From the IMG/VR virus record IMGVR_UViG_3300037493_001371, positions 1 through 50,372 of that record: a stretch of 50,372 bases of DNA. The stretch is one strand, 5' to 3'. Below, one piece after another: positions 1 to 50,372 of the stretch. Origin of the DNA: a virus. The notes beneath the pieces were generated by a model, which was given only the letters and a program-made list of their open reading frames with translations, had not been told where the DNA came from and ran no database searches. Within the stretch, counting starts at the first letter, position 1. Each line of letters begins with the position of its first letter. The position numbers were made by a program, and so were the translations under genes.

Positions 1-372
1 TGCTGATGATCGTTGTGCTGTCGGCAGGTGTATAGCAACCGCATTTGCATTATCGTAGATTGCTTTTTGATCGTCAAGAATACCAACATAACAAGCAGTT
101 TCAAGATCGTTGTATTTTACAGACACATCAATATAAGCTTTGCCATTATCAATCCATAAACCTACAAAGCTTTTATCAGAACATAATTCTTCAATATTAG
201 TCATTATATATTCGCTTAATACAGTAGCACATAAATCATCAGCATCAATAACTAATTCATTGTTTGGTAATGATACCATATAACCATCAGTTGGATTTGA
301 TTCGCCAGTTGTTATGTTATAACTACCACCATTATTTTTTAATACTTCAGATAAAAATGTTTGTAAATTCAT
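1..372 (-). CDS. Hypothetical early protein, C-terminus cut by window edge
   Basis: The leftward frame opens at the ATG at 370-372 and stays open to base 1 (124 codons), so the C-terminus lies outside the window. The N-terminus reads MNLQTFLSEVLKNNGGSYNI and is followed by an acidic, mixed alpha/beta-looking protein without membrane segments or a recognisable motif. It is the last gene seen in the leftward array. No 41-nt promoter motif lies directly in front of it, so it is probably co-transcribed with the gene ending at 392. Function unknown. Confidence 0.75.
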   Translation of the reverse strand, partial: MNLQTFLSEVLKNNGGSYNITTGESNPTDGYMVSLPNNELVIDADDLCATVLSEYIMTNIEELCSDKSFVGLWIDNGKAYIDVSVKYNDLETACYVGILDDQKAIYDNANAVAIHLPTAQRSSA

Positions 373-391
373 ATTGTTAATTTTTTTATTG

Positions 392-664
392 TTATAATAT
401 TACTGTTTGTCCGTAAGCTTTTACTTTTAATAATCTATCGAAATTGAATGTTCCGTAACCATCATCTTGCATTGAGAAAACAATTAAGTTGCCTCGTGCT
501 TCAGGGTTATATTTTAGACCAGTACCTGATCTATATTTACTTACGCCAAAGCGTACCACCATTGTTCTTTCAGTATAGTCTTCTTTTAAGAACTTGATAC
601 TGAACAGTTTACCTTCATTGCCAACAAAGTCTTTGAAGTCTTGTATTGTTTTAATTGTATTCAT
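392..664 (-). CDS. Small SH3-like beta-barrel phage protein
   Basis: A 90-residue protein starting MNTIKTIQDF. The start at 664 is preferred over an upstream in-frame start because it lies 4 nt after the stop of the preceding gene (669). The stretch around residues 35-75 (TMVVRFGVSKY, then GLKYNPEARGNLIVFSMQ, then GYGTFNFDRL) matches my recollection of a small phage family described as SH3 beta-barrel fold proteins, usually with a NPK..NLLVVFD..K.GYR.INLD pattern. That assignment is recognition without a search. The role in infection is unknown. It sits in the early leftward operon. Confidence 0.7.
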   Translation of the reverse strand: MNTIKTIQDFKDFVGNEGKLFSIKFLKEDYTERTMVVRFGVSKYRSGTGLKYNPEARGNLIVFSMQDDGYGTFNFDRLLKVKAYGQTVIL

Positions 665-668
665 ATAT

Positions 669-1037
669 TTATTCTTCTTCTTTATTAGTTTCAAAATAAT
701 CTGGTAATTCACATAAAAAATCTCTAGCAAATTGAGTTTCATCAAATCTTGCATTGATTTCAAGTGAATAACTTCCGCCATAAGAACCGTGAATCTCAGG
801 GTCATAATCTAAATATTGATCAAAGTCATAGTTATCAAGCATATCTTTAACGGCTTTTAATATTTCATTGGTACTATATCCAATTACTGGCTCTGGTACA
901 ACTTCAGGTAATTCACAAATACAGTCGTTTAATGTAGTTAATAATCCGAGCACGTCATTTTTAGAAAAGATACTGCTAGATGAATTGTTTACTTTTGAAA
1001 TTGTTACTTCGAATAGTGTTTTTTGATCTTGTGTCAT
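669..1037 (-). CDS. Hypothetical acidic early protein
   Basis: 122 residues starting MTQDQKTLFEV, strongly acidic toward the C-terminus (ending TNKEEE). A Gly/Tyr/Ser-rich patch (HGSYGGSYSLEINARFD) suggests a beta-hairpin. No signal peptide, membrane segment or catalytic motif is visible. A copy of the early promoter motif lies 14-58 nt upstream of the start. The downstream gene follows after 4 nt, so the two are probably an operon. Function unknown. Confidence 0.7.
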   Translation of the reverse strand: MTQDQKTLFEVTISKVNNSSSSIFSKNDVLGLLTTLNDCICELPEVVPEPVIGYSTNEILKAVKDMLDNYDFDQYLDYDPEIHGSYGGSYSLEINARFDETQFARDFLCELPDYFETNKEEE

Positions 1038-1050
1038 AGTTTATTTTTTT

Positions 1051-1095
1051 TATATTTATATTATCGTTTTGTTATTGTATTTAGTCCGCATGTAT
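1051..1095 (-). promoter_or_regulatory. Early promoter motif copy 1 (divergent)
   Basis: Read leftward this matches the 41-nt consensus ACAG-N5-AYACGA-N8-TGATAATATAWATGTAAC with several deviations: the first block is GCGG, the second ATACAA, and the -10-like block ACGATAATATAAATATAA. Spacing is preserved. It sits directly upstream of the gene starting at 1037. Confidence 0.55.
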
Positions 1096-1101
1096 AGCAT
1101 A

Positions 1102-1311
1102 CTACTTCTCATAGAAATGCAGACATTCACTTAATGGAAAGGCTATGGTGCCATCGGGTTCTTGTATATAACTGCCGTTTGATTCAGAAAGTATATCAAA
1201 GAATATTGTATTGTTTTTTACTCTATTAAGTTTTACTTCGCAATCCATTACAGTGTCAGTATAATATATAACATCAGGTTGTATATTAATTAATTCTACA
1301 GGTTTATTCAT
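1102..1311 (-). CDS. Hypothetical small early protein
   Basis: 69 residues starting MNKPVELINIQPDVIYYTDT and ending in LHFYEK. Alternating hydrophobic residues suggest a small beta-rich domain. There is no signal peptide or known motif. The promoter motif at 1326-1369 lies immediately upstream, and the next downstream gene has its own motif, so this may be a monocistronic unit. Function unknown. Confidence 0.65.
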   Translation of the reverse strand: MNKPVELINIQPDVIYYTDTVMDCEVKLNRVKNNTIFFDILSESNGSYIQEPDGTIAFPLSECLHFYEK

Positions 1312-1325
1312 ATATAATTAGTTTT

Positions 1326-1369
1326 TGTTACATTAGTATTATCATTGTTTAATCGTGTCCAGACTGTAT
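1326..1369 (-). promoter_or_regulatory. Early promoter motif copy 2
   Basis: Leftward: ACAG, 5 nt, ACACGA, 8 nt, then TGATAATACTAATGTAAC. A near-perfect match 15 nt upstream of the start codon at 1311. Confidence 0.8.
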
Positions 1370-1375
1370 GTCTTA

Positions 1376-1555
1376 TTAATCTTTAACAATATAAGTAAAC
1401 CCTCTAAAGTTAAACCACGAAGTTATACCATATTGTTCTTTATCTTCATCCGCAATGAATCCAAATCGTGGTGGTAAATCACCGATCAAGTATGGTGTAT
1501 ATAATAAACCATCTAATCTTATCAAGTTGTTCTTTAAAAATTTAATCTTTTTCAT
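1376..1555 (-). CDS. Hypothetical 59-residue early protein
   Basis: A frame too short for most automatic calls. ATG at 1553-1555, stop at 1376-1378, N-terminus MKKIKFLKNNLIRLDGLLYT, with an aromatic C-terminal half (SWFNFRGFTYIVKD). Its start lies inside the last codons of the upstream gene (stop at 1542), a 14-nt overlap typical of translational coupling. No known domain. Confidence 0.65.
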   Translation of the reverse strand: MKKIKFLKNNLIRLDGLLYTPYLIGDLPPRFGFIADEDKEQYGITSWFNFRGFTYIVKD

Positions 1556-1775
1556 TTTCTAGTACTTTAAGTATGTAATTCCAAATATCTAATTCTCTTT
1601 CAGCAGAGCGTAAGCATGATTCCAATTGTTCTTGTGATAACGCACCGTTGCCATTACCATTAGAGCTTTTAAGTTCTTGTTTGTAATCCGCTATATCAAA
1701 TTGCAGTGTTATTACTTTAGCCGTGGCTTTGTTTATGGATAGTTCTTTTTGTTCTAATTCTTTCATCGTTTTCAA
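1542..1775 (-). CDS. Hypothetical coiled-coil early protein
   Basis: 77 residues, predicted mostly helical. Residues 4-35 (KELEQKELSINKATAKV..) and 48-77 look like two coiled-coil helices split by a short Asn/Gly linker (SSNGNGNG). A second ATG four codons in is a possible alternative start. It overlaps the following 59-codon gene by 14 nt. Function unknown; small coiled-coil proteins of this type are common in phage early regions. Confidence 0.65.
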   Translation of the reverse strand: MKTMKELEQKELSINKATAKVITLQFDIADYKQELKSSNGNGNGALSQEQLESCLRSAERELDIWNYILKVLENEKD

Positions 1776-1881
1776 TTATAATGTTAAATGCACGGTCCAT
1801 GCTTTGTAGGTTTGCCATGTGTACGTTTTGTACTTTAAGCATCCAGTCGTAAAATTTTTCTAGGTTAGTTGTAGTTTTCAT
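1717..1881 (-). CDS. Possible 54-residue overlapping early protein
   Basis: The ATG at 1879-1881 lies inside the last codons of the preceding gene (stop at 1865). The frame runs 54 codons (MKTTTNLEKFYDWMLKVQNV...) to a stop at 1717-1719, overlapping the start of the next gene by 59 nt. The upstream half (1776-1864) is not covered by any other frame, so something probably is translated here. The long overlap makes this call tentative; a leader region is the alternative. Confidence 0.4.
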   Translation of the reverse strand: MKTTTNLEKFYDWMLKVQNVHMANLQSMDRAFNIIIENDERIRTKRTIHKQSHG

Positions 1882-2068
1882 ATACTTCTTCATAAATTAA
1901 ATCAATTTCTTCTTCACTCAATATAGGCATAATGTCTACATCTTTATAGTTAATTGCTGTTATAATTATATCAGGATTCTCAGCAGGACTATTCCATGTT
2001 CCCGGTATATAATCACATATAACGTCATATTCAACATCAATTTTTTCTCCTCTATACTTTACAATCAT
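1865..2068 (-). CDS. Hypothetical small acidic early protein
   Basis: 67 residues starting MIVKYRGEKIDVEYDV, ending with an acidic helix (SEEEIDLIYEEVYENYN). The body looks like a small beta-sheet domain followed by this helix. It has its own upstream promoter motif (2086-2130), and the next short frame starts within its final codons. I recognise the general type (small phage proteins with a DI..LLS..E.I pattern) but no named family. Confidence 0.65.
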   Translation of the reverse strand: MIVKYRGEKIDVEYDVICDYIPGTWNSPAENPDIIITAINYKDVDIMPILSEEEIDLIYEEVYENYN

Positions 2069-2085
2069 TTTGTTATTTGTTTATT

Positions 2086-2130
2086 TGTTACATATATATT
2101 ATCAATATAGTTTCGTGTCTAGTCTGTATC
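2086..2130 (-). promoter_or_regulatory. Early promoter motif copy 3
   Basis: Leftward: ACAG, 5 nt, ACACGA, 8 nt, TGATAATATATATGTAAC, a full match. It lies 18 nt upstream of the ATG at 2068 and overlaps the 3' end of the preceding gene (stop at 2102), so coding and promoter functions share bases. Confidence 0.85.
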
Positions 2131-2455
2131 TAACCATAAAGTCATCAGCCCATGGTAATAAACCGTGTTGTGTTTCTAAAAATGGTTCAAACTTTCTTAT
2201 TCGCAAACGAGATGTTGAGCCAAGTGTGTATAGCAAACAGTTTAGTCGTTCTTGAGTGGTACGTGTATGCCAACCGCAAGTTGAAATAAATATTGTACCA
2301 TCAGGTAGCATCTTTGCAATTGTATTACCAAATAACATTAAGTACCAGCAATCATCATATTCGCGCACTCCTTTTGACACAGCCATATTTTCTCTATTAA
2401 ATGTTTCTTTGTTTAAAAACGCATTAATAGAATCTTGGGATATTTTTTTGTACAT
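2102..2455 (-). CDS. Hypothetical early protein (GWHTRTTxERLN type)
   Basis: 117 residues starting MYKKISQDSINAFLNKETFN. I chose the ATG at 2455 over an upstream TTG because it lies 1 nt after the stop of the preceding gene. The central segment (LMLFGNTIAKMLPDG, then ISTCGWHTRTTQERLN) resembles a recurrent phage protein whose hallmark is a GWxTRTTKERLN motif; its function is not known to me. Two apparent rightward frames over this gene are shadows. Confidence 0.75.
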   Translation of the reverse strand: MYKKISQDSINAFLNKETFNRENMAVSKGVREYDDCWYLMLFGNTIAKMLPDGTIFISTCGWHTRTTQERLNCLLYTLGSTSRLRIRKFEPFLETQHGLLPWADDFMVRYRLDTKLY

Positions 2456-2456
2456 A

Positions 2457-2708
2457 CTATTCGTTATCAAATATTGTTAATCTTTCACCATCTTTTAATA
2501 CTCTTACTTCTAAAGTAACGCCTTCAACACACGTCCATCCAGAGCCATACTTCTCTCCAATAGGCACAGCGTAATATTTGTATCTTTGTACTATTCTGCC
2601 AACATAAGACGGATAGCTTTTATCTACAACAACTGCTATTTGACCATCTTTAAGGTCTTTCATTTGTACTACATTTTTTTCTTTTTTCTTTTTATTTAAC
2701 TCTACCAT
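2457..2708 (-). CDS. Hypothetical small beta-rich early protein
   Basis: 83 residues. The N-terminus is Lys-rich (VELNKKKKEKN), followed by a domain rich in Val, Tyr and Gly (residues 20-75) that looks like a small beta-barrel (DGQIAVVVDKSYPSYVGRIV). The start at 2708 lies 17 nt downstream of a promoter motif. It is followed after 1 nt by the gene at 2102-2455, so the pair is probably co-translated. No known function. Confidence 0.7.
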   Translation of the reverse strand: MVELNKKKKEKNVVQMKDLKDGQIAVVVDKSYPSYVGRIVQRYKYYAVPIGEKYGSGWTCVEGVTLEVRVLKDGERLTIFDNE

Positions 2709-2725
2709 AATTATTTATTTTTACT

Positions 2726-2769
2726 TGTTACATATATATTATCATTACTCAATCGTGTCTAGATTGTAA
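2726..2769 (-). promoter_or_regulatory. Early promoter motif copy 4
   Basis: Leftward: ACAA, 5 nt, ACACGA, 8 nt, TGATAATATATATGTAAC, one mismatch in the first block. It overlaps the stop codon of the zinc-ribbon gene (2759-2881) and lies 17 nt upstream of the ATG at 2708. Confidence 0.8.
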
Positions 2770-2881
2770 ATCCATTCTCGTCAAACTCTTCTTCAAAATC
2801 ACAATGCTCTAAACAGTCAGCGCAAAGTTCATTAAATATGTGATGTCTACCTGCACCACAGCAATCGCTATATTCTTCCAT
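2759..2881 (-). CDS. 40-residue putative zinc-ribbon protein
   Basis: ATG at 2879-2881, stop at 2759-2761. The protein begins MEEYSDCCGAGRHHIFNELC and continues ADCLEHCDFEEEFDENGFTI. The Cys-Cys-Gly-Ala, His-His, Cys-x-x-Cys pattern (Cys7, Cys8, His13/14, Cys20, Cys23) is what is seen in tiny phage zinc-ribbon proteins of the CCGA..CxxC type. It would bind one zinc and may contact nucleic acid or a host protein; the partner is unknown. No promoter motif lies directly upstream, so it probably shares the transcript of 2889-3260. Confidence 0.7.
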   Translation of the reverse strand: MEEYSDCCGAGRHHIFNELCADCLEHCDFEEEFDENGFTI

Positions 2882-2888
2882 AATTTAT

Positions 2889-3260
2889 TTATTCTATATG
2901 TGAGTATGTTTTGTTAATATTTACAGGTGTTATTTCGTAAAATTCAAGTCTAATTTCATTACTATATAGTTTGAACTTACCGGCTTTCCATAGTTCAATT
3001 TCGTGCTCATTAGCTTCTGCGTTATCCCCATCAACCAATACATTGTAATGTGCTTGATTTAGGGATTCATCATCTTCACAAAAACCTTTTGAATCAAATT
3101 TATAGTATAAATGGTGCTCAATATATCCTTGTATTGCATCTTGAATATTTGGTGCCATGATACAAGCCTCAAGTGTATAGCAATTAACCCAATCTAATTC
3201 ACCTTCAGTATAGTCATCGACATATACATTGTGGGAACTTTTAATTAAATACTCTTTCAT
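2889..3260 (-). CDS. Hypothetical acidic early protein
   Basis: 123 residues starting MKEYLIKSSHNVYVDDYTEG. Acidic with many aromatics, no signal or membrane segment. A pattern of Asn/His-rich loops and beta-strands at the C-terminus (FKLYSNEIRLEFYEITPV) suggests a compact alpha/beta fold. It is followed 7 nt later by the zinc-ribbon gene and preceded with 1 nt spacing by 3262-3546, indicating a tight operon. Function unknown. Confidence 0.7.
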   Translation of the reverse strand: MKEYLIKSSHNVYVDDYTEGELDWVNCYTLEACIMAPNIQDAIQGYIEHHLYYKFDSKGFCEDDESLNQAHYNVLVDGDNAEANEHEIELWKAGKFKLYSNEIRLEFYEITPVNINKTYSHIE

Positions 3261-3261
3261 A

Positions 3262-3546
3262 TTATTCAGGTATTAACCAAGTTAGTAATTCTTTCATATT
3301 TTTAAACTCGTATGCTTTGACGTGATCGCCTTGACTAGTGGCCTTAGCGACGTAACTCTGCATTGTAGTAGTGTCCCAACAGTCGAGTAAATTTGAATAA
3401 CCGTGATTGCTTAAGCCTACAAATCTATCTCTATCCGTTCTAATAACCATAGCTTTATGGTCACAACCCCAATCAATACCCACAAACGAGTTATTAGTTA
3501 TATCTTTGAAATCTATTGTATTTCCTGCATTTACTATTTGTTTCAT
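3262..3546 (-). CDS. Hypothetical early protein
   Basis: 94 residues starting MKQIVNAGNTIDFKDITNNS. The sequence SFVGIDWGCDHKAMVIRTDRD looks like paired beta-strands, and the C-terminal half is helical (AYEFKNMKELLTWLIPE). No catalytic motif or membrane segment is seen. One base separates it from each neighbour, so it is part of an operon from 4152 to 2759. Function unknown. Confidence 0.7.
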   Translation of the reverse strand: MKQIVNAGNTIDFKDITNNSFVGIDWGCDHKAMVIRTDRDRFVGLSNHGYSNLLDCWDTTTMQSYVAKATSQGDHVKAYEFKNMKELLTWLIPE

Positions 3547-3547
3547 A

Positions 3548-3742
3548 TTAATTACTTTTTAGTTTATAAATTATTTCACCTTGTAAATCTTCAATTATAC
3601 GCAATATGTGGTGAGATTCTCTAGCTTGAAGTTGGTCATTGGTGCGTATTGCATCCGCCATTACATCCGTATGTTCTTCATACAAATGGTCTAAAGCCAC
3701 TTGAATTATATTTGCTTCTCGTTTGTTTATAGTTAATTCCAT
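3548..3742 (-). CDS. Hypothetical small helical early protein
   Basis: 64 residues, almost entirely helical in appearance (MELTINKREANIIQVALDHL, then AIRTNDQLQARESHHILRII). This could be a two-helix hairpin. It lies in the tight leftward operon with 1-nt spacing on both sides. No recognised family. Confidence 0.7.
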   Translation of the reverse strand: MELTINKREANIIQVALDHLYEEHTDVMADAIRTNDQLQARESHHILRIIEDLQGEIIYKLKSN

Positions 3743-3743
3743 A

Positions 3744-3935
3744 TTAATCTCTATTTACAATTTCAAATTCTACATCAAAAAAGTCATCGCTATCTAACAC
3801 TAATTCTGCATTGTTATAGTCATACATTACAAACTCTATAGCTTGTTCTTCACTCGTTGCTTCAACGGTTACTATTCTAATAAGTGTTTCAACAACTTCA
3901 ACACTATATTCTTTTGTTACTGGATATACTCCCAT
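3744..3935 (-). CDS. Hypothetical small early protein
   Basis: 63 residues from the ATG at 3933-3935, chosen because it follows the stop of the upstream gene (3937) by 1 nt; the longer upstream frame would overlap that gene by about 100 nt. The sequence alternates hydrophobic and polar residues (MGVYPVTKEYSVEVVETLIR), fits a beta-alpha-beta domain, and is strongly acidic at the C-terminus (SDDFFDVEFEIVNRD). Function unknown. Confidence 0.7.
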   Translation of the reverse strand: MGVYPVTKEYSVEVVETLIRIVTVEATSEEQAIEFVMYDYNNAELVLDSDDFFDVEFEIVNRD

Positions 3936-3936
3936 A

Positions 3937-4152
3937 TTAATTTTCGTTTTCTTCGTTAATTTTATTTGATAAATTAAGCCAATAATCAACACCCTCTTTT
4001 GCTTGGGAGAAACGGAACCAACTATATACATCATATTTTCCACTTGTAATTAAGTGTGCAAGGTAATCATTACAACCATTCTCATCACTGTATAAATTAT
4101 CCAACGCTTTCATTTGGTCTTCTCTACTTAATTTTCTAAAATCTAAATTCAT
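3937..4152 (-). CDS. Hypothetical helical early protein
   Basis: 71 residues starting MNLDFRKLSREDQMKALDNL, helical, with a Trp/Phe-rich centre (YDVYSWFRFSQAKEGVDYWL). It is the first gene of a leftward operon led by the promoter motif at 4167-4209. Function unknown. Confidence 0.7.
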   Translation of the reverse strand: MNLDFRKLSREDQMKALDNLYSDENGCNDYLAHLITSGKYDVYSWFRFSQAKEGVDYWLNLSNKINEENEN

Positions 4153-4166
4153 ATATTATTATTTTT

Positions 4167-4209
4167 TGTTACATTATTATTATCAATCAACATTCGTATT
4201 AAGACTGTA
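4167..4209 (-). promoter_or_regulatory. Early promoter motif copy 5
   Basis: Leftward: ACAG, 5 nt, ATACGA, 8 nt, TGATAATAATAATGTAAC. A near-perfect match 14 nt upstream of the ATG at 4152. It overlaps the stop region of 4199-4417. It appears to lead the six-gene operon down to about 2759. Confidence 0.8.
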
Positions 4210-4417
4210 AAGGTACATTGTTATGGTTCCACAATCCTCTAAAAGCATGGGTCTTCCCTTTGCGAAATACACTCTTGCCGCGAGTAACCACCTTGCTACT
4301 TTCCTTAGCCGTAAAATTGCGTATCTCACCATATTGTAATCGAACTAATTCTAAATGTAGGTTGCACTTAGCCCTACGAGCACGTGAAGAGTACTCACAT
4401 AATTCTTTCATTGTCAT
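4199..4417 (-). CDS. Hypothetical small basic early protein
   Basis: 72 residues starting MTMKELCEYSSRARRAKCNL. Unlike its acidic neighbours it is rich in Arg and Lys (RGKSVFRKGKTHAFRGLW), so nucleic-acid or ribosome binding is possible, though there is no identifiable motif. A rightward 71-codon frame on the other strand covers the same bases; I treat that one as a shadow because it has no regulatory context. Confidence 0.6.
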   Translation of the reverse strand: MTMKELCEYSSRARRAKCNLHLELVRLQYGEIRNFTAKESSKVVTRGKSVFRKGKTHAFRGLWNHNNVPLQS

Positions 4418-4429
4418 AATTTCTATATT

Positions 4430-4603
4430 TTAAATGTATTTATAAATATTTTTCTCAACATCCGCAATAACATCATCTTCATCATAGAAAGAATATACCT
4501 CCTCCACTATAACATCAAATGTATCATTCTTAAAAGTATCATCTCGGTGAATATACTCTATATAACCACTACCCATATCGGTTTCAAACTCAATTCTCGT
4601 CAT
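4430..4603 (-). CDS. Hypothetical 57-residue acidic early protein
   Basis: ATG at 4601-4603, stop at 4430-4432. Sequence begins MTRIEFETDMGSGYIEYIHR and ends in an acidic helix (DEDDVIADVEKNIYKYI). It fits exactly between neighbouring genes with 12 nt on the left. No family recognised. The codon pattern resembles its neighbours. Confidence 0.65.
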   Translation of the reverse strand: MTRIEFETDMGSGYIEYIHRDDTFKNDTFDVIVEEVYSFYDEDDVIADVEKNIYKYI

Positions 4604-4629
4604 AATCTATACTTTTTAATTGTTATTTA

Positions 4630-4728
4630 CTATCTTCTCATCGCCCAAGCAGCGTTTTTAGCGCCCTCTAAGAGCTCAAATTTGATTTTTAATATTACTA
4701 CCCTAAATGCACTAGAATAATTCGCCAT
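4630..4728 (-). CDS. Possible 32-residue micro-protein
   Basis: ATG at 4726-4728 and stop at 4630-4632. It encodes an amphipathic helix (MANYSSAFRVVILKIKFELL, then EGAKNAAWAMRR). The strongest support is position: a promoter motif (4747-4796) lies 18 nt upstream, just as for the larger early genes. A leader for the 4430 gene is the alternative. Confidence 0.5.
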   Translation of the reverse strand: MANYSSAFRVVILKIKFELLEGAKNAAWAMRR

Positions 4729-4746
4729 AATCGTTTATATTTATTT

Positions 4747-4796
4747 GTTATACTTACATTTATATTATCAAACCACCATCGTATTGTTATCGTATG
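4747..4796 (-). promoter_or_regulatory. Early promoter motif copy 6
   Basis: Leftward: ACGA, 5 nt, ATACGA, 8 nt, TGATAATATAAATGTAAG. Slightly degenerate in the first block. It lies upstream of the micro-gene starting at 4728. Confidence 0.7.
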
Positions 4797-4881
4797 AAGG
4801 TTGAACTTCATTTATGTGAATAAAAGTTAAGGCAGGTATTATCACCTCTCTAAGTGCTTGTTATTCAACGAAATACGTTAA

Positions 4882-5145
4882 TTAATCGTTTTTATACTCA
4901 AAATGTGCCCAAATTACTTGATTGATACGGTCAATTTCGGTATTACCATTCAAATAACCGTTTAAGGAGTTATAGAACTTGGTTAAGTCTTCATCCACAT
5001 CGCTAAAGTTTTTTACGAAGTAATCATAATCGTCACTTTGACAATAATTTAACCCAATTACTACTTCATTACTCTTTATTACAAGTACATGGCGGTCATT
5101 ATCCTCACACCAATAAATCTCTCTACTTTCTATTAATCTATTCAT
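4882..5145 (-). CDS. Hypothetical acidic early protein
   Basis: 87 residues starting MNRLIESREIYWCEDNDRHV. Acidic alpha/beta-looking with two Cys residues not arranged as a metal site. A promoter motif at 5163-5205 lies 18 nt upstream. About 85 nt of untranslated sequence follows before the next promoter. Function unknown. Confidence 0.7.
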   Translation of the reverse strand: MNRLIESREIYWCEDNDRHVLVIKSNEVVIGLNYCQSDDYDYFVKNFSDVDEDLTKFYNSLNGYLNGNTEIDRINQVIWAHFEYKND

Positions 5146-5162
5146 ACTTTATATTATTTATT

Positions 5163-5205
5163 TGTTACATATATATTATCAAATGAGTCTCGTGTTTTGA
5201 CTGTA
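5163..5205 (-). promoter_or_regulatory. Early promoter motif copy 7
   Basis: Leftward: ACAG, 5 nt, ACACGA, 8 nt, TGATAATATATATGTAAC, a perfect match to the consensus. It is preceded by GTATAGCAT, a 9-mer also found upstream of the copy at 6759-6796. It drives the gene starting at 5145. Confidence 0.85.
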
Positions 5206-5383
5206 TGCTATACACGGTACCAATACGGTACGGTGAAGATCCTTGGCGACCCAACGGGTTTTGGGAAAAGTGTGACATTAGGGTCTTAAGTTAATAAATA
5301 GTAGGCTAACGTCACCTTTTTTATGTTACATAAATATAGTGTAGGACGGAGTCTACTCTTCCGACTCTATTTCAAAGTCAGGC
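5206..5383 (-). ncRNA. Candidate structured small RNA downstream of a promoter
   Basis: This interval lies between two leftward promoter motifs (5384-5424 and 5163-5205) and contains no credible open frame. Read leftward it offers several stem-loops: GAGTC/GACTC, the 44-nt stem-loop element, AACCC/GGGT and GTACC/GGTAC. It is more GC-rich than the surroundings. I infer an early non-coding transcript or a long leader; there is no family match I can name. Confidence 0.35.
5272..5315. repeat. 44-nt stem-loop element, copy 1
   Basis: Arms GTGACATTAG (5272-5281) and CTAACGTCAC (5306-5315) pair 9 of 10. The 24-nt loop includes TTAAGT and AATAAATAGTAGG. A second copy at 7193-7236 agrees at 37 of 44 positions, including most of the loop. 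A run of T follows on the + strand, so it could stop rightward transcripts. Loop conservation suggests more than a plain terminator. Confidence 0.7.
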
Positions 5384-5424
5384 CCATATATATTATCAAA
5401 TGGTAACCGTGTTACCTCTGTGTG
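5384..5424 (-). promoter_or_regulatory. Early promoter motif copy 8 (orphan)
   Basis: Leftward: ACAG, 5 nt, ACACGG, 8 nt, TGATAATATATATGGGCC. The core is conserved, but the usual GTAAC end is replaced by GGGCC. No open frame follows it; it leads into the structured region 5206-5383. Confidence 0.7.
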
Positions 5425-5446
5425 CTATACACCCGTGACCGGGTTG

Positions 5447-5533
5447 TTAGTTGATCAATGCTAAGGTTAGGAATACTCCTGCTCCAAAGCTTAACACTGC
5501 TAATACGATTGTATCAATTTGTTCTTGTTTCAT
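5447..5533 (-). CDS. Possible 28-residue transmembrane micro-protein
   Basis: ATG at 5531-5533, stop at 5447-5449. MKQEQIDT is followed by one hydrophobic helix (IVLAVLSFGAGVFLTLALIN) that fits a single membrane span with the N-terminus likely cytoplasmic. Its start overlaps the end of the upstream 48-codon frame by 20 nt. Small membrane peptides occur in phage early regions, but at this length the evidence is context plus composition only. Confidence 0.5.
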   Translation of the reverse strand: MKQEQIDTIVLAVLSFGAGVFLTLALIN

Positions 5534-5660
5534 CTTTAGTTACTTTTACTGGGTTATTATTTAGTTTAGTTAATCGTTGCTCGATATAAGATTCGAGTGA
5601 TCCGCTTTTGTAGCATGCCTGCACGTATGTTGCTCGGCGTTTAGTCTTGTTACTTAACAT
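5514..5660 (-). CDS. Hypothetical 48-residue basic protein
   Basis: ATG at 5658-5660, stop TGA at 5514-5516. Sequence MLSNKTKRRATYVQACYKSG followed by SLESYIEQRLTKLNNN. Basic and helical. It overlaps the gene upstream by 11 nt and the one downstream by 20 nt, the coupling pattern of the whole cluster. Function unknown. Confidence 0.55.
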   Translation of the reverse strand: MLSNKTKRRATYVQACYKSGSLESYIEQRLTKLNNNPVKVTKDETRTN

Positions 5661-5823
5661 AATTAAACATATCTAAGATGTGGTGACCTAATTCATTTTG
5701 TTCGTCAGTTAATTCTTCGCTGTATTTGTACAGGAATTCATCTAAACTCATTTCATCAAGTGTTGGGAACTGTGCCATAAAAGCTCTTGCTAATTCGTGC
5801 ATGTCATTTTCAAATAGTCTCAT
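5650..5823 (-). CDS. Hypothetical 57-residue helical early protein
   Basis: ATG at 5821-5823, stop at 5650-5652. Acidic and helical (MRLFENDMHELARAFMAQFP, then LDEMSLDEFLYKYSEELTDE). The promoter motif at 5838-5880 lies 15 nt upstream, which makes it first of a three-gene micro-operon. No named family. Confidence 0.65.
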   Translation of the reverse strand: MRLFENDMHELARAFMAQFPTLDEMSLDEFLYKYSEELTDEQNELGHHILDMFNYVK

Positions 5824-5837
5824 AATTATTTATTTTA

Positions 5838-5880
5838 GTTACATTTATATTATCAATTGTACTTCGTATTAATTCTGTAT
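5838..5880 (-). promoter_or_regulatory. Early promoter motif copy 9
   Basis: Leftward: ACAG, 5 nt, ATACGA, 8 nt, TGATAATATAAATGTAAC, a perfect consensus match. It leads the micro-operon beginning at 5823. Confidence 0.85.
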
Positions 5881-5934
5881 GTATAGCATCCGTAGAGGCT
5901 CAATGATTACAGCGTGTTGAGGTTGAAACAACGA

Positions 5935-6294
5935 CTATTCAGTCGCTGCCTCAAGTTGTTCAACAGTCGCTAAGTGTCTAACGTTAGCCGGCATATCAGT
6001 TGATTGTGACCAGTACTCACGCTTAATCCAACATGGCATGATTGATAGTTTAGGTAACATTACATTCAACACATCGTCATGATTGTAAGTAACACGTTGA
6101 TTCTTGTTATTAACGAATGTGATTACTTGATTACGTCCTAACCACGACTTGCGTACTACAAAGTTGGCTCGTTGTATTGGCGGATAGATTAGAGCCAATT
6201 GTTCAGGTGTTAATGCCGCGATGGCTTCAGATAATAATTCTTTACCAGTCTTTACTACTTCTTGTACTTGTTGTACTTCTTTTACTTTTTTCAT
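5935..6294 (-). CDS. Hypothetical early protein
   Basis: 119 residues. It starts with a Lys/Glu/Val helix (MKKVKEVQQVQEVVKTGKEL), followed by a helical segment (LTPEQLALIYPPIQRANFVV) and a Lys/Arg/Trp-rich centre (RKSWLGRNQVITFVNNKNQR). That middle part could be a compact beta domain. The base composition is less AT-rich than in neighbours, which may reflect a different history. A promoter motif lies at 6324-6365. Function unknown; the rightward frame at 6221-6502 is a shadow. Confidence 0.7.
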   Translation of the reverse strand: MKKVKEVQQVQEVVKTGKELLSEAIAALTPEQLALIYPPIQRANFVVRKSWLGRNQVITFVNNKNQRVTYNHDDVLNVMLPKLSIMPCWIKREYWSQSTDMPANVRHLATVEQLEAATE

Positions 6295-6323
6295 AATTTG
6301 TTTATTTATTTGTTATTATTTAT

Positions 6324-6365
6324 TTACATTTATATTATCAAATACTCGTCGTATTTATTCTGTAT
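6324..6365 (-). promoter_or_regulatory. Early promoter motif copy 10
   Basis: Leftward: ACAG, 5 nt, ATACGA, 8 nt, TGATAATATAAATGTAAA. It overlaps the stop codon of 6355-6462 and lies about 30 nt upstream of the ATG at 6294. Confidence 0.85.
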
Positions 6366-6462
6366 ACTCTTGTTCTATTGATATTAAAGTATCAATATAT
6401 TCTAGTAGTACATTATCATTTGTTAACTTTCTTAGTTCTTGTAATTTTTCTAGGTTGTTCAT
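6355..6462 (-). CDS. 35-residue helical micro-protein
   Basis: ATG at 6460-6462, stop at 6355-6357 inside the next promoter motif. Sequence MNNLEKLQELRKLTNDNVLL then EYIDTLISIEQEYTE, an amphipathic helical hairpin. It is framed by its own promoter motif at 6479-6522, 17 nt upstream. Function unknown. Confidence 0.6.
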   Translation of the reverse strand: MNNLEKLQELRKLTNDNVLLEYIDTLISIEQEYTE

Positions 6463-6478
6463 AGTTATATTATTTATT

Positions 6479-6522
6479 TGTTACACTTATATTATCAGTT
6501 AGTCGTCGTATTAATACTGTAT
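6479..6522 (-). promoter_or_regulatory. Early promoter motif copy 11
   Basis: Leftward: ACAG, 5 nt, ATACGA, 8 nt, TGATAATATAAGTGTAAC. It lies upstream of the micro-gene starting at 6462 and next to the stop codon of the gene at 6524-6649. Confidence 0.8.
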
Positions 6523-6523
6523 A

Positions 6524-6649
6524 CTATAGTTCATTATTATAATAAGTTAATTCTTCTTCTAAGACTTCATTCAATGGATAGCCATGTAGTTCACAAAATT
6601 CTTGTAAGTCTTTTATTCTTTTAATTAATTCTTTGTCAAGTGTTGTCAT
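6524..6649 (-). CDS. 41-residue helical micro-protein
   Basis: ATG at 6647-6649, stop at 6524-6526. Sequence MTTLDKELIKRIKDLQEFCE followed by LHGYPLNEVLEEELTYYNNE. Helical and acidic at the end. The promoter motif at 6664-6704 lies 15 nt upstream. It is the first gene of the leftward array. No known family. Confidence 0.6.
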   Translation of the reverse strand: MTTLDKELIKRIKDLQEFCELHGYPLNEVLEEELTYYNNEL

Positions 6650-6663
6650 AGTATATTTATTTA

Positions 6664-6704
6664 GTTACATTATTATTATCAAATACTCGTCGTATTTATT
6701 CTGT
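6664..6704 (-). promoter_or_regulatory. Early promoter motif copy 12
   Basis: Leftward: ACAG, 5 nt, ATACGA, 8 nt, TGATAATAATAATGTAAC. Almost identical to the copy at 6324-6365 over the whole 41 nt, spacer included. It drives the gene starting at 6649. Confidence 0.85.
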
Positions 6705-6758
6705 AAACACATTACATTTATTAAATTTAATTAGTAATGTTATTCACTTTTTAACTTC

Positions 6759-6796
6759 ATATATATTATCAAATACTCTTCGTGTTTACTCTGTAT
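6759..6796 (-). promoter_or_regulatory. Early promoter motif copy 13 (outermost)
   Basis: Leftward: ACAG, 5 nt, ACACGA, 8 nt, TGATAATATATATGAAG. It is preceded by GTATAGCAT as in copy 7. It is the most upstream copy; only a 6-codon frame lies between it and copy 12, so the pair may be a double promoter for the first early gene. Confidence 0.75.
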
Positions 6797-7085
6797 GCTA
6801 TACATGCTACGCTACGCTCCGCATGTGTTGTTGTATGTAATGTATCGGTACACAATCCAATGTAACGAACGTATACAAATGCAGCACAAGTGTATCACAT
6901 CACGGTATAGACGTATGAACATGCACGATGCACGCCAAGCACAATCCCTAGTATTCTAAACCATTACATATCTACAAACGGAAAAGGTAAAACATTTCCA
7001 ACGATTTCAATTTATACGCCCGGGGGTGGTTAAAACAGATTCATTTTCTTTTCAGAAAGCTGTAGCTGAACGTAGTATGTAACCC

Positions 7086-7164
7086 CTTAGTTCCATATAT
7101 CTAATAAGATATTTTTACATAATTACAACTTAGTTCCATATATCTGATAACATTTTTTCACATA
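7086..7164. repeat. Two tandem 36-nt repeats, 43-nt period
   Basis: Copies at 7086-7121 and 7129-7164 share CTTAGTTCCATATATCT and then ATAA-x-AT-x-TTTT-x-ACATA (32 of 36 identical). Direct repeats in a divergent control region could be activator or replication-protein binding sites. On the minus strand their ATATATGGAAC part resembles the end of the early promoter motif (ATATATGTAAC). Confidence 0.7.
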
Positions 7165-7192
7165 TCCCATATTGCAATATAAAATATAAAGA

Positions 7193-7236
7193 GTGACATT
7201 AGCTAATTAAGTAAATAAATAGTAGGCTATTGTCAC
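7193..7236. repeat. 44-nt stem-loop element, copy 2
   Basis: Arms GTGACATTAG (7193-7202) and CTATTGTCAC (7227-7236) pair 9 of 10, with a loop containing TTAAGT and AATAAATAGTAGG. It is the partner of the copy at 5272-5315. Unlike copy 1, no T-run follows, so it is unlikely to be a simple terminator. It lies 75 nt upstream of the first rightward gene. Confidence 0.7.
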
Positions 7237-7310
7237 ACTATTATTTATGAATTTTGGTTGTAAAATTTTGATCCGATGCGTAATTGTATATACTATATTA
7301 AAAGAGTATT

Positions 7311-7586
7311 ATGGAATTTGAACTAGGTATAAAATCCCCTTTGTTAAAGCAGAAGTTATCACCGTTGGCGGCTAAGAAGAAAGCGGCAAGGGATTTGGCT
7401 TATGCTAAAACGGATGATAGAAGAATTAAGAAAGCACACTCACAGAGAATGCATCGTAAAAATCCTGGTAATAAAGGTATGGACTATGACCATGAAGATG
7501 GTAGGTTTGAATCTGTAAAGCAGAATAGAGGTAATGAGGGTGAGGGTACTAAAAAGGAAAGTGGTAAAAAATATAAAACTAAATAA
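7311..7586 (+). CDS. Small basic protein with DYDHEDGRF motif
   Basis: 91 residues, very rich in Lys and Arg. After an N-terminal part (residues 1-50) with LSPLAAKKKAARDLAYAK, the C-terminal half reads MDYDHEDGRFESVKQNRGNE and ends GTKKESGKKYKTK. The D-Y-D-H-x-D-G-R-F string resembles the DHDHxTGxxRG core of endonuclease VII-like HNH proteins, but the Cys zinc ligands are missing. I therefore prefer a virion-associated or DNA-binding basic protein. First gene of the rightward block. Confidence 0.7.
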   Translation: MEFELGIKSPLLKQKLSPLAAKKKAARDLAYAKTDDRRIKKAHSQRMHRKNPGNKGMDYDHEDGRFESVKQNRGNEGEGTKKESGKKYKTK

Positions 7587-7587
7587 C

Positions 7588-7791
7588 ATGAATGCAAAAG
7601 GTATTGGTCCTCAGGGATTGGGCGTTAAAACACATAATGGATTTTGGATTGGTTCTGGATCAGCAAGTCCTATGAAACAAACCGTTAAAGATTCATGTTA
7701 TAAAAAAGTAAAGGCTACGTATGATGTATTTCCTTCGGCTTACGCTAGTGGCGCTATCGCTAAGTGTAGAAAGAATAAAGGCAAAAAGTAA
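7588..7791 (+). CDS. Small basic PSAYASGAIAKCRK-type protein
   Basis: 67 residues from the ATG at 7588, preferred because it follows the previous stop by 1 nt; a longer upstream frame would overlap that gene. The C-terminal half contains KKVKATYDVFPSAYASGAIA then KCRKNKGKK. This YxVxPSAYASGA-KCRK motif recurs in marine phages and some large eukaryotic-virus proteins, to my recollection; its function is unknown. Being small, basic and encoded with similar genes, it may be packaged in virions. It overlaps the next start (ATG within TAATGG). Confidence 0.75.
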   Translation: MNAKGIGPQGLGVKTHNGFWIGSGSASPMKQTVKDSCYKKVKATYDVFPSAYASGAIAKCRKNKGKK

Positions 7792-8045
7792 TGGCTATAC
7801 GAAAAACCGAGAAAGGAGCATCATTAAAAAGATGGTTCAAAGAGAAGTGGACCGATGAGAAAGGTAATGTATGTGGATCTCCAGATAGAAAAGGAGTGAA
7901 AGCATGCCGTCCTTCAGTTAAGGTTAACAAAGATTCTCCAAAGCCTTGGGGTCAAATGACACAAGCAGAAAAAACAAAAGTTGTATCAGCTAAGAAGAAG
8001 GTTGGTATGGGTGCTAGAAGATCTAGCAAAAGTAATGTATCGTAA
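7791..8045 (+). CDS. DUF5872-like small basic protein
   Basis: 84 residues. The pattern KGASLKRWFKEKWTDEKGN, VCGSPDRKGVKACRPS, then SPKPWGQMTQAEKTKVVSAK (KWFKEKWxD, CG, ACRPS, PKxWxxMxxAEK) is one I associate with DUF5872, found in large eukaryotic DNA viruses and marine phages. Conserved Cys28 and Cys39 may bind metal. Role unknown; the strongly basic tail suggests DNA contact. The start overlaps the previous stop. Confidence 0.75.
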   Translation: MAIRKTEKGASLKRWFKEKWTDEKGNVCGSPDRKGVKACRPSVKVNKDSPKPWGQMTQAEKTKVVSAKKKVGMGARRSSKSNVS

Positions 8046-8069
8046 CAAACGATTAATAAATAAAATAAG

Positions 8070-8177
8070 ATGGCAATAATTCCAAGTACAGCGAAAGTAC
8101 TAAATCAATACGAAAATGTGAATACCACATACGGTGGTTCAAAAGCAATGAAAGCGCAAAGCAAGTGGTATACTATG
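8070..8177 (+). repeat. Direct repeat A1: fibre anchor module
   Basis: This 108-nt segment encodes the first 36 residues of the fibre gene and is repeated at 8791-8898. The two share a 32-nt exact run (8133-8164) and differ mostly at third codon positions elsewhere, indicating duplication followed by selection on the protein. Confidence 0.8.
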
Positions 8178-8777
8178 CAAGATATAGAAGATACCATAAA
8201 TGCTAATTTACCTGCTCCTGCTTATACAGTATTTACGGCTTTGGTAAAACAAGAAGGAGATACTCAAAGTACTGGAACTAAAACAGGTGGAGATGAATTA
8301 TCTTTAGGGGTAACTTATTATATTTCCGACAATAGTGCAAACGTAGATTTAACAGTTTTTGGGGCTCCTAATAATGATGCCGGAACTTATTTTATTTGCA
8401 CAACCGCAGGATCATTACCCCTTACTGTAGCAGTACTTGAGTTGACTTATGGTACAATTACTCCAACCGCAACTATACTAGAAAATACTATTGGTAATAT
8501 TTACTTTGACTATACAGCAGAAGGTATATATAGTATTAAATCTGATTACTTATTTACGTTAGATAAAACATTTATAAATGGCACGAGTCTTGCTAATTAT
8601 TCTGTTTTTAATCAATTTGTTGTTGTTGGTGATGGAACTAACCCGGGGTTTAGAGGATATTATTTTAACCAAGATAGTGCGGAAGCGGTTATATTAAATA
8701 CATTAAAGCAGGCTACTGAATTTGATGATGATATAATAAACAACCCGATTTGCATCGAAATAAGAGTATACAATTAA
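8070..8777 (+). CDS. Modular virion fibre protein with repeated N-terminal anchor
   Basis: 235 residues. The first 36 residues (MAIIPSTAKVLNQYENVNTT, then YGGSKAMKAQSKWYTM) are nearly identical to the start of the next gene, which suggests a shared virion-docking module with different distal parts. Residues 40-235 are beta-rich, Thr/Gly/Asn-rich and resemble fibre or adhesin domains. No membrane or signal segment. The gene sits in a cluster of five fibre-like genes. It probably encodes a head or tail fibre; the receptor is unknown. Confidence 0.65.
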   Translation: MAIIPSTAKVLNQYENVNTTYGGSKAMKAQSKWYTMQDIEDTINANLPAPAYTVFTALVKQEGDTQSTGTKTGGDELSLGVTYYISDNSANVDLTVFGAPNNDAGTYFICTTAGSLPLTVAVLELTYGTITPTATILENTIGNIYFDYTAEGIYSIKSDYLFTLDKTFINGTSLANYSVFNQFVVVGDGTNPGFRGYYFNQDSAEAVILNTLKQATEFDDDIINNPICIEIRVYN

Positions 8778-8790
8778 TAAATAAAAAGAC

Positions 8791-8898
8791 ATGGCAATAA
8801 TTCCAGGATCAGCAAAGGTGCTGAATCAATATGAAAATGTGAACACAACTTATGGTGGTTCAAAAGCAATGAAAGCGCAAAGCAAATGGTATACTATG
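8791..8898 (+). repeat. Direct repeat A2: fibre anchor module
   Basis: Second copy of the 108-nt anchor-encoding segment at 8070-8177. It is a possible site for recombination that would exchange distal fibre parts. Confidence 0.8.
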
Positions 8899-9420
8899 GA
8901 TGATGTAATAGAGACTATTGAAGCCGAGGGTACAGGTATTAGCGGAAGCGGAACAGTTAACTACGTTCCTAAATTTACCGGCAGTGAAGAAGTTGGTGAT
9001 AGCCAAATATTTGACGACGGAACAAATGTGGGTATTGGAACAGATACTCCTGTTGCTAAATTACACGTTGACGGTAGTTTTAATTCCACAACTAATAATG
9101 CGTATTTAGATGTTACTACTGATACTGTAGGTTGTGCAGCTTATAATGCAGGGTTTATTCTTGAGGAAACAGCAGCTTCGTTTGGGTGGGCACCAGGAGG
9201 TGATTTAAAAGGCGTTAGAGCCACTGGAAGTGATGGAGTTTGGTTCAGAAATGAAGCAAATTGCAAATTTGGGCTTGAACCCGTTGATAATACCTTGTTT
9301 GCTGAAAACGGGCTTATACAAAATACAGATGTCCCAAGTAATACGTTAACTCCGGTAAAGTGGATAAAAATATATAATATGGATGGTCCTGAGGGTATGT
9401 TCATTCCTGTTTACATTTAA
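8791..9420 (+). CDS. Modular virion fibre protein with GIGTxTP repeat
   Basis: 209 residues. Residues 1-36 duplicate the anchor of the previous gene. Residues 50-95 contain SGTVNYVPKFTGSEEVGDSQ, IFDDGTNVGIGTDTPVAKLH and VDG, a repeat type widespread in Bacteroidota fibre and adhesin proteins that often carry a C-terminal S74-type chaperone domain. No chaperone domain is visible here. The rest is beta-rich. A leftward frame at 9141-9404 is a shadow. Confidence 0.7.
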   Translation: MAIIPGSAKVLNQYENVNTTYGGSKAMKAQSKWYTMDDVIETIEAEGTGISGSGTVNYVPKFTGSEEVGDSQIFDDGTNVGIGTDTPVAKLHVDGSFNSTTNNAYLDVTTDTVGCAAYNAGFILEETAASFGWAPGGDLKGVRATGSDGVWFRNEANCKFGLEPVDNTLFAENGLIQNTDVPSNTLTPVKWIKIYNMDGPEGMFIPVYI

Positions 9421-9432
9421 TATAATAAAAGC

Positions 9433-9753
9433 ATGAAAGCTAAATGTGCATGTGGAAGATGTGCTAGTTGTAAATCTCCACTTAAAAAAACTGCTGCTTG
9501 GACACGTAAAGAAGGGAAGTCTGCGACTGGTGGATTGAATGCAAAAGGAGTAGCGAGTTATAGAAAAGAAAATCCTGGATCAAAACTACAAACAGCGGTA
9601 ACTAAAAAACCGTCTGAATTAAAAGCAGGTAGTAAAGATGCAAAGAGGCGTAAATCTTTTTGCGCTAGAATGTCTGGTATGCCAGGACCGCTGAAAAAAC
9701 CTAACGGTGAACCAACAAGAAAGAAACTTGCGTTGGATAAATGGAATTGCTAA
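9433..9753 (+). CDS. DUF6321-like small basic Cys-containing protein
   Basis: 106 residues. The N-terminus MKAKCACGRCASCKSPLKK has four Cys in a Cx1Cx2Cx2C arrangement, a likely metal site. The rest, AAWTRKEGKSATGGLNAKGV, ASYRKENPGSKLQTAV and SFCARMSGMPGPLKKPNGEP ending LDKWNC, is the signature I know as DUF6321, common in marine phages and some large viruses. Function unknown, probably virion- or DNA-associated. It lies between fibre genes. Confidence 0.8.
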   Translation: MKAKCACGRCASCKSPLKKTAAWTRKEGKSATGGLNAKGVASYRKENPGSKLQTAVTKKPSELKAGSKDAKRRKSFCARMSGMPGPLKKPNGEPTRKKLALDKWNC

Positions 9754-9771
9754 TAAATAAAAAAAATATAA

Positions 9772-11064
9772 ATGGCTATAATATATAGTTACCCACATAG
9801 TATAAGTATTCTAGCATCAGATATAGTTATTGGTACTACTACTGTAACGGTAAATGGAACACAAAAAAACCAGACTAAGAATTTTAGTATGGGTGAAATA
9901 TCGGCTTATGTTATGGGTAACGTGCCAACAGGTACGCTATCTAGAATAAACGATACAAATGTAAGTTTAACATTAACAGGGGATCCAGTTGATGCTTTGC
10001 TTAAAGATGTAGATATAGTTGTAGGATGGACCGGTACACTTGATGATAATAGAATAACTTCATCAGCATATTGGAACTTAAAACAAGATCCTATAACATT
10101 GACTACTACTGGTTCATCAGGAGCTGCAACACTTATTGGTAATATATTAAACATCCCTAATTATGTAGCTGGTGGTGCAATTACGTTAACAGGTGATGTT
10201 ACAGGAACTGGATCTTCTACGATCGCTACAACAATAGCAAGCGGAGCAGTTGAGTTTGCAATGATGGATCCTGTTGCGATTATAACTTCAAGTGAAGGTA
10301 TTCCTGGAAATAGTAATAATACAACTCTACCTACAACAGCGGCTGTCAAAGCTTATGTTGATTCAGCTGTAGTCGGAGGTATTATATACCAAGGCGGATA
10401 TAATGCGGCTACCAATACCCCTAATTTAGATTCACCACCTACAATTCCTGGAATTGCTGTTGGATGGGCATTTACTGTTACAGCCGATGGTATGTTTTTT
10501 ACTGAAAGTGTTTCAGTTGGAGATTTCTTAATTTCAGAGGTTATTAATCCTACAACATTGGCAGATTGGACAGTTGTTCAAAGTAATACTAACTTAGCGA
10601 GTTTAATACAAGTTGGTCTTGGTAATGTAAATGCAGGTACAGGTATTGGTGTTTCATACACTAGTGGTACGGCTACTGTAACAAATACAGACTTAGGATC
10701 TTCTCAAAACATATTTAAGAATATTGCTGTAGCGGGTCAATCAACGGTAGTTGCGGATACAAACAACGATACTTTAACATTGGCAGCAGGAACGGGGGTA
10801 GTGCTTACTACAAATGCTTCTACTGACACTATAACTATTGCGGCGGCTACCGCAGCAACAACTAACTATGCTACTTCAATATCTGTAACAGGTACAGTAA
10901 CACATAACTTAAATACAAGAGATGTAAATGTGCAGTTATATGATACTGTTACATACGAAACAATATTTGCGGATGTGGCTAGAACTACACTGAACACTCT
11001 TACAATAACATTTGATTCAGCTCCAATAAATCCAATCAGGGTATTAGTTACTAAAGTAGGATAA
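9772..11064 (+). CDS. Large fibre/appendage protein (MAIIYSYP anchor)
   Basis: 430 residues beginning MAIIYSYPHSISILASDIVI. The same MAIIYSYP start opens the gene at 12693, defining a second anchor type. The body is Thr/Ser/Ala/Gly-rich with repeated beta-strands, including ITLTGDVTGTGSSTIATTIA (residues about 137-156) and TTLPTTAAVKAYVDSAV (about 184-200), both typical of trimeric phage tail fibre shafts. The C-terminal 80 residues form a compact beta domain. Probable trimeric fibre; receptor unknown. Confidence 0.7.
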   Translation: MAIIYSYPHSISILASDIVIGTTTVTVNGTQKNQTKNFSMGEISAYVMGNVPTGTLSRINDTNVSLTLTGDPVDALLKDVDIVVGWTGTLDDNRITSSAYWNLKQDPITLTTTGSSGAATLIGNILNIPNYVAGGAITLTGDVTGTGSSTIATTIASGAVEFAMMDPVAIITSSEGIPGNSNNTTLPTTAAVKAYVDSAVVGGIIYQGGYNAATNTPNLDSPPTIPGIAVGWAFTVTADGMFFTESVSVGDFLISEVINPTTLADWTVVQSNTNLASLIQVGLGNVNAGTGIGVSYTSGTATVTNTDLGSSQNIFKNIAVAGQSTVVADTNNDTLTLAAGTGVVLTTNASTDTITIAAATAATTNYATSISVTGTVTHNLNTRDVNVQLYDTVTYETIFADVARTTLNTLTITFDSAPINPIRVLVTKVG

Positions 11065-11081
11065 TATAATAAAAAACTAAA

Positions 11082-12527
11082 ATGAGTATAAAATTTAAAA
11101 GTGGAATAACTTTAGAAGCGTTAAGTAATGCGTCAATAGATACGGATAAATTCCTAGTATCTGATAGTGGAAATATAAAGTATAGAACTGGTGCACAGTT
11201 ATTATCCGATATAGGAGGTCAAGCTGCGTTAGTTAATCCTATTACAGGTACTGGTACAACAAACTATATTTCTAAGTTTACTGGAGCTACCGCGCTAGGT
11301 AATAGTGGGATATTTGACACAGGAACAGATATAGGTATTGGAACAACTACTCCATTATCTAGAGTGCAGATTACAGGAACTGCTACTGGAGATGTACTAA
11401 CATTAAGCTCCAAAGTGCCATCTCTTGGTGGCTATATATTAACTTGTAATGATATTGATGATGCACCGTTATTTGTAGTATTTGGTAATGTTGCAAATTC
11501 TAACTATACTGTAGCTATGGGTGATTGGCAAGGCGGAAACCCCTCTTTTCAAGTTACTAATTATGGATCTTATTTTCTTAATACCTCAGTCGCTATTAAT
11601 ACACTATCGCCGAGCCAGGCTTTACATGTAGCTGGTAACGCTAGGGTAACTGGCGCATATTACGATTCAACAAATTCACCAGGAACAAACGGACAAGTAT
11701 TGTCATCTACAGTTACTGGCACAGATTGGATAACCCTACCAACAGGAAATATTAGTGGATCAGGAACTACAAACTATGTAGCAAAATTTACTGGGGCTAC
11801 CGCTTTAGGTAATGGTATAATATTTGATAATGGGACTAATGTTGGTATTAATACCACCACACCTTCTACTAGATTAGATGTTAATGGAGTAATAACAGCT
11901 TTTGGAGGCACTTCAACAGATTGGAATGCAAAACAAGCTGCTTTAGTTAGTGGTACTAATATTAAAACAGTTAACGGCAACTCTATTTTAGGAAGTGGAA
12001 ACTTATCTACGAAAGGGGTTCATACATTAGTAAAACCAGCAGTAGGACAAAGTACTTCATTTGGATTAACAGCTACAACTGTTTCAAGCGGGTCTAGTTT
12101 CGCTCTTAGATTAATTGTTGTTCCTTATATACCAGCAAATACAATAACTTGTTCATCACTGTATATAAATATTGCTAGTTCATTAGGTGGAGCAAACGCT
12201 AGAATATTAATTTATTCGGACAATAATGGTACTCCTGGAACTAAAATATATGAAAGCGCTAATTTAGATTGTTCTACAACAGGGATAAAGTCCGCGATAA
12301 CAACACAAACATTTATAGCTGGAACCACATATTGGATTGGTACGCATAGTTCTGCAGTATTTACATATAGTTCATATACTGCTGCATCATTATTGCCTAT
12401 AATAGTGAATCAAACAGCACAAATAACGCAATTTTATATTACGGCGGCATTTGGCTCTGCTCCTTCAACTTTTGGAACACCTTCAACTAGTGCTCTATCA
12501 GTGCCACTGGTTGGTATAACAATTTAA
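11082..12527 (+). CDS. Fibre protein with two KFTGATALGN repeats
   Basis: 481 residues. Two copies of the fibre repeat are present, at about residues 56-98 (TTNYISKFTGATALGNSGIF then GIGTTTPLSRVQ) and about 225-267 (TTNYVAKFTGATALGNGIIF then GINTTTPSTRLD). The C-terminal 170 residues form a different beta-rich domain (ANARILIYSDNNGTPGTKIY, then TQTFIAGTTYWIGTHSS), possibly the receptor-binding part. Virion fibre assigned by repeat type and neighbourhood. Confidence 0.7.
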   Translation: MSIKFKSGITLEALSNASIDTDKFLVSDSGNIKYRTGAQLLSDIGGQAALVNPITGTGTTNYISKFTGATALGNSGIFDTGTDIGIGTTTPLSRVQITGTATGDVLTLSSKVPSLGGYILTCNDIDDAPLFVVFGNVANSNYTVAMGDWQGGNPSFQVTNYGSYFLNTSVAINTLSPSQALHVAGNARVTGAYYDSTNSPGTNGQVLSSTVTGTDWITLPTGNISGSGTTNYVAKFTGATALGNGIIFDNGTNVGINTTTPSTRLDVNGVITAFGGTSTDWNAKQAALVSGTNIKTVNGNSILGSGNLSTKGVHTLVKPAVGQSTSFGLTATTVSSGSSFALRLIVVPYIPANTITCSSLYINIASSLGGANARILIYSDNNGTPGTKIYESANLDCSTTGIKSAITTQTFIAGTTYWIGTHSSAVFTYSSYTAASLLPIIVNQTAQITQFYITAAFGSAPSTFGTPSTSALSVPLVGITI

Positions 12528-12537
12528 AAATAATATT

Positions 12538-12693
12538 ATGGCAGAAATTAGAAAAGAAATATATGACGACAATGGCCTTGTTGAGGTAGTCTTTATAGAA
12601 GTTGACGAACCAACACAAGAAGAACTTATAGCTCAGAAAGAAGCTGAGTTAATAGCTATATATAAAGAAATAGAAATATTAAAAAATAAATAA
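12538..12693 (+). CDS. 51-residue acidic protein between fibre genes
   Basis: ATG at 12538-12540 and TAA at 12691-12693, overlapping the start of the next fibre gene (TAATGG). The protein is MAEIRKEIYDDNGLVEVVFI followed by a helix (PTQEELIAQKEAELIAIYKE). Its position between two fibre genes suggests a fibre-associated or assembly role, which is inference. It is too short for most automatic annotation. Confidence 0.65.
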   Translation: MAEIRKEIYDDNGLVEVVFIEVDEPTQEELIAQKEAELIAIYKEIEILKNK

Positions 12694-13676
12694 TGGCAAT
12701 AATATATAGTTATCCAAAAGTTATTACATTAAATAACTCAGATCTATTAATAGGTTCTAGATTTGAAAACGAAGACGGGGGAGAAGCTAGGACTATTAGT
12801 TTTACAGCTGAAACTTTAGTAGAATTTGTTAATGCAAATGTTGCTCCTTCATTAGATCAAGTTTTAACAAATGGTAATGAATCATTACAAGACGCTAAAG
12901 TTGGTAGTATATTTTTATACAATACAAATGTTCCTTCAGGATTAGGATATGTGTATATTACGGGAGATAAAAATAGATTTAATTTCTATAATAATGCAGA
13001 TGTAAATTATGGATATATAGGACAAGACACTTTATCTTTAATAGATTCTGTTGTTCCTGCTCGCCAATTTCAAATTACTAAACCTGCCGCTATTGGAGCA
13101 AATAGAACGGCAACATTTCAAGATGCATCAGGAACTATTGCTTATTTGTCAGATATAACTAGCTATGGCTTAGCTACTCAATTAGCTAATTCAACCCCGA
13201 TAGCAAATACTACAACAAAGAGTACATTAAATGGTTCTTCTTATGCTGGTACATTATCAGTACCTGCAAACGGATTTAATGTTGCAGATTCTTTCAATGT
13301 TTATATGATGGGTCACATAAGTAACAATAATAATGTTGGTTTAACTATTACTATAGAAACAGTTGCTGGAGTCGTATTAGCGACTACGGGGCTTATGTCA
13401 TTAGCGGTTAGTTCAAATAATCATTGGGTATTAGATGCGGACTTTGTAATAAGAGCAATTGGCACAACTGGCACTGCTAGTATAATTACTGCTGGTAGTT
13501 TTGCCCACACTAAGTCCTCAAATAACAATCTTGAGACTTATAATTTTATAAGCGAAAACACTACAACATTTAATACAACTGTAACAAATGAATTAGTTAT
13601 AAAAGCACAGTGGGGCACCGCGTCTGCTTCTAATTCTATATATTCAAACGTATTCATTTTAAACAAAGTATATTAA
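12693..13676 (+). CDS. Fibre protein with jelly-roll head
   Basis: 327 residues. It shares the MAIIYSYP anchor with the protein at 9772. Residues 45-160 are a Gly/Asn-rich shaft. Residues about 185-327 look like a TNF-like or jelly-roll head (NSTPIANTTTKSTLNGSSYA, TGLMSLAVSSNNHWVLDADF), ending NELVIKAQWGTASASNSIYS, a C-terminal pattern common in phage fibre heads. Likely receptor-binding fibre. Confidence 0.7.
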   Translation: MAIIYSYPKVITLNNSDLLIGSRFENEDGGEARTISFTAETLVEFVNANVAPSLDQVLTNGNESLQDAKVGSIFLYNTNVPSGLGYVYITGDKNRFNFYNNADVNYGYIGQDTLSLIDSVVPARQFQITKPAAIGANRTATFQDASGTIAYLSDITSYGLATQLANSTPIANTTTKSTLNGSSYAGTLSVPANGFNVADSFNVYMMGHISNNNNVGLTITIETVAGVVLATTGLMSLAVSSNNHWVLDADFVIRAIGTTGTASIITAGSFAHTKSSNNNLETYNFISENTTTFNTTVTNELVIKAQWGTASASNSIYSNVFILNKVY

Positions 13677-13678
13677 TT

Positions 13679-13939
13679 ATGGAAATGCCAATATCATTTA
13701 AAGAGTTTTCTAAGGATCCTGTTAAAGGTTTATTATTCTTAGTAATACTTGCTGTTGGATATTTATATGTCGACAACAAGATGAACTATACTTCACAAAT
13801 AGATAAGTGTGGTATTAATGTAGAGCAACTAACAAAAAAAGTTGACAAACTTGACGAAAGATTAAAAAAATCAGATAGCACATTAGCAAGAGCTAGCGCT
13901 AAATTAGAAATGTTAAACGAAATTAAAGGACTTAAGTAA
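13679..13939 (+). CDS. Membrane-anchored coiled-coil protein (lysis cassette)
   Basis: 86 residues. One membrane helix at about residues 16-31 (GLLFLVILAVGYLYVD) is followed by a long coiled coil (VEQLTKKVDKLDERLKKSDS). The topology, a short cytoplasmic N-terminus with the coiled coil outside, fits an inner-membrane spanin or holin accessory. It overlaps the next gene by 1 nt and starts the lysis cassette. No catalytic motif. Function inferred from topology and neighbours. Confidence 0.6.
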   Translation: MEMPISFKEFSKDPVKGLLFLVILAVGYLYVDNKMNYTSQIDKCGINVEQLTKKVDKLDERLKKSDSTLARASAKLEMLNEIKGLK

Positions 13940-14298
13940 TGAAAAAATATATTATAATAATCATATTATGGTTCTTATTAGTTTCATGTGAAGAGACTGC
14001 TAAACATAAAGTAAAAGTAGAAAACACACCTATAGAATATGCTGATACTAAGAAGGTAGATAGTTTATTAGAAATGGTTGATGGATTTAAAATATCTGTT
14101 GATGAAGTTATTTACGAAAGAAATTCATTAGATGAAAAATTAATTTTAGTAAAAGAAGAACTAGCAACAACTAAAGATTCATTAGCCGCTGCAAATGAAA
14201 GAATAAAAGAATACAAGTATCCTAAAAAAAGATCGTTCTTTGATAAAGTACTTGGTAAAAATAAAGATTCAATAACAGTCATAGACACAATAAAATAA
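13939..14298 (+). CDS. Lipoprotein, outer-membrane spanin candidate
   Basis: 119 residues. The N-terminus MKKYIIIIILWFLLVSCEET is a lipoprotein signal peptide with a lipobox LVSC (Cys17 would be lipidated). A coiled-coil region follows (residues 70-98), then a basic tail. Lipoprotein plus coiled coil next to holin and endolysin genes suggests an outer-membrane spanin working with an inner-membrane partner (13679 or 14969). It is longer than typical Rz1 proteins. Confidence 0.6.
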   Translation: MKKYIIIIILWFLLVSCEETAKHKVKVENTPIEYADTKKVDSLLEMVDGFKISVDEVIYERNSLDEKLILVKEELATTKDSLAAANERIKEYKYPKKRSFFDKVLGKNKDSITVIDTIK

Positions 14299-14300
14299 TT

Positions 14301-14552
14301 ATGGGATTTTGGAAAGAATTAATTAGCGACGATAACACTATAAACGAAAAATCATTCGTTGGTGTGATTTCTTTTTTTATGATGGTGCTTGCTTTTCTAG
14401 TAGATATTATTACTGGAGTGTGGGGATCAAAATTAGTAATTGAGGAATTTATTTTTAATGGGTTTTTAATGTTAACTTCGGTAGTTTTTGGTATTGCTAC
14501 AGCTGGTAAAATTTTTAACAACAAAAAAAAGGAAAAAGATGCAACTGAGTAA
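14301..14552 (+). CDS. Holin candidate
   Basis: 83 residues with two hydrophobic helices (SFVGVISFFMMVLAFLVDII at about 18-37, and FIFNGFLMLTSVVFGIATAG at about 50-69) and a charged Lys-rich C-terminus (NNKKKEKDATE). Size, two-span topology and basic tail fit a class II holin, which would form the membrane lesion releasing the endolysin. Its last 14 nt overlap the endolysin start. No specific family name claimed. Confidence 0.7.
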   Translation: MGFWKELISDDNTINEKSFVGVISFFMMVLAFLVDIITGVWGSKLVIEEFIFNGFLMLTSVVFGIATAGKIFNNKKKEKDATE

Positions 14553-15000
14553 AAATTTAGATTTATCGGAAGTAATAAGAAGTGAAACTGCAAAAAGAAA
14601 AGGCATTAGTAACATGCCTACTCCTGAGCACATTGAAAACTTTAAAAAGTTAGCTGAGAACGTGTTTCAACCAATTAGAGATCATTTTGGTGTACCTATA
14701 CGTATTTCCTCAGGGTATAGAAGCAAAGCTCTTAATACTGCTATTGGCGGAAGTTTAAGTTCGCAGCATTGCCAAGGAGAAGCAATTGATATTGATATGG
14801 ATGGAACATCTATTACCAATGCTCAAATATTTAACTATATTAAAGATAATTTAATCTTTGATCAAATGATTTGGGAATTTGGTACAGATAAAAATCCAGA
14901 TTGGGTTCACGTTTCTTATGAATCAACAGGTAAACAAAGAAAGCAAATACTTAAAGCCGTAAAGGTTAATGGAAAAACAAGTTATGTTCCGTATAAGTAA
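14539..15000 (+). CDS. Endolysin: M15-family peptidoglycan peptidase
   Basis: 153 residues from the ATG at 14539, chosen because the longer frame would start inside the holin. The M15 peptidase core is visible: ISSGYRSKALNTAIGG (residues 56-71), the zinc ligands His77 and Asp84 in SSQHCQGEAIDID, and His124 in DWVHVS. Such enzymes cut D-Ala-D-Ala or L-Ala-D-Glu/DAP bonds of peptidoglycan. There is no signal peptide, so release depends on the holin. Position directly after the holin supports lysis function. Confidence 0.9.
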   Translation: MQLSKNLDLSEVIRSETAKRKGISNMPTPEHIENFKKLAENVFQPIRDHFGVPIRISSGYRSKALNTAIGGSLSSQHCQGEAIDIDMDGTSITNAQIFNYIKDNLIFDQMIWEFGTDKNPDWVHVSYESTGKQRKQILKAVKVNGKTSYVPYK

Positions 15001-15319
15001 TTTCATAAAGCAACAATGGCTGGGTAGTTTTTTAATTGTATTATTTATTCTATTCTTATTATATGGGATAGGGCAGAACAATGAGTTGAAAAAAGAAAAG
15101 CAACGTCTTGAAAAAGAGATTGAAGCTTTAGAGGAAAGAGAACAATTACATTGGGATAAATTAGATACATTAAGACTAGGTAGAAATACAATCATTGAGA
15201 AACAAAAAACTTTAATACGGGTAGAACATGACACAATTAAAATTATTGATACTATTGCTTTTAGTAAGCTTCAAGAGTTTTTCTCAAACCGATACAATCA
15301 AAAAGATAGTATTAAATGA
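14969..15319 (+). CDS. Inner-membrane spanin (Rz-like) candidate
   Basis: 116 residues (a second ATG five codons in is also possible). One membrane helix (LGSFLIVLFILFLLYGIG, about residues 18-35) is followed by a long charged coiled coil (LKKEKQRLEKEIEALEEREQ). This is the Rz architecture: N-terminal anchor and periplasmic coiled coil. The start overlaps the endolysin end, and the last 92 nt overlap the next gene in another frame, recalling nested Rz/Rz1 pairs. Confidence 0.65.
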   Translation: MEKQVMFRISNFIKQQWLGSFLIVLFILFLLYGIGQNNELKKEKQRLEKEIEALEEREQLHWDKLDTLRLGRNTIIEKQKTLIRVEHDTIKIIDTIAFSKLQEFFSNRYNQKDSIK

Positions 15320-15695
15320 GAACACAGCTCGAGAAGTAGTTAAAGATATTGTTAAAGGAGATTTGTGTAAACAAAAATTGATCCTTAAGGACGAAGAAAT
15401 TAAAAACCTACAGGAACAAAACGATGAACTATCAGAAATTATAAAAATCAAAGATAGTATACTTTCTAAAAAGGATGAAATTATAACTATTCAAGATAAA
15501 GCTATTGGTTGGTGGGAAAAACCAAAATTAAATGGATACATAGGTACAAGGGCTATAAATAGTAATATGGCAGCTCCTTGTTTATCTGCAACAGCGGTAT
15601 TAAGTTTTAATAAAATAAGCGCAGGAGTACAATATATAATGCAACCTAATAATACTTCTACGTATGTAGTTATTGTTGAATATAAATTATTTTAA
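15228..15695 (+). CDS. Exported coiled-coil plus beta-domain protein
   Basis: 155 residues. The N-terminus (MTQLKLLILLLLVSFKSFSQ) is a clear signal peptide, cleavage likely after SFSQ. Next comes a coiled coil (KLILKDEEIKNLQEQNDELS). The last 60 residues look beta-rich (GYIGTRAINSNM, AVLSFNKISAGVQYIM, VVIVEYKLF), perhaps an outer-membrane-interacting domain. There is no lipobox Cys. Overlap with the Rz-like gene suggests the outer partner of a spanin pair. Confidence 0.6.
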   Translation: MTQLKLLILLLLVSFKSFSQTDTIKKIVLNENTAREVVKDIVKGDLCKQKLILKDEEIKNLQEQNDELSEIIKIKDSILSKKDEIITIQDKAIGWWEKPKLNGYIGTRAINSNMAAPCLSATAVLSFNKISAGVQYIMQPNNTSTYVVIVEYKLF

Positions 15696-15699
15696 AATA

Positions 15700-15843
15700 A
15701 TGGCAAATCAAAAATCATCTCAGAGTTCTGCTAAACTTGTTAAGAAGAATATAAGCAGACCAGGAGTTCATGCTAAATCAAAAACGTCGGCGCTGAAGTC
15801 TTCTAAAAATTATACAAAAAAATATAAAGGTCAAGGCAGGTAA
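15700..15843 (+). CDS. 47-residue basic RPGVHAKSKTS protein
   Basis: ATG at 15700-15702, stop at 15841-15843. The protein (MANQKSSQSSAKLVKKNISR, then PGVHAKSKTSALKSSKNYTK ending KGQGR) is extremely basic. The RPGVxAKxKTSxxKxSKNYxKxYxGQGR pattern recurs as a micro-protein in Bacteroidota phages, to my recollection. Probably nucleic-acid bound, perhaps packaged; no function known. It precedes the chaperonin genes. Confidence 0.7.
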   Translation: MANQKSSQSSAKLVKKNISRPGVHAKSKTSALKSSKNYTKKYKGQGR

Positions 15844-15892
15844 AAATTACTTAAAATAAGTAATATATATATTAAATTAAATTCAATTAAAT

Positions 15893-17455
15893 ATGTCAGA
15901 TGAAATAGTAAAGAATCTCAGCTTTGGTAACGAAGCACGAGATAATGTATTTGCCGGTATAACAAAGTTAACTAAAGCAGTTAGCTCAACATTAGGAGCC
16001 GGTGGAAAATGCGTAATGTTGGAAGACAGTAAAGGTAGACCGTTAATTACAAAAGACGGGGTTACAGTTGCAGACAGTATTACATTATTAGATCCTGTAG
16101 AAAATATGGGTGCAAGGCTTTTAAAAGAAGCAGCTAGGAAAACAGTTAAAGAAGCTGGCGATGGTACAACTACCGCAACGGTATTAGCACATGCAATTTT
16201 AGAAGAAGCTTATGCAATTCAAGATACTGTAAGTTCAAGAGATTTAAAAAACGGTATTGAGACTACAGTAGATAAAGTTATAGAATATTTAGAATCTATT
16301 AAAGTTCCCGTAACTGGAGATATGATAGATCACATTGCCACTATATCAACAAACAACGATCCAGTACTTGGTAAAATTATTGGTGATGCTTTTAGAGCAG
16401 TTGGTGAAACTGGTATTGTTATGATGGAATCATCAGCAAATCCAGAAACAGAAATAGAAATTATAGATGGTGTACAATATGATAAAGGATTAGTAAATTC
16501 AAACTTTATCACAAACCCAAATAAAAGAATTGCCGAATTAGAAAATCCATTAGTATTGATTGTTGAATCACCAGTGGAATCTATTCGTCAGATACAATCA
16601 GTTTTAGAATATGTAATAAAGAATAACAAACCGTTATTAATTATTGCAGACATGGAACAAACTGTACTATCTGCTTTAGCAATGAATAAAGTTAAAGGTA
16701 ATATAAAGGTTAACGTTATCAATGCGCCTACTTATGGTATCACAAAAAAGGATACCTTAATGGATCTTGCTTTATTAACTGGAGCTACAATTATAAATGA
16801 AGATCTAGGAGACGATATGGATCTTATAGATATTGAATGTTTAGGTAACTGTTTGAAAGCAATAACAGATGACAGCGAAACAATATTACACGTTGGTGAA
16901 ACAAAAGAAGAAGTGCAAGAATTAATTGATGAGTTAAATTCGCAATTAAAAGATGCAACTGCTCCTGGTGATGTTATTAGATTAGAAAGAAGATTAGCTA
17001 GACTATCGGCAAAAGTTGCTGTTGTAAAAGTAGGTGCTGGATCTGATTTAGAATTAAAAGAAAAAGCTGATAGGGTTGAAGACGCAATTTGCGCAACCAA
17101 AGCAGCGATTAAAGAAGGAATTGTTCCAGGTGGAGGAATTGCTCTTTTAGATGCTTCAAAAAATGTCTTAACCACAAACAACGGAGGCATTGCTCTTCTA
17201 AGAGCCATTAAAGCTCCGTTTAAGACAATATTAAGTAATGCTGGTATTGATCATCCAGGAGATGATTGGAATCGCTTAGAAGGCTCTGGATTAAATGCCG
17301 TAACCGGTGAACAAGTGAACATGATAGAAGCAGGAATTATTGATCCTCTATCTGTTACTAAGAGCGCATTAAAAAATGCAGCATCCGTAGCTGTTACAAT
17401 ATTATCAACCGATTGTGTAATTAATAATTTAAGAGTTAATGAGAGCAATAGGTAA
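15893..17455 (+). CDS. groEL: GroEL-type chaperonin (60 kDa)
   Basis: 520 residues, near full length (E. coli GroEL has 548), with all three domains. ATP-site motifs are intact: KDGVTVA (54-60, Asp55), GDGTTTATVLA (89-99, Asp90) and RVEDAICATK with Asp397, the equivalent of catalytic Asp398, followed by EGIVPGGGIALL. The apical domain is recognisable (GVQYDKGLVNSNFI, KPLLIIADME). The Gly-Gly-Met tail of bacterial GroEL is missing; the protein ends VINNLRVNESNR. It would form an ATP-driven ring folding phage proteins such as capsid or fibre subunits. The GroES-like gene overlaps its end by 17 nt. Confidence 0.97.
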   Translation: MSDEIVKNLSFGNEARDNVFAGITKLTKAVSSTLGAGGKCVMLEDSKGRPLITKDGVTVADSITLLDPVENMGARLLKEAARKTVKEAGDGTTTATVLAHAILEEAYAIQDTVSSRDLKNGIETTVDKVIEYLESIKVPVTGDMIDHIATISTNNDPVLGKIIGDAFRAVGETGIVMMESSANPETEIEIIDGVQYDKGLVNSNFITNPNKRIAELENPLVLIVESPVESIRQIQSVLEYVIKNNKPLLIIADMEQTVLSALAMNKVKGNIKVNVINAPTYGITKKDTLMDLALLTGATIINEDLGDDMDLIDIECLGNCLKAITDDSETILHVGETKEEVQELIDELNSQLKDATAPGDVIRLERRLARLSAKVAVVKVGAGSDLELKEKADRVEDAICATKAAIKEGIVPGGGIALLDASKNVLTTNNGGIALLRAIKAPFKTILSNAGIDHPGDDWNRLEGSGLNAVTGEQVNMIEAGIIDPLSVTKSALKNAASVAVTILSTDCVINNLRVNESNR

Positions 17456-17699
17456 TAATATAGTGATACTTCCGAAAAAAGTAGGATTATCAAAAACAGA
17501 AAGCGGTTTATTATTAAAAGAAAAAGATAAAGAGAATATACGTTATAAAGAAGCTATTGTAGTTTCTGTAAGTGAGGATATTAAATGTTTAAAAGAAGCG
17601 GATGTTATTTATTATGACAAATCAGCTGGACATGGAATAGAATTTGAAGGTCAGGATTACCAGGTTATAAGATTACAAGATGTCGTAATAGTTATATGA
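17439..17699 (+). CDS. groES: GroES-like co-chaperonin (cpn10)
   Basis: 86 residues (GroES has 97). The pattern MRAIGNNIVILPKKVG, a mobile-loop-like segment SKTESGLLLKE (residues 18-28), a central VSVSEDIKC, then ADVIYYDKSAGHGIEF and a C-terminal strand RLQDVVIVI follow the cpn10 order. Divergence is strong, but overlap with groEL makes the call convincing. It would cap the phage chaperonin ring or the host one, as gp31 of T4 does. Gene order groEL-groES is the reverse of the usual bacterial operon. Confidence 0.85.
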   Translation: MRAIGNNIVILPKKVGLSKTESGLLLKEKDKENIRYKEAIVVSVSEDIKCLKEADVIYYDKSAGHGIEFEGQDYQVIRLQDVVIVI

Positions 17700-18142
17700 G
17701 AAAGTTAGAAGCAAAGGATATAAAAGATCTTGGCTTATTAAAACATTATAGATTAATACGCAAATGGGCTTGTAGAAATTATGATCTTACGGATGCTGAT
17801 TTAGAATTATTAGTATATTTTGATTGCATGGAGTTTTTTACCAAGCAAGATTATAAGGTAGGTACTTACGCATATAGTTGGGACAATAAGCGCTGGAACA
17901 ATTTGTTAAAAGAAGGATGGATAGTAGTATGGCGAAATAGAAATCATACAACCCAGAAATACAACATATATAAAGTTTCATTCAAGTGCAAACAACTGAT
18001 AAGTCGAATGTACCGTATAATGCTTGGGGTAGAAGATATACCAACTACTCCACGAAGTAACAAAATAATGAAAAATAATACTTATACAGATATAGTATTA
18101 CGATCAGCAATAAATAATGTAAATAAAGATAAAACAAGATGA
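17696..18142 (+). CDS. MarR-like winged-helix DNA-binding protein
   Basis: 148 residues. A helical N-terminal half (LLKHYRLIRKWACRNYDLTD, then DLELLVYFDCMEFFTKQDY) is followed by what looks like a recognition helix and wing (WDNKRWNNLLKEGWIVVWRN, HTTQKYNIYKVS), then another helix and GVEDIPTTPRSNK. I recognise this as a MarR-like winged helix common near structural genes of Bacteroidota phages. It may regulate late transcription. Start overlaps the groES stop (ATGA). Confidence 0.7.
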   Translation: MRKLEAKDIKDLGLLKHYRLIRKWACRNYDLTDADLELLVYFDCMEFFTKQDYKVGTYAYSWDNKRWNNLLKEGWIVVWRNRNHTTQKYNIYKVSFKCKQLISRMYRIMLGVEDIPTTPRSNKIMKNNTYTDIVLRSAINNVNKDKTR

Positions 18143-18411
18143 GATACAACAGTGCCTTAGGCAATCCAAAGTATGATCCAAGTGTTATGCCGTCAGGCGA
18201 TACATCAACACTTGGTTTAACAGGGGATACTTTCCCACAAACTCCGATTACGTCAGAGCCAAGAACTTATAATCCTGGAATAAAACCAACTGGTGCTCCT
18301 GTTAATTTTAATCCAAAAGCACAGGCAAATATGACAGGTATGTTTGGTATGCCAGCTCAAGGCGCTTATGATAGAACCTTACCGGTTCCTCCAACAGTTC
18401 AAAAGTATTAA
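18139..18411 (+). CDS. Pro-rich hypothetical protein
   Basis: 90 residues, low in charge and rich in Pro, Gly, Asn and Thr (MRYNSALGNPKYDPSVMPSG, TYNPGIKPTGAPVNFNPKAQ), ending PVPPTVQKY; probably largely disordered. Start overlaps the preceding stop (ATGA). Likely a minor virion or assembly protein, by neighbourhood only. Confidence 0.6.
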   Translation: MRYNSALGNPKYDPSVMPSGDTSTLGLTGDTFPQTPITSEPRTYNPGIKPTGAPVNFNPKAQANMTGMFGMPAQGAYDRTLPVPPTVQKY

Positions 18412-18434
18412 TAGATTAATAACAAATATAAGGT

Positions 18435-18638
18435 ATGAGAAAAATAACACCAGCTGTTAAAAGAATAGAAAATAACGGCATAACAGGAGCAAACGCTTTA
18501 TGGGATGGTCCATTAGACATGACTGGTTTCCCAATGGGTAAAGGTTCTAGTAATGGAAAAGATGGGATGGAAATTAAAAAAACTCCAACTATGTATCACG
18601 CGGCTCCTATTACTCAGAGAGCGAAATGTAAACTTTAA
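18435..18638 (+). CDS. Hypothetical small basic protein
   Basis: 67 residues (MRKITPAVKRIENNGITGAN, then DGPLDMTGFPMGKGSSNGKD) ending in QRAKCKL. Gly/Lys-rich, no membrane segment. The stop overlaps the next start (TTTAATGG). No family known to me; similar short Gly/Met/Pro-rich proteins sit beside structural genes in related phages. Confidence 0.6.
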   Translation: MRKITPAVKRIENNGITGANALWDGPLDMTGFPMGKGSSNGKDGMEIKKTPTMYHAAPITQRAKCKL

Positions 18639-18799
18639 TGGACGCAACTGATATTAAACTATACGGATTAAACGTAGTAGCGTTATCTTTGTCAATGACA
18701 AATTTAGAACCAGCTTTAAAAGTAATTCTTCTTGTACTTTCTATTGGTTATACAGCAATTAGAATATACAGTCACTTTGAAGATAAAACAAAGAAATAA
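18638..18799 (+). CDS. 53-residue membrane protein, holin-like
   Basis: ATG at 18638-18640, TAA at 18797-18799. The sequence MDATDIKLYGLNVVALSLSM then LEPALKVILLVLSIGYTAIR has two hydrophobic stretches and a charged tail (HFEDKTKK). Small two-helix proteins of this form recur in Bacteroidota phages next to structural genes. A second holin or a membrane-active infection protein is possible. Confidence 0.65.
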   Translation: MDATDIKLYGLNVVALSLSMTNLEPALKVILLVLSIGYTAIRIYSHFEDKTKK

Positions 18800-18823
18800 A
18801 ATAAATAATTAAAAAAAAATATA

Positions 18824-19258
18824 ATGAGAAACCCAGCCCAAAAAGTTGTTGACAAAGCAAAACCAAGTAAAACTCCCGGAACAGTGAAAGAAAAATTAAC
18901 AGCTAAAAAAGAGGCTATTAATAATGCAGCTAAGCCAAAGCCAACTACAACTGGGACAATTAGAGAAAAACTTGCAGCAAAAAAAGCAGCATCCGCTCCA
19001 GCTAGTGTAAAACCGGCAACAATTAAAGAAAAACTTGCAGCAAAAAAACAAACAACTGGTCCAGCAACACCTCCAGCTCAAGTTAAACCAGTATCGGCTT
19101 CAGTTGTACCAACGCCAGCTATGCAAAAGAAAAAAATGGTAAGCAAAAAAACTGCTTATGATATTAAAGAAGCTAGTAATCCAAAGTTAAAAGCAAGTGC
19201 TAGAAAAAACTATGCGATGAATGCTGAAGCATCTATGAAAAACAAAAAGAAAAAATAA
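18824..19258 (+). CDS. Lys/Ala/Pro-rich repeat protein
   Basis: 144 residues, highly basic. Three copies of a nine-residue unit occur: VKEKLTAKK (residues about 22-30), IREKLAAKK (about 46-54) and IKEKLAAKK (about 67-75), separated by Pro/Thr-rich linkers. The C-terminus (NPKLKASARKNYAMNAEASM then KNKKKK) is basic too. It resembles histone-tail or H1-like proteins and may compact or guide DNA in the capsid. Confidence 0.65.
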   Translation: MRNPAQKVVDKAKPSKTPGTVKEKLTAKKEAINNAAKPKPTTTGTIREKLAAKKAASAPASVKPATIKEKLAAKKQTTGPATPPAQVKPVSASVVPTPAMQKKKMVSKKTAYDIKEASNPKLKASARKNYAMNAEASMKNKKKK

Positions 19259-19288
19259 TTAATTAATCAACTAACAAACAAAAACCAA

Positions 19289-19624
19289 ATGGCAAATTTT
19301 ATTACCGTACCATCAACTGACACAGGTTATGCTACAGCAACTATTCCTAACGGAGGACCTATTCAATTACCAGTAGCTTTAATCTTCGATGTAAAGCAAA
19401 CTGCTGCAACTACAACTGTTGTTTACTTTGACAATAGATTAGGAGCTGGACAAAAAACACTTACTTTAACACACTCTTCTACAGCTGCTGCTGGAACTGC
19501 TCCATTAGTTGCTAATGCAATTTATGCTGCTATGGCTGCTGCACCAGGTGGAGTTTTTGTACCTGTTTCAATGCCTGTTGTTAACGACGTGCAAATCGTT
19601 GTAACAGACGCTCTTTACGCATAA
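19289..19624 (+). CDS. Probable abundant minor virion protein
   Basis: 111 residues, uncharged and Ala/Thr/Val-rich (MANFITVPSTDTGYATATIP, PLVANAIYAAMAAAPGGVFV), probably a beta-sandwich. Codon use (GCT for Ala, TTA, ACT, AAC) is like the major capsid gene and unlike its neighbours, and it is followed by its own hairpin terminator. I infer a high-copy structural protein such as a capsid decoration protein. Confidence 0.6.
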   Translation: MANFITVPSTDTGYATATIPNGGPIQLPVALIFDVKQTAATTTVVYFDNRLGAGQKTLTLTHSSTAAAGTAPLVANAIYAAMAAAPGGVFVPVSMPVVNDVQIVVTDALYA

Positions 19625-19637
19625 TAACCTTTTTTAG

Positions 19638-19668
19638 ATTCCCTATAGGTATTATATTTATAGGGAAT
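19638..19668 (+). terminator. Hairpin terminator after 19289 gene
   Basis: Arms ATTCCCTATA (19638-19647) and TATAGGGAAT (19659-19668) pair perfectly around an 11-nt loop, 14 nt after the stop codon. A TTTTTT run precedes the stem on the + strand, so it could also stop leftward transcripts. Confidence 0.75.
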
Positions 19669-19693
19669 TTAATACTATATAAATAATTTATAT

Positions 19694-20008
19694 ATGGCAT
19701 TTAAAATGACTGGTCCTCCTTATAATGTGCAGAATACGCCAATATACAGTAAGGATATGGATGACAATATTTTAGGTATGGCACAGTCTAATGGTACTAT
19801 ATTAGTAAATAAAGACATATCTCCATTAGAATTAAAAAAGAATAAAACGGTAGAACACGAGCTTGTTCACATCGATCAAATGAAACGAGGTGATTTAGGC
19901 TATGATGAAAATAATGTTTTCTGGAAAGGAAAAGCATATTCTAGATCTAAAATGAAAGAAGGCTCTAAAAAACTACCTTGGGAGATGGAAGCTTATAAAA
20001 AGCAATAA
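19694..20008 (+). CDS. Small HExxH zinc metalloprotease
   Basis: 104 residues. The sequence TVEHELVHIDQMKRGDLGYD gives a clear HExxH motif (His55, Glu56, His59), and LPWEMEAYKK supplies a likely third ligand (Glu97 or Glu99). The HExxHxxQ...PxExEA pattern fits small gluzincins. No signal peptide or pro-domain. It could be a capsid-maturation or cell-entry protease; substrate unknown. Flanked by a terminator and a secreted-protein gene. Confidence 0.75.
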   Translation: MAFKMTGPPYNVQNTPIYSKDMDDNILGMAQSNGTILVNKDISPLELKKNKTVEHELVHIDQMKRGDLGYDENNVFWKGKAYSRSKMKEGSKKLPWEMEAYKKQ

Positions 20009-20049
20009 ACTTACGTAATAATAATATTATAACTTAAATTTAATTTATT

Positions 20050-20406
20050 ATGAAAAAAGTATTATTATTGTTGGTATTTATGTTTATGTGTTTTAGTTCT
20101 AATGCTCAAAAAATTAATAAAAAGTTTTTAGAAGGCACTTGGGAAACAGAATTTCACATTGTTGAATTTAAAACTATTAACAAAAAAGAATTTAAAATAA
20201 CAATTATTATAAAAGAAAACAATAAACAAATAGATGTAATCGGTTACAAATTTCATGGAGATGCCTTATATATGGAAACATATTATAAAGAAAACGATTG
20301 GGAAGCTATTGGAAAAATGATTGTTATGGATGATAATACACTTGTTGAGGATATTGTTTCTGAAGCATCTGGAATTTTAATATATAAAAGAAAAAAAATA
20401 AACTAA
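20050..20406 (+). CDS. Secreted lipocalin-like protein
   Basis: 118 residues. MKKVLLLLVFMFMCFSSNAQ is a strong Flavobacteriia-type signal peptide, cleaved after SNAQ. The mature part begins KINKKFLEGTWETEFHIVEF; the LEGTW string and the following regular beta-strands are typical of lipocalin-like domains of Bacteroidota. Such a protein is unusual in a structural operon. It may alter the infected cell's periplasm or envelope, for example by superinfection exclusion, which is speculation. Confidence 0.65.
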   Translation: MKKVLLLLVFMFMCFSSNAQKINKKFLEGTWETEFHIVEFKTINKKEFKITIIIKENNKQIDVIGYKFHGDALYMETYYKENDWEAIGKMIVMDDNTLVEDIVSEASGILIYKRKKIN

Positions 20407-20425
20407 AACAATTAAAACAAAAAAA

Positions 20426-20938
20426 ATGAATAGTCCTTTTAAAATGAAACCGGGTAGAGGCGATATGCCTAAAACTGGTAACGGAATACCTCCAACATTA
20501 ATGTCTTGCTCTCCAATGAAACAAGAAACTGAAATTGAATTAACTAGAAAATTTGACGAAGGTAAAAAGAAAATGGAAAAAGCTAGAAATACTCCTGGCA
20601 AAATAGCTGATATTGAAAGCACACAAGGTATTAAAGTTGATCCAAGATCAGGAGGAGCAATGGTTAAATCTTATGAAAAAAAATATATTCCTGGTGATAT
20701 GGCAAAAGGAGTTAGAGCTAAAATCATAAGTGGTGGTGGCGAACTAGTTAAAGAAGCAAAACTTGGTGAAGATTCTAAACTTAAAAAAGAATTTGAAAGA
20801 GCAAAAGCATTTACTTCAAAAGCTAGAGAAACAAACGCATCACAATACAATATTACTAGCGGAGCTAAATCTACAAACAAAGCTACAGAAAAAGAAAAAC
20901 AAATGTTAGTGAATATTGGCAAAGCTAAGAAAGCTTAA
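20426..20938 (+). CDS. Basic SPFKMKPGRG-type protein
   Basis: 170 residues. The N-terminus NSPFKMKPGRGDMPKTGNGI then PPTLMSCSPMKQ is a motif recurring at the start of marine-phage virion-region proteins. The remainder is Lys/Glu/Ala-rich and helical, with a Gly patch (ISGGGEL). Basic overall; probably a packaged or assembly protein. Leftward frames over it are shadows. Confidence 0.6.
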   Translation: MNSPFKMKPGRGDMPKTGNGIPPTLMSCSPMKQETEIELTRKFDEGKKKMEKARNTPGKIADIESTQGIKVDPRSGGAMVKSYEKKYIPGDMAKGVRAKIISGGGELVKEAKLGEDSKLKKEFERAKAFTSKARETNASQYNITSGAKSTNKATEKEKQMLVNIGKAKKA

Positions 20939-20954
20939 TTAAAAAATAATAATT

Positions 20955-21221
20955 ATGGGACAATACGGTAATCAACCAGATTTTGCGACTACTGTAGGAA
21001 CAGTTAGTGCATTTCCGGCAACAGGAATAAATTCAGCAGCAATATATATAGGGGCTTTAACAGATGAATCACAAGGGGCTACTATTACTGTAAGACCAGT
21101 GGGTAATACAAGTGATGTTACGTTTTCAGGTATAACTAGTGGTAGTTTCTTACCTGTGATAGTTACATCGATAACATCGGCAACCAATATACCAGCTGCT
21201 AGTATATTATTAGTATACTAA
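20955..21221 (+). CDS. Small beta-rich virion protein
   Basis: 88 residues, nearly devoid of Lys and Arg, Thr/Ser/Val-rich (MGQYGNQPDFATTVGTVSAF, SQGATITVRPVGNTSDVTFS). It looks like a beta-sandwich and resembles the 19289 protein in composition. Sits directly before the large fibre gene with 1 nt between, suggesting a fibre base or connector. Inference by context. Confidence 0.55.
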   Translation: MGQYGNQPDFATTVGTVSAFPATGINSAAIYIGALTDESQGATITVRPVGNTSDVTFSGITSGSFLPVIVTSITSATNIPAASILLVY

Positions 21222-21222
21222 T

Positions 21223-23076
21223 ATGATAAACTTAGGATTAGGCGTAGCCTGGACTTTTGGAAAAATAAACAGGTTTGTATCAAATATGATACTAGCTTTT
21301 AGAGCAAGGGTTTATGCAGATAATGGGGTTTTTGAAGCTCCTGCTTGTCTAGCAGCACAACTTGAGGAATTGCGAAAGGATCAGTTGCTTTCTTCTGCAT
21401 CGTTTTTGGTTACACCAAATGCTGTGGAGGAAAACAAACTATTTGCTATTGTACCATCAAGCGGACTTGGTGATTTAGATGTTGTAAGAGCAACGACTGC
21501 AACAAGAGTTAATAGTGCAGGATTGATTGAGCAAGTTCCTTATAATTTATTGCAAAGAAGTGAGCAATTTGAAAATGCAGTTTGGTTGGCAGGTGGTAGT
21601 GGTGCATTTGTTGTCACTACAAATTCTACTACTGCACCAAATGGAACTTTAACCGCAGATAAACTTATAGCTCCTTTAACAAATCAAACAATTAGACAAA
21701 ATTTAGCTAATATAAATACTGCTTATACATTAAGTATTTATTTAAAAACAAATTCAGGAACAAAACAAATGAGATTATTTATAAACGATAGTGAAATACA
21801 ATCGGTTATAAATGTTACTTCTGATTGGCAAAGGTTTACATTAAGTGGAACTGTTGGGAATACTTTAATTGGTGCTGGTAGAGTTGGAATATCGAATGTT
21901 GACATACTTGATAATTCAAGTTTTGTTTACATTTGGGGTGCTCAATTAGTTACAGGCACTTCAGCAAAAGAATATTTTCCTACAACCGATAGATTAGACG
22001 TACCAAGATTAGACTATACAAATTCAAGTTGTCCGAGTATTTTAGTTGAGCCACAAAGAACGAATTTAGTTACTTATTCGGAACAATTAGATAACGCAGC
22101 TTGGGTTAAAACTGCAATAAATATTACTGCTAATTCAACAACTTCACCTGACGGCACTACTACTGCTGACAAATTTATACCTACATCTGCAACAAGTTTG
22201 CATATTACAGAAAGTAGTTCTGTTTCGTTTGTTTCGGGAACAACTTATACTTTTAGTTTTTATGGCAAAAAAGCTGAAAACAATTTCATACAATTTACTG
22301 CATCAAGTGCTTTATTGGGAACACGTGCAAATTTTGACTTAAATAGTGGAGTTTTAGGAACGGTAGATTCGGGTATTACCGCAACAATAACAAGCATTGG
22401 AAATGATGGTTGGTATAGATGTACTGCAACTTTTACTGCATCAGTTACGGGAAGTTATAAAATTATATTAACTGCAATAACAAATTCAACAGCGGTTAGG
22501 TTTCAATCTTTTGCGGGTAATAATGTAAACGGTTTATTTTTATGGGGTGCTCAATTAGAAGTAGGTGCAAACGCTACATCATACATACCAACAGTAGCTT
22601 CAACTGTTACTCGTAATGCAGATGTAATATCTAAAACAGCTATAAGTAGTTTAATAGGTACTACTTATACAGTTTATGGAGAAATAATTAACGAAGGTAT
22701 TCATAACGCAAGGCATTTAGTTTTAAAACTACCAACAGGTGGAAACTACGCTGATGTTGTTTTTATAGTTCAGTATTTCAATGGTTTACAAGCAACCGCA
22801 AATAATTCTACTTCAACAGCTCAATTTACAATTAATTCAGGTTCTTATAGCATAGGGCAAACTTTAAAATACGCTTTAAGATGCGAACAAAATAATGTAG
22901 CTTTTTATATTAATGGAGTTCAGATAGGAGTAGACACTTTATGTACAATTCCCGCTGTTAGCACTTTATATATAGGAAATTATGTTGATTTACAATTAGG
23001 TTCTAAAATAAAATCAACAATGATTTTTCCTTCTGCATTAACAAATACAGAACTTGCACAATTAACAACACTATAA
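21223..23076 (+). CDS. Large fibre with duplicated carbohydrate-binding-like domains
   Basis: 617 residues. An N-terminal anchor (residues 1-90) is followed by two homologous modules: about 105-265 (NLLQRSEQFENAVW ... TTAPNGTLTADKLI ... WGAQLVTG) and about 283-460 (NLVTYSEQLDNAAW ... TTSPDGTTTADKFI ... WGAQLEVG). Both look like CBM-type jelly-rolls. The C-terminal 140 residues resemble a LamG/concanavalin A-like domain (VAFYINGVQIGVDTLC, LYIGNY). Probable receptor- or polysaccharide-binding fibre. Confidence 0.8.
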   Translation: MINLGLGVAWTFGKINRFVSNMILAFRARVYADNGVFEAPACLAAQLEELRKDQLLSSASFLVTPNAVEENKLFAIVPSSGLGDLDVVRATTATRVNSAGLIEQVPYNLLQRSEQFENAVWLAGGSGAFVVTTNSTTAPNGTLTADKLIAPLTNQTIRQNLANINTAYTLSIYLKTNSGTKQMRLFINDSEIQSVINVTSDWQRFTLSGTVGNTLIGAGRVGISNVDILDNSSFVYIWGAQLVTGTSAKEYFPTTDRLDVPRLDYTNSSCPSILVEPQRTNLVTYSEQLDNAAWVKTAINITANSTTSPDGTTTADKFIPTSATSLHITESSSVSFVSGTTYTFSFYGKKAENNFIQFTASSALLGTRANFDLNSGVLGTVDSGITATITSIGNDGWYRCTATFTASVTGSYKIILTAITNSTAVRFQSFAGNNVNGLFLWGAQLEVGANATSYIPTVASTVTRNADVISKTAISSLIGTTYTVYGEIINEGIHNARHLVLKLPTGGNYADVVFIVQYFNGLQATANNSTSTAQFTINSGSYSIGQTLKYALRCEQNNVAFYINGVQIGVDTLCTIPAVSTLYIGNYVDLQLGSKIKSTMIFPSALTNTELAQLTTL

Positions 23077-23077
23077 T

Positions 23078-23416
23078 ATGAATATTTATAAATTAAATTA
23101 TTTAGATAAAGAAACTGCAATAGCTGATTTAATCGCTAAAGGTGTTTACATAGAAACAGAAGACGGATTAGCTTATGCTAACGGAACTCAAGCTGTTGTA
23201 TCAATTGGACAAATTGTTAAAGTACCTGGCACTTACGACGAAGAGGGCAATGTAATTACAGAACCTATTTTTTACGATGGTGTGTTTTACGACGTAATGA
23301 CTACTGATGTAATTGATTTCACACCTAACGAGGTTTATCCTGTTGATTGCGTACATTCTTTTGCAGGATACCCACAAAATGCAGATGGACCAGTAGACGA
23401 ATTAATAATTGAATAA
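23078..23416 (+). CDS. Fibre-associated small protein
   Basis: 112 residues starting MNIYKLNYLDKETAIADLIA. It contains a phage-typical series (GLAYANGTQAVVSIGQIVKV, then GVFYDVMTTDVIDF and HSFAGYP). I recognise this small family as usually lying directly downstream of Bacteroidota phage fibres, which suggests a fibre chaperone or accessory. The gene follows the fibre stop after 1 nt. Confidence 0.7.
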   Translation: MNIYKLNYLDKETAIADLIAKGVYIETEDGLAYANGTQAVVSIGQIVKVPGTYDEEGNVITEPIFYDGVFYDVMTTDVIDFTPNEVYPVDCVHSFAGYPQNADGPVDELIIE

Positions 23417-23435
23417 AACACGTAATTAAATAAAT

Positions 23436-23508
23436 AGCAGGTGGGAGGTAAGGTATCTCACGGGTCTCATAAGCCCGCTTAAACTGGTTCGACTCCAGTA
23501 CGTTGCTA
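23436..23508 (+). tRNA. tRNA with CAT anticodon (Met, or Ile if modified)
   Basis: Cloverleaf read by eye: D stem GAGG/TCTC (23445-48, 23456-59); anticodon stem CGGGT/GCCCG with loop CTCATAA (anticodon CAT at 23468-70); 5-nt variable loop; T stem ACTGG/CCAGT (23483-87, 23495-99) with loop TTCGACT. The acceptor AGCAGGT (23436-42) pairs with 23500-23507 only if G23502 is bulged; the discriminator is A23508. Position 8 is G instead of the usual T, and CCA is not encoded. Confidence 0.75.
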
Positions 23509-23536
23509 CTAATATTAACAATCAAATTAAATAAAA

Positions 23537-23791
23537 ATGGAAGTAGTAAGACAAATTACAACAGAACAATTAGAAACTATTACAAATCAGCAAAAAGATC
23601 TTAATACTATATTAGTAAATATAGGTATGGTAGAATCACAAAAACACATGTTGTTACACCAAATAGCTGATCTTAATAATCTTATTGAAGAAACCAAAAA
23701 CAAACTTCAGGAAGAATACGGTGCAATTAATATTAATTTAACCGATGGTTCATACACTGAGATTGAGCCAGAAGCTGTAGTTGAAGCATAA
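23537..23791 (+). CDS. Coiled-coil hypothetical protein
   Basis: 84 residues. Residues 8-60 form one long helical hairpin (TEQLETITNQQKDLNTILVN, QIADLNNLIEETKNKLQEEY), followed by a short beta segment and an acidic tail (EIEPEAVVEA). Such proteins commonly precede the packaging genes in crAss-like phages. The last base is shared with the next ATG (TAATGG). Function unknown. Confidence 0.65.
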   Translation: MEVVRQITTEQLETITNQQKDLNTILVNIGMVESQKHMLLHQIADLNNLIEETKNKLQEEYGAININLTDGSYTEIEPEAVVEA

Positions 23792-24018
23792 TGGATTCAG
23801 TAGTTAGAAAAATAAGTATAGGAACTAATTATAAAGACGATGCAATGCATTACTCCGTAGGTCAAGAGGTTTACGGAGGGCATCGCATCTCTTATATATT
23901 ATTAGATACCACTGACAACTCTTATAACATCTACATTAAAAAAGAAGATGAAGTAATGCCGTGGAAAAAGTTTAATTGCAATATGGCAATATCAGTTGAA
24001 TATGATTTAGAATACTAA
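23791..24018 (+). CDS. Hypothetical small beta-rich protein
   Basis: 75 residues starting MDSVVRKISIGTNYKDDAMH. A compact beta-type sequence (SVGQEVYGGHRISYILLDTT, NIYIKKEDEVMPWKKFN) without Cys metal sites or membrane segments. It is conserved in position upstream of packaging genes in related phages, as I remember. It overlaps both neighbours by 1 nt. Function unknown. Confidence 0.65.
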   Translation: MDSVVRKISIGTNYKDDAMHYSVGQEVYGGHRISYILLDTTDNSYNIYIKKEDEVMPWKKFNCNMAISVEYDLEY

Positions 24019-24617
24019 TGAATATGACAGCTGTATTTGATTTTATAATTAAACCTGTAGGATCTAGATACAATAATGAAGTTGATGTTGATGGTAAAAA
24101 GCTAATAACAAACACAAGAATCGAAACTTTTAAGTCTGTAAATAAATTAGCCGAGGTGGTATCAGTACCATTGTTTGGCGAAACAGATATAAAAATAGGC
24201 GATATTGTTATTATACATCATAATGTATTTAGAAGATTCTATGACATTAAGGGAAGACAAAAGAATAGTAGATCATACTTTAAAGAAGATTTATATTTTT
24301 GTTCACCTGATCAGATCTATTTATACAAAACAGATAATAAATGGAAGTCAAATGGCGACCGTTGTTTTGTAATGCCAATAAAAAATAAAGACCAATTTAA
24401 GCTATCCAAAGAGCAAAAGCATATTGGAATACTAAAATATGGTAATGAGTCCTTAAATGGGCTCGGAATTAGTCCTGGTGATCTTGTAGGCTACAAACCG
24501 TACAGTGAGTTTGAGTTTATAATAGATGATCAGAGATTATATTGTATGAAATCTAATGATATTGTAATTAAATATGGATATAAAGGACACGAAGAAGAGT
24601 ATAATCCAGGCAGGTAA
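24018..24617 (+). CDS. Tandem cpn10 (GroES)-like fold protein
   Basis: 199 residues. Two successive regions follow a cpn10 pattern. Residues about 1-90 contain FDFIIKPVGSRYNN, LAEVVSVPLFGETDIKIGDI and VIIHHNVFRR. Residues about 110-199 contain FVMPIKNKDQFKLSKEQ, HIGILKYGN, GISPGDLVGYKPYSEFEFII and RLYCMKSNDIVIKYGYKG, which parallels GroES V-G-D-I-V-I-F ... V-L-I-M-S-E-S-D-I-L-A-I-V. A co-chaperonin-like cap or a structural reuse of the fold is possible. No mobile loop is evident. Confidence 0.5.
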   Translation: MNMTAVFDFIIKPVGSRYNNEVDVDGKKLITNTRIETFKSVNKLAEVVSVPLFGETDIKIGDIVIIHHNVFRRFYDIKGRQKNSRSYFKEDLYFCSPDQIYLYKTDNKWKSNGDRCFVMPIKNKDQFKLSKEQKHIGILKYGNESLNGLGISPGDLVGYKPYSEFEFIIDDQRLYCMKSNDIVIKYGYKGHEEEYNPGR

Positions 24618-24849
24618 AGAAGCAGTTGATGAATTAATTAAAGTTGCTAAGTCCCCAATATTAATGGGTAATGAAGATGATCCTGAACCTGAAAAGTTAA
24701 AGAATGCCGCAGCTACAAAAAAGCTAGCTATATTTGACGCTTTTGAAATTCTAAATAGAATCCAAGAAGAAGAAAGAATGTTAGAAGATTCTGATAAGCA
24801 AGCAGACACTAAAGTGTTTAAAGGATTTGCGGAAGGGAGATCTAAATAA
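24574..24849 (+). CDS. Small terminase subunit candidate
   Basis: 91 residues, helical and acidic (MDIKDTKKSIIQAGKEAVDE, then KNAAATKKLAIFDAFEILNR and IQEEERMLEDSD). The AAATKKLAIFDAFEIL string is one I associate with the gene directly upstream of the large terminase in crAss-like phages. Position and size suggest the DNA-recognition subunit of the packaging motor. It overlaps the previous gene by 44 nt and the terminase start by 1 nt. Confidence 0.6.
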   Translation: MDIKDTKKSIIQAGKEAVDELIKVAKSPILMGNEDDPEPEKLKNAAATKKLAIFDAFEILNRIQEEERMLEDSDKQADTKVFKGFAEGRSK

Positions 24850-27068
24850 TGTACGAACAAACTTTATACAAGGTACTTGATGATTACATTAAGCCTAATA
24901 TTATAAAACAAAAAAACCGCCATAGTAAATGGGAATACGGATATAACAAGGACCACAATGTTATTGTTATAAGTCGTACCGGAAAGATTGGTGAGATATA
25001 TGAGATTCAAGATCTTAAAATAGCGTTACCTTTAATAGAAAGTTCTTATAAAAGATCTGATAAAAAGGAAGAGCAATATTGGGATCAAGCTGAATTTCCT
25101 AAAGAATTATCAAAGATTAAAAATGTATTTGATTGGAACAAGTATCCAGATGTTTTTAAGGAACGCTGGTACGATTACATCGATCAAGAATTTAAACACA
25201 GAGAAGAAGGGTTTGCTTTTTATAATAATGGTAAACCAACATATATAACAGGTACACACTATATGTACTTGCAATGGAGCAAGATAGACGTTGGAGCTCC
25301 TGACTTTAGAGAGTCTAATAGACTTTTCTTTATATTTTGGGAAGCTTGTAAAGCAGATGATAGATGTTACGGAATGTGCTATTTAAAGAATAGACGTTCT
25401 GGATTTTCATTTATGTCTTCAGCAGAATTAGTTAATCAAGCAACAATATCAAGTGATGCTCGTTTTGGTATATTATCAAAATCAGGAGCGGATGCTAAAA
25501 AGATGTTTACAGATAAGGTTGTTCCTATATCTATAAACTATCCTTTCTTTTTTAAACCTATCCAAGATGGTATGGATAGACCTAAAACTGAATTAGCTTA
25601 TAGAATACCTGCGTCAAAACTTACACGTAAGAAATTAGATGCAAATGAAAAGCTTGAAGAGCTTGATGGATTAGATACAACAATTGACTGGAAGAATACC
25701 GGAGACAATAGTTATGATGGGGAAAAGTTAAAACTTTTAGCACATGACGAAAGTGGTAAATGGGAAAGACCAGATAATATATTGAACAACTGGCGTGTAA
25801 CAAAAACGTGTCTTAGATTAGGATCTAAAATTATTGGTAAGTGTATGATGGGTTCAACATCAAATGCTTTAGATAAGGGAGGAGAGAATTTTAAAAAACT
25901 TTATTACAATTCAGATGTTACAAAAAGAAACCGCAATGGACAGACTACTTCAGGATTATATAGTTTGTTCATACCTATGGAATGGTCCTACGAGGGCTTC
26001 ATTGATTCTCATGGCTTACCTGTCTTCGACACTCCAGAAAAACCCGTAAAAGGTGTTGATGGTAAATGGATTGATTCAGGGGTTATTGAGCATTGGCAGA
26101 ATGAGGTTGAAGGTTTAAAATCAGACTCTGATGCTTTAAATGAATACTATAGACAGTTTCCTAGAACGGAACAACACGCTTTTAGAGATGAGGCAAAACA
26201 AGCATTATTCAATCTTACTAAGATATATGAACAGATTGATTATAATGATGACTTACGACACTCTAGTGTATTAACACGCGGAAGCTTTCAATGGGAGAAT
26301 GGTGTACAAGACTCTAAAGTAATGTTTTATCCAAATCAGGATGGAAGATTTCTTATTAGCTGGGTTCCCGATAAATACTTGCAAAACCGCGTAATAATAA
26401 AAGATGGAATGAAATATCCTGGCAATGAGCACTGTGGTGCCTTTGGTTGTGATAGTTATGACATTTCAGGAACAGTGGATTCAAGAGGATCTAATGGCGC
26501 ATTACACGGGCTTACAAAGTTTTCAATGGAAAACATCCCTGCTAATCACTTTTTTCTAGAGTATATAGCTAGACCGCAAACAGCTGAGATATTTTTTGAA
26601 GAAGTTTTAATGGCTTGCGTATTTTACGGTATGCCAATACTTGCTGAGAATAATAAAGCTAGGTTACTATATTATTTTAAGAGAAGAGGTTATAGAGGAT
26701 TTTCAATGAATCGTCCAGATAAAGTTTGGAATAAATTATCGCCTACAGAAAAAGAAATAGGTGGTATACCAAATTCAGGTCAAGATATTATACAAGCACA
26801 TGCCGCAGCAATAGAAACTTATGTTGAGAATCATGTTGGTATTCAAGGCGATAACTTTGGATCAATGTATTTTCAACGTACATTAAATGATTGGGCAAGA
26901 TTTGATATTAGTAATAGAACTAAACACGATGCTTCTATTAGTTCAGGATTAGCAATAATGGCATGTAATAAACACATGTATACTCCAGTTTATGAGGTGC
27001 AAAAACAAGCAGTGCCTTTGAATTTTAAGAGATACGACAATAATGGCAATACTTCAAAAATAATATAA
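24849..27068 (+). CDS. terL: Terminase large subunit (packaging ATPase/nuclease)
   Basis: 739 residues. The ATPase has a deviant Walker A, KNRRSGFS (Lys180-Ser187), typical of crAss-like terminases, and a Walker B region ending HDESGKW (Asp300, Glu301). A coupling-motif candidate is MMGSTSNALDKGG. The C-terminal RNase H-like nuclease contributes acidic residues in FGCDSYDISGT (Asp535, Asp538) and probably Glu/Asp later (PILAENNKARLL). It would pump DNA into the prohead with the portal and cut the concatemer. Confidence 0.93.
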   Translation: MYEQTLYKVLDDYIKPNIIKQKNRHSKWEYGYNKDHNVIVISRTGKIGEIYEIQDLKIALPLIESSYKRSDKKEEQYWDQAEFPKELSKIKNVFDWNKYPDVFKERWYDYIDQEFKHREEGFAFYNNGKPTYITGTHYMYLQWSKIDVGAPDFRESNRLFFIFWEACKADDRCYGMCYLKNRRSGFSFMSSAELVNQATISSDARFGILSKSGADAKKMFTDKVVPISINYPFFFKPIQDGMDRPKTELAYRIPASKLTRKKLDANEKLEELDGLDTTIDWKNTGDNSYDGEKLKLLAHDESGKWERPDNILNNWRVTKTCLRLGSKIIGKCMMGSTSNALDKGGENFKKLYYNSDVTKRNRNGQTTSGLYSLFIPMEWSYEGFIDSHGLPVFDTPEKPVKGVDGKWIDSGVIEHWQNEVEGLKSDSDALNEYYRQFPRTEQHAFRDEAKQALFNLTKIYEQIDYNDDLRHSSVLTRGSFQWENGVQDSKVMFYPNQDGRFLISWVPDKYLQNRVIIKDGMKYPGNEHCGAFGCDSYDISGTVDSRGSNGALHGLTKFSMENIPANHFFLEYIARPQTAEIFFEEVLMACVFYGMPILAENNKARLLYYFKRRGYRGFSMNRPDKVWNKLSPTEKEIGGIPNSGQDIIQAHAAAIETYVENHVGIQGDNFGSMYFQRTLNDWARFDISNRTKHDASISSGLAIMACNKHMYTPVYEVQKQAVPLNFKRYDNNGNTSKII

Positions 27069-27071
27069 TAA

Positions 27072-29474
27072 ATGATTTATACTAATAGTAACAGTTCTTT
27101 TCCAAGCCAGGTAGTACCTGATAGTACAAAGGAATCACTCGAATACGGAGCTTTAGTTGGTAGAGCTATTGAAAACGAATGGTTTAGAGGAGATAGAATT
27201 GGAGGAGCTGGCAATGATAGATTTGGTTCTAATTGGCAGAACTTTCATAGACTAAGACTCTACGCCAGAGGCGAACAGCCTATACAAAAATATAAAGATG
27301 AATTATCAATCAATGGTGATTTATCTTACCTTAACTTAGATTGGAAACCAATTCCTATATTGCCAAAATTTGTAGATATAGTTGTTAATGGTATATCTAA
27401 CAAAAGTTATAGTATAAAAGCTTATGCTCAAGATCCAGCGTCTACTAAAGCTAAAACTGATTATGCAGCGGGTATAATTAGAGACATGATGGCAAAAGAT
27501 CTTTTAGATGAGATCCAAAGCAAATTAGGTGCTAACTTATATAATAGTGCAGATCCTTCTAATCTTCCAGAAAGTAAAGAAGAATTGGAAATGAGATTAC
27601 AATTAGATTACAAACCTTCAATAGAAATAGCTGAGGAAGAAGTAATCAATCAAGTATTAGCAACTAATAAGTATGATTTAATAGCAAAAAGATTAAATTA
27701 CGATTTAGCTGTTATTGGTATTGCATGTGGAAAAACATCATGGAATGCTGCTAATGGTATTGTTATTGATTATGTTGATCCAGCTAACTTAGTATATTCT
27801 TATACAGAAGATCCAAACTTTGAAGATGTATATTATGTTGGAGAAGTTAAAGCTATTAGTTTAGAAGAATTAAAAAAACAGTTTCCTTATTTATCTGATG
27901 AAGATTTAAAAGAGATTGAAAAATATCCTGGGGATATGAATTACATACGTAATTATCCAGGACAAAGTAATGATAATACTACTGTACAAGTATTGTACTT
28001 TGAATATAAAACATATTCAAACCAAGTATTTAAAATAAAACAAACAGAACAGGGAATGGAAAAAGCTATTGAAAAAGACGATAGTTTTGATCCGCCTGAA
28101 AATGATAATTTTAAAAGAGTATCTAGAAGTATAGAAGTATTATATTCAGGAGCTAAGATTTTAGGTTTTGAAAAAATGCTAGAATGGAAGTTAGCCGAGA
28201 ATATGACTCGCTCATACGCTGATACTACAAAAGTACAAATGAATTATACCATTTGTGCTCCAAGAATATATAAAGGAAGAATTGAATCATTAGTAAGTAG
28301 AACTACTACATTTGCTGATATGATCCAATTAACACATTTAAAACTGCAACAGGTATTATCAAGAATGGTTCCTGATGGAGTATTTGTTGATGTTGATGGA
28401 TTAGCGGAAGTTGATCTTGGTAATGGAACAAACTATAATCCAGCGGAAGCACTTAATATGTATTTCCAAACTGGATCTATTGTTGGTAGATCTATGTCGC
28501 AAGATGGTGGAATGAACCCGGGTAAAGTACCTATTCAAGAATTACAAACATCTAATGGTAATGCTAAGATCCAAGCTTTAATAGGAACATACCAATATTA
28601 TTTACAAATGATACGGGATGTGACCGGATTAAATGAAGCAAAAGATGGAAGCACTCCAGATAGAGATGCTTTAGTTGGTTTACAAAAAATGGCTGCGGCA
28701 AATTCTAATACCGCTACAAGACACATAAAAGATGCAAGTTTATATTTAACATTAAGAATATGTGAAAATGTATCCCTTAGAATTAATGATTCATTAAATT
28801 TCCCATTAACTAAGCAAGCATTGATAGAAAGTATTTCTTTGTTCAATGTAGAAACATTAAAAGAGATTGAGAATCTTAATCTACACGACTTTGGTATATT
28901 CCTTGAGTTAGAACCAGAAGAAGAAGATAAAGCTGCATTCGAAAGAAACGTACAAATAGCTTTACAATCTGGCGGTATTGATTTGGAAGATGTTATTGAT
29001 TTGAATAGAATTAATAATATAGATTTAGCTAATCAAGCACTTAAATATAAGAGAAAGAAAAAGCAAGAAAGAGATCAAGCTGTTCAGCAAGATAATATTA
29101 GAGCTCAAGGTGAAGCACAAGCACAAGCTTCTGAAGCGGCTGCAATGGCTGAAGTACAAAAAAGAGAAGCATTAGCACAAACAGAAATACAAGTATTACA
29201 AGCTAAAGCAAATCTTGAGATACAAAGAATGCAACAAGAATTACAAAATAAGAAACTATTGTTAGCGGAACAATTCCAATATGATTTAGAGTTGGGGCAA
29301 TTACAAATACAAGTCGCTAATGAAAAATTAAGACAAGCAGAAGATCGTAAAGATCAAAGAACAAAAATACAAGCCAGTCAGCAATCAGAACTTATAGAGC
29401 AAAGAAAAAATAACACTTTACCAAAGAACTTTGAAGATCAAGGTATGGGTGAGTTTGATTTAGCTCTTATGTAA
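27072..29474 (+). CDS. Portal protein
   Basis: 800 residues. The N-terminal and central parts show portal-like patterns (ENEWFRGDRIGGAGNDRFGS, NWQNFHRLRLYARGEQPIQK, DYVDPANLVYSYTEDPNFED). The last 150 residues are a Gln/Ala-rich helix (EAQAQASEAAAMAEVQKREA, LQAKANLEIQRMQQELQNKK), the barrel-like extension seen in crAss-like portals. It would form the dodecameric DNA channel on which terminase docks. It follows terL after 3 nt. Confidence 0.88.
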   Translation: MIYTNSNSSFPSQVVPDSTKESLEYGALVGRAIENEWFRGDRIGGAGNDRFGSNWQNFHRLRLYARGEQPIQKYKDELSINGDLSYLNLDWKPIPILPKFVDIVVNGISNKSYSIKAYAQDPASTKAKTDYAAGIIRDMMAKDLLDEIQSKLGANLYNSADPSNLPESKEELEMRLQLDYKPSIEIAEEEVINQVLATNKYDLIAKRLNYDLAVIGIACGKTSWNAANGIVIDYVDPANLVYSYTEDPNFEDVYYVGEVKAISLEELKKQFPYLSDEDLKEIEKYPGDMNYIRNYPGQSNDNTTVQVLYFEYKTYSNQVFKIKQTEQGMEKAIEKDDSFDPPENDNFKRVSRSIEVLYSGAKILGFEKMLEWKLAENMTRSYADTTKVQMNYTICAPRIYKGRIESLVSRTTTFADMIQLTHLKLQQVLSRMVPDGVFVDVDGLAEVDLGNGTNYNPAEALNMYFQTGSIVGRSMSQDGGMNPGKVPIQELQTSNGNAKIQALIGTYQYYLQMIRDVTGLNEAKDGSTPDRDALVGLQKMAAANSNTATRHIKDASLYLTLRICENVSLRINDSLNFPLTKQALIESISLFNVETLKEIENLNLHDFGIFLELEPEEEDKAAFERNVQIALQSGGIDLEDVIDLNRINNIDLANQALKYKRKKKQERDQAVQQDNIRAQGEAQAQASEAAAMAEVQKREALAQTEIQVLQAKANLEIQRMQQELQNKKLLLAEQFQYDLELGQLQIQVANEKLRQAEDRKDQRTKIQASQQSELIEQRKNNTLPKNFEDQGMGEFDLALM

Positions 29475-29506
29475 AAAAATATTAACCAATTTTATATTAT
29501 TATATT

Positions 29507-30706
29507 ATGTCAGAAAACGTAAAACAAGAAGGAAGTTTTAAATTACAAAAACCTAAACCAAGAGCAACGCCGAAGAAATTAAATAAACCGGCTACAGTTG
29601 CAAAAGTTGATTTACAAACAATTAAAACAGAAGATACAAATGCCATTCAAGAGCAAAGCACAAATGAAAGCGTGTTACAGTCAGAACAGCCCGCAATGGG
29701 ATTGCAAGAAATGGAGCAAGGAGACACCAAACAAGAAGTCCCTACCATCCAAGTTGAAAGCAAAGAAGAAGTAACAACTATTACAGTAATTCAAGAAGTA
29801 TCAGATGAAGAAATTAATACTTCAACTACTGAACTTGAAGCCGAAGCTGTAGAGGCTTTTAATGAATTAGAATCAACAGGTAAACAATTACCAGAAAATA
29901 TTGAGAAGTTAGTTTCTTTTATGGAAGAGACAGGAGGAACTATCGAAGATTATATTAGATTAAACTCTGACTACTCAAATATTAATAGTGAAGCATTATT
30001 AAAAGAATATTATAAAAAGACTAGACCACATCTTGACGCAGAAGAGATTGATTTCTTAATGGACGATCGATTTGCTTATGATGAGGACGAAGACGATGAG
30101 CGAGACATCCGTAAAAAGAAACTCGCATTTAAGGAAGAAGTTGCAAAAGCTAAAGAGTTTTTAGAAGATCTTAAATCTAAATATTACGAGGAAGTTAAGT
30201 TACGACCAAGTGTAAATAAAGATCAACAAAAGGCGCTTGACTTTTTCAACAGATACCAACAAGAGCAGGAAATTGTAGACACTCAACATTCTAAATTTAA
30301 AAATGACACAAAAAGTTTTTTCTCTCAAGATTTCAAAGGTTTTGATTTTAAGTTAGGGGAAAAGAATTTTAGATATGGCATTCAAAATACAGATGTTGTG
30401 GCAGATAAGCAATCAAACATTACTAACCTAATCAAGAGGTTCTTGAATGATAGTGGGGAAGTTACAGATTTGAAAGGCTATCACAAAGCAATGTATGCTG
30501 CAGAAAACGTAGATACCTTGGCTAATCATTTTTACGAACAAGGTAAAGCCGATGCTGTTAAAGAAATAACCGCAAAATCTAATAACATAAATACAGCTCC
30601 TAGGCAAACTGCTAGTGGAGAAATATTTGTAAATGGTTTTAAAGTTAAAGCAATTAATGGTGTTGATTCTACAAAACTAAAAATAAAAAGTAAATTTAAC
30701 AATTAA
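29507..30706 (+). CDS. Acidic scaffold-like protein
   Basis: 399 residues. The first 35 residues are basic and Pro/Lys-rich (FKLQKPKPRATPKKLNKPAT). Residues 40-250 are strongly acidic and helical (TTELEAEAVEAFNELESTGK, AYDEDEDDERDIRKKKLAF). The C-terminus is mixed (EIFVNGFKVKAINGVDSTKL). Location between portal and major capsid genes and the composition fit a scaffolding or head-assembly protein. No protease domain is evident. Confidence 0.7.
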   Translation: MSENVKQEGSFKLQKPKPRATPKKLNKPATVAKVDLQTIKTEDTNAIQEQSTNESVLQSEQPAMGLQEMEQGDTKQEVPTIQVESKEEVTTITVIQEVSDEEINTSTTELEAEAVEAFNELESTGKQLPENIEKLVSFMEETGGTIEDYIRLNSDYSNINSEALLKEYYKKTRPHLDAEEIDFLMDDRFAYDEDEDDERDIRKKKLAFKEEVAKAKEFLEDLKSKYYEEVKLRPSVNKDQQKALDFFNRYQQEQEIVDTQHSKFKNDTKSFFSQDFKGFDFKLGEKNFRYGIQNTDVVADKQSNITNLIKRFLNDSGEVTDLKGYHKAMYAAENVDTLANHFYEQGKADAVKEITAKSNNINTAPRQTASGEIFVNGFKVKAINGVDSTKLKIKSKFNN

Positions 30707-30718
30707 AATTAAAAAACT

Positions 30719-32170
30719 ATGGCAGATGTAACGCCTAACTTTGGGACCATTAAACCGTCTCAGAAACAACAAGCTTTAGATACTAACTATCTAAACTTTA
30801 CGGATCCTACTAACGCGGATTTCGTATCTTTTGCACAACAATATTTACCAGAAATCTACGAACAAGAAGTAGAGCGTTATGGAAACAGAACTTTATCTGG
30901 TTTCTTACGTATGGTAGGGGCTGAAATGCCAATGGCTTCAGATCAGGTTATTTGGTCAGAACAAAATAGATTGCACATTGCTTACACAGGAGTTGATGTA
31001 ACAAGTGCTGCTGCGAATACATTACTTATTCCAGTTAACTTAACTCCAGCTAACCCTGCTGATTTCGTACAAAACGTTATTTCTATCAATCAAACTATCG
31101 TTATTATGAATCCTGCTACAGGATTAGAAGTAAAAGCTATTGTAACCGCTAGTAACATTACTACCGGTGCTTTAACTGTTGCTCCTTATACTGCTGCTAC
31201 TTTAGCTGCTGCTGGATTTACAGATGGAATGGATGATTTAAAAATCTTCGTTTATGGTTCTGAATACAAAAAAGGATCTACTTTAGTAAACGACAATTAT
31301 ACAAGCATCGAACCAAGCTTTACTCAATTCTCTAACTCTCCAATTATCATCCGTAACAAATATGTTGTTAATGGTTCTGATACTGCACAAATCGGATGGG
31401 TAGAAATTGCTACTGAAGATGGTGCTGGTGGATTTATGTGGTACTTAAAAGCTGAGTCTGAAACAAGATTACGTTTTGAGGATTATTTAGAAATGGCTGT
31501 TGTAGAGGGTGAATTAGCTGCTGCTGGATCTGCTGCATTAACTGCTGGTAAAAAAGGTACACAAGGTTTATTCGCTGCTGTTCAAGAAAGAGGTAACGTA
31601 TTAAACAACTTTACTGCTGCTGCTGGATTAGCGGATTTCGATTCAATCTTAAGAAACTTAGATACTCAAGGTGCTATTGAAGAAAACATGTTGTTCTTAA
31701 ACCGTCAAACATCTTTAGATTTTGATGATATGTTAGCTTCTTTATCTTCTGGTGCTGCTGGTGGTGTTGCTTACGGGTTATTTGAAAACTCTGAAGAAAT
31801 GGCATTGAACTTAGGATTCTCTGGTTTCCGTAGAGGTTCTTACGATTTCTATAAAACAGATTGGAAATACTTAAATGATGCTTCTACTCGTGGAGCTGTA
31901 GCTGAGTCTGCTATTGATGGTATCTTAGTACCTGCAGGAACTTCAACTGTTTATGATCAAATTTTAGGAACAAATATTCGTAGACCATTCTTACACGTTC
32001 GTTATAGAGCTTCTCAAGCTGACGATAGAAGAATGAAATCTTGGGTATTAGGTTCTGTTGGTGGGGCATATACATCTGATTTAGATGCAATGGAGGTAAA
32101 CTTCTTATCTGAAAGATGTTTATGTGTTCAAGGAGCTAATAACTTCGTGTTATTTACTTCTTCACTATAG
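30719..32170 (+). CDS. Major capsid protein (crAss-like)
   Basis: 483 residues, likely HK97 fold. Segments such as FLRMVGAEMPMASDQVIWSE and NRLHIAYTGVDVTSAAANTL, plus the C-terminal RPFLHVRYRASQADDRRMKS, are recognisable as crAss-type major capsid protein. Codon use differs from neighbours: much GCT, CGT, TCT, TTC and AAC, typical of very high expression. It is preceded by the scaffold-like gene and followed by a strong terminator. It would build the icosahedral shell. Confidence 0.92.
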   Translation: MADVTPNFGTIKPSQKQQALDTNYLNFTDPTNADFVSFAQQYLPEIYEQEVERYGNRTLSGFLRMVGAEMPMASDQVIWSEQNRLHIAYTGVDVTSAAANTLLIPVNLTPANPADFVQNVISINQTIVIMNPATGLEVKAIVTASNITTGALTVAPYTAATLAAAGFTDGMDDLKIFVYGSEYKKGSTLVNDNYTSIEPSFTQFSNSPIIIRNKYVVNGSDTAQIGWVEIATEDGAGGFMWYLKAESETRLRFEDYLEMAVVEGELAAAGSAALTAGKKGTQGLFAAVQERGNVLNNFTAAAGLADFDSILRNLDTQGAIEENMLFLNRQTSLDFDDMLASLSSGAAGGVAYGLFENSEEMALNLGFSGFRRGSYDFYKTDWKYLNDASTRGAVAESAIDGILVPAGTSTVYDQILGTNIRRPFLHVRYRASQADDRRMKSWVLGSVGGAYTSDLDAMEVNFLSERCLCVQGANNFVLFTSSL

Positions 32171-32192
32171 TAGTAAACAATTAGTGTAAATT

Positions 32193-32225
32193 TTACCCTC
32201 GTTGAAATTTCGAGGGTAATTTTTA
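32193..32225 (+). terminator. Rho-independent terminator after major capsid gene
   Basis: Stem TTACCCTCG (32193-32201) with CGAGGGTAA (32211-32219), 9-nt loop, then TTTTTACTCTTTTTT. A classic terminator 22 nt after the capsid stop codon; partial read-through presumably feeds the tail genes. Confidence 0.9.
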
Positions 32226-32270
32226 CTCTTTTTTACTCTTTAAATAAAAAATAATTAATTATATTATATC

Positions 32271-33035
32271 ATGTCAAAAGAAAAAACAATTGCCCAAGAT
32301 ACTTGGGAAGTAAAAGATAGAACATATCTATTAATGGGACCACACAGTCCACTAACTTATACAATATCTTCAAGACACTCTAGAAGATTCCCTTTATTAT
32401 GGTTTGATCAAGATAAAAAGGAACAAAGAGAATTGAGATATGCAACAAATCAAAATTCACCATTTGTAGACGAACAAAAAGGAGAAGCTACACTTGGACA
32501 CATTATGTTTAAGAATGGGACACTAACAGTTCCAAAAGAACAACAAAATTTACAAAAATTATTATCTCTATTTCATCCACAACTTAATAGAAAGTATCAA
32601 GAGTTTGACGCTATATTAATTGCGGTTGACGAATTAGATTATTTAGAACAAGAATTAGAAGCAATGACAGCTGCATCAACTATGGATGTAGATCAAGCTG
32701 AAGCAATTCTTCGTGTTGAATTAGGTTCTAAGGTATCTAAGATGACTTCTAAGGAGATAAAAAGAGATTTATTAATCTTTGCTAAGAGGAACCCAGCTTT
32801 GTTCTTAGATTTAGTTAATGATGAAAACATACAGCTGCGTAATTTTGCTATTAAAGCATGCGAAGCGAATATTATAAAGCTATCCCCTGATCAACGTGAT
32901 TTTAAATGGGCAACTAATGGTAAAAAATTAATGACAGTTCCATTTGATGAAAATCCGTATTCGGCTATGGCTGCTTTTTTCAAGACAGACGAAGGTATTG
33001 AAATCTTCCAATCTATTGAGAAAAAACTTCAATAA
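32271..33035 (+). CDS. Conserved structural-module protein
   Basis: 254 residues starting MSKEKTIAQDTWEVKDRTYL. Residues 1-75 are a beta-rich part (GPHSPLTYTISSRHSRRFPL), residues 90-200 are helical and acidic (DAILIAVDELDYLEQELEAM), and the end contains SPDQRDFKWATNGKKLMTVP. It occupies the position after the capsid gene found in crAss-like genomes; I know no biochemical function. No membrane segment. Confidence 0.65.
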   Translation: MSKEKTIAQDTWEVKDRTYLLMGPHSPLTYTISSRHSRRFPLLWFDQDKKEQRELRYATNQNSPFVDEQKGEATLGHIMFKNGTLTVPKEQQNLQKLLSLFHPQLNRKYQEFDAILIAVDELDYLEQELEAMTAASTMDVDQAEAILRVELGSKVSKMTSKEIKRDLLIFAKRNPALFLDLVNDENIQLRNFAIKACEANIIKLSPDQRDFKWATNGKKLMTVPFDENPYSAMAAFFKTDEGIEIFQSIEKKLQ

Positions 33036-33053
33036 TACGTAATACTAATATAA

Positions 33054-33087
33054 AGGCGGCTATTGCGTAATAACGCGGTAGCTGCCT
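33054..33087 (+). terminator. Strong GC-rich hairpin, terminator or processing site
   Basis: AGGCGGCTATTGCG (33054-33067) pairs over 14 positions, including three G-T wobbles, with CGCGGTAGCTGCCT (33074-33087) around the loop TAATAA. It lies 18 nt after a stop codon, but no U-run follows, so RNA processing or 3'-end protection is as likely as termination. Confidence 0.6.
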
Positions 33088-33110
33088 AAATATTATAATA
33101 AAAACAAACA

Positions 33111-33851
33111 ATGGCAATAAACGTAGATACAGTTTACAAAACAGTACTTTCCATTCTTAATAAAGAACAGAGAGGCTATATGACTCCAGATGAGTTTAAC
33201 AAAGTAGCAACACAGGTTCAACTAGAAATATTTGAATCTTATTTTGATGATTTAAACCAACAATTAAGGGTTCCACAATCTAATACGGAATACGCCGATA
33301 GACAAAAGAATATAGACAATATGATTTCTATATTCAAAACATTTGGTAATTGTACATTTAGTACTGACCATTTTGTAGTGCCAACAAATCTACACAAGAT
33401 TGGTACAGTTATATATAAAGATGAAATAGAAATAGAGAGAGTTCAAAAAGACTACCTATTATATATCAATTTATCTCCACTTACAAAACCTACAAAATCA
33501 TTTCCGCTTTATGTATATGAAAATTCCACTGTAGGAACAGCTGGAACAAATACTACAAACCCTAAAATATATGTATGGCCTAAAGATATAACAAGCGACA
33601 TTAGTGTTTCTTATATCAGAAAACCAAATAATGTTATTTGGGGATATACAGGATTTGGCGGTGTGCCTTGGACAAGTGGTCCATATATATATTCCCCAGT
33701 AAACTCTGTTCAGTTTGAAATTGATGCGGCTGAACAAACAAATGTTATAACTAAGATATTGTTATATGCTGGAGTTATAATACGTGATCCAGAAATTGTA
33801 CAAGTTGCAGCACAAAAATCTCAACAAGAAGAAATTAACTCTAAAAACTAA
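33111..33851 (+). CDS. Ring/tail-adaptor protein 1
   Basis: 246 residues. The N-terminal 60 residues are helical (DTVYKTVLSILNKEQRGYMT, then VQLEIFESYFDDLNQQLRVP), followed by a beta-rich domain (YVWPKDITSDISVSYIRKPN) and a C-terminal helix. This matches, by recognition, the small head-tail connector ring protein found after the capsid genes in crAss-like phages. The leftward frame over it is a shadow. Confidence 0.7.
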   Translation: MAINVDTVYKTVLSILNKEQRGYMTPDEFNKVATQVQLEIFESYFDDLNQQLRVPQSNTEYADRQKNIDNMISIFKTFGNCTFSTDHFVVPTNLHKIGTVIYKDEIEIERVQKDYLLYINLSPLTKPTKSFPLYVYENSTVGTAGTNTTNPKIYVWPKDITSDISVSYIRKPNNVIWGYTGFGGVPWTSGPYIYSPVNSVQFEIDAAEQTNVITKILLYAGVIIRDPEIVQVAAQKSQQEEINSKN

Positions 33852-33856
33852 GACCT

Positions 33857-35122
33857 ATGCCAATGCCTAATGGAGGTTTAATTACCGAAACAAACAGACA
33901 ATATTACGAGGGTGCACAAGGATTTCAAGTTGATAATGTTCTTGGACAAAGTTCTTTTACCACTACTTTTAATACTAATTTAGTCTCAGGTGGAATAAAC
34001 GCTTGGGATCCATCTGATGTAAATTATCCTTTAAATAATTTTAAGTTATATACAAGCGCTACAGGTTATCCAGGTACATTTTTAGAATACCCTCAAGGTC
34101 TTTCTGGAACTGCTGGGTTTGTTGTTAATGATAATACTATAACTACAGCAACCGCAATACCGGATAATTATTATGTGGTTATTCAATTAAAAATATTAAC
34201 AGGCGGGAACTATGGCGATAAAGATGCTTATGGAACAACTGTTGAACAAAACTACGGAGGTTACCAATATACAAGTTTAAATGATGTTATAAATAGCTTC
34301 ATGGTTGCTTATGTTGGTAATGGTAAATTAATACCCGATGTAAAAAGAACCGATGTAATCTTTCACGCTAAAAGAGCGATGCAAGAATTTAGCTATGATA
34401 CATTGAAAAGTATTAAATCTCAAGAATTAACTATACCACATTCATTAAGCGTTGTATTACCACAGGATTATGTTAACTATGTTGGTATGTATTGGATCGA
34501 TAGGCAAGGCGTAAAGCATCCAATTTATCCAGCTAATAACTTAACATCTAATCCATCAGAAGCTCCTTTACAGGACGATTATGGAGTTGAGGTACAGGAC
34601 AACTTTGATAGCAACATTGACACAGAACCTATTATAGAGGAAAGATGGAGAAGAGCAAATACAGATATGCTTAATGGCACGTATTTAGCTAACTCAGTAA
34701 ACTATAATAACGGACTTGATATTTATGATTATGGTTGGGATAACTTTGGTATTGTTGGAAGACAGTATGGATTAGATCCGCAATTTGCTCAAGGTAATGG
34801 TTGGTTTACAATAAATGATAGAGAAGGCAAAGTATCTTTCTCAAGCAATTTACATAAGATGATCATTACATTGGATTATATATCTGATGGATTAGCTTAT
34901 GATTTAGATACAAGAGTACCTAAAATGGCAGAAGAAGCTATGTACGCTTATATATTACATGCTATTGTTGCTACCCGAAGAGATTCACCTGAGTATTTAG
35001 TACAAAGATTAAACAGAGAAAAGTTTGCTAAATTAAGAAATACAAAGATACGCTTATCTACCATCAAGTTACATGAAATTGTACAGGTTATGAGAGGTAA
35101 ATCAAAATGGATTAAACACTAA
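33857..35122 (+). CDS. Ring/tail-tube protein 2
   Basis: 421 residues. The central part includes DVIFHAKRAMQEFSYDTLKS and LPQDYVNYVGMYWIDRQGVK, and the C-terminus has DTRVPKMAEEAMYAYILHAI and RLNREKFAKLRNTKIRLSTI. This arrangement, a helical module plus DY-V-x-Y-V-G-M, is what I recall of crAss-like and podovirus tail-tubular or ring proteins. It would form part of the short-tail channel beneath the portal. Confidence 0.72.
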   Translation: MPMPNGGLITETNRQYYEGAQGFQVDNVLGQSSFTTTFNTNLVSGGINAWDPSDVNYPLNNFKLYTSATGYPGTFLEYPQGLSGTAGFVVNDNTITTATAIPDNYYVVIQLKILTGGNYGDKDAYGTTVEQNYGGYQYTSLNDVINSFMVAYVGNGKLIPDVKRTDVIFHAKRAMQEFSYDTLKSIKSQELTIPHSLSVVLPQDYVNYVGMYWIDRQGVKHPIYPANNLTSNPSEAPLQDDYGVEVQDNFDSNIDTEPIIEERWRRANTDMLNGTYLANSVNYNNGLDIYDYGWDNFGIVGRQYGLDPQFAQGNGWFTINDREGKVSFSSNLHKMIITLDYISDGLAYDLDTRVPKMAEEAMYAYILHAIVATRRDSPEYLVQRLNREKFAKLRNTKIRLSTIKLHEIVQVMRGKSKWIKH

Positions 35123-35128
35123 AATATA

Positions 35129-38100
35129 ATGGCAGAAACTACGAATAATTTTACAGGCGCTAAAATGAATAAAGATATTGATGATCGGTTAATTGCCGAA
35201 AATGAATATCGTAATGCTATAAATTTACAAATAAGCAAATCTGAAAATTCAGATGTTGGTGCCTTACAAACAATATTAGGGAATGAACTTGTTATAGATT
35301 TTAATACTTTAACAGAGTCTACTAATTTAGATTGTATTGGTTATTTTGTTGATACATCTAATAGTAGAGTATTTTTATTTTTAACAAATTATACAGATAC
35401 AACATTAAATGGCCAATATAATAAACTTGCAGACAATTATATATATTTATATAATTCTCTTCAAAATACTTATACAAAATTAGTAGAAGGACCATTCCTT
35501 AATTTTTCAAAAACAAATCCAATTATAGGTGTTAATCTTTTAGAAGACTTATTATTTTGGACAGACAATAGAAATCAGCCTAGAAAAATAAATATATCTA
35601 GAGCATTAAATTCAATTACATACTACACTATAGAAGATCAAATATCAGTTGCTAAATTAAGCCCTGTTTATGCGATAGATTTATATAAAACATCTGCACT
35701 TGAATTAGCAAGTACGGCAACTGTTGGAACTGTTTCTGGCTCTGGTCCGTATACTGCAGAAATAACACCTGGCCTAACATTCCCTGCAAGTTTAATAAAT
35801 ATTGGGGATATTGTTTATGCTACGCCTGGTACATCTGATTTTACCAGCGGCGAGGTTACAGCTATAAATACAACTGGTCCTAATGTAATTTCATTTACCG
35901 TTTCATCTGATACTATTTTTACTAGTGGTACAATATCTTTATTATATGTTAATAGAGACGAAACAACAATGTACAATGTTACCGATGAGTTTTTACCAGG
36001 AGGTGGATCAACAGCTATAGTGGATGGAGCTATTTCTGCTACTAATACATTTGTAATAGATGATCCGGGATTACCTGAATTTTGGCCCAAAGTTGGACAG
36101 TTAATATCAAGTACAGATCCTCTTTCAGATATACCACCTAACATAAGAGTAGTATCTTATAATGACACCACTTTTACTGTTGTAGTTGACGCTAATATAA
36201 CATTAGCAGATAACCTTGAGGTAAAGTTTAATGCTAATCCATATTATAATCCAGATTACATTGGGGATCCAACATTCTTAGAAAATAAATTCGTAAGATT
36301 TAGTTATAGATATAAATTTGATGATAATGAGTATTCAATTTTTGCTCCATTCACTCAAATAGCTTATATTCCAAGACAGGACGGGTATTTCTTATATGAA
36401 CCAAATCCTGACCCATTACAAGAACCTATAATAGATGATGAAACTGCTGCATATAGAAGTACTATTGTTTCATTTATGTATAATAAAGTTAATAATATTT
36501 TATTACAAATAAAATTACCTTGTAATGCAGATGAATTACAATCTAAATTTAAAATAGCAGAAATAGAAATATTATATAAAGAGTCGGATAACCTATCTGT
36601 ACAAACTGTTGACGTTATACCATATACAGAAATAGCTTCACAAGCGGGAACTGGTGATGTATATGTATATAATTACCAATCAAAAAAGCCATTTAGAACC
36701 CTACCAGAAAGAGATACTTTAAGGGTTTATGATAAAACACCTGTAAGAGCTTTAGGTCAAGAAATAGCAAGCAATAGAGTTATTTATAGTAATTATCAAG
36801 ACAAACAGGGTTACCCCAAGTTCTTAAATTACAATGTTGCATGTAATGAAAAAAGTCCTTTTAATTTAGAAGCAAATACCACTAGTCTAATAGAATATCC
36901 TAATCATTCTGTAAAACAAAATAGAAATTACGAAGTAGGTATTATCCTAAGCGATAAGTTTGGTAGACAATCAGGTGTGATATTGTCTAATGCTTTAAGT
37001 TCTTTTAATAACAGTTTTGGTGCGGCTTCATTGTATGTACCTTATAAAGAAGAAACTAGCCCCGGAAGTGAAATCCCAGAAGATGGATTAGTAAATCAAT
37101 GGCCTGGACTTTCATTAAAGGTATTATTTAATAATCCAATAGATAGCGGGGGAATTTCAGATTGGCCGGGTATATATAATGGTGTGGCTAATAGTGATGA
37201 TTACAATCCACTAGGGTGGTATTCCTATAAAATTGTGGTAAAACAAAACGAACAGGATTACTATAATGTATATTTACCCGGCATGATGGCCGCTTATCCA
37301 ATGGAACCATTAAAAGAACTTGATAAGACATCTCATTTTGTATTAATAGGAGATAATATAAACAAAGTACCTAGAGACTTAAATGATGTTAGTAATACAC
37401 AAGAACAATATAGAAGTAGTGTTAAATTATATTCTAGAGTAAATAATGTTGAACCAGATTGGCAAAACCAACAGTTTTATCCTGGTAATTCGTTTTCTTT
37501 TGTAAATACTATTGCAACGGTTAATTCTTTGTTTTCGCCTCCTATACCCCCTTTAGCTTTACCTGATGAATATTTACAATTTTACCAGGTAGTTTCAAAT
37601 CCTTTAATAGGTAGATTAACCACTGATACAAAACTTGGTATAACTACTGCTGAAGCCGGGCCAAGCGAACCGTTTGCAAAAACAATAAGATTAGCTGTTG
37701 CGGAAACCGATCCTTTTGATTCTAGGCTAGATATATATTGGGAAACATCAACTTCTGGTATAATAAGCGAATTGAATGAAGCAATTGTAACCGGGTCTGA
37801 CGCTCCTTCAAGATTAGAAAATTGGAATTTTTTATTAGACGAAGCAGCTGAGCCTTTTGACCCTTTGTATAATCCGGTAAACGATTTTTACTTTGTGGAT
37901 TTAATTGGCACATTGTTAGAAATTCCATTAGGAGATATAACTATGACTGTTGTTGATGGAGCCGGGAATCCAAGAAATGAGTTTATTATGACTCAAGGAT
38001 CTGCTGATGGTAAATTTAATATAGAAATAATCGATTATTTTTATTATGGGTTTAACGCTATTCAATTAGAATCGTATAAATTTACATTTACTGTTAATAC

Positions 38101-38812
38101 TTTTATTCCAGTTCCAATAACATCTACTTTTACTAAGGATGGGCGATTAAGGAATGTAGACCCTACTATATTAAACAAACCAACCGAACCAATATTTCCA
38201 AGTCCACTTTCGCCAGTTGTTCATTTATTTCAAGGAAACAATGGCTCTAATATAAATGGAGGAAGAGACGGAGAAGATTTACAATGGTCAATACTTGGCG
38301 GTAGTATACAATTTCAAATAGATCCAGTAACTGGATTATTAACAAAAACATTTGTTGATATAGATCAAGGAACCGCAGAATTAACAATAGTATTAACAGA
38401 TGCCGGAGGAGATACCGATCAAGTAGACATAACTATAGTTATATCCGCTACTGCAGGTATTAGCGTTAACACTGATATAACATCAACACAAATAACTGGA
38501 ACATTCTCTGCTGTTGGTGAAATAACAGTTTTAGATGGATATAACTGTGAGGTAAGAGCCGGGGCATTTCCTTTTCCGGACGGACCAAACAATGTACAGG
38601 CAACTGTTACTATAGTTGGCTATTCAGCTTTATTTGCAAGTGCTTTTGATGGGGCGCCGGGGTCATTCTCCTCTGAGGCTCATGTTTTATCTGGACCTGG
38701 AACCTACACATTTAACAATATATTTGTTATCTTCTCAGGAGGAGGCGGCTCAGGTGATATTTCTGAACTAGGCGGAGGAGGAACTGGTGGTATGTATTTA
38801 CAAAGTGTATAA
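35129..38812 (+). CDS. Large muzzle/stabilisation-type tail protein
   Basis: 1227 residues. The N-terminus (AETTNNFTGAKMNKDIDDRL, then NEYRNAINLQISKSENSDVG) is the motif by which crAss-like stabilisation proteins are recognised, related in role to P22 gp10. The body is a series of beta-propeller-like repeats. Residues about 1020-1115 resemble cadherin/Ig-like modules (QIDPVTGLLTKTFVDIDQGT), and the end is Gly-rich (FSGGGGSGDISELGGGGTGG). It probably closes the tail channel and supports fibres. Confidence 0.8.
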   Translation: MAETTNNFTGAKMNKDIDDRLIAENEYRNAINLQISKSENSDVGALQTILGNELVIDFNTLTESTNLDCIGYFVDTSNSRVFLFLTNYTDTTLNGQYNKLADNYIYLYNSLQNTYTKLVEGPFLNFSKTNPIIGVNLLEDLLFWTDNRNQPRKINISRALNSITYYTIEDQISVAKLSPVYAIDLYKTSALELASTATVGTVSGSGPYTAEITPGLTFPASLINIGDIVYATPGTSDFTSGEVTAINTTGPNVISFTVSSDTIFTSGTISLLYVNRDETTMYNVTDEFLPGGGSTAIVDGAISATNTFVIDDPGLPEFWPKVGQLISSTDPLSDIPPNIRVVSYNDTTFTVVVDANITLADNLEVKFNANPYYNPDYIGDPTFLENKFVRFSYRYKFDDNEYSIFAPFTQIAYIPRQDGYFLYEPNPDPLQEPIIDDETAAYRSTIVSFMYNKVNNILLQIKLPCNADELQSKFKIAEIEILYKESDNLSVQTVDVIPYTEIASQAGTGDVYVYNYQSKKPFRTLPERDTLRVYDKTPVRALGQEIASNRVIYSNYQDKQGYPKFLNYNVACNEKSPFNLEANTTSLIEYPNHSVKQNRNYEVGIILSDKFGRQSGVILSNALSSFNNSFGAASLYVPYKEETSPGSEIPEDGLVNQWPGLSLKVLFNNPIDSGGISDWPGIYNGVANSDDYNPLGWYSYKIVVKQNEQDYYNVYLPGMMAAYPMEPLKELDKTSHFVLIGDNINKVPRDLNDVSNTQEQYRSSVKLYSRVNNVEPDWQNQQFYPGNSFSFVNTIATVNSLFSPPIPPLALPDEYLQFYQVVSNPLIGRLTTDTKLGITTAEAGPSEPFAKTIRLAVAETDPFDSRLDIYWETSTSGIISELNEAIVTGSDAPSRLENWNFLLDEAAEPFDPLYNPVNDFYFVDLIGTLLEIPLGDITMTVVDGAGNPRNEFIMTQGSADGKFNIEIIDYFYYGFNAIQLESYKFTFTVNTFIPVPITSTFTKDGRLRNVDPTILNKPTEPIFPSPLSPVVHLFQGNNGSNINGGRDGEDLQWSILGGSIQFQIDPVTGLLTKTFVDIDQGTAELTIVLTDAGGDTDQVDITIVISATAGISVNTDITSTQITGTFSAVGEITVLDGYNCEVRAGAFPFPDGPNNVQATVTIVGYSALFASAFDGAPGSFSSEAHVLSGPGTYTFNNIFVIFSGGGGSGDISELGGGGTGGMYLQSV

Positions 38813-38816
38813 TAAT

Positions 38817-38853
38817 ATTACAGTAAGGTGGTTTTATATTACCTTACTGTAAT
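38817..38853 (+). terminator. Hairpin terminator after muzzle-type gene
   Basis: ATTACAGTAAGGT (38817-38829) and ACCTTACTGTAAT (38841-38853) pair perfectly over 13 bp around an 11-nt loop, 4 nt after the stop. The symmetrical stem may work in both directions; the downstream sequence is TTAATATAATAAA, not a pure T-run. Confidence 0.75.
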
Positions 38854-38882
38854 TAATATAATAAATAAGTGATAATAATTAT

Positions 38883-40313
38883 ATGGCAGCGGCAATAGAA
38901 ATTAAATATTTTAATACTTTTTTATTAAAGAAAGTATTAAGCAATGAACTTTTAGATTATGAACCTGTATATGGCGGATCTTTTGGTATACCAGAAGAAA
39001 TTGGCGGTTATCCAGCACCAGATTTATTAAATATTTTAGATGATAATTATAGCGAATGGGTTATAGAAGAATCTAGAATACAAGGGGGCTTTAACGATAC
39101 TACAGTTGATTTTGGTGTAAAAGCATACTTAGTTGAAGATGACAATGGTGCTTCTATTAGAGCAAATTCTTTAATATACTCAGGTATATATAATTCAAGA
39201 ACAGGCATTAATAATACTAATCAATTTTCTGTTGCTGAAGATATAACAAAAAGTCTTAATCCATCTAATGGTTCAATACAAAAATTATATGCGGAAGATA
39301 CAAACTTAATAATCTTTCAAGAAGATAAAGTTAGTAGAGCATTAATTGATAAAGATGCAATATATTCTGCTGAAGGCGGAGGAACAGTAACGTCGTCTAA
39401 TGCTGTAATTGGAGATATTCAAGCTTATGCTGGTAATTATGGTATTAGTCAAGACCCACAAAGTTTTGCTGTATATGGATATAGAAAATACTTTACTGAT
39501 AGATTTAGAAATGCAGTACTTAGATTATCACAAGATGGTTTAACTGAAATTTCTGAAAACGGTATGACTGACTTTTTTAGAGATACTTTTAATAATATAA
39601 ATTCTGCTCAATATGGGCAAGGTAATGTTATTGGGGGATGGGATATTCATAATAAACAATATGTTTTATCTTTACAACGTAGTGTCTCAAATCCTGATCA
39701 AAATTATAGTACCTTAAACTTTGATGAATTAGTTAATGGTTTTTCAAGTTTTCTTACTTTTAAACCTACACAACTATTTAGTATAAGGAATAAAGTATTT
39801 TCATTAAATTCAGGTACTCTTTGGATACATTATAGTAATAACGTTCCGGTTGGATCGTTTTATGGTGTTACATCACCAGCTTCTATAACTTTTGTGTTTA
39901 ATGAAAACCCAGCGGTTAGTAAAAACTTTAAAACAGTAAACTACGAAGGAGACAATGGTTGGCAGGTTAATAGTTTTATATCAGATGCTCAAAGAGCGGA
40001 TCCAGGCAGTACACCAGGTACATGGATTTCTACGTATGATACTACAGCATTAGTACCAAGTTATATAGGAGGCGTTTATGTTGATGGAGGTGTAACTTAC
40101 CATTATGGCTTTGATAGAAAAGAAAATAAATATTTTGCAAACTTAACAAATAATAGTTTACCAACTGACGGTGAAGTAATTTACGGCGCGCAAATGACGG
40201 GTATTAAAGGGAGATATGCTACTGTAACAATGTCCACAGATGCTGTTACTAATCCCGGTGGGTTAAAAGAATTATGGAGCGTTGGTTCGGTATATTCTAT
40301 ATCAAGTTACTAA
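38883..40313 (+). CDS. Second stabilisation/muzzle-type tail protein
   Basis: 476 residues. Motifs include VIEESRIQGGFNDTTVDFG, IQKLYAEDTNLIIFQEDKVS, GYRKYFTDRFRNAVLRLSQD and the very characteristic ENGMTDFFRDTF, all found in crAss-like tail stabilisation or muzzle proteins. In this genome these motifs are in a separate gene from the NFTGAKMNKD protein upstream, so the function seems split over two products. Beta-propeller-like, no catalytic site. Confidence 0.75.
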   Translation: MAAAIEIKYFNTFLLKKVLSNELLDYEPVYGGSFGIPEEIGGYPAPDLLNILDDNYSEWVIEESRIQGGFNDTTVDFGVKAYLVEDDNGASIRANSLIYSGIYNSRTGINNTNQFSVAEDITKSLNPSNGSIQKLYAEDTNLIIFQEDKVSRALIDKDAIYSAEGGGTVTSSNAVIGDIQAYAGNYGISQDPQSFAVYGYRKYFTDRFRNAVLRLSQDGLTEISENGMTDFFRDTFNNINSAQYGQGNVIGGWDIHNKQYVLSLQRSVSNPDQNYSTLNFDELVNGFSSFLTFKPTQLFSIRNKVFSLNSGTLWIHYSNNVPVGSFYGVTSPASITFVFNENPAVSKNFKTVNYEGDNGWQVNSFISDAQRADPGSTPGTWISTYDTTALVPSYIGGVYVDGGVTYHYGFDRKENKYFANLTNNSLPTDGEVIYGAQMTGIKGRYATVTMSTDAVTNPGGLKELWSVGSVYSISSY

Positions 40314-40319
40314 AAATAA

Positions 40320-40793
40320 ATGGAAAATCAAATTCAATTAAATTCAGAACATCGTTTAATTAATACGGGGTTCATCAATAAAGTGGAAGCATTAGAGAAT
40401 GCAATGTTAGCAATGGATAATCCATTAATAGCAAAAGGAAATTCAGATATGTTTCCGCTAAAACACTCTTTCTCAGAAGGAGTATATATTAGAGAAATGT
40501 TCATGGTAAAGGGAGGTCTTGTTATAGGTAAACTATATAAGATTTCCCATACATGGTTTTTATTGAAAGGAGAAATAACGGTAGCTACTGATGAAGGAAT
40601 AAACCATTATGTTGCCCCTTGTTATGTACATGCTCCTGAAGGGACCAAAAGAGTTATACAAGCGCTGGAAGATACAATATTTGTTAATGTATATCCAAAC
40701 CCTAATAATATAACAGACATAGAAAAATTAGAAGATATGCTAACGTGTACTTCTTACGAAAAATATAAAGAATATAAACTTTTAAATGAATAG
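40320..40793 (+). CDS. Cupin-like beta-barrel virion protein
   Basis: 157 residues. A jelly-roll pattern with FPLKHSFSEGVYIREMFMVK, GGLVIGKLYKISHTWFLLKG, EITVATDEGINHYVAPCYVH and EDTIFVNVYPNP matches a cupin-type barrel. Possible metal-site His residues (His48, His77, His95) are present but not in a full canonical motif. Found between tail genes in related phages; probably structural. Enzymatic activity cannot be excluded. Confidence 0.65.
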   Translation: MENQIQLNSEHRLINTGFINKVEALENAMLAMDNPLIAKGNSDMFPLKHSFSEGVYIREMFMVKGGLVIGKLYKISHTWFLLKGEITVATDEGINHYVAPCYVHAPEGTKRVIQALEDTIFVNVYPNPNNITDIEKLEDMLTCTSYEKYKEYKLLNE

Positions 40794-40796
40794 AGT

Positions 40797-41534
40797 ATGA
40801 GCATGGTAGTAGCCGGTGCCATTAGTGGTGGTTTAACAATAGCATCTGGAATATTTGGTTCTAGGTCAGCAAAAAAAGCTAGGCGTCGGGCAGAAGCAGA
40901 AGCAAGAGCAAGAGCAGCGGAATTAGCTGCATTAGAAAGATCAAGACAGGCAATTATAAACCCATATGAAGGAGTAAAGGATGTTAGTTCGCTAGCATCT
41001 GATCTTACTGGCATGGTATCAAATCCTTACGCAAGTTTAGGCGTTGCTACGAAAGCTGCTGAATTTCAAGCGGAACAAGCCGATATGTCATTAGCTAATA
41101 CATTAGATACTTTACAACAAACCGGAGCAAGTGCAGGAGGAGCGACAGCATTAGCGCAAGCCGCTTTACAAAGTAAAAAAGAAATTTCTGCTAATATTGA
41201 ACAACAAGAGGCTGCTAACCAAAAACTTAGAGCTCAAGGTGAACAAGAAATGCAACAAACTAAAATGGCTGAAGCTCAAAGAATACAAGAAGTAAAAATG
41301 AGCGAAGCACAAAGAGTACAAGTAGCAGAAGCTGCAGGTAAAGAGTTTATGTTTAATGCCCGTGAGACTCGTGAGGTTGCAAAAATGGATCGTGTTGCCG
41401 GTCAATTATCAAGCGCTCAAGCGCAAGCTGCAAAAGCAAGAGCAGATCAAACCGGAGCAATAACAGGTATGCTCGGTGGGTTATCGTCAATAGCCTCTTC
41501 AATGGGACAAGGCGGAGCATTTACAAAAAAATAA
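40797..41534 (+). CDS. Internal virion / ejection protein (T7 gp14-like type)
   Basis: 245 residues. A glycine-rich hydrophobic N-terminus (MSMVVAGAISGGLTIASGIF) is followed by a long Ala/Gln/Glu/Arg coiled coil (KKARRRAEAEARARAAELAA; QEMQQTKMAEAQRIQEVKMS), ending GAITGMLGGLSSIASSMGQG. This is the design of podovirus ejection proteins such as T7 gp14, which insert in the outer membrane to extend the tail during DNA entry. Function inferred from architecture and position. Confidence 0.72.
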   Translation: MSMVVAGAISGGLTIASGIFGSRSAKKARRRAEAEARARAAELAALERSRQAIINPYEGVKDVSSLASDLTGMVSNPYASLGVATKAAEFQAEQADMSLANTLDTLQQTGASAGGATALAQAALQSKKEISANIEQQEAANQKLRAQGEQEMQQTKMAEAQRIQEVKMSEAQRVQVAEAAGKEFMFNARETREVAKMDRVAGQLSSAQAQAAKARADQTGAITGMLGGLSSIASSMGQGGAFTKK

Positions 41535-41555
41535 TATTAGATAAAAATACAATAT

Positions 41556-43025
41556 ATGGGAGCATATTCAAATCCAGCTTTAATAATTGACACAGAATCA
41601 GGAGAGCATATTAGAAATTTACAAAGCACAATAGCTAGTTCATTCTCTAATTTTGCGCAAAGCTATGCTAATAAGCAAGAAGAAATAAAGAAAAAACTTG
41701 AAGCAAATACAAAAAGATTAGATGAAATAAATAATGAAACTGAGGAGTATGCTTTTTCATTACGCACAAATGTATCTAAAATTTCCGCTAAAGACAATAA
41801 ATTAAACTTATCTGAAACATTTGAACCGCTAATACAAGAAGCGGTAAAATTAAAATCAGGATTATTGAATAATACAATAACTGGTAATGATAGACAAGTA
41901 GCAATGCAGAAGTTGGCTGATATAAATAGTACGGTATCCGGCAGTTTTTCGCAAAGTTTAGGGGATGTAGCTGTTTATGCAGATGAAGTAGATAAATTAT
42001 TGTTAAAACCAATAGGAAGCCCAGGCGGATTAGCAGAAGATATGAACCCTGATGATGTAAGAGCCCTGCGCATAATGCAAGGTAAGTTAGGCGGTAATAA
42101 AAAAGCTACATATAAAAACGGTAATCCAAATGAACTTGTTTGGGAAATATATGATGACAAAGGAAACTTAGTACGCGAATATGCTGCATCTAAATTGCAA
42201 AAAATAAGTGATCTTGGTACTGAATTTATAAAAACAGTACCAGATAGAACAGCTAATAATGAAAGTTTAAAATCTGCTAAACCAGATATTTTTGAATTAG
42301 AATCAACTAACCCAAGAGATCCAGACGCACAAATGCAATCAAATGGCCGCATTAAAGAAGCGTTCCTTAAGAAAGATGCTAATGGAGTACCAATTACAAA
42401 AGAAGTCGAAGTTGGACAAAAAGGTTCAGGTAGATATAAAATTGTGATGGAACCGGACGTTGATTTAATAAAGGCAGCGGTAAACACAGATTTAGATGCT
42501 CAATTAGCCGGTATGACAGATGAAGAATTAATGTTACATACAAATAATACAGTCAATAAATATCGCGTTAAAGCCAATTTAAAGCCAATATATTTAGATT
42601 CTGATAATGTACTTAGTGCAACAGAAAAAGCTGAAGCAATTGAGGCTTATAAGGACCATTTTGTTAATACTCAAATAATGAAAGAGCAAGATGTTTTAAA
42701 AGAAGACTCTGGAGTTTATATATATCAAAAAGAACAACCAAAATCTACAACTGCAAAAGGCGGACCAAAAAAAGAACCTAAAAAATCTCAAACCCAGATA
42801 TTGAATGAGTCGGTATTTGAAACTTCTTCAGGTGAAAGAGCTGAAAAAGGTCTTGGAGCGGGTACGATTGTTAAAGGACCTAATAAGAGATATAAAATAG
42901 CTGACAAAAATGATGGTGGAAAAGCAGGTTATTGGTATGAACTTGACAAAGATGGTTTTATAGTTGGAGATCCTGTATCTGAAAAAGTGGTAAAAGCACA
43001 GATTGGGTATAAAAAAACAAAATAA
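41556..43025 (+). CDS. Internal virion (cargo) protein
   Basis: 489 residues. An N-terminal coiled-coil region (EHIRNLQSTIASSFSNFAQS, KQEEIKKKLEANTKRLDEIN) is followed by a mixed region with DDVRALRIMQGKLGGNK, DDKGNLVREYAASKLQKISD and a C-terminal small beta module (GAGTIVKGPNKRYKIADKND, YWYELDKDGFIVGD). Located between the ejection-type and giant proteins, it is most simply a capsid cargo protein ejected with DNA. Leftward frames here are shadows. Confidence 0.65.
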   Translation: MGAYSNPALIIDTESGEHIRNLQSTIASSFSNFAQSYANKQEEIKKKLEANTKRLDEINNETEEYAFSLRTNVSKISAKDNKLNLSETFEPLIQEAVKLKSGLLNNTITGNDRQVAMQKLADINSTVSGSFSQSLGDVAVYADEVDKLLLKPIGSPGGLAEDMNPDDVRALRIMQGKLGGNKKATYKNGNPNELVWEIYDDKGNLVREYAASKLQKISDLGTEFIKTVPDRTANNESLKSAKPDIFELESTNPRDPDAQMQSNGRIKEAFLKKDANGVPITKEVEVGQKGSGRYKIVMEPDVDLIKAAVNTDLDAQLAGMTDEELMLHTNNTVNKYRVKANLKPIYLDSDNVLSATEKAEAIEAYKDHFVNTQIMKEQDVLKEDSGVYIYQKEQPKSTTAKGGPKKEPKKSQTQILNESVFETSSGERAEKGLGAGTIVKGPNKRYKIADKNDGGKAGYWYELDKDGFIVGDPVSEKVVKAQIGYKKTK

Positions 43026-43044
43026 TAAATTAAATTAAGTATCT

Positions 43045-46000
43045 ATGCTTGAGTACATCGACGATTTAGGACAAACATATACAGAAGACGATATAAATAG
43101 AATGGCAGCCGAGCAGAAAATCTCGGCTGATGCCATTATAAAAAACAAGAAGTTAAAACAGAAAGCTACAAAGAGTACTGTTGCGGCTAAGCCAAAAGCA
43201 AAAAAATATCCTTGGAGCGATGGCCAAGAAAAAAAAGAGCCAGGTTTTTTAGATACGTTTAAGAAAGCTAAGAAAGCAAATATAAAAAAGAGTACTGAAA
43301 AGGTTTCTAATTTTGTTAATCAGCAAGATCAGGCTTTGCCGTTTGTATCTGCAGATCCTATGCAAGATATTTTAAATCCTGCTGCAAAATTTAATAAAAC
43401 ACTTGAGGAGGTGTCTAAAGTTCCTGTAAAACAAGAGTTTGAAACATTAGAAGACAAAGAAGCTGAGATTGTTAATTATATAAAAAGTAAACCTATTGAT
43501 TATGGTTTAATTGATGAGGAATATAATAATGAAATTAACAACTCGCAAACAATTGATAACGTAAGAGAAAGTGCTAAAGGTTTCTTTAATGAAATGGTAT
43601 TAGGACCAGTTTCTATGGTTGGTCAAGCTATTGGTGCTGATATTGACTTAACAATATCTCCATATAAGCCATTAGAGAAAGAAAAAAAGGAAGCAATAAC
43701 TATACTATCAAGAGGCAAGAAAAAAGGTGATAAAATAAGCAATGCTGATATTGACGCGCTTGCTAAAGATATATTTTATAAACAAAAAGTATTAGTTCAA
43801 GAGGGTAAAGCAGCCGAAGAATTTTGGGATAACCAACCATTATATCTACCTGAAGTTGCTGAACAAAAAGAAAAGCTTAAAATTAGATCAATGCAAGATG
43901 TACTTGTATCGTCTGATTTAGCTCGTCAACAAACCATATTAGCTAAAACTTATGGCAATGAATTATCTGCTTTTGAAATATACTCTAATGACTTTAAAAA
44001 GAAGTATGATTCTGGAGATGTTACAGACGAGGAGATAGCTAAATATGAAGTTAGAAGAGAAGGAGCTAAGAGGGCTGTAGAAAGTTTAAAAGGAGTATAC
44101 GATAATTTTCCTAATTACATAGATAAAATAAAAAGCGACGAAGAGAAGCTTGAATATTTTAAATATAATTATGATGATGTTACTGCTAATATGCAAAGAC
44201 TAATTGGAACGAGTCTTAATATAGTTGGTGGTACAGGAAAAATACTTGGATCTACGCTTGAATACATAGAAGGAGACAAATATGGCATTGGAGGATTACT
44301 TAGCGAAGCATCAGGCACTACTATAGATGTAGGTAATAAGATTAAAGAAGATGTTAAAAATACATCTTTTAGTGATGTTAATTCTTTTGGAGACTTTGGT
44401 AAATACTTTTCTGGATTAGTATCCGAACAACTTCCTATATATGCCTCAATGTATTTTGGTGGAAATTATGGAGCTGCGGCTGTTTCATTAGGGTCTGGCG
44501 GACAAAAGATCCAGGAAATGGAAAATGAAGTTGGATCTGATTATGATTTAGGATCAAAGCTTTTAGCTGGATACGGATTTGCTCTTGCGGAATTTGTGCC
44601 TGAGAAATTAGGTACTCTAAGAATGTTTGATAACATGAAACGTGTTATGTCAACTGTCGGTAATCAACCTAGGCAAATATTTAAAGAAAGCTTTATTAAG
44701 TCAACTTTATCTACAATAGGTCTTGCCGGGGTAGAGAGTCAAATTGAGGGGGGTACTGAGGTCCTTACTGAAGGATTAGATATGCTTATTGATGAGCATT
44801 TGTTAGGTAAAACCGTTTCTTCATCAGATAGATCTAAAAGGTTTAAAGAGGCTTATGCTGGCGGAGCATTTATGAGTGGTGGTTTACAATTAGGGGGTGG
44901 AGTTTCTACATTAGTTACAAAAGAATTAAAAAACTACGCTACCGATCAAGAAATGGCAGCTAGCAAAAATTTAATGGACCGTATTGACTTTTTACAAACA
45001 GAGATGCAAACTAATACAAAATTATCTGGTAAAGAAACAGATGAAATAAGATTAGAAATAAATAGACTTGCTAATGAATCTGTAAAGGTTATTGAGAACT
45101 CACAAGATAGAGTTTATGACATGCCTGTTGAAGATATGACTGCTGTTTTAGAAATAAACAAAAAACAACAAGATTTAAAAGAAGAATATGTAAATTTATC
45201 TCAATCTAATTTTTCACCAGAAATTAAGAAAGATAAAGCTATTGAATTAAAAGATCAATTCAGTAAATTAGAAAGTGAAAGAGAATTTTTATTAACTGGT
45301 AAATACGCTGCAATAAATAAAATAATAGGTAATAGATCTGTTATAAATAGTAATGTTGAAAATATTAAAAAGATTGTAGCTACTTTAGGCGAAGAAAATA
45401 TTAATAACAAAATAGGTAATCAAGGGTCTATTGCTGTATTTGAGAATACAGATGAACTTCAGAAAGCTTATAAAGAATGGTTAGTTACAGAAAATAACAG
45501 TACGAAGAAAGCAATCTCTTCTGGAGAATTACCTGCTAATACAACTATAAAATCTGATGATCAAATAAACGCAGAGGTTGCTGAAGCAATTAAATCTGAT
45601 GGGTTTAGTTTGCCAAACGGGCAATCTGTTATTAACCTTAGTGTTGCTTCAAGAGTTGGGGCAATTAATGTTGCTCAACATGAATTTTTACATAAAGTAT
45701 TAGGTAAAGCTCTTAGTAACCCTCAAGAAAGAAAAAAAGTTGTTAATGGATTTTTATCTGTATTAACTACTAAAGAAAGAGCGGTTGTACAAAAACGTAT
45801 TGATGATAATTATTTAGACAAAGATACTGGTAAATTAAGCGATGAAAATTTAGAAGAATATTTTACAGCATTTATTGATGCTATCGCTTACGGCGAAATT
45901 GGCGATAAAAACCAAGTTAAAGATGTATTAAGAAGAGCTGCTAGACCAGTACTTAGAGTATTGCAAAAGCTTGGGTTTTCAAATGCTAAATTTAGTGAGG

Positions 46001-49000
46001 GACGTGATTTTTATGATTTCTTAAAAGAATATCAATCCAATGCAAGTAAAGGCCGAATAAGTAAAAGAGCTCAAAGTTTATTAACCGGTGAGCCAATATC
46101 TAGAACAATAAAATATTCTAAATCAATAGAAGATAGAATGGATGATCTTGATGATCAACTTAATAATAATGAAATTGATTATGATACTTACGAAGTAAAG
46201 ATGATTGCTCTTGAAAAAGAGGAAGCTGAATTAGCTCGTAAAGAATATGAAGAAAAAAGAAACGAAGTTAAGCCAACAGAAAAGAAACCTGCAGAAAAGA
46301 AACCTACAAAAGCAAAAGAAGATGTAGAGGTAAGTGATGTAGCTAATAAAGCAAAAGCTAAACTTGATGCTATCGGTAATGATCCAAAAGGATTTAATCC
46401 TAATAACCCAGAAATTTATTCAGAGCTTGACAAAATGGTTAAAGTTAAGTCTAGAAACTACAAAACAGCAAAAGGAACCGTAATAGATCTTACAAATAAA
46501 GATAGAGGTGGTATTGATGGGTTTAATATGGAAGAGATGGTTAGTTATGTGAGAACATCGATGATACCTTATATTGCTAAATTTGATCCTGCTAGAAATA
46601 ATAGTTTATATGGATATATAAACGCTCAGTATATAAACCGTATGAAAGGGGCTCTAAAAAGTGGTGAAGTTGCGGATGTAGTATTTACAGAAGATGTTTC
46701 TGAAATGACTAAGTTAGCTAATGAAGATGTAGAAGTAACTAAGCCTTCATTACCAGAAAGAAAACGTTTCCAAAATATATTAGAATCTGGTGTATTTAGT
46801 CCAGATGTTATTGCTAATATCCAAGCTAAAATTCTACCTGTGGTTAGAACATTGAAATCAAAGATTAATGAAAAGACTTCTATAAATAAGACTGTTGTTC
46901 CGTTAATTAGTGAGATAAAAGATGAAATGGGTAAACAAGCTGACATTGATATTAAAAAAGCAATGGGCGGTAAAGAGAATCAAGAGTTACAAAATTGGTT
47001 AATTACCAATAAGAAAACAATTCTTGAGAATATGACTACTACATGGTTAATGGGTAAGGATGGAGTTGGAGGTATGCCTTTTGCTATTCAGAAAAAGATA
47101 AATGGTAGATGGGTTAATTTTCCTGAATGGAAAGGTCAAAAAATAGATCGTGAATCTGTATCAACTGATTTAGCCGGTAGAACTTCTGGAGCTGAATTAG
47201 TTAGAAGATTACCTGAAGTTAATAAGAATGTACCAACGGTAGATTATTTATCTTCAATTATAGATTTAGAAACCGGTAATGTACTTAGAGGAAGAAAAGA
47301 ATCTTTAGCTAAAGCATTAGCTGAAGAAGTTTCATTTGATATTATATCCGATGATATTGCTAATGATGGAATTATTGCAGAAGCATTAAATAAAAATCAG
47401 GAATTAAAGGGAGCTGTTGTTGAAAAAATAATGGTTGAAGAGTTTAATAGATTAACAGAACGTGGAAATGTTAAATTCTCGTTATCAAAAAGAAACATTG
47501 ATGTTGATGCGGCTATAAAATATATAGTTTCAACAAAAGGTGATATAGATATAATAAACTTAACATTAAAAGAACCATCAAAAGATTATAATACTACCGA
47601 GTTTAGAAAACTTCATAAGTATTTAGTTAGTAATGGAGTTACTGAAGATGATATAAATGTTATAATTAATAAGTATACCGAAGCGCTAAATAAAGTAGGA
47701 TATGGTTACCATGAAAAGTTTATTGAATCAATAATAAATTCTACTTCAAAAACAGGTATTGTTGCTAAAAATTACGGAGGCAATAGTAATGTATTACCAG
47801 ATTTAGTTATTGGTAAAAACTCTAATATAAATACAGTACAGGCTTTAAGAAAGAACAAAGGCAATATTGCTATTGTTGAGGTTAAATTATCTCCATTTGC
47901 TAGGATAACATCAAGCACATTAAGTTCATTAATTAATAAATATTCTAATGAAGATTGGTTTGATAATGTAAATACAATTTATGATAATTTTAAAAAATCT
48001 GATTTGTATTCTAAACTATCCGAATATTTTGAAAGAGATGCTAATGGAAAAATAAATGTTACAAAAGCACGCGCAATAAGAATTAAACCAGACAGTATTC
48101 AATTAGTTAAAGACTTACTTGTTGGGAATGTTTCTATTGGAGATAAAGATTTACCGCTAAGCTCAGTTACATCGATAAACAATAATAAGTCTTATCCAAA
48201 TGATTTATTAGTATTAGGTACTTATGCTACAGATTATTTTGGGCCGGAATTTTTAAGTTCATACAATATTGATTTAGGCGAGAATAATGATATGGATCCT
48301 AATATAATTAATAGTAGAATAGAATTAAAAATAGATAACGGTGGTTTCTTAAGAGCTAGAGTGTATTTCAGCATAAAGAGAGATACTGCTAATCAAATAT
48401 ATAAAGTAAATAAAGAATCCAATAATCTTAATACTTTAAAAGACAAAGCGCAATTAGTAATAGATAATAAAATACTTATTAGACATTCTAAATCTTTAGA
48501 AAACAATTTAAACTCTTTCAAAAAAGACGATAAAGGCATTACATTAATTTCTGATTATATTACTAAAAACGATATTAAAAGAATTGACGCTGAAACATCT
48601 TTTGAGGTATTAAATGATCTTAACAAATCTATTGAAGATTGGTGGGGAGTTGTTTCTGACAAAGCTATTGAAGGTATGAATAGATCTGTTGACTATGCCT
48701 TTGATATTATTGAGAATCGTGAAAACGAAGGTGGCTCATTAATGGCTGCCGTAAATGACGCACTTAATGTAGAAACAATTAAATTTGCAGAGAAGCAATT
48801 AAATGATTGGATAAATTCAGATCCTAAATGGAGCGCAAGACCTAAGTTTAGTAAATCATTAGATTATGAATTTAATGATATGTTGGAACGTAATAAGAAT
48901 GTTCCTTCATACGAAAAGATTTCAGATATTGTTGCAAAAAGAGCGGGTACAAAAGCAAATACCTTATCTTTCTTTGTTCCGCCATCTGCAGATGACTTTA

Positions 49001-50372
49001 GAGGTTTAACTACTTATATGTTTGCTGGTAAAGGAAAACAAGGAGAATTAGATCAACAATTCTTTGATTCTAATTTAGTCATACCTTATGTTAAAGGTAT
49101 TAACGCTTTGGATTCTGTTCGTCAATCTATAAAAAAGGAATACAAAAAGTTACTTAATAGTTTCCCTGACATTAAAAAGAAATTAGAAAAGTTAACTCCA
49201 GATAAACAATTTACTTATGATCAGGCTGTTAGGGTTTATTTATGGCATAAAAACGATATAGATGTTCCTGGATTAAATAGAAGAGATAAAAACAAATTGG
49301 TATTCTTAGTTAAGAATGATCCAAATCTTATTAGTTTTGCTGAAGCATTATCAGTAGCCGGTAGACAAGATGGTGGATGGATGAATCCTTCTACAACATG
49401 GGATAGTGAAACTATTATATCAGACTTACATAATATAACAGAAGGCGAAGGCAGAAAGATATGGTTATCTGAGTTTATAGAAAATGCTAATGCAATTTTT
49501 ACTACTGAGAACCTTAATAAAGTACAGGCAACTTACGGTACGAATATTAGAGTAGCACTGGAAGATTCTTTATATAGAATGAAAAACGGTAAGAATAGAC
49601 CAGAAGGCTCTGATAGACTTACTAATGTATGGATGAATTGGATCAATGGATCTACCGCAGCAATTATGTTTTTTAATGTAAGATCAGCGTTATTACAAAC
49701 TATATCATCAACTAACTATTTGAACTGGAATGATAATAATCCTTTAGCCGCTGCTACAGCGTTTGCAAATCAAAAACAATATTGGTCTGACTTTGCTAAA
49801 ATTATTAATTCAGATAAAATGCGTGAAAGAAGATCTGGTTTAAAAGCGGATGTTAACCAAGCTGAGATTGCTAATGCTGCAAATAGCGCAACTAACAAAG
49901 CGCGAGGAGTATTATCTTATTTACAAAAAATTGGGTTTACGCCAACACAGGCGGCAGATAGTTTCTCTATTGCTTTAGGTGGTTCTTCATTTTATAGAAA
50001 TCGTGTTAACACTTATTTAAAACAGGTTGATGAAGATGGTAATAAAATAAATACACTTGAAGAAGCTGAAGATAAAGCTTGGGTTGATTTTTCTATAATA
50101 ACAGATCAATCAATGCAATCTGCTGATCCAATGTACGTATCTAAGCAACAAACGACCTCATTAGGACGTCTTGTATTGGCTTTTGCTAATACTCCTATGC
50201 AATATAATAGACAGATAAAAAAAGCGTCCTTAGACTTAGTTAATAAGCGCGGAGATTGGAAAAGTAATGTTTCTAAAATAATTTATTACGGAGCGTTACA
50301 AAATATCTTATTCTCGGCATTACAAGCAGCATTGTTTTTACCATTTGAAGAAGAAGATGAAGAGGCTATTGC
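43045..50372 (+). CDS. Giant polyvalent virion protein, 3' truncated by window
   Basis: Opens at the ATG at 43045-43047 (MLEYIDDLGQTYTEDDINRM) and stays open for 2442 codons to the window end. Visible in order: Lys-rich N-terminus; hydrophobic Gly-rich helices around residues 400-620 with IEGGTEVLTEGLDML; HExxH zincin at 879-883 (AQHEFLHKVLGKAL) with LEEYFTAFIDAIAYGE downstream; Lys/Glu/Pro linker about 1070-1095; a sigma-region-2-like stretch 1162-1205 (MIPYIAKFDPARNNSLYGYI); PD-(D/E)xK nuclease motif (Asp1586, then Glu1612-x-Lys1614 in IAIVEVKLS); and a C-terminal region with ITDQSMQSADPMYVSKQQTT, LGRLVLAFANTPMQYN, resembling LPD38. Probably packaged and ejected with the genome, where it may process host or phage targets. 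Confidence 0.85.
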   Translation, partial: MLEYIDDLGQTYTEDDINRMAAEQKISADAIIKNKKLKQKATKSTVAAKPKAKKYPWSDGQEKKEPGFLDTFKKAKKANIKKSTEKVSNFVNQQDQALPFVSADPMQDILNPAAKFNKTLEEVSKVPVKQEFETLEDKEAEIVNYIKSKPIDYGLIDEEYNNEINNSQTIDNVRESAKGFFNEMVLGPVSMVGQAIGADIDLTISPYKPLEKEKKEAITILSRGKKKGDKISNADIDALAKDIFYKQKVLVQEGKAAEEFWDNQPLYLPEVAEQKEKLKIRSMQDVLVSSDLARQQTILAKTYGNELSAFEIYSNDFKKKYDSGDVTDEEIAKYEVRREGAKRAVESLKGVYDNFPNYIDKIKSDEEKLEYFKYNYDDVTANMQRLIGTSLNIVGGTGKILGSTLEYIEGDKYGIGGLLSEASGTTIDVGNKIKEDVKNTSFSDVNSFGDFGKYFSGLVSEQLPIYASMYFGGNYGAAAVSLGSGGQKIQEMENEVGSDYDLGSKLLAGYGFALAEFVPEKLGTLRMFDNMKRVMSTVGNQPRQIFKESFIKSTLSTIGLAGVESQIEGGTEVLTEGLDMLIDEHLLGKTVSSSDRSKRFKEAYAGGAFMSGGLQLGGGVSTLVTKELKNYATDQEMAASKNLMDRIDFLQTEMQTNTKLSGKETDEIRLEINRLANESVKVIENSQDRVYDMPVEDMTAVLEINKKQQDLKEEYVNLSQSNFSPEIKKDKAIELKDQFSKLESEREFLLTGKYAAINKIIGNRSVINSNVENIKKIVATLGEENINNKIGNQGSIAVFENTDELQKAYKEWLVTENNSTKKAISSGELPANTTIKSDDQINAEVAEAIKSDGFSLPNGQSVINLSVASRVGAINVAQHEFLHKVLGKALSNPQERKKVVNGFLSVLTTKERAVVQKRIDDNYLDKDTGKLSDENLEEYFTAFIDAIAYGEIGDKNQVKDVLRRAARPVLRVLQKLGFSNAKFSEGRDFYDFLKEYQSNASKGRISKRAQSLLTGEPISRTIKYSKSIEDRMDDLDDQLNNNEIDYDTYEVKMIALEKEEAELARKEYEEKRNEVKPTEKKPAEKKPTKAKEDVEVSDVANKAKAKLDAIGNDPKGFNPNNPEIYSELDKMVKVKSRNYKTAKGTVIDLTNKDRGGIDGFNMEEMVSYVRTSMIPYIAKFDPARNNSLYGYINAQYINRMKGALKSGEVADVVFTEDVSEMTKLANEDVEVTKPSLPERKRFQNILESGVFSPDVIANIQAKILPVVRTLKSKINEKTSINKTVVPLISEIKDEMGKQADIDIKKAMGGKENQELQNWLITNKKTILENMTTTWLMGKDGVGGMPFAIQKKINGRWVNFPEWKGQKIDRESVSTDLAGRTSGAELVRRLPEVNKNVPTVDYLSSIIDLETGNVLRGRKESLAKALAEEVSFDIISDDIANDGIIAEALNKNQELKGAVVEKIMVEEFNRLTERGNVKFSLSKRNIDVDAAIKYIVSTKGDIDIINLTLKEPSKDYNTTEFRKLHKYLVSNGVTEDDINVIINKYTEALNKVGYGYHEKFIESIINSTSKTGIVAKNYGGNSNVLPDLVIGKNSNINTVQALRKNKGNIAIVEVKLSPFARITSSTLSSLINKYSNEDWFDNVNTIYDNFKKSDLYSKLSEYFERDANGKINVTKARAIRIKPDSIQLVKDLLVGNVSIGDKDLPLSSVTSINNNKSYPNDLLVLGTYATDYFGPEFLSSYNIDLGENNDMDPNIINSRIELKIDNGGFLRARVYFSIKRDTANQIYKVNKESNNLNTLKDKAQLVIDNKILIRHSKSLENNLNSFKKDDKGITLISDYITKNDIKRIDAETSFEVLNDLNKSIEDWWGVVSDKAIEGMNRSVDYAFDIIENRENEGGSLMAAVNDALNVETIKFAEKQLNDWINSDPKWSARPKFSKSLDYEFNDMLERNKNVPSYEKISDIVAKRAGTKANTLSFFVPPSADDFRGLTTYMFAGKGKQGELDQQFFDSNLVIPYVKGINALDSVRQSIKKEYKKLLNSFPDIKKKLEKLTPDKQFTYDQAVRVYLWHKNDIDVPGLNRRDKNKLVFLVKNDPNLISFAEALSVAGRQDGGWMNPSTTWDSETIISDLHNITEGEGRKIWLSEFIENANAIFTTENLNKVQATYGTNIRVALEDSLYRMKNGKNRPEGSDRLTNVWMNWINGSTAAIMFFNVRSALLQTISSTNYLNWNDNNPLAAATAFANQKQYWSDFAKIINSDKMRERRSGLKADVNQAEIANAANSATNKARGVLSYLQKIGFTPTQAADSFSIALGGSSFYRNRVNTYLKQVDEDGNKINTLEEAEDKAWVDFSIITDQSMQSADPMYVSKQQTTSLGRLVLAFANTPMQYNRQIKKASLDLVNKRGDWKSNVSKIIYYGALQNILFSALQAALFLPFEEEDEEAI

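Follow-up and report, generated by a model that had tools for sequence, protein, structure and literature searches.

The question raised by this locus was what function is served by two similar 44-nt sequences with complementary arms in a 50,372-base virus record, a fragment that was analyzed over its whole length and is hereafter called the window; the preliminary description had suggested binding sites, replication elements or RNA switches. The features on which the argument first depends were as follows:

5272..5315, plus strand: element copy E2, a 44-bp imperfect inverted repeat
7193..7236, plus strand: copy E3 of the element, ahead of the late genes
5935..6294, minus strand: gene of the 119-aa protein p119, a candidate regulator, bracketed by E2 and E3
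7311..7586, plus strand: first rightward late gene (91 aa)

Both copies were confirmed in the same orientation with an identity of 37/44, and the similarity between them extended to 49 nt (84%), i.e., beyond the 44 nt delimited at the outset. The GTGAC...GTCAC arms formed 9 of 10 pairs in each copy, as had been described: from the outermost to the innermost position, these were GC, TA, GC, AT, CG, A.C, TA, TA, AT and GC in the copy at 5272 and GC, TA, GC, AT, CG, AT, T.T, TA, AT and GC in the copy at 7193. The mismatch was located at position 6 of the former (where it becomes G.U when read on the minus strand) and at position 7 of the latter. The loop AATAAATAGTAGGCTA was the same in both copies, which agrees with the earlier claim of loop conservation. 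The joint pattern of the 44-mer occurred exactly twice in the window and in none of 100 dinucleotide shuffles. The gene map likewise bore out that the copies flank a cluster of leftward early genes, to which the ORF at 5935-6294 belongs, and the copy at 7193 was found in the gap between the leftward early genes and the rightward late genes.

Judging from the sequences, the 44-mers are members of a large unlisted family of elements present in uncultivated relatives of flavobacterial podoviruses. No Rfam 15 family scored above its gathering threshold for the 44-mers. Scanning of viral contigs with a 16-mer yielded 40 stretches, many of them without arms, and a stricter pattern yielded 42. The alignment built from 60 distinct elements was conserved in sequence in the loop and the inner arm, and the model matched all 44 records searched whole, which had been picked for carrying the element. 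In 10 named relatives, drawn from 87 records with a terminase or portal matching that of the window, the best match was no better than E = 0.9; the nearest terminase was 65% identical. A search of 50,697 named phages yielded no isolate bearing the element. The search of the remaining genome and of related phages that had been proposed thus gave two copies in the window and a family in uncultivated relatives, and the absence from all related phages that would have spoken against the element was not observed, although the 10 named relatives lack it. The family seemingly has not been described so far: among the titles and abstract openings of the library searched, no paper describing this element was found, and in a term search of PMC7077304 the words promoter, terminator, hairpin, stem-loop and intergenic did not occur.

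In genomes with all sites recovered, the elements were assigned to three classes, namely, E1 at the start of the gene for a 206-aa helix-turn-helix (HTH) protein (HTH-206), E2 (the copy at 5272) beside early promoter-like repeats, and E3 (the copy at 7193) upstream of the late genes. In the orientation of the window, the gene order was HTH-206, an inverted E1, several small early genes grouped together and read leftward, one or two copies of E2, a few leftward genes including p119, and then E3 and the rightward late genes. All three classes were present in 14 of the 17 fetched regions, the other three (L104, L105 and L107) stopping before E3. A third copy, expected to the left, is not visible here because the window is a fragment, its left end presumably cutting the early block. 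In a single 129,537-base contig (L099 and L100), two diverged E1-E2-E3 sets were located approximately 62 kb apart, which represent either an assembly artifact uniting two phages or a record resembling a concatemer. As a separate observation, positions 15893-17455 of the window contain a phage GroEL gene, and the relatives carry GroEL and GroES.

Two phage proteins accompany the element. The p119 protein was conserved far above the adjacent ORFs of 57, 48 and 41 aa; it had no Pfam match, its best PHROG match was no better than E = 0.011, and fold searches returned nothing confident (best VIA Z 3.0, PvuII), so that by sequence p119 appears to belong to no known family. It was not found in the 50,697 named phages, and a profile search, run with no positive control, detected it in none of the 10 element-less named relatives. 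Among 80 p119 loci taken from 128 relatives in viral contigs, approximately 26 of which were already known via the element (judged by contig names), the element was found in the fetched flank of 79 (the exception being L164) and on both sides in 61; 147 of 148 element matches were on the strand opposite the p119 gene. In a more distant p119 family (80 loci taken from 207 relatives), the element was detected in 76 loci at a permissive E < 1 and with a score of at least 20 in 67. Bacterial and archaeal genomes contained two p119 relatives, both in metagenome-assembled genomes. A second p119 copy was present at L099:3436-3675, its middle part appearing frame-shifted relative to the other copy.

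The element was also found at the start of the HTH-206 gene in 77 of 80 loci taken from 132 relatives; three loci (L282-L284) had no element, and in L297-L300 it was located by eye approximately 20 nt upstream of the start. The start codon lay inside the 3' arm of E1 in 26/26 cases, and among more distant HTH-206 copies, the element spanned it in 17/20. E1 was no more than 21 nt from the stop of the upstream ORF in 10 of 17 cases and overlapped a short ORF in two more; therefore, no promoter directly precedes E1. The HTH match of HTH-206 fell below the Pfam cut-off, its structure model was poor as a whole, although a helical portion at the C-terminus was predicted with confidence, and a fold search gave nothing confident. 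A first guess that this gene encodes an Erf-like annealing protein was wrong, the C-terminus being HTH-like. No HTH-206 was found in named phages by tblastn, and a weak profile match was obtained in two Elemovirus records. HTH-206 and p119 are thus candidate binders on the basis of sequence; HTH-206 was present in 20 of the 23 long p119 contigs, and therefore the binder could not be narrowed to one of them.

The position of the element relative to promoter-like motifs was analyzed using the following features:

5174..5181, minus strand: core of an early promoter-like repeat (TATTATCA on the plus strand), leftward, left of E2, spacing 98; putative function
5391..5398, minus strand: core of an early promoter-like repeat, leftward, right of E2, spacing 75; putative function
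5340..5386, minus strand: second conserved hairpin, S2, adjoining the right early promoter-like repeat
7258..7265, plus strand: -35-like TTGTAAAA of a putative late promoter, recognized by eye
7280..7292, plus strand: motif GTAATTGTATATA, resembling a late promoter, spaced 43 nt from E3 on the downstream side; putative function

A repeat of approximately 64 nt with this early core, found ahead of many leftward early genes (window 1-7310), is probably the early promoter; positions 1-7310 contained 13 copies of the core, all on a single strand, and the remainder of the window contained 3 on this strand. The hairpin S2 was present in 50/80 p119 loci and in 16/80 distant ones, 34 nt of it occurred at 94% in the 160-kb Flavobacterium phage immuto, and it matched no Rfam family. 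Downstream of E3, directly ahead of the first late gene, a conserved motif (T/C)GTRA(K)TATA was found. A late-motif score, composed after the sequences had been seen, was strong for 86 of 130 elements upstream of p119, a set including distant loci in which some may be of the E2 kind, versus 2/71 E2 elements and 4/130 shuffled sequences. A motif (T/C)AACCC(C/A) occurred ahead of E3 in 35/64 cases and ahead of E2 in 6/61. A host-sigma promoter upstream of E3 was rejected, TAnnTTTG being too weak (16/64 versus 6/64 in shuffled sequences), and in L126, L127 and L137 a tRNA-like sequence was seen by eye right after the late promoter-like motif.

The spacings from E3 to the late motif clustered at 21-27, 33-36, 42-48 and 55-57, i.e., in a ladder of approximately 10.5 bp (best period 10.75, R = 0.61, n = 57 nonredundant, the redundancy filters removing relatedness only in part), and this periodicity was equalled by none of 5000 jittered sets. 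Pairwise differences in E3 spacing among relatives peaked at 0-2, 9-12, 20-22 and 30-31, and the ladder recurred inside separate p119 clades. From E2 to the left early-repeat core, the best period was 10.5 (p = 0.003, n = 16), and for the right core, p was 0.05 (n = 5); the window spacings of 43, 98 and 75 all fit these ladders. Spacing in helical register is characteristic of proteins that contact one another along duplex DNA. Because the ladder is helically phased, the 44-mers are read here as operator-like sites on duplex DNA for a phage-encoded early-to-late regulator, which we consider fairly probable from the sequence evidence. From E3, this protein would reach RNA polymerase at the putative late promoter, which is located downstream by a whole number of helical turns; its targets at E2 would be the putative early promoters to either side; and at E1, outside the window, it would probably act on the start of the HTH-206 gene as feedback. 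Its effect may be activation or repression. Among the three functions suggested initially, binding sites were thus strengthened by the conserved positions, the phasing of approximately 10.5 bp and the co-occurrence with two phage proteins.

The RNA switch fared less well. A hairpin in mRNA with an obligatory defect, bound by p119 and controlling translation of HTH-206 as well as the leader of the late genes, was our first reading, and it was replaced once the spacing ladder appeared. The evidence bearing on it was drawn from 395 element matches, 28 of them unparsable, the remainder representing 205 distinct elements. Positions 6 and 7 were both Watson-Crick in only 3 of 205 elements, compared with a shuffled mean of 44 (range 28-62), and this avoidance persisted after redundancy filters (3/129; 1/57 versus 13 expected at 80% nonredundancy), in E2 (1/49 versus 7.8), in E3 (0/54 versus 12.3) and in the distant group (2/69 versus 13); E1 was outside this shuffle test, its right arm being fixed by the start codon. 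Complete 10/10 pairing occurred in none of 129 nonredundant elements. That complete pairing is avoided suits a hairpin more readily than a plain operator, and the intercistronic E1, whose arm contains the start codon, points the same way. Compared with shuffled versions, the inner loops had the better folds (mean z = -1.1), and the sense strand folded better than the antisense in 134 of the 205 elements but worse in 68. Against the RNA hairpin, no compensatory change was found in the stem (17 pairs tested, largest z = 2.1 at pair 12; in a smaller alignment, both sides had changed in one sequence for 1/5 predicted pairs), the wobble signal was mixed (pair 2 favoring the sense and pair 1 the antisense strand), E2 has an antisense orientation with respect to the early genes read leftward, and the phasing of E3 and E2 to the promoter-like motifs is left unexplained. 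The spacing ladders and the missing compensatory change are why the duplex-DNA operator was favored, and the RNA operator by itself is considered unlikely. The lack of positive covariation is as expected for sequence-specific half-sites, and the invariant bases (GAC and G10) share positions in both halves. It should be noted that a symmetric operator offers no obvious reason for the avoidance at positions 6 and 7; this half-site rule and the start codon in E1 are not accounted for by the operator model and leave room for an RNA role. A switch with two modes, in which p119, as a new nucleic-acid-binding fold, would read both a duplex operator at the promoters and an imperfect RNA hairpin over the HTH-206 start, is rather improbable in our estimation.

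Smaller chances were assigned to explanations other than regulator binding. A bidirectional terminator or insulator at gene-cluster borders would suit E2, where a TTTT was no more than 10 nt away in 38/56 cases on the sense side and in 44/56 on the antisense side, and is nevertheless judged very unlikely: at E3 the corresponding values were just 21/59 and 17/59, E1 continues into coding sequence, a terminator scan limited to loops of 3-8 nt found none at either window copy, and a G+C-rich stem with a T run was not found at all copies, T runs being common at E2 only. The conservation of the loop and inner arm also speaks against it, as the preliminary description rightly remarked for the loop. 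The third function suggested there, a replication origin, joined here with recombination or packaging sites, is scarcely probable; the element is repeated, partly palindromic and near the turning point of the GC skew of the window, but its positions follow gene starts and promoter-like motifs, and the skew change coincides with a change of coding strand as well. The least credible explanation is an antisense small RNA, in which E2 on the early leftward transcript would pair with the E1 and E3 leaders. Along the direction of transcription E2 is inverted relative to E1, and in the window a promoter-like repeat faces E2, as such pairing would have it, whereas in several genomes the nearest repeat is on the other side of E2, and loops compared by eye were more alike within a class across genomes than between classes in one genome.

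Among known systems, HK022 put RNA and lambda nut likewise comprise two related hairpins, located where divergent phage transcripts begin, and act as RNA on the elongating polymerase, suppressing termination; the 44-mers differ from them in their phased spacing to promoter-like motifs and in the antisense placement of E2. The promoters of the N4 virion RNA polymerase are single-strand hairpins, few per genome, in a large podovirus, as the present elements are few per genome; however, the early genes of the window have a separate repeated promoter-like sequence, and the 44-mer is located upstream of a distinct late motif. The truncated giant ORF had no match in Pfam, the one database against which it was run. 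A closer likeness was found in phi29, where the sites of p4 are imperfect inverted repeats in several copies beside early and late promoters, and this single phage protein, a DNA-binding protein with a binding motif new at its time, represses early and activates late promoters (PMC3100819). Both systems have several imperfect inverted repeats per genome with non-identical half-sites, and the 44-mers are phased to motifs of putative promoter function. The phi29 half-sites, however, are short, 15 bp apart and confined to one region, whereas the 44-bp elements are distributed over several kb, up to approximately 15 kb; the Pfam, PHROG and fold searches of p119 disclosed no protein family in common, and activation or repression through the 44-mers is putative. 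By analogy, the element may work like the p4 sites, yet on present evidence it is no member of that family.

The rule that the half-sites be non-identical represents a separate puzzle, namely, how a protein reads a near-symmetric site; if the two-mode switch were true, its double use of the site would show itself in the obligatory difference between the halves at positions 6-7. Gene timing in these flavobacterial podoviruses seems little known, judging from paper titles and abstract openings. If the operator reading is right, the sites, two candidate regulators and the late promoter motif would be obtained in one go.

Follow-up and report, generated by a model that had tools for sequence, protein, structure and literature searches.

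The giant gene and its surroundings

The window, by which we mean the whole stretch of 50,372 bases analysed here, is an IMG/VR virus record and ends in a giant ORF on the plus strand (43045..50370). The ORF starts with an ATG at 43045 and runs uninterrupted through 2442 amino acids off the contig, and the frame of 2442 codons that a first-pass annotation of this DNA had described is, therefore, real. Complete relatives of the gene encode proteins of 2589–3196 amino acids and, because the giant of L007, which is 95% identical in the cores, runs on for another 245 amino acids, we conclude that the gene is truncated by the contig end and that the C-terminal ~245 residues are absent from the window. 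The first-pass annotation had the protein end, within the window, in an LPD38-like region; the protein continues beyond the contig end, and a search with Pfam PF18857 (LPD38), run without a positive control, matched neither the window nor any of five relatives at E ≤ 10.

The giant gene is located among the late virion genes. Upstream of it lie a terminase (phrog_6681), a portal (phrog_6547) and structural genes, followed by two plus-strand genes corresponding to the N-terminal part (35129..38812; PF25731, E 5e-9) and the C-terminal part (38883..40313; PF25729/PF25731, E 3e-10) of the crassvirus muzzle protein. A muzzle match was present in all eight relatives tested; in the window and seven of these relatives the muzzle is encoded in two parts by adjacent genes, and the eighth has a single match. 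The matches to PF25731/PF25729, by which a crass muzzle is recognised, lie above the cut-off, and by this muzzle match rather than by formal taxonomy we place the phage as a putative crAss-like podovirus related to flavobacterial podoviruses. In the Cellulophaga phage phi14:2, giant proteins from the same region (the RNA polymerase and its neighbours) were detected in virions by MS/MS and, in crAss001, the corresponding products gp45–gp50 are packed as capsid and tail cargo (PMC10172136). Because the giant gene follows the muzzle genes as these genes do, it is in a virion-cargo position. The window also encodes a GroEL-type chaperonin (15893-17455; PF00118, E 4e-59), and GroEL together with GroES is annotated in the elemo phages.

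We considered that the giant might be a diverged crassvirus polymerase and rejected this idea because the window protein lacks DxDGD, as the first-pass annotation had said, lacks DxDxD too, and showed no homology to phi14:2 gp66 in a search run without a positive control. A homolog of phi14:2 gp67 was not found either, and no polymerase-size ORF lies outside the structural block in two ~60 kb relatives. An RNA polymerase of their own is likely missing from these phages, a conclusion that we grade as likely because its basis is the size of the ORFs and the gp66 search just described.

Constant parts and exchangeable cassettes

The giant was compared with ~28 related giants from uncultured phages, and searches of viral contigs separated a close clade 1 (L004–L025 and L037) from a distant clade 2 (L024 itself and L045–L057). 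Sliding identity revealed conserved blocks alternating with exchangeable blocks: the N-terminal module, a zincin-type HE(F/V/I/L)LH domain and the C-terminal region are constant across the giants, with exchangeable cassettes between them. Specifically, identity between the window giant and that of L007 is 95% for the sigma-like core, 94% for the C-terminal region and 33% for each of the protease and nuclease segments. A Pfam scan of the window giant returned no domain above cut-off, scanning this giant together with its relatives against Pfam and PHROGs returned none either, and profile searches of solved structures with the sigma, protease, nuclease and C-terminal alignments returned chance matches only. 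The predicted models had mean pLDDT values of 59 and 49, the latter for the core model of residues 1060–1475.

The N-terminal module (residues 1–758; 43045..45318, plus strand) is common to structural proteins of Elemovirus, Gundelvirus and Callevirus (tblastn and profile E 3e-55, 3e-28 and 7e-23) and is probably the packaging and ejection part. Similarity to isolates is clear only over these N-terminal ~760 residues, and Gundel_1 has an additional match within the C-terminal region (E 9e-7). The conserved C-terminal region extends from residue 1939 to the contig end (48859..50370, plus strand). The complete giants of L005, L007 and L008 have a strongly basic C-terminal tail (KKRKRKMG). In L022, the giant frame is broken inside the sigma-like core into ORFs 6713-10480 and 10564-14742, reflecting either an assembly error or a real split.

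Residues 760–1023 (45322..46113, plus strand) form a zincin-like metallopeptidase domain, recognised by its conserved residues and the secondary structure of the model and present in all 13 clade-2 giants. The HExxH that the first-pass annotation had reported is the active-site motif HEFLH (residues 879–883; 45679..45693, plus strand), with a probable third ligand, E938, 55 residues on in a conserved E(E/L)x(F/L/M); in clade 1, a conserved acidic helix lies ~55 residues past HE(F/V/I/L)LH. In the AlphaFold model, a strand hairpin precedes the HEFLH helix and E938 is in a later helix, which is the zincin order. HE(F/V/I/L)LH is present in 29 of 31 relative sequences, the exceptions being L016, which has a different HExxH (HEIGH), and L022b, a fragment without the region. 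The protease family is constant despite the low identity of this segment between the window and L007, and the unrelated HEIGH of L016 fits a need for some zincin. The domain matches no curated family profile and no solved relative. In polyvalent proteins, zincin domains are the hub and have been proposed to process them (Iyer et al. 2017, PMC5512222).

Residues 1482–1813 (47488..48483, plus strand) form a PD-(D/E)xK nuclease-like cassette with E1557, D1586, E1612 and K1614. The last three residues had been singled out before at these very positions and are kept in every nuclease-type cassette, at a segment identity of 15–48%; all four persist at 15–42% identity, and through divergence to ~20%, between flanks that are 70–95% identical, and E/D/ExK cassettes are also found in L045, L052, L054 and L055. 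Judged from the aligned sequences, conservation of HE(F/V/I/L)LH and of D...ExK exceeds chance. In the AlphaFold model, E1557 is in a helix, D1586 at the start of a strand and E1612 and K1614 in the next strand, followed by helices, corresponding to the order of a PD-(D/E)xK core, and pLDDT in the nuclease part is mostly 70–90. A Foldseek search with the 1027-residue multi-domain model against PDB and viral models gave nothing significant, probably because this model comprises several domains of mixed confidence. The predicted structures did not scatter the motif residues over non-enzymatic folds.

The cassette that lies between protease and nuclease (residues 1028–1477; 46126..47475, plus strand) is sigma-region-2-like. 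In clade 2, only the four giants of L045–L048 (L046 and L048 being near-identical) match its core strongly, and the others are divergent or have a different block. The stretch resembling sigma regions 2.2–2.4 (residues 1162–1205; 46528..46659, plus strand) is where the first-pass annotation had located it and reads MEEMVSYVRTSMIPYIAKFDPARNNSLYGYINAQYINRMKGALK. At the same place, the Pfam profile Sigma70_r2 (PF04542) matches the giants of G003, G005 and G006 with 10.8–11.8 bits against a cut-off of 24 (E 0.010–0.024) and does not match the window copy; apart from the free-standing sigma gene, the profile matches nothing but this place in these three relatives. Of the 50 Foldseek matches listed for the model of residues 1060–1475 (350,542 chains searched), 26 are sigma factors of several kinds, none of them individually significant, and the best sigma match among those listed is to the N-terminal domain of SigE (E 3.1, TM 0.48, 2.7 Å over 52 columns). 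This model contains four helices at pLDDT 66–83, the remainder being poor. In hhalign comparisons with E. coli sigma factors, region 2 falls in register with residues 1162–1205 (P 0.11–0.14, not significant), and another segment of the giant outscores the sigma-like stretch. Clade-1 cassettes and several of those in clade 2 retain an FxPxxNxxLxG(Y/W) signature, and no sigma region 4 was recognised. We consider it quite probable that residues 1162–1205 adopt a region-2-like fold, and give sigma function slightly less than an even chance. Among the enzymatic and regulatory readings of the first-pass annotation, protease and nuclease are supported by conservation and predicted structure and sigma region 2 at the level of the fold with a subthreshold profile; the LPD38 label finds no support.

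A free-standing sigma factor gene (phrog_351, Sigma70_r2) is present in eight relatives, seven of clade 1 and one of clade 2 (G001:11439-12203, G003:6997-7755 and six others). It was not found in the window, probably because that part of the genome is missing there. Homology of this free-standing sigma factor to the sigma-like core of the giant was not detected.

The slot at residues 1478–1814 is occupied by PD-(D/E)xK cassettes in most giants, by an unrelated cassette in L019 and L023, and by ~85 residues only in L013 and L037; in clade 2, both the PD-(D/E)xK and the alternative slot types recur. The alternative cassette occurs in both clades (L019, L023, L046, L047, L049, L050, L051, L053, L056 and L057), has in common an R in an (I/V/W)R(S/T/K) context and EH(S/T/N/E), has no family match and may be a second effector family. 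In the distant clade, cassettes that we name by sequence pattern alone as HAD-like (WDFDDTLA) and ADP-ribosyltransferase-like (HGG...YFSE...A..YA) lie between motif sites, ahead of the C-terminal region; such cassettes were seen in L024/L045, L046, L049, L050 and L053.

A four-residue motif at the cassette edges

In the window giant, (F/Y/H)S(K/L/I/R)(S/T) occurs at residues 1024, 1478, 1814 and 1935, which are domain edges. All four sites are on the plus strand. YSKS (1024–1027; 46114..46125) is a candidate processing site; FSLS (1478–1481; 47476..47487) is where the identity of relatives falls sharply; HSKS (1814–1817; 48484..48495) is a further occurrence of the motif; and FSKS (1935–1938; 48847..48858) is empty in the window and, in seven relatives (L007, L008, L013, L019, L021, L023 and L037), is occupied by one or two further cassettes. 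The swapping of cassettes between copies of (F/Y)S(K/L)(S/T) is the main structural principle of the protein, which the first-pass annotation did not contain.

The motif was defined on clade 1 and clade 2 served as an independent test. In clade 1, we counted 41 motif copies against 6.3 expected and, in clade 2, 28 copies of the [FY] form against 5.2 expected and 26 copies of FSK(S/T) against 1.4, giving a recurrence at cassette edges of 5–7 times above chance. Among permuted controls, the reversed and FKSS forms were near chance in both clades, and SFKS was found 0 times in clade 1 and 12 times against 5.4 expected in clade 2. In proteins other than the giants, [FY]S[KLIR][ST] is rare in the window, G001 and G003 (5 copies in 44,169 residues), and the clade-2 loci have 22 copies in 52,030 residues. 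Change points in pairwise identity put the left junction of the nuclease cassette 3 residues past the motif F (median of 60 pairs); its right edge is tied more loosely to the motif, and some cassette boundaries have no motif (L016). Motif copies are not clearly enriched in cultured relatives (2 in elemo, 0 in Gundel_1 and 0 in phi38:1).

The serines of the motif use both TCN and AGY codons at approximately background frequency, indicating selection on the protein and not on a DNA site. Because these codons vary freely, we rejected a reading of FSxS as sites of recombination at the DNA level. The simplest reason for the motif would be a cleavage site, with a linker as the rival reading. In the literature searched, which was largely without subscription journals, neither a packaged sigma factor nor a (F/Y)S(K/L)(S/T) motif was reported.

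Possible functions and relation to known systems

Our working model, to which we give somewhat better than an even chance, is that the gene encodes a polyvalent cargo protein that is ejected and from which the zincin releases swappable effectors. We infer packaging, ejection, cleavage at the motif, action of the sigma-like part on host polymerase and the target of the nuclease. Judging from homology of the N-terminal module and from gene position, the giant would be packaged and then ejected with the DNA. The zincin would cut the chain at the (F/Y/H)S(K/L/I/R)(S/T) sites into separate products, either before the giant is packaged or once it has entered the host. One of these, sigma-region-2-like in a fold that we assign with moderate confidence, may direct host RNA polymerase to early phage genes; another, the PD-(D/E)xK product, may attack host or competitor DNA or counter defence. 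The nuclease is exchanged, replaced or deleted among close relatives, as expected for an arms-race effector. As for the C-terminal region, our guess is that it could be a scaffold or capsid-docking part. A stricter form of the model, in which the giant is a true polyprotein whose packaged chain cleaves itself at (F/Y)S|(K/L)(S/T) and frees, within the new host, a sigma factor that captures host RNA polymerase and replaces the crassvirus virion polymerase, along with swappable nucleases and other effectors, is tentative and, in our estimate, doubtful.

The motif coincides with recombination junctions, elemo and Gundel_1 retain HExxH without the motif array, and the N4 virion RNA polymerase has an MPTase and is yet packaged unprocessed (PMC5512222), all of which would fit a giant that, like the N4 protein, is packaged and ejected whole, with FSxS marking linkers or folding boundaries for recombination and HExxH acting on host proteins or the cell wall. 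However, nothing about a linker calls for so specific a pattern of four residues whose codons vary freely, and the zincin and the motif are kept together in both distant clades; we regard whole ejection as possible but on the unlikely side. If the sites are cut, the HExxH domain need not be the enzyme. In several phages, internal proteins are processed by a prohead protease dedicated to this task, and some capsid-module genes here have no recognisable function, so that a separate head-maturation protease might cut the sites and the HExxH domain might itself be an ejected effector. This arrangement appears improbable: no prohead protease was recognised among the scanned structural genes, and the window, G001 and G003 have few copies of the motif outside their giants, although 22 copies lie in such other proteins of the clade-2 loci.

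The sigma-like stretch, in turn, might be a chance resemblance of a helical hairpin, with residues 1060–1475 serving as structural or DNA-binding filler. The Sigma70_r2 scores below cut-off that miss the window copy, the hhalign P values, the low mean pLDDT of the core model and the lack of a recognised region 4 are all in line with such a resemblance. However, sigma factors of several kinds account for more than half of the listed Foldseek matches, the Pfam match, the hhalign register and the reading in the first-pass annotation converge on the same residues, and the FxPxxNxxLxG(Y/W) signature is kept across clade 1 and in several clade-2 cassettes. We, therefore, regard chance resemblance as rather unlikely.

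If the working model is true, the long-standing proposal that zincins process polyvalent phage proteins would gain a concrete rule for where they cut, exchange at motif sites would explain the gain and loss of effectors, and a sigma-like domain would stand as an alternative to the virion RNA polymerase known from crAss-like phages. With the motif, effector domains could be parsed from giant phage proteins by sequence alone, and the virus may bring an interchangeable toolkit into its host.

By its motifs, models and gene position, the giant displays the testable features of polyvalent ejected proteins, namely at least two unrelated predicted enzymatic signatures and the position of a late virion gene. 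As in polyvalent proteins such as P1 DdrB and the N4 virion RNA polymerase (Iyer et al. 2017, PMC5512222), many unrelated enzymatic domains are combined in one giant late product around a constant zincin hub, with presumed ejection with the DNA and, as proposed there, zincin processing. Unlike these proteins, the giant has no recognised LPD domain, contains a sigma-region-2-like domain ("sigma" has 0 occurrences in PMC5512222), and has cassettes bounded by (F/Y)S(K/L)(S/T), of which the nuclease cassette is swapped lineage-wide; the sigma-like part and the motif-bounded exchangeable cassettes are what is new relative to the described polyvalent members. The giant shares the position after the muzzle, the giant size and the probable fate as capsid cargo with the crassvirus cargo proteins (crAss001 gp45–gp50 and phi14:2 gp65–gp68), but a virion RNA polymerase is among those, and the giant instead combines parts of protease, sigma-like and nuclease type. 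The giant of the Flavobacterium elemo phages (NC_055852 gp21, 3694 amino acids) and the proteins of Gundel_1 and phi38:1 have a homologous N-terminal module in a structural gene block, and the elemo giant also has an HExxH (HEIFH at 1543), but they lack the FSxS array, and neither a sigma-like core nor a nuclease cassette was detected in them. Finally, the fusion of virion RNA polymerase and tape measure protein in phage P23-45 (PMC10770324) follows the same logic of delivering transcription machinery in a giant virion protein; there it is a polymerase that is delivered, whereas the giant would deliver at most a sigma-like domain working through the host polymerase.
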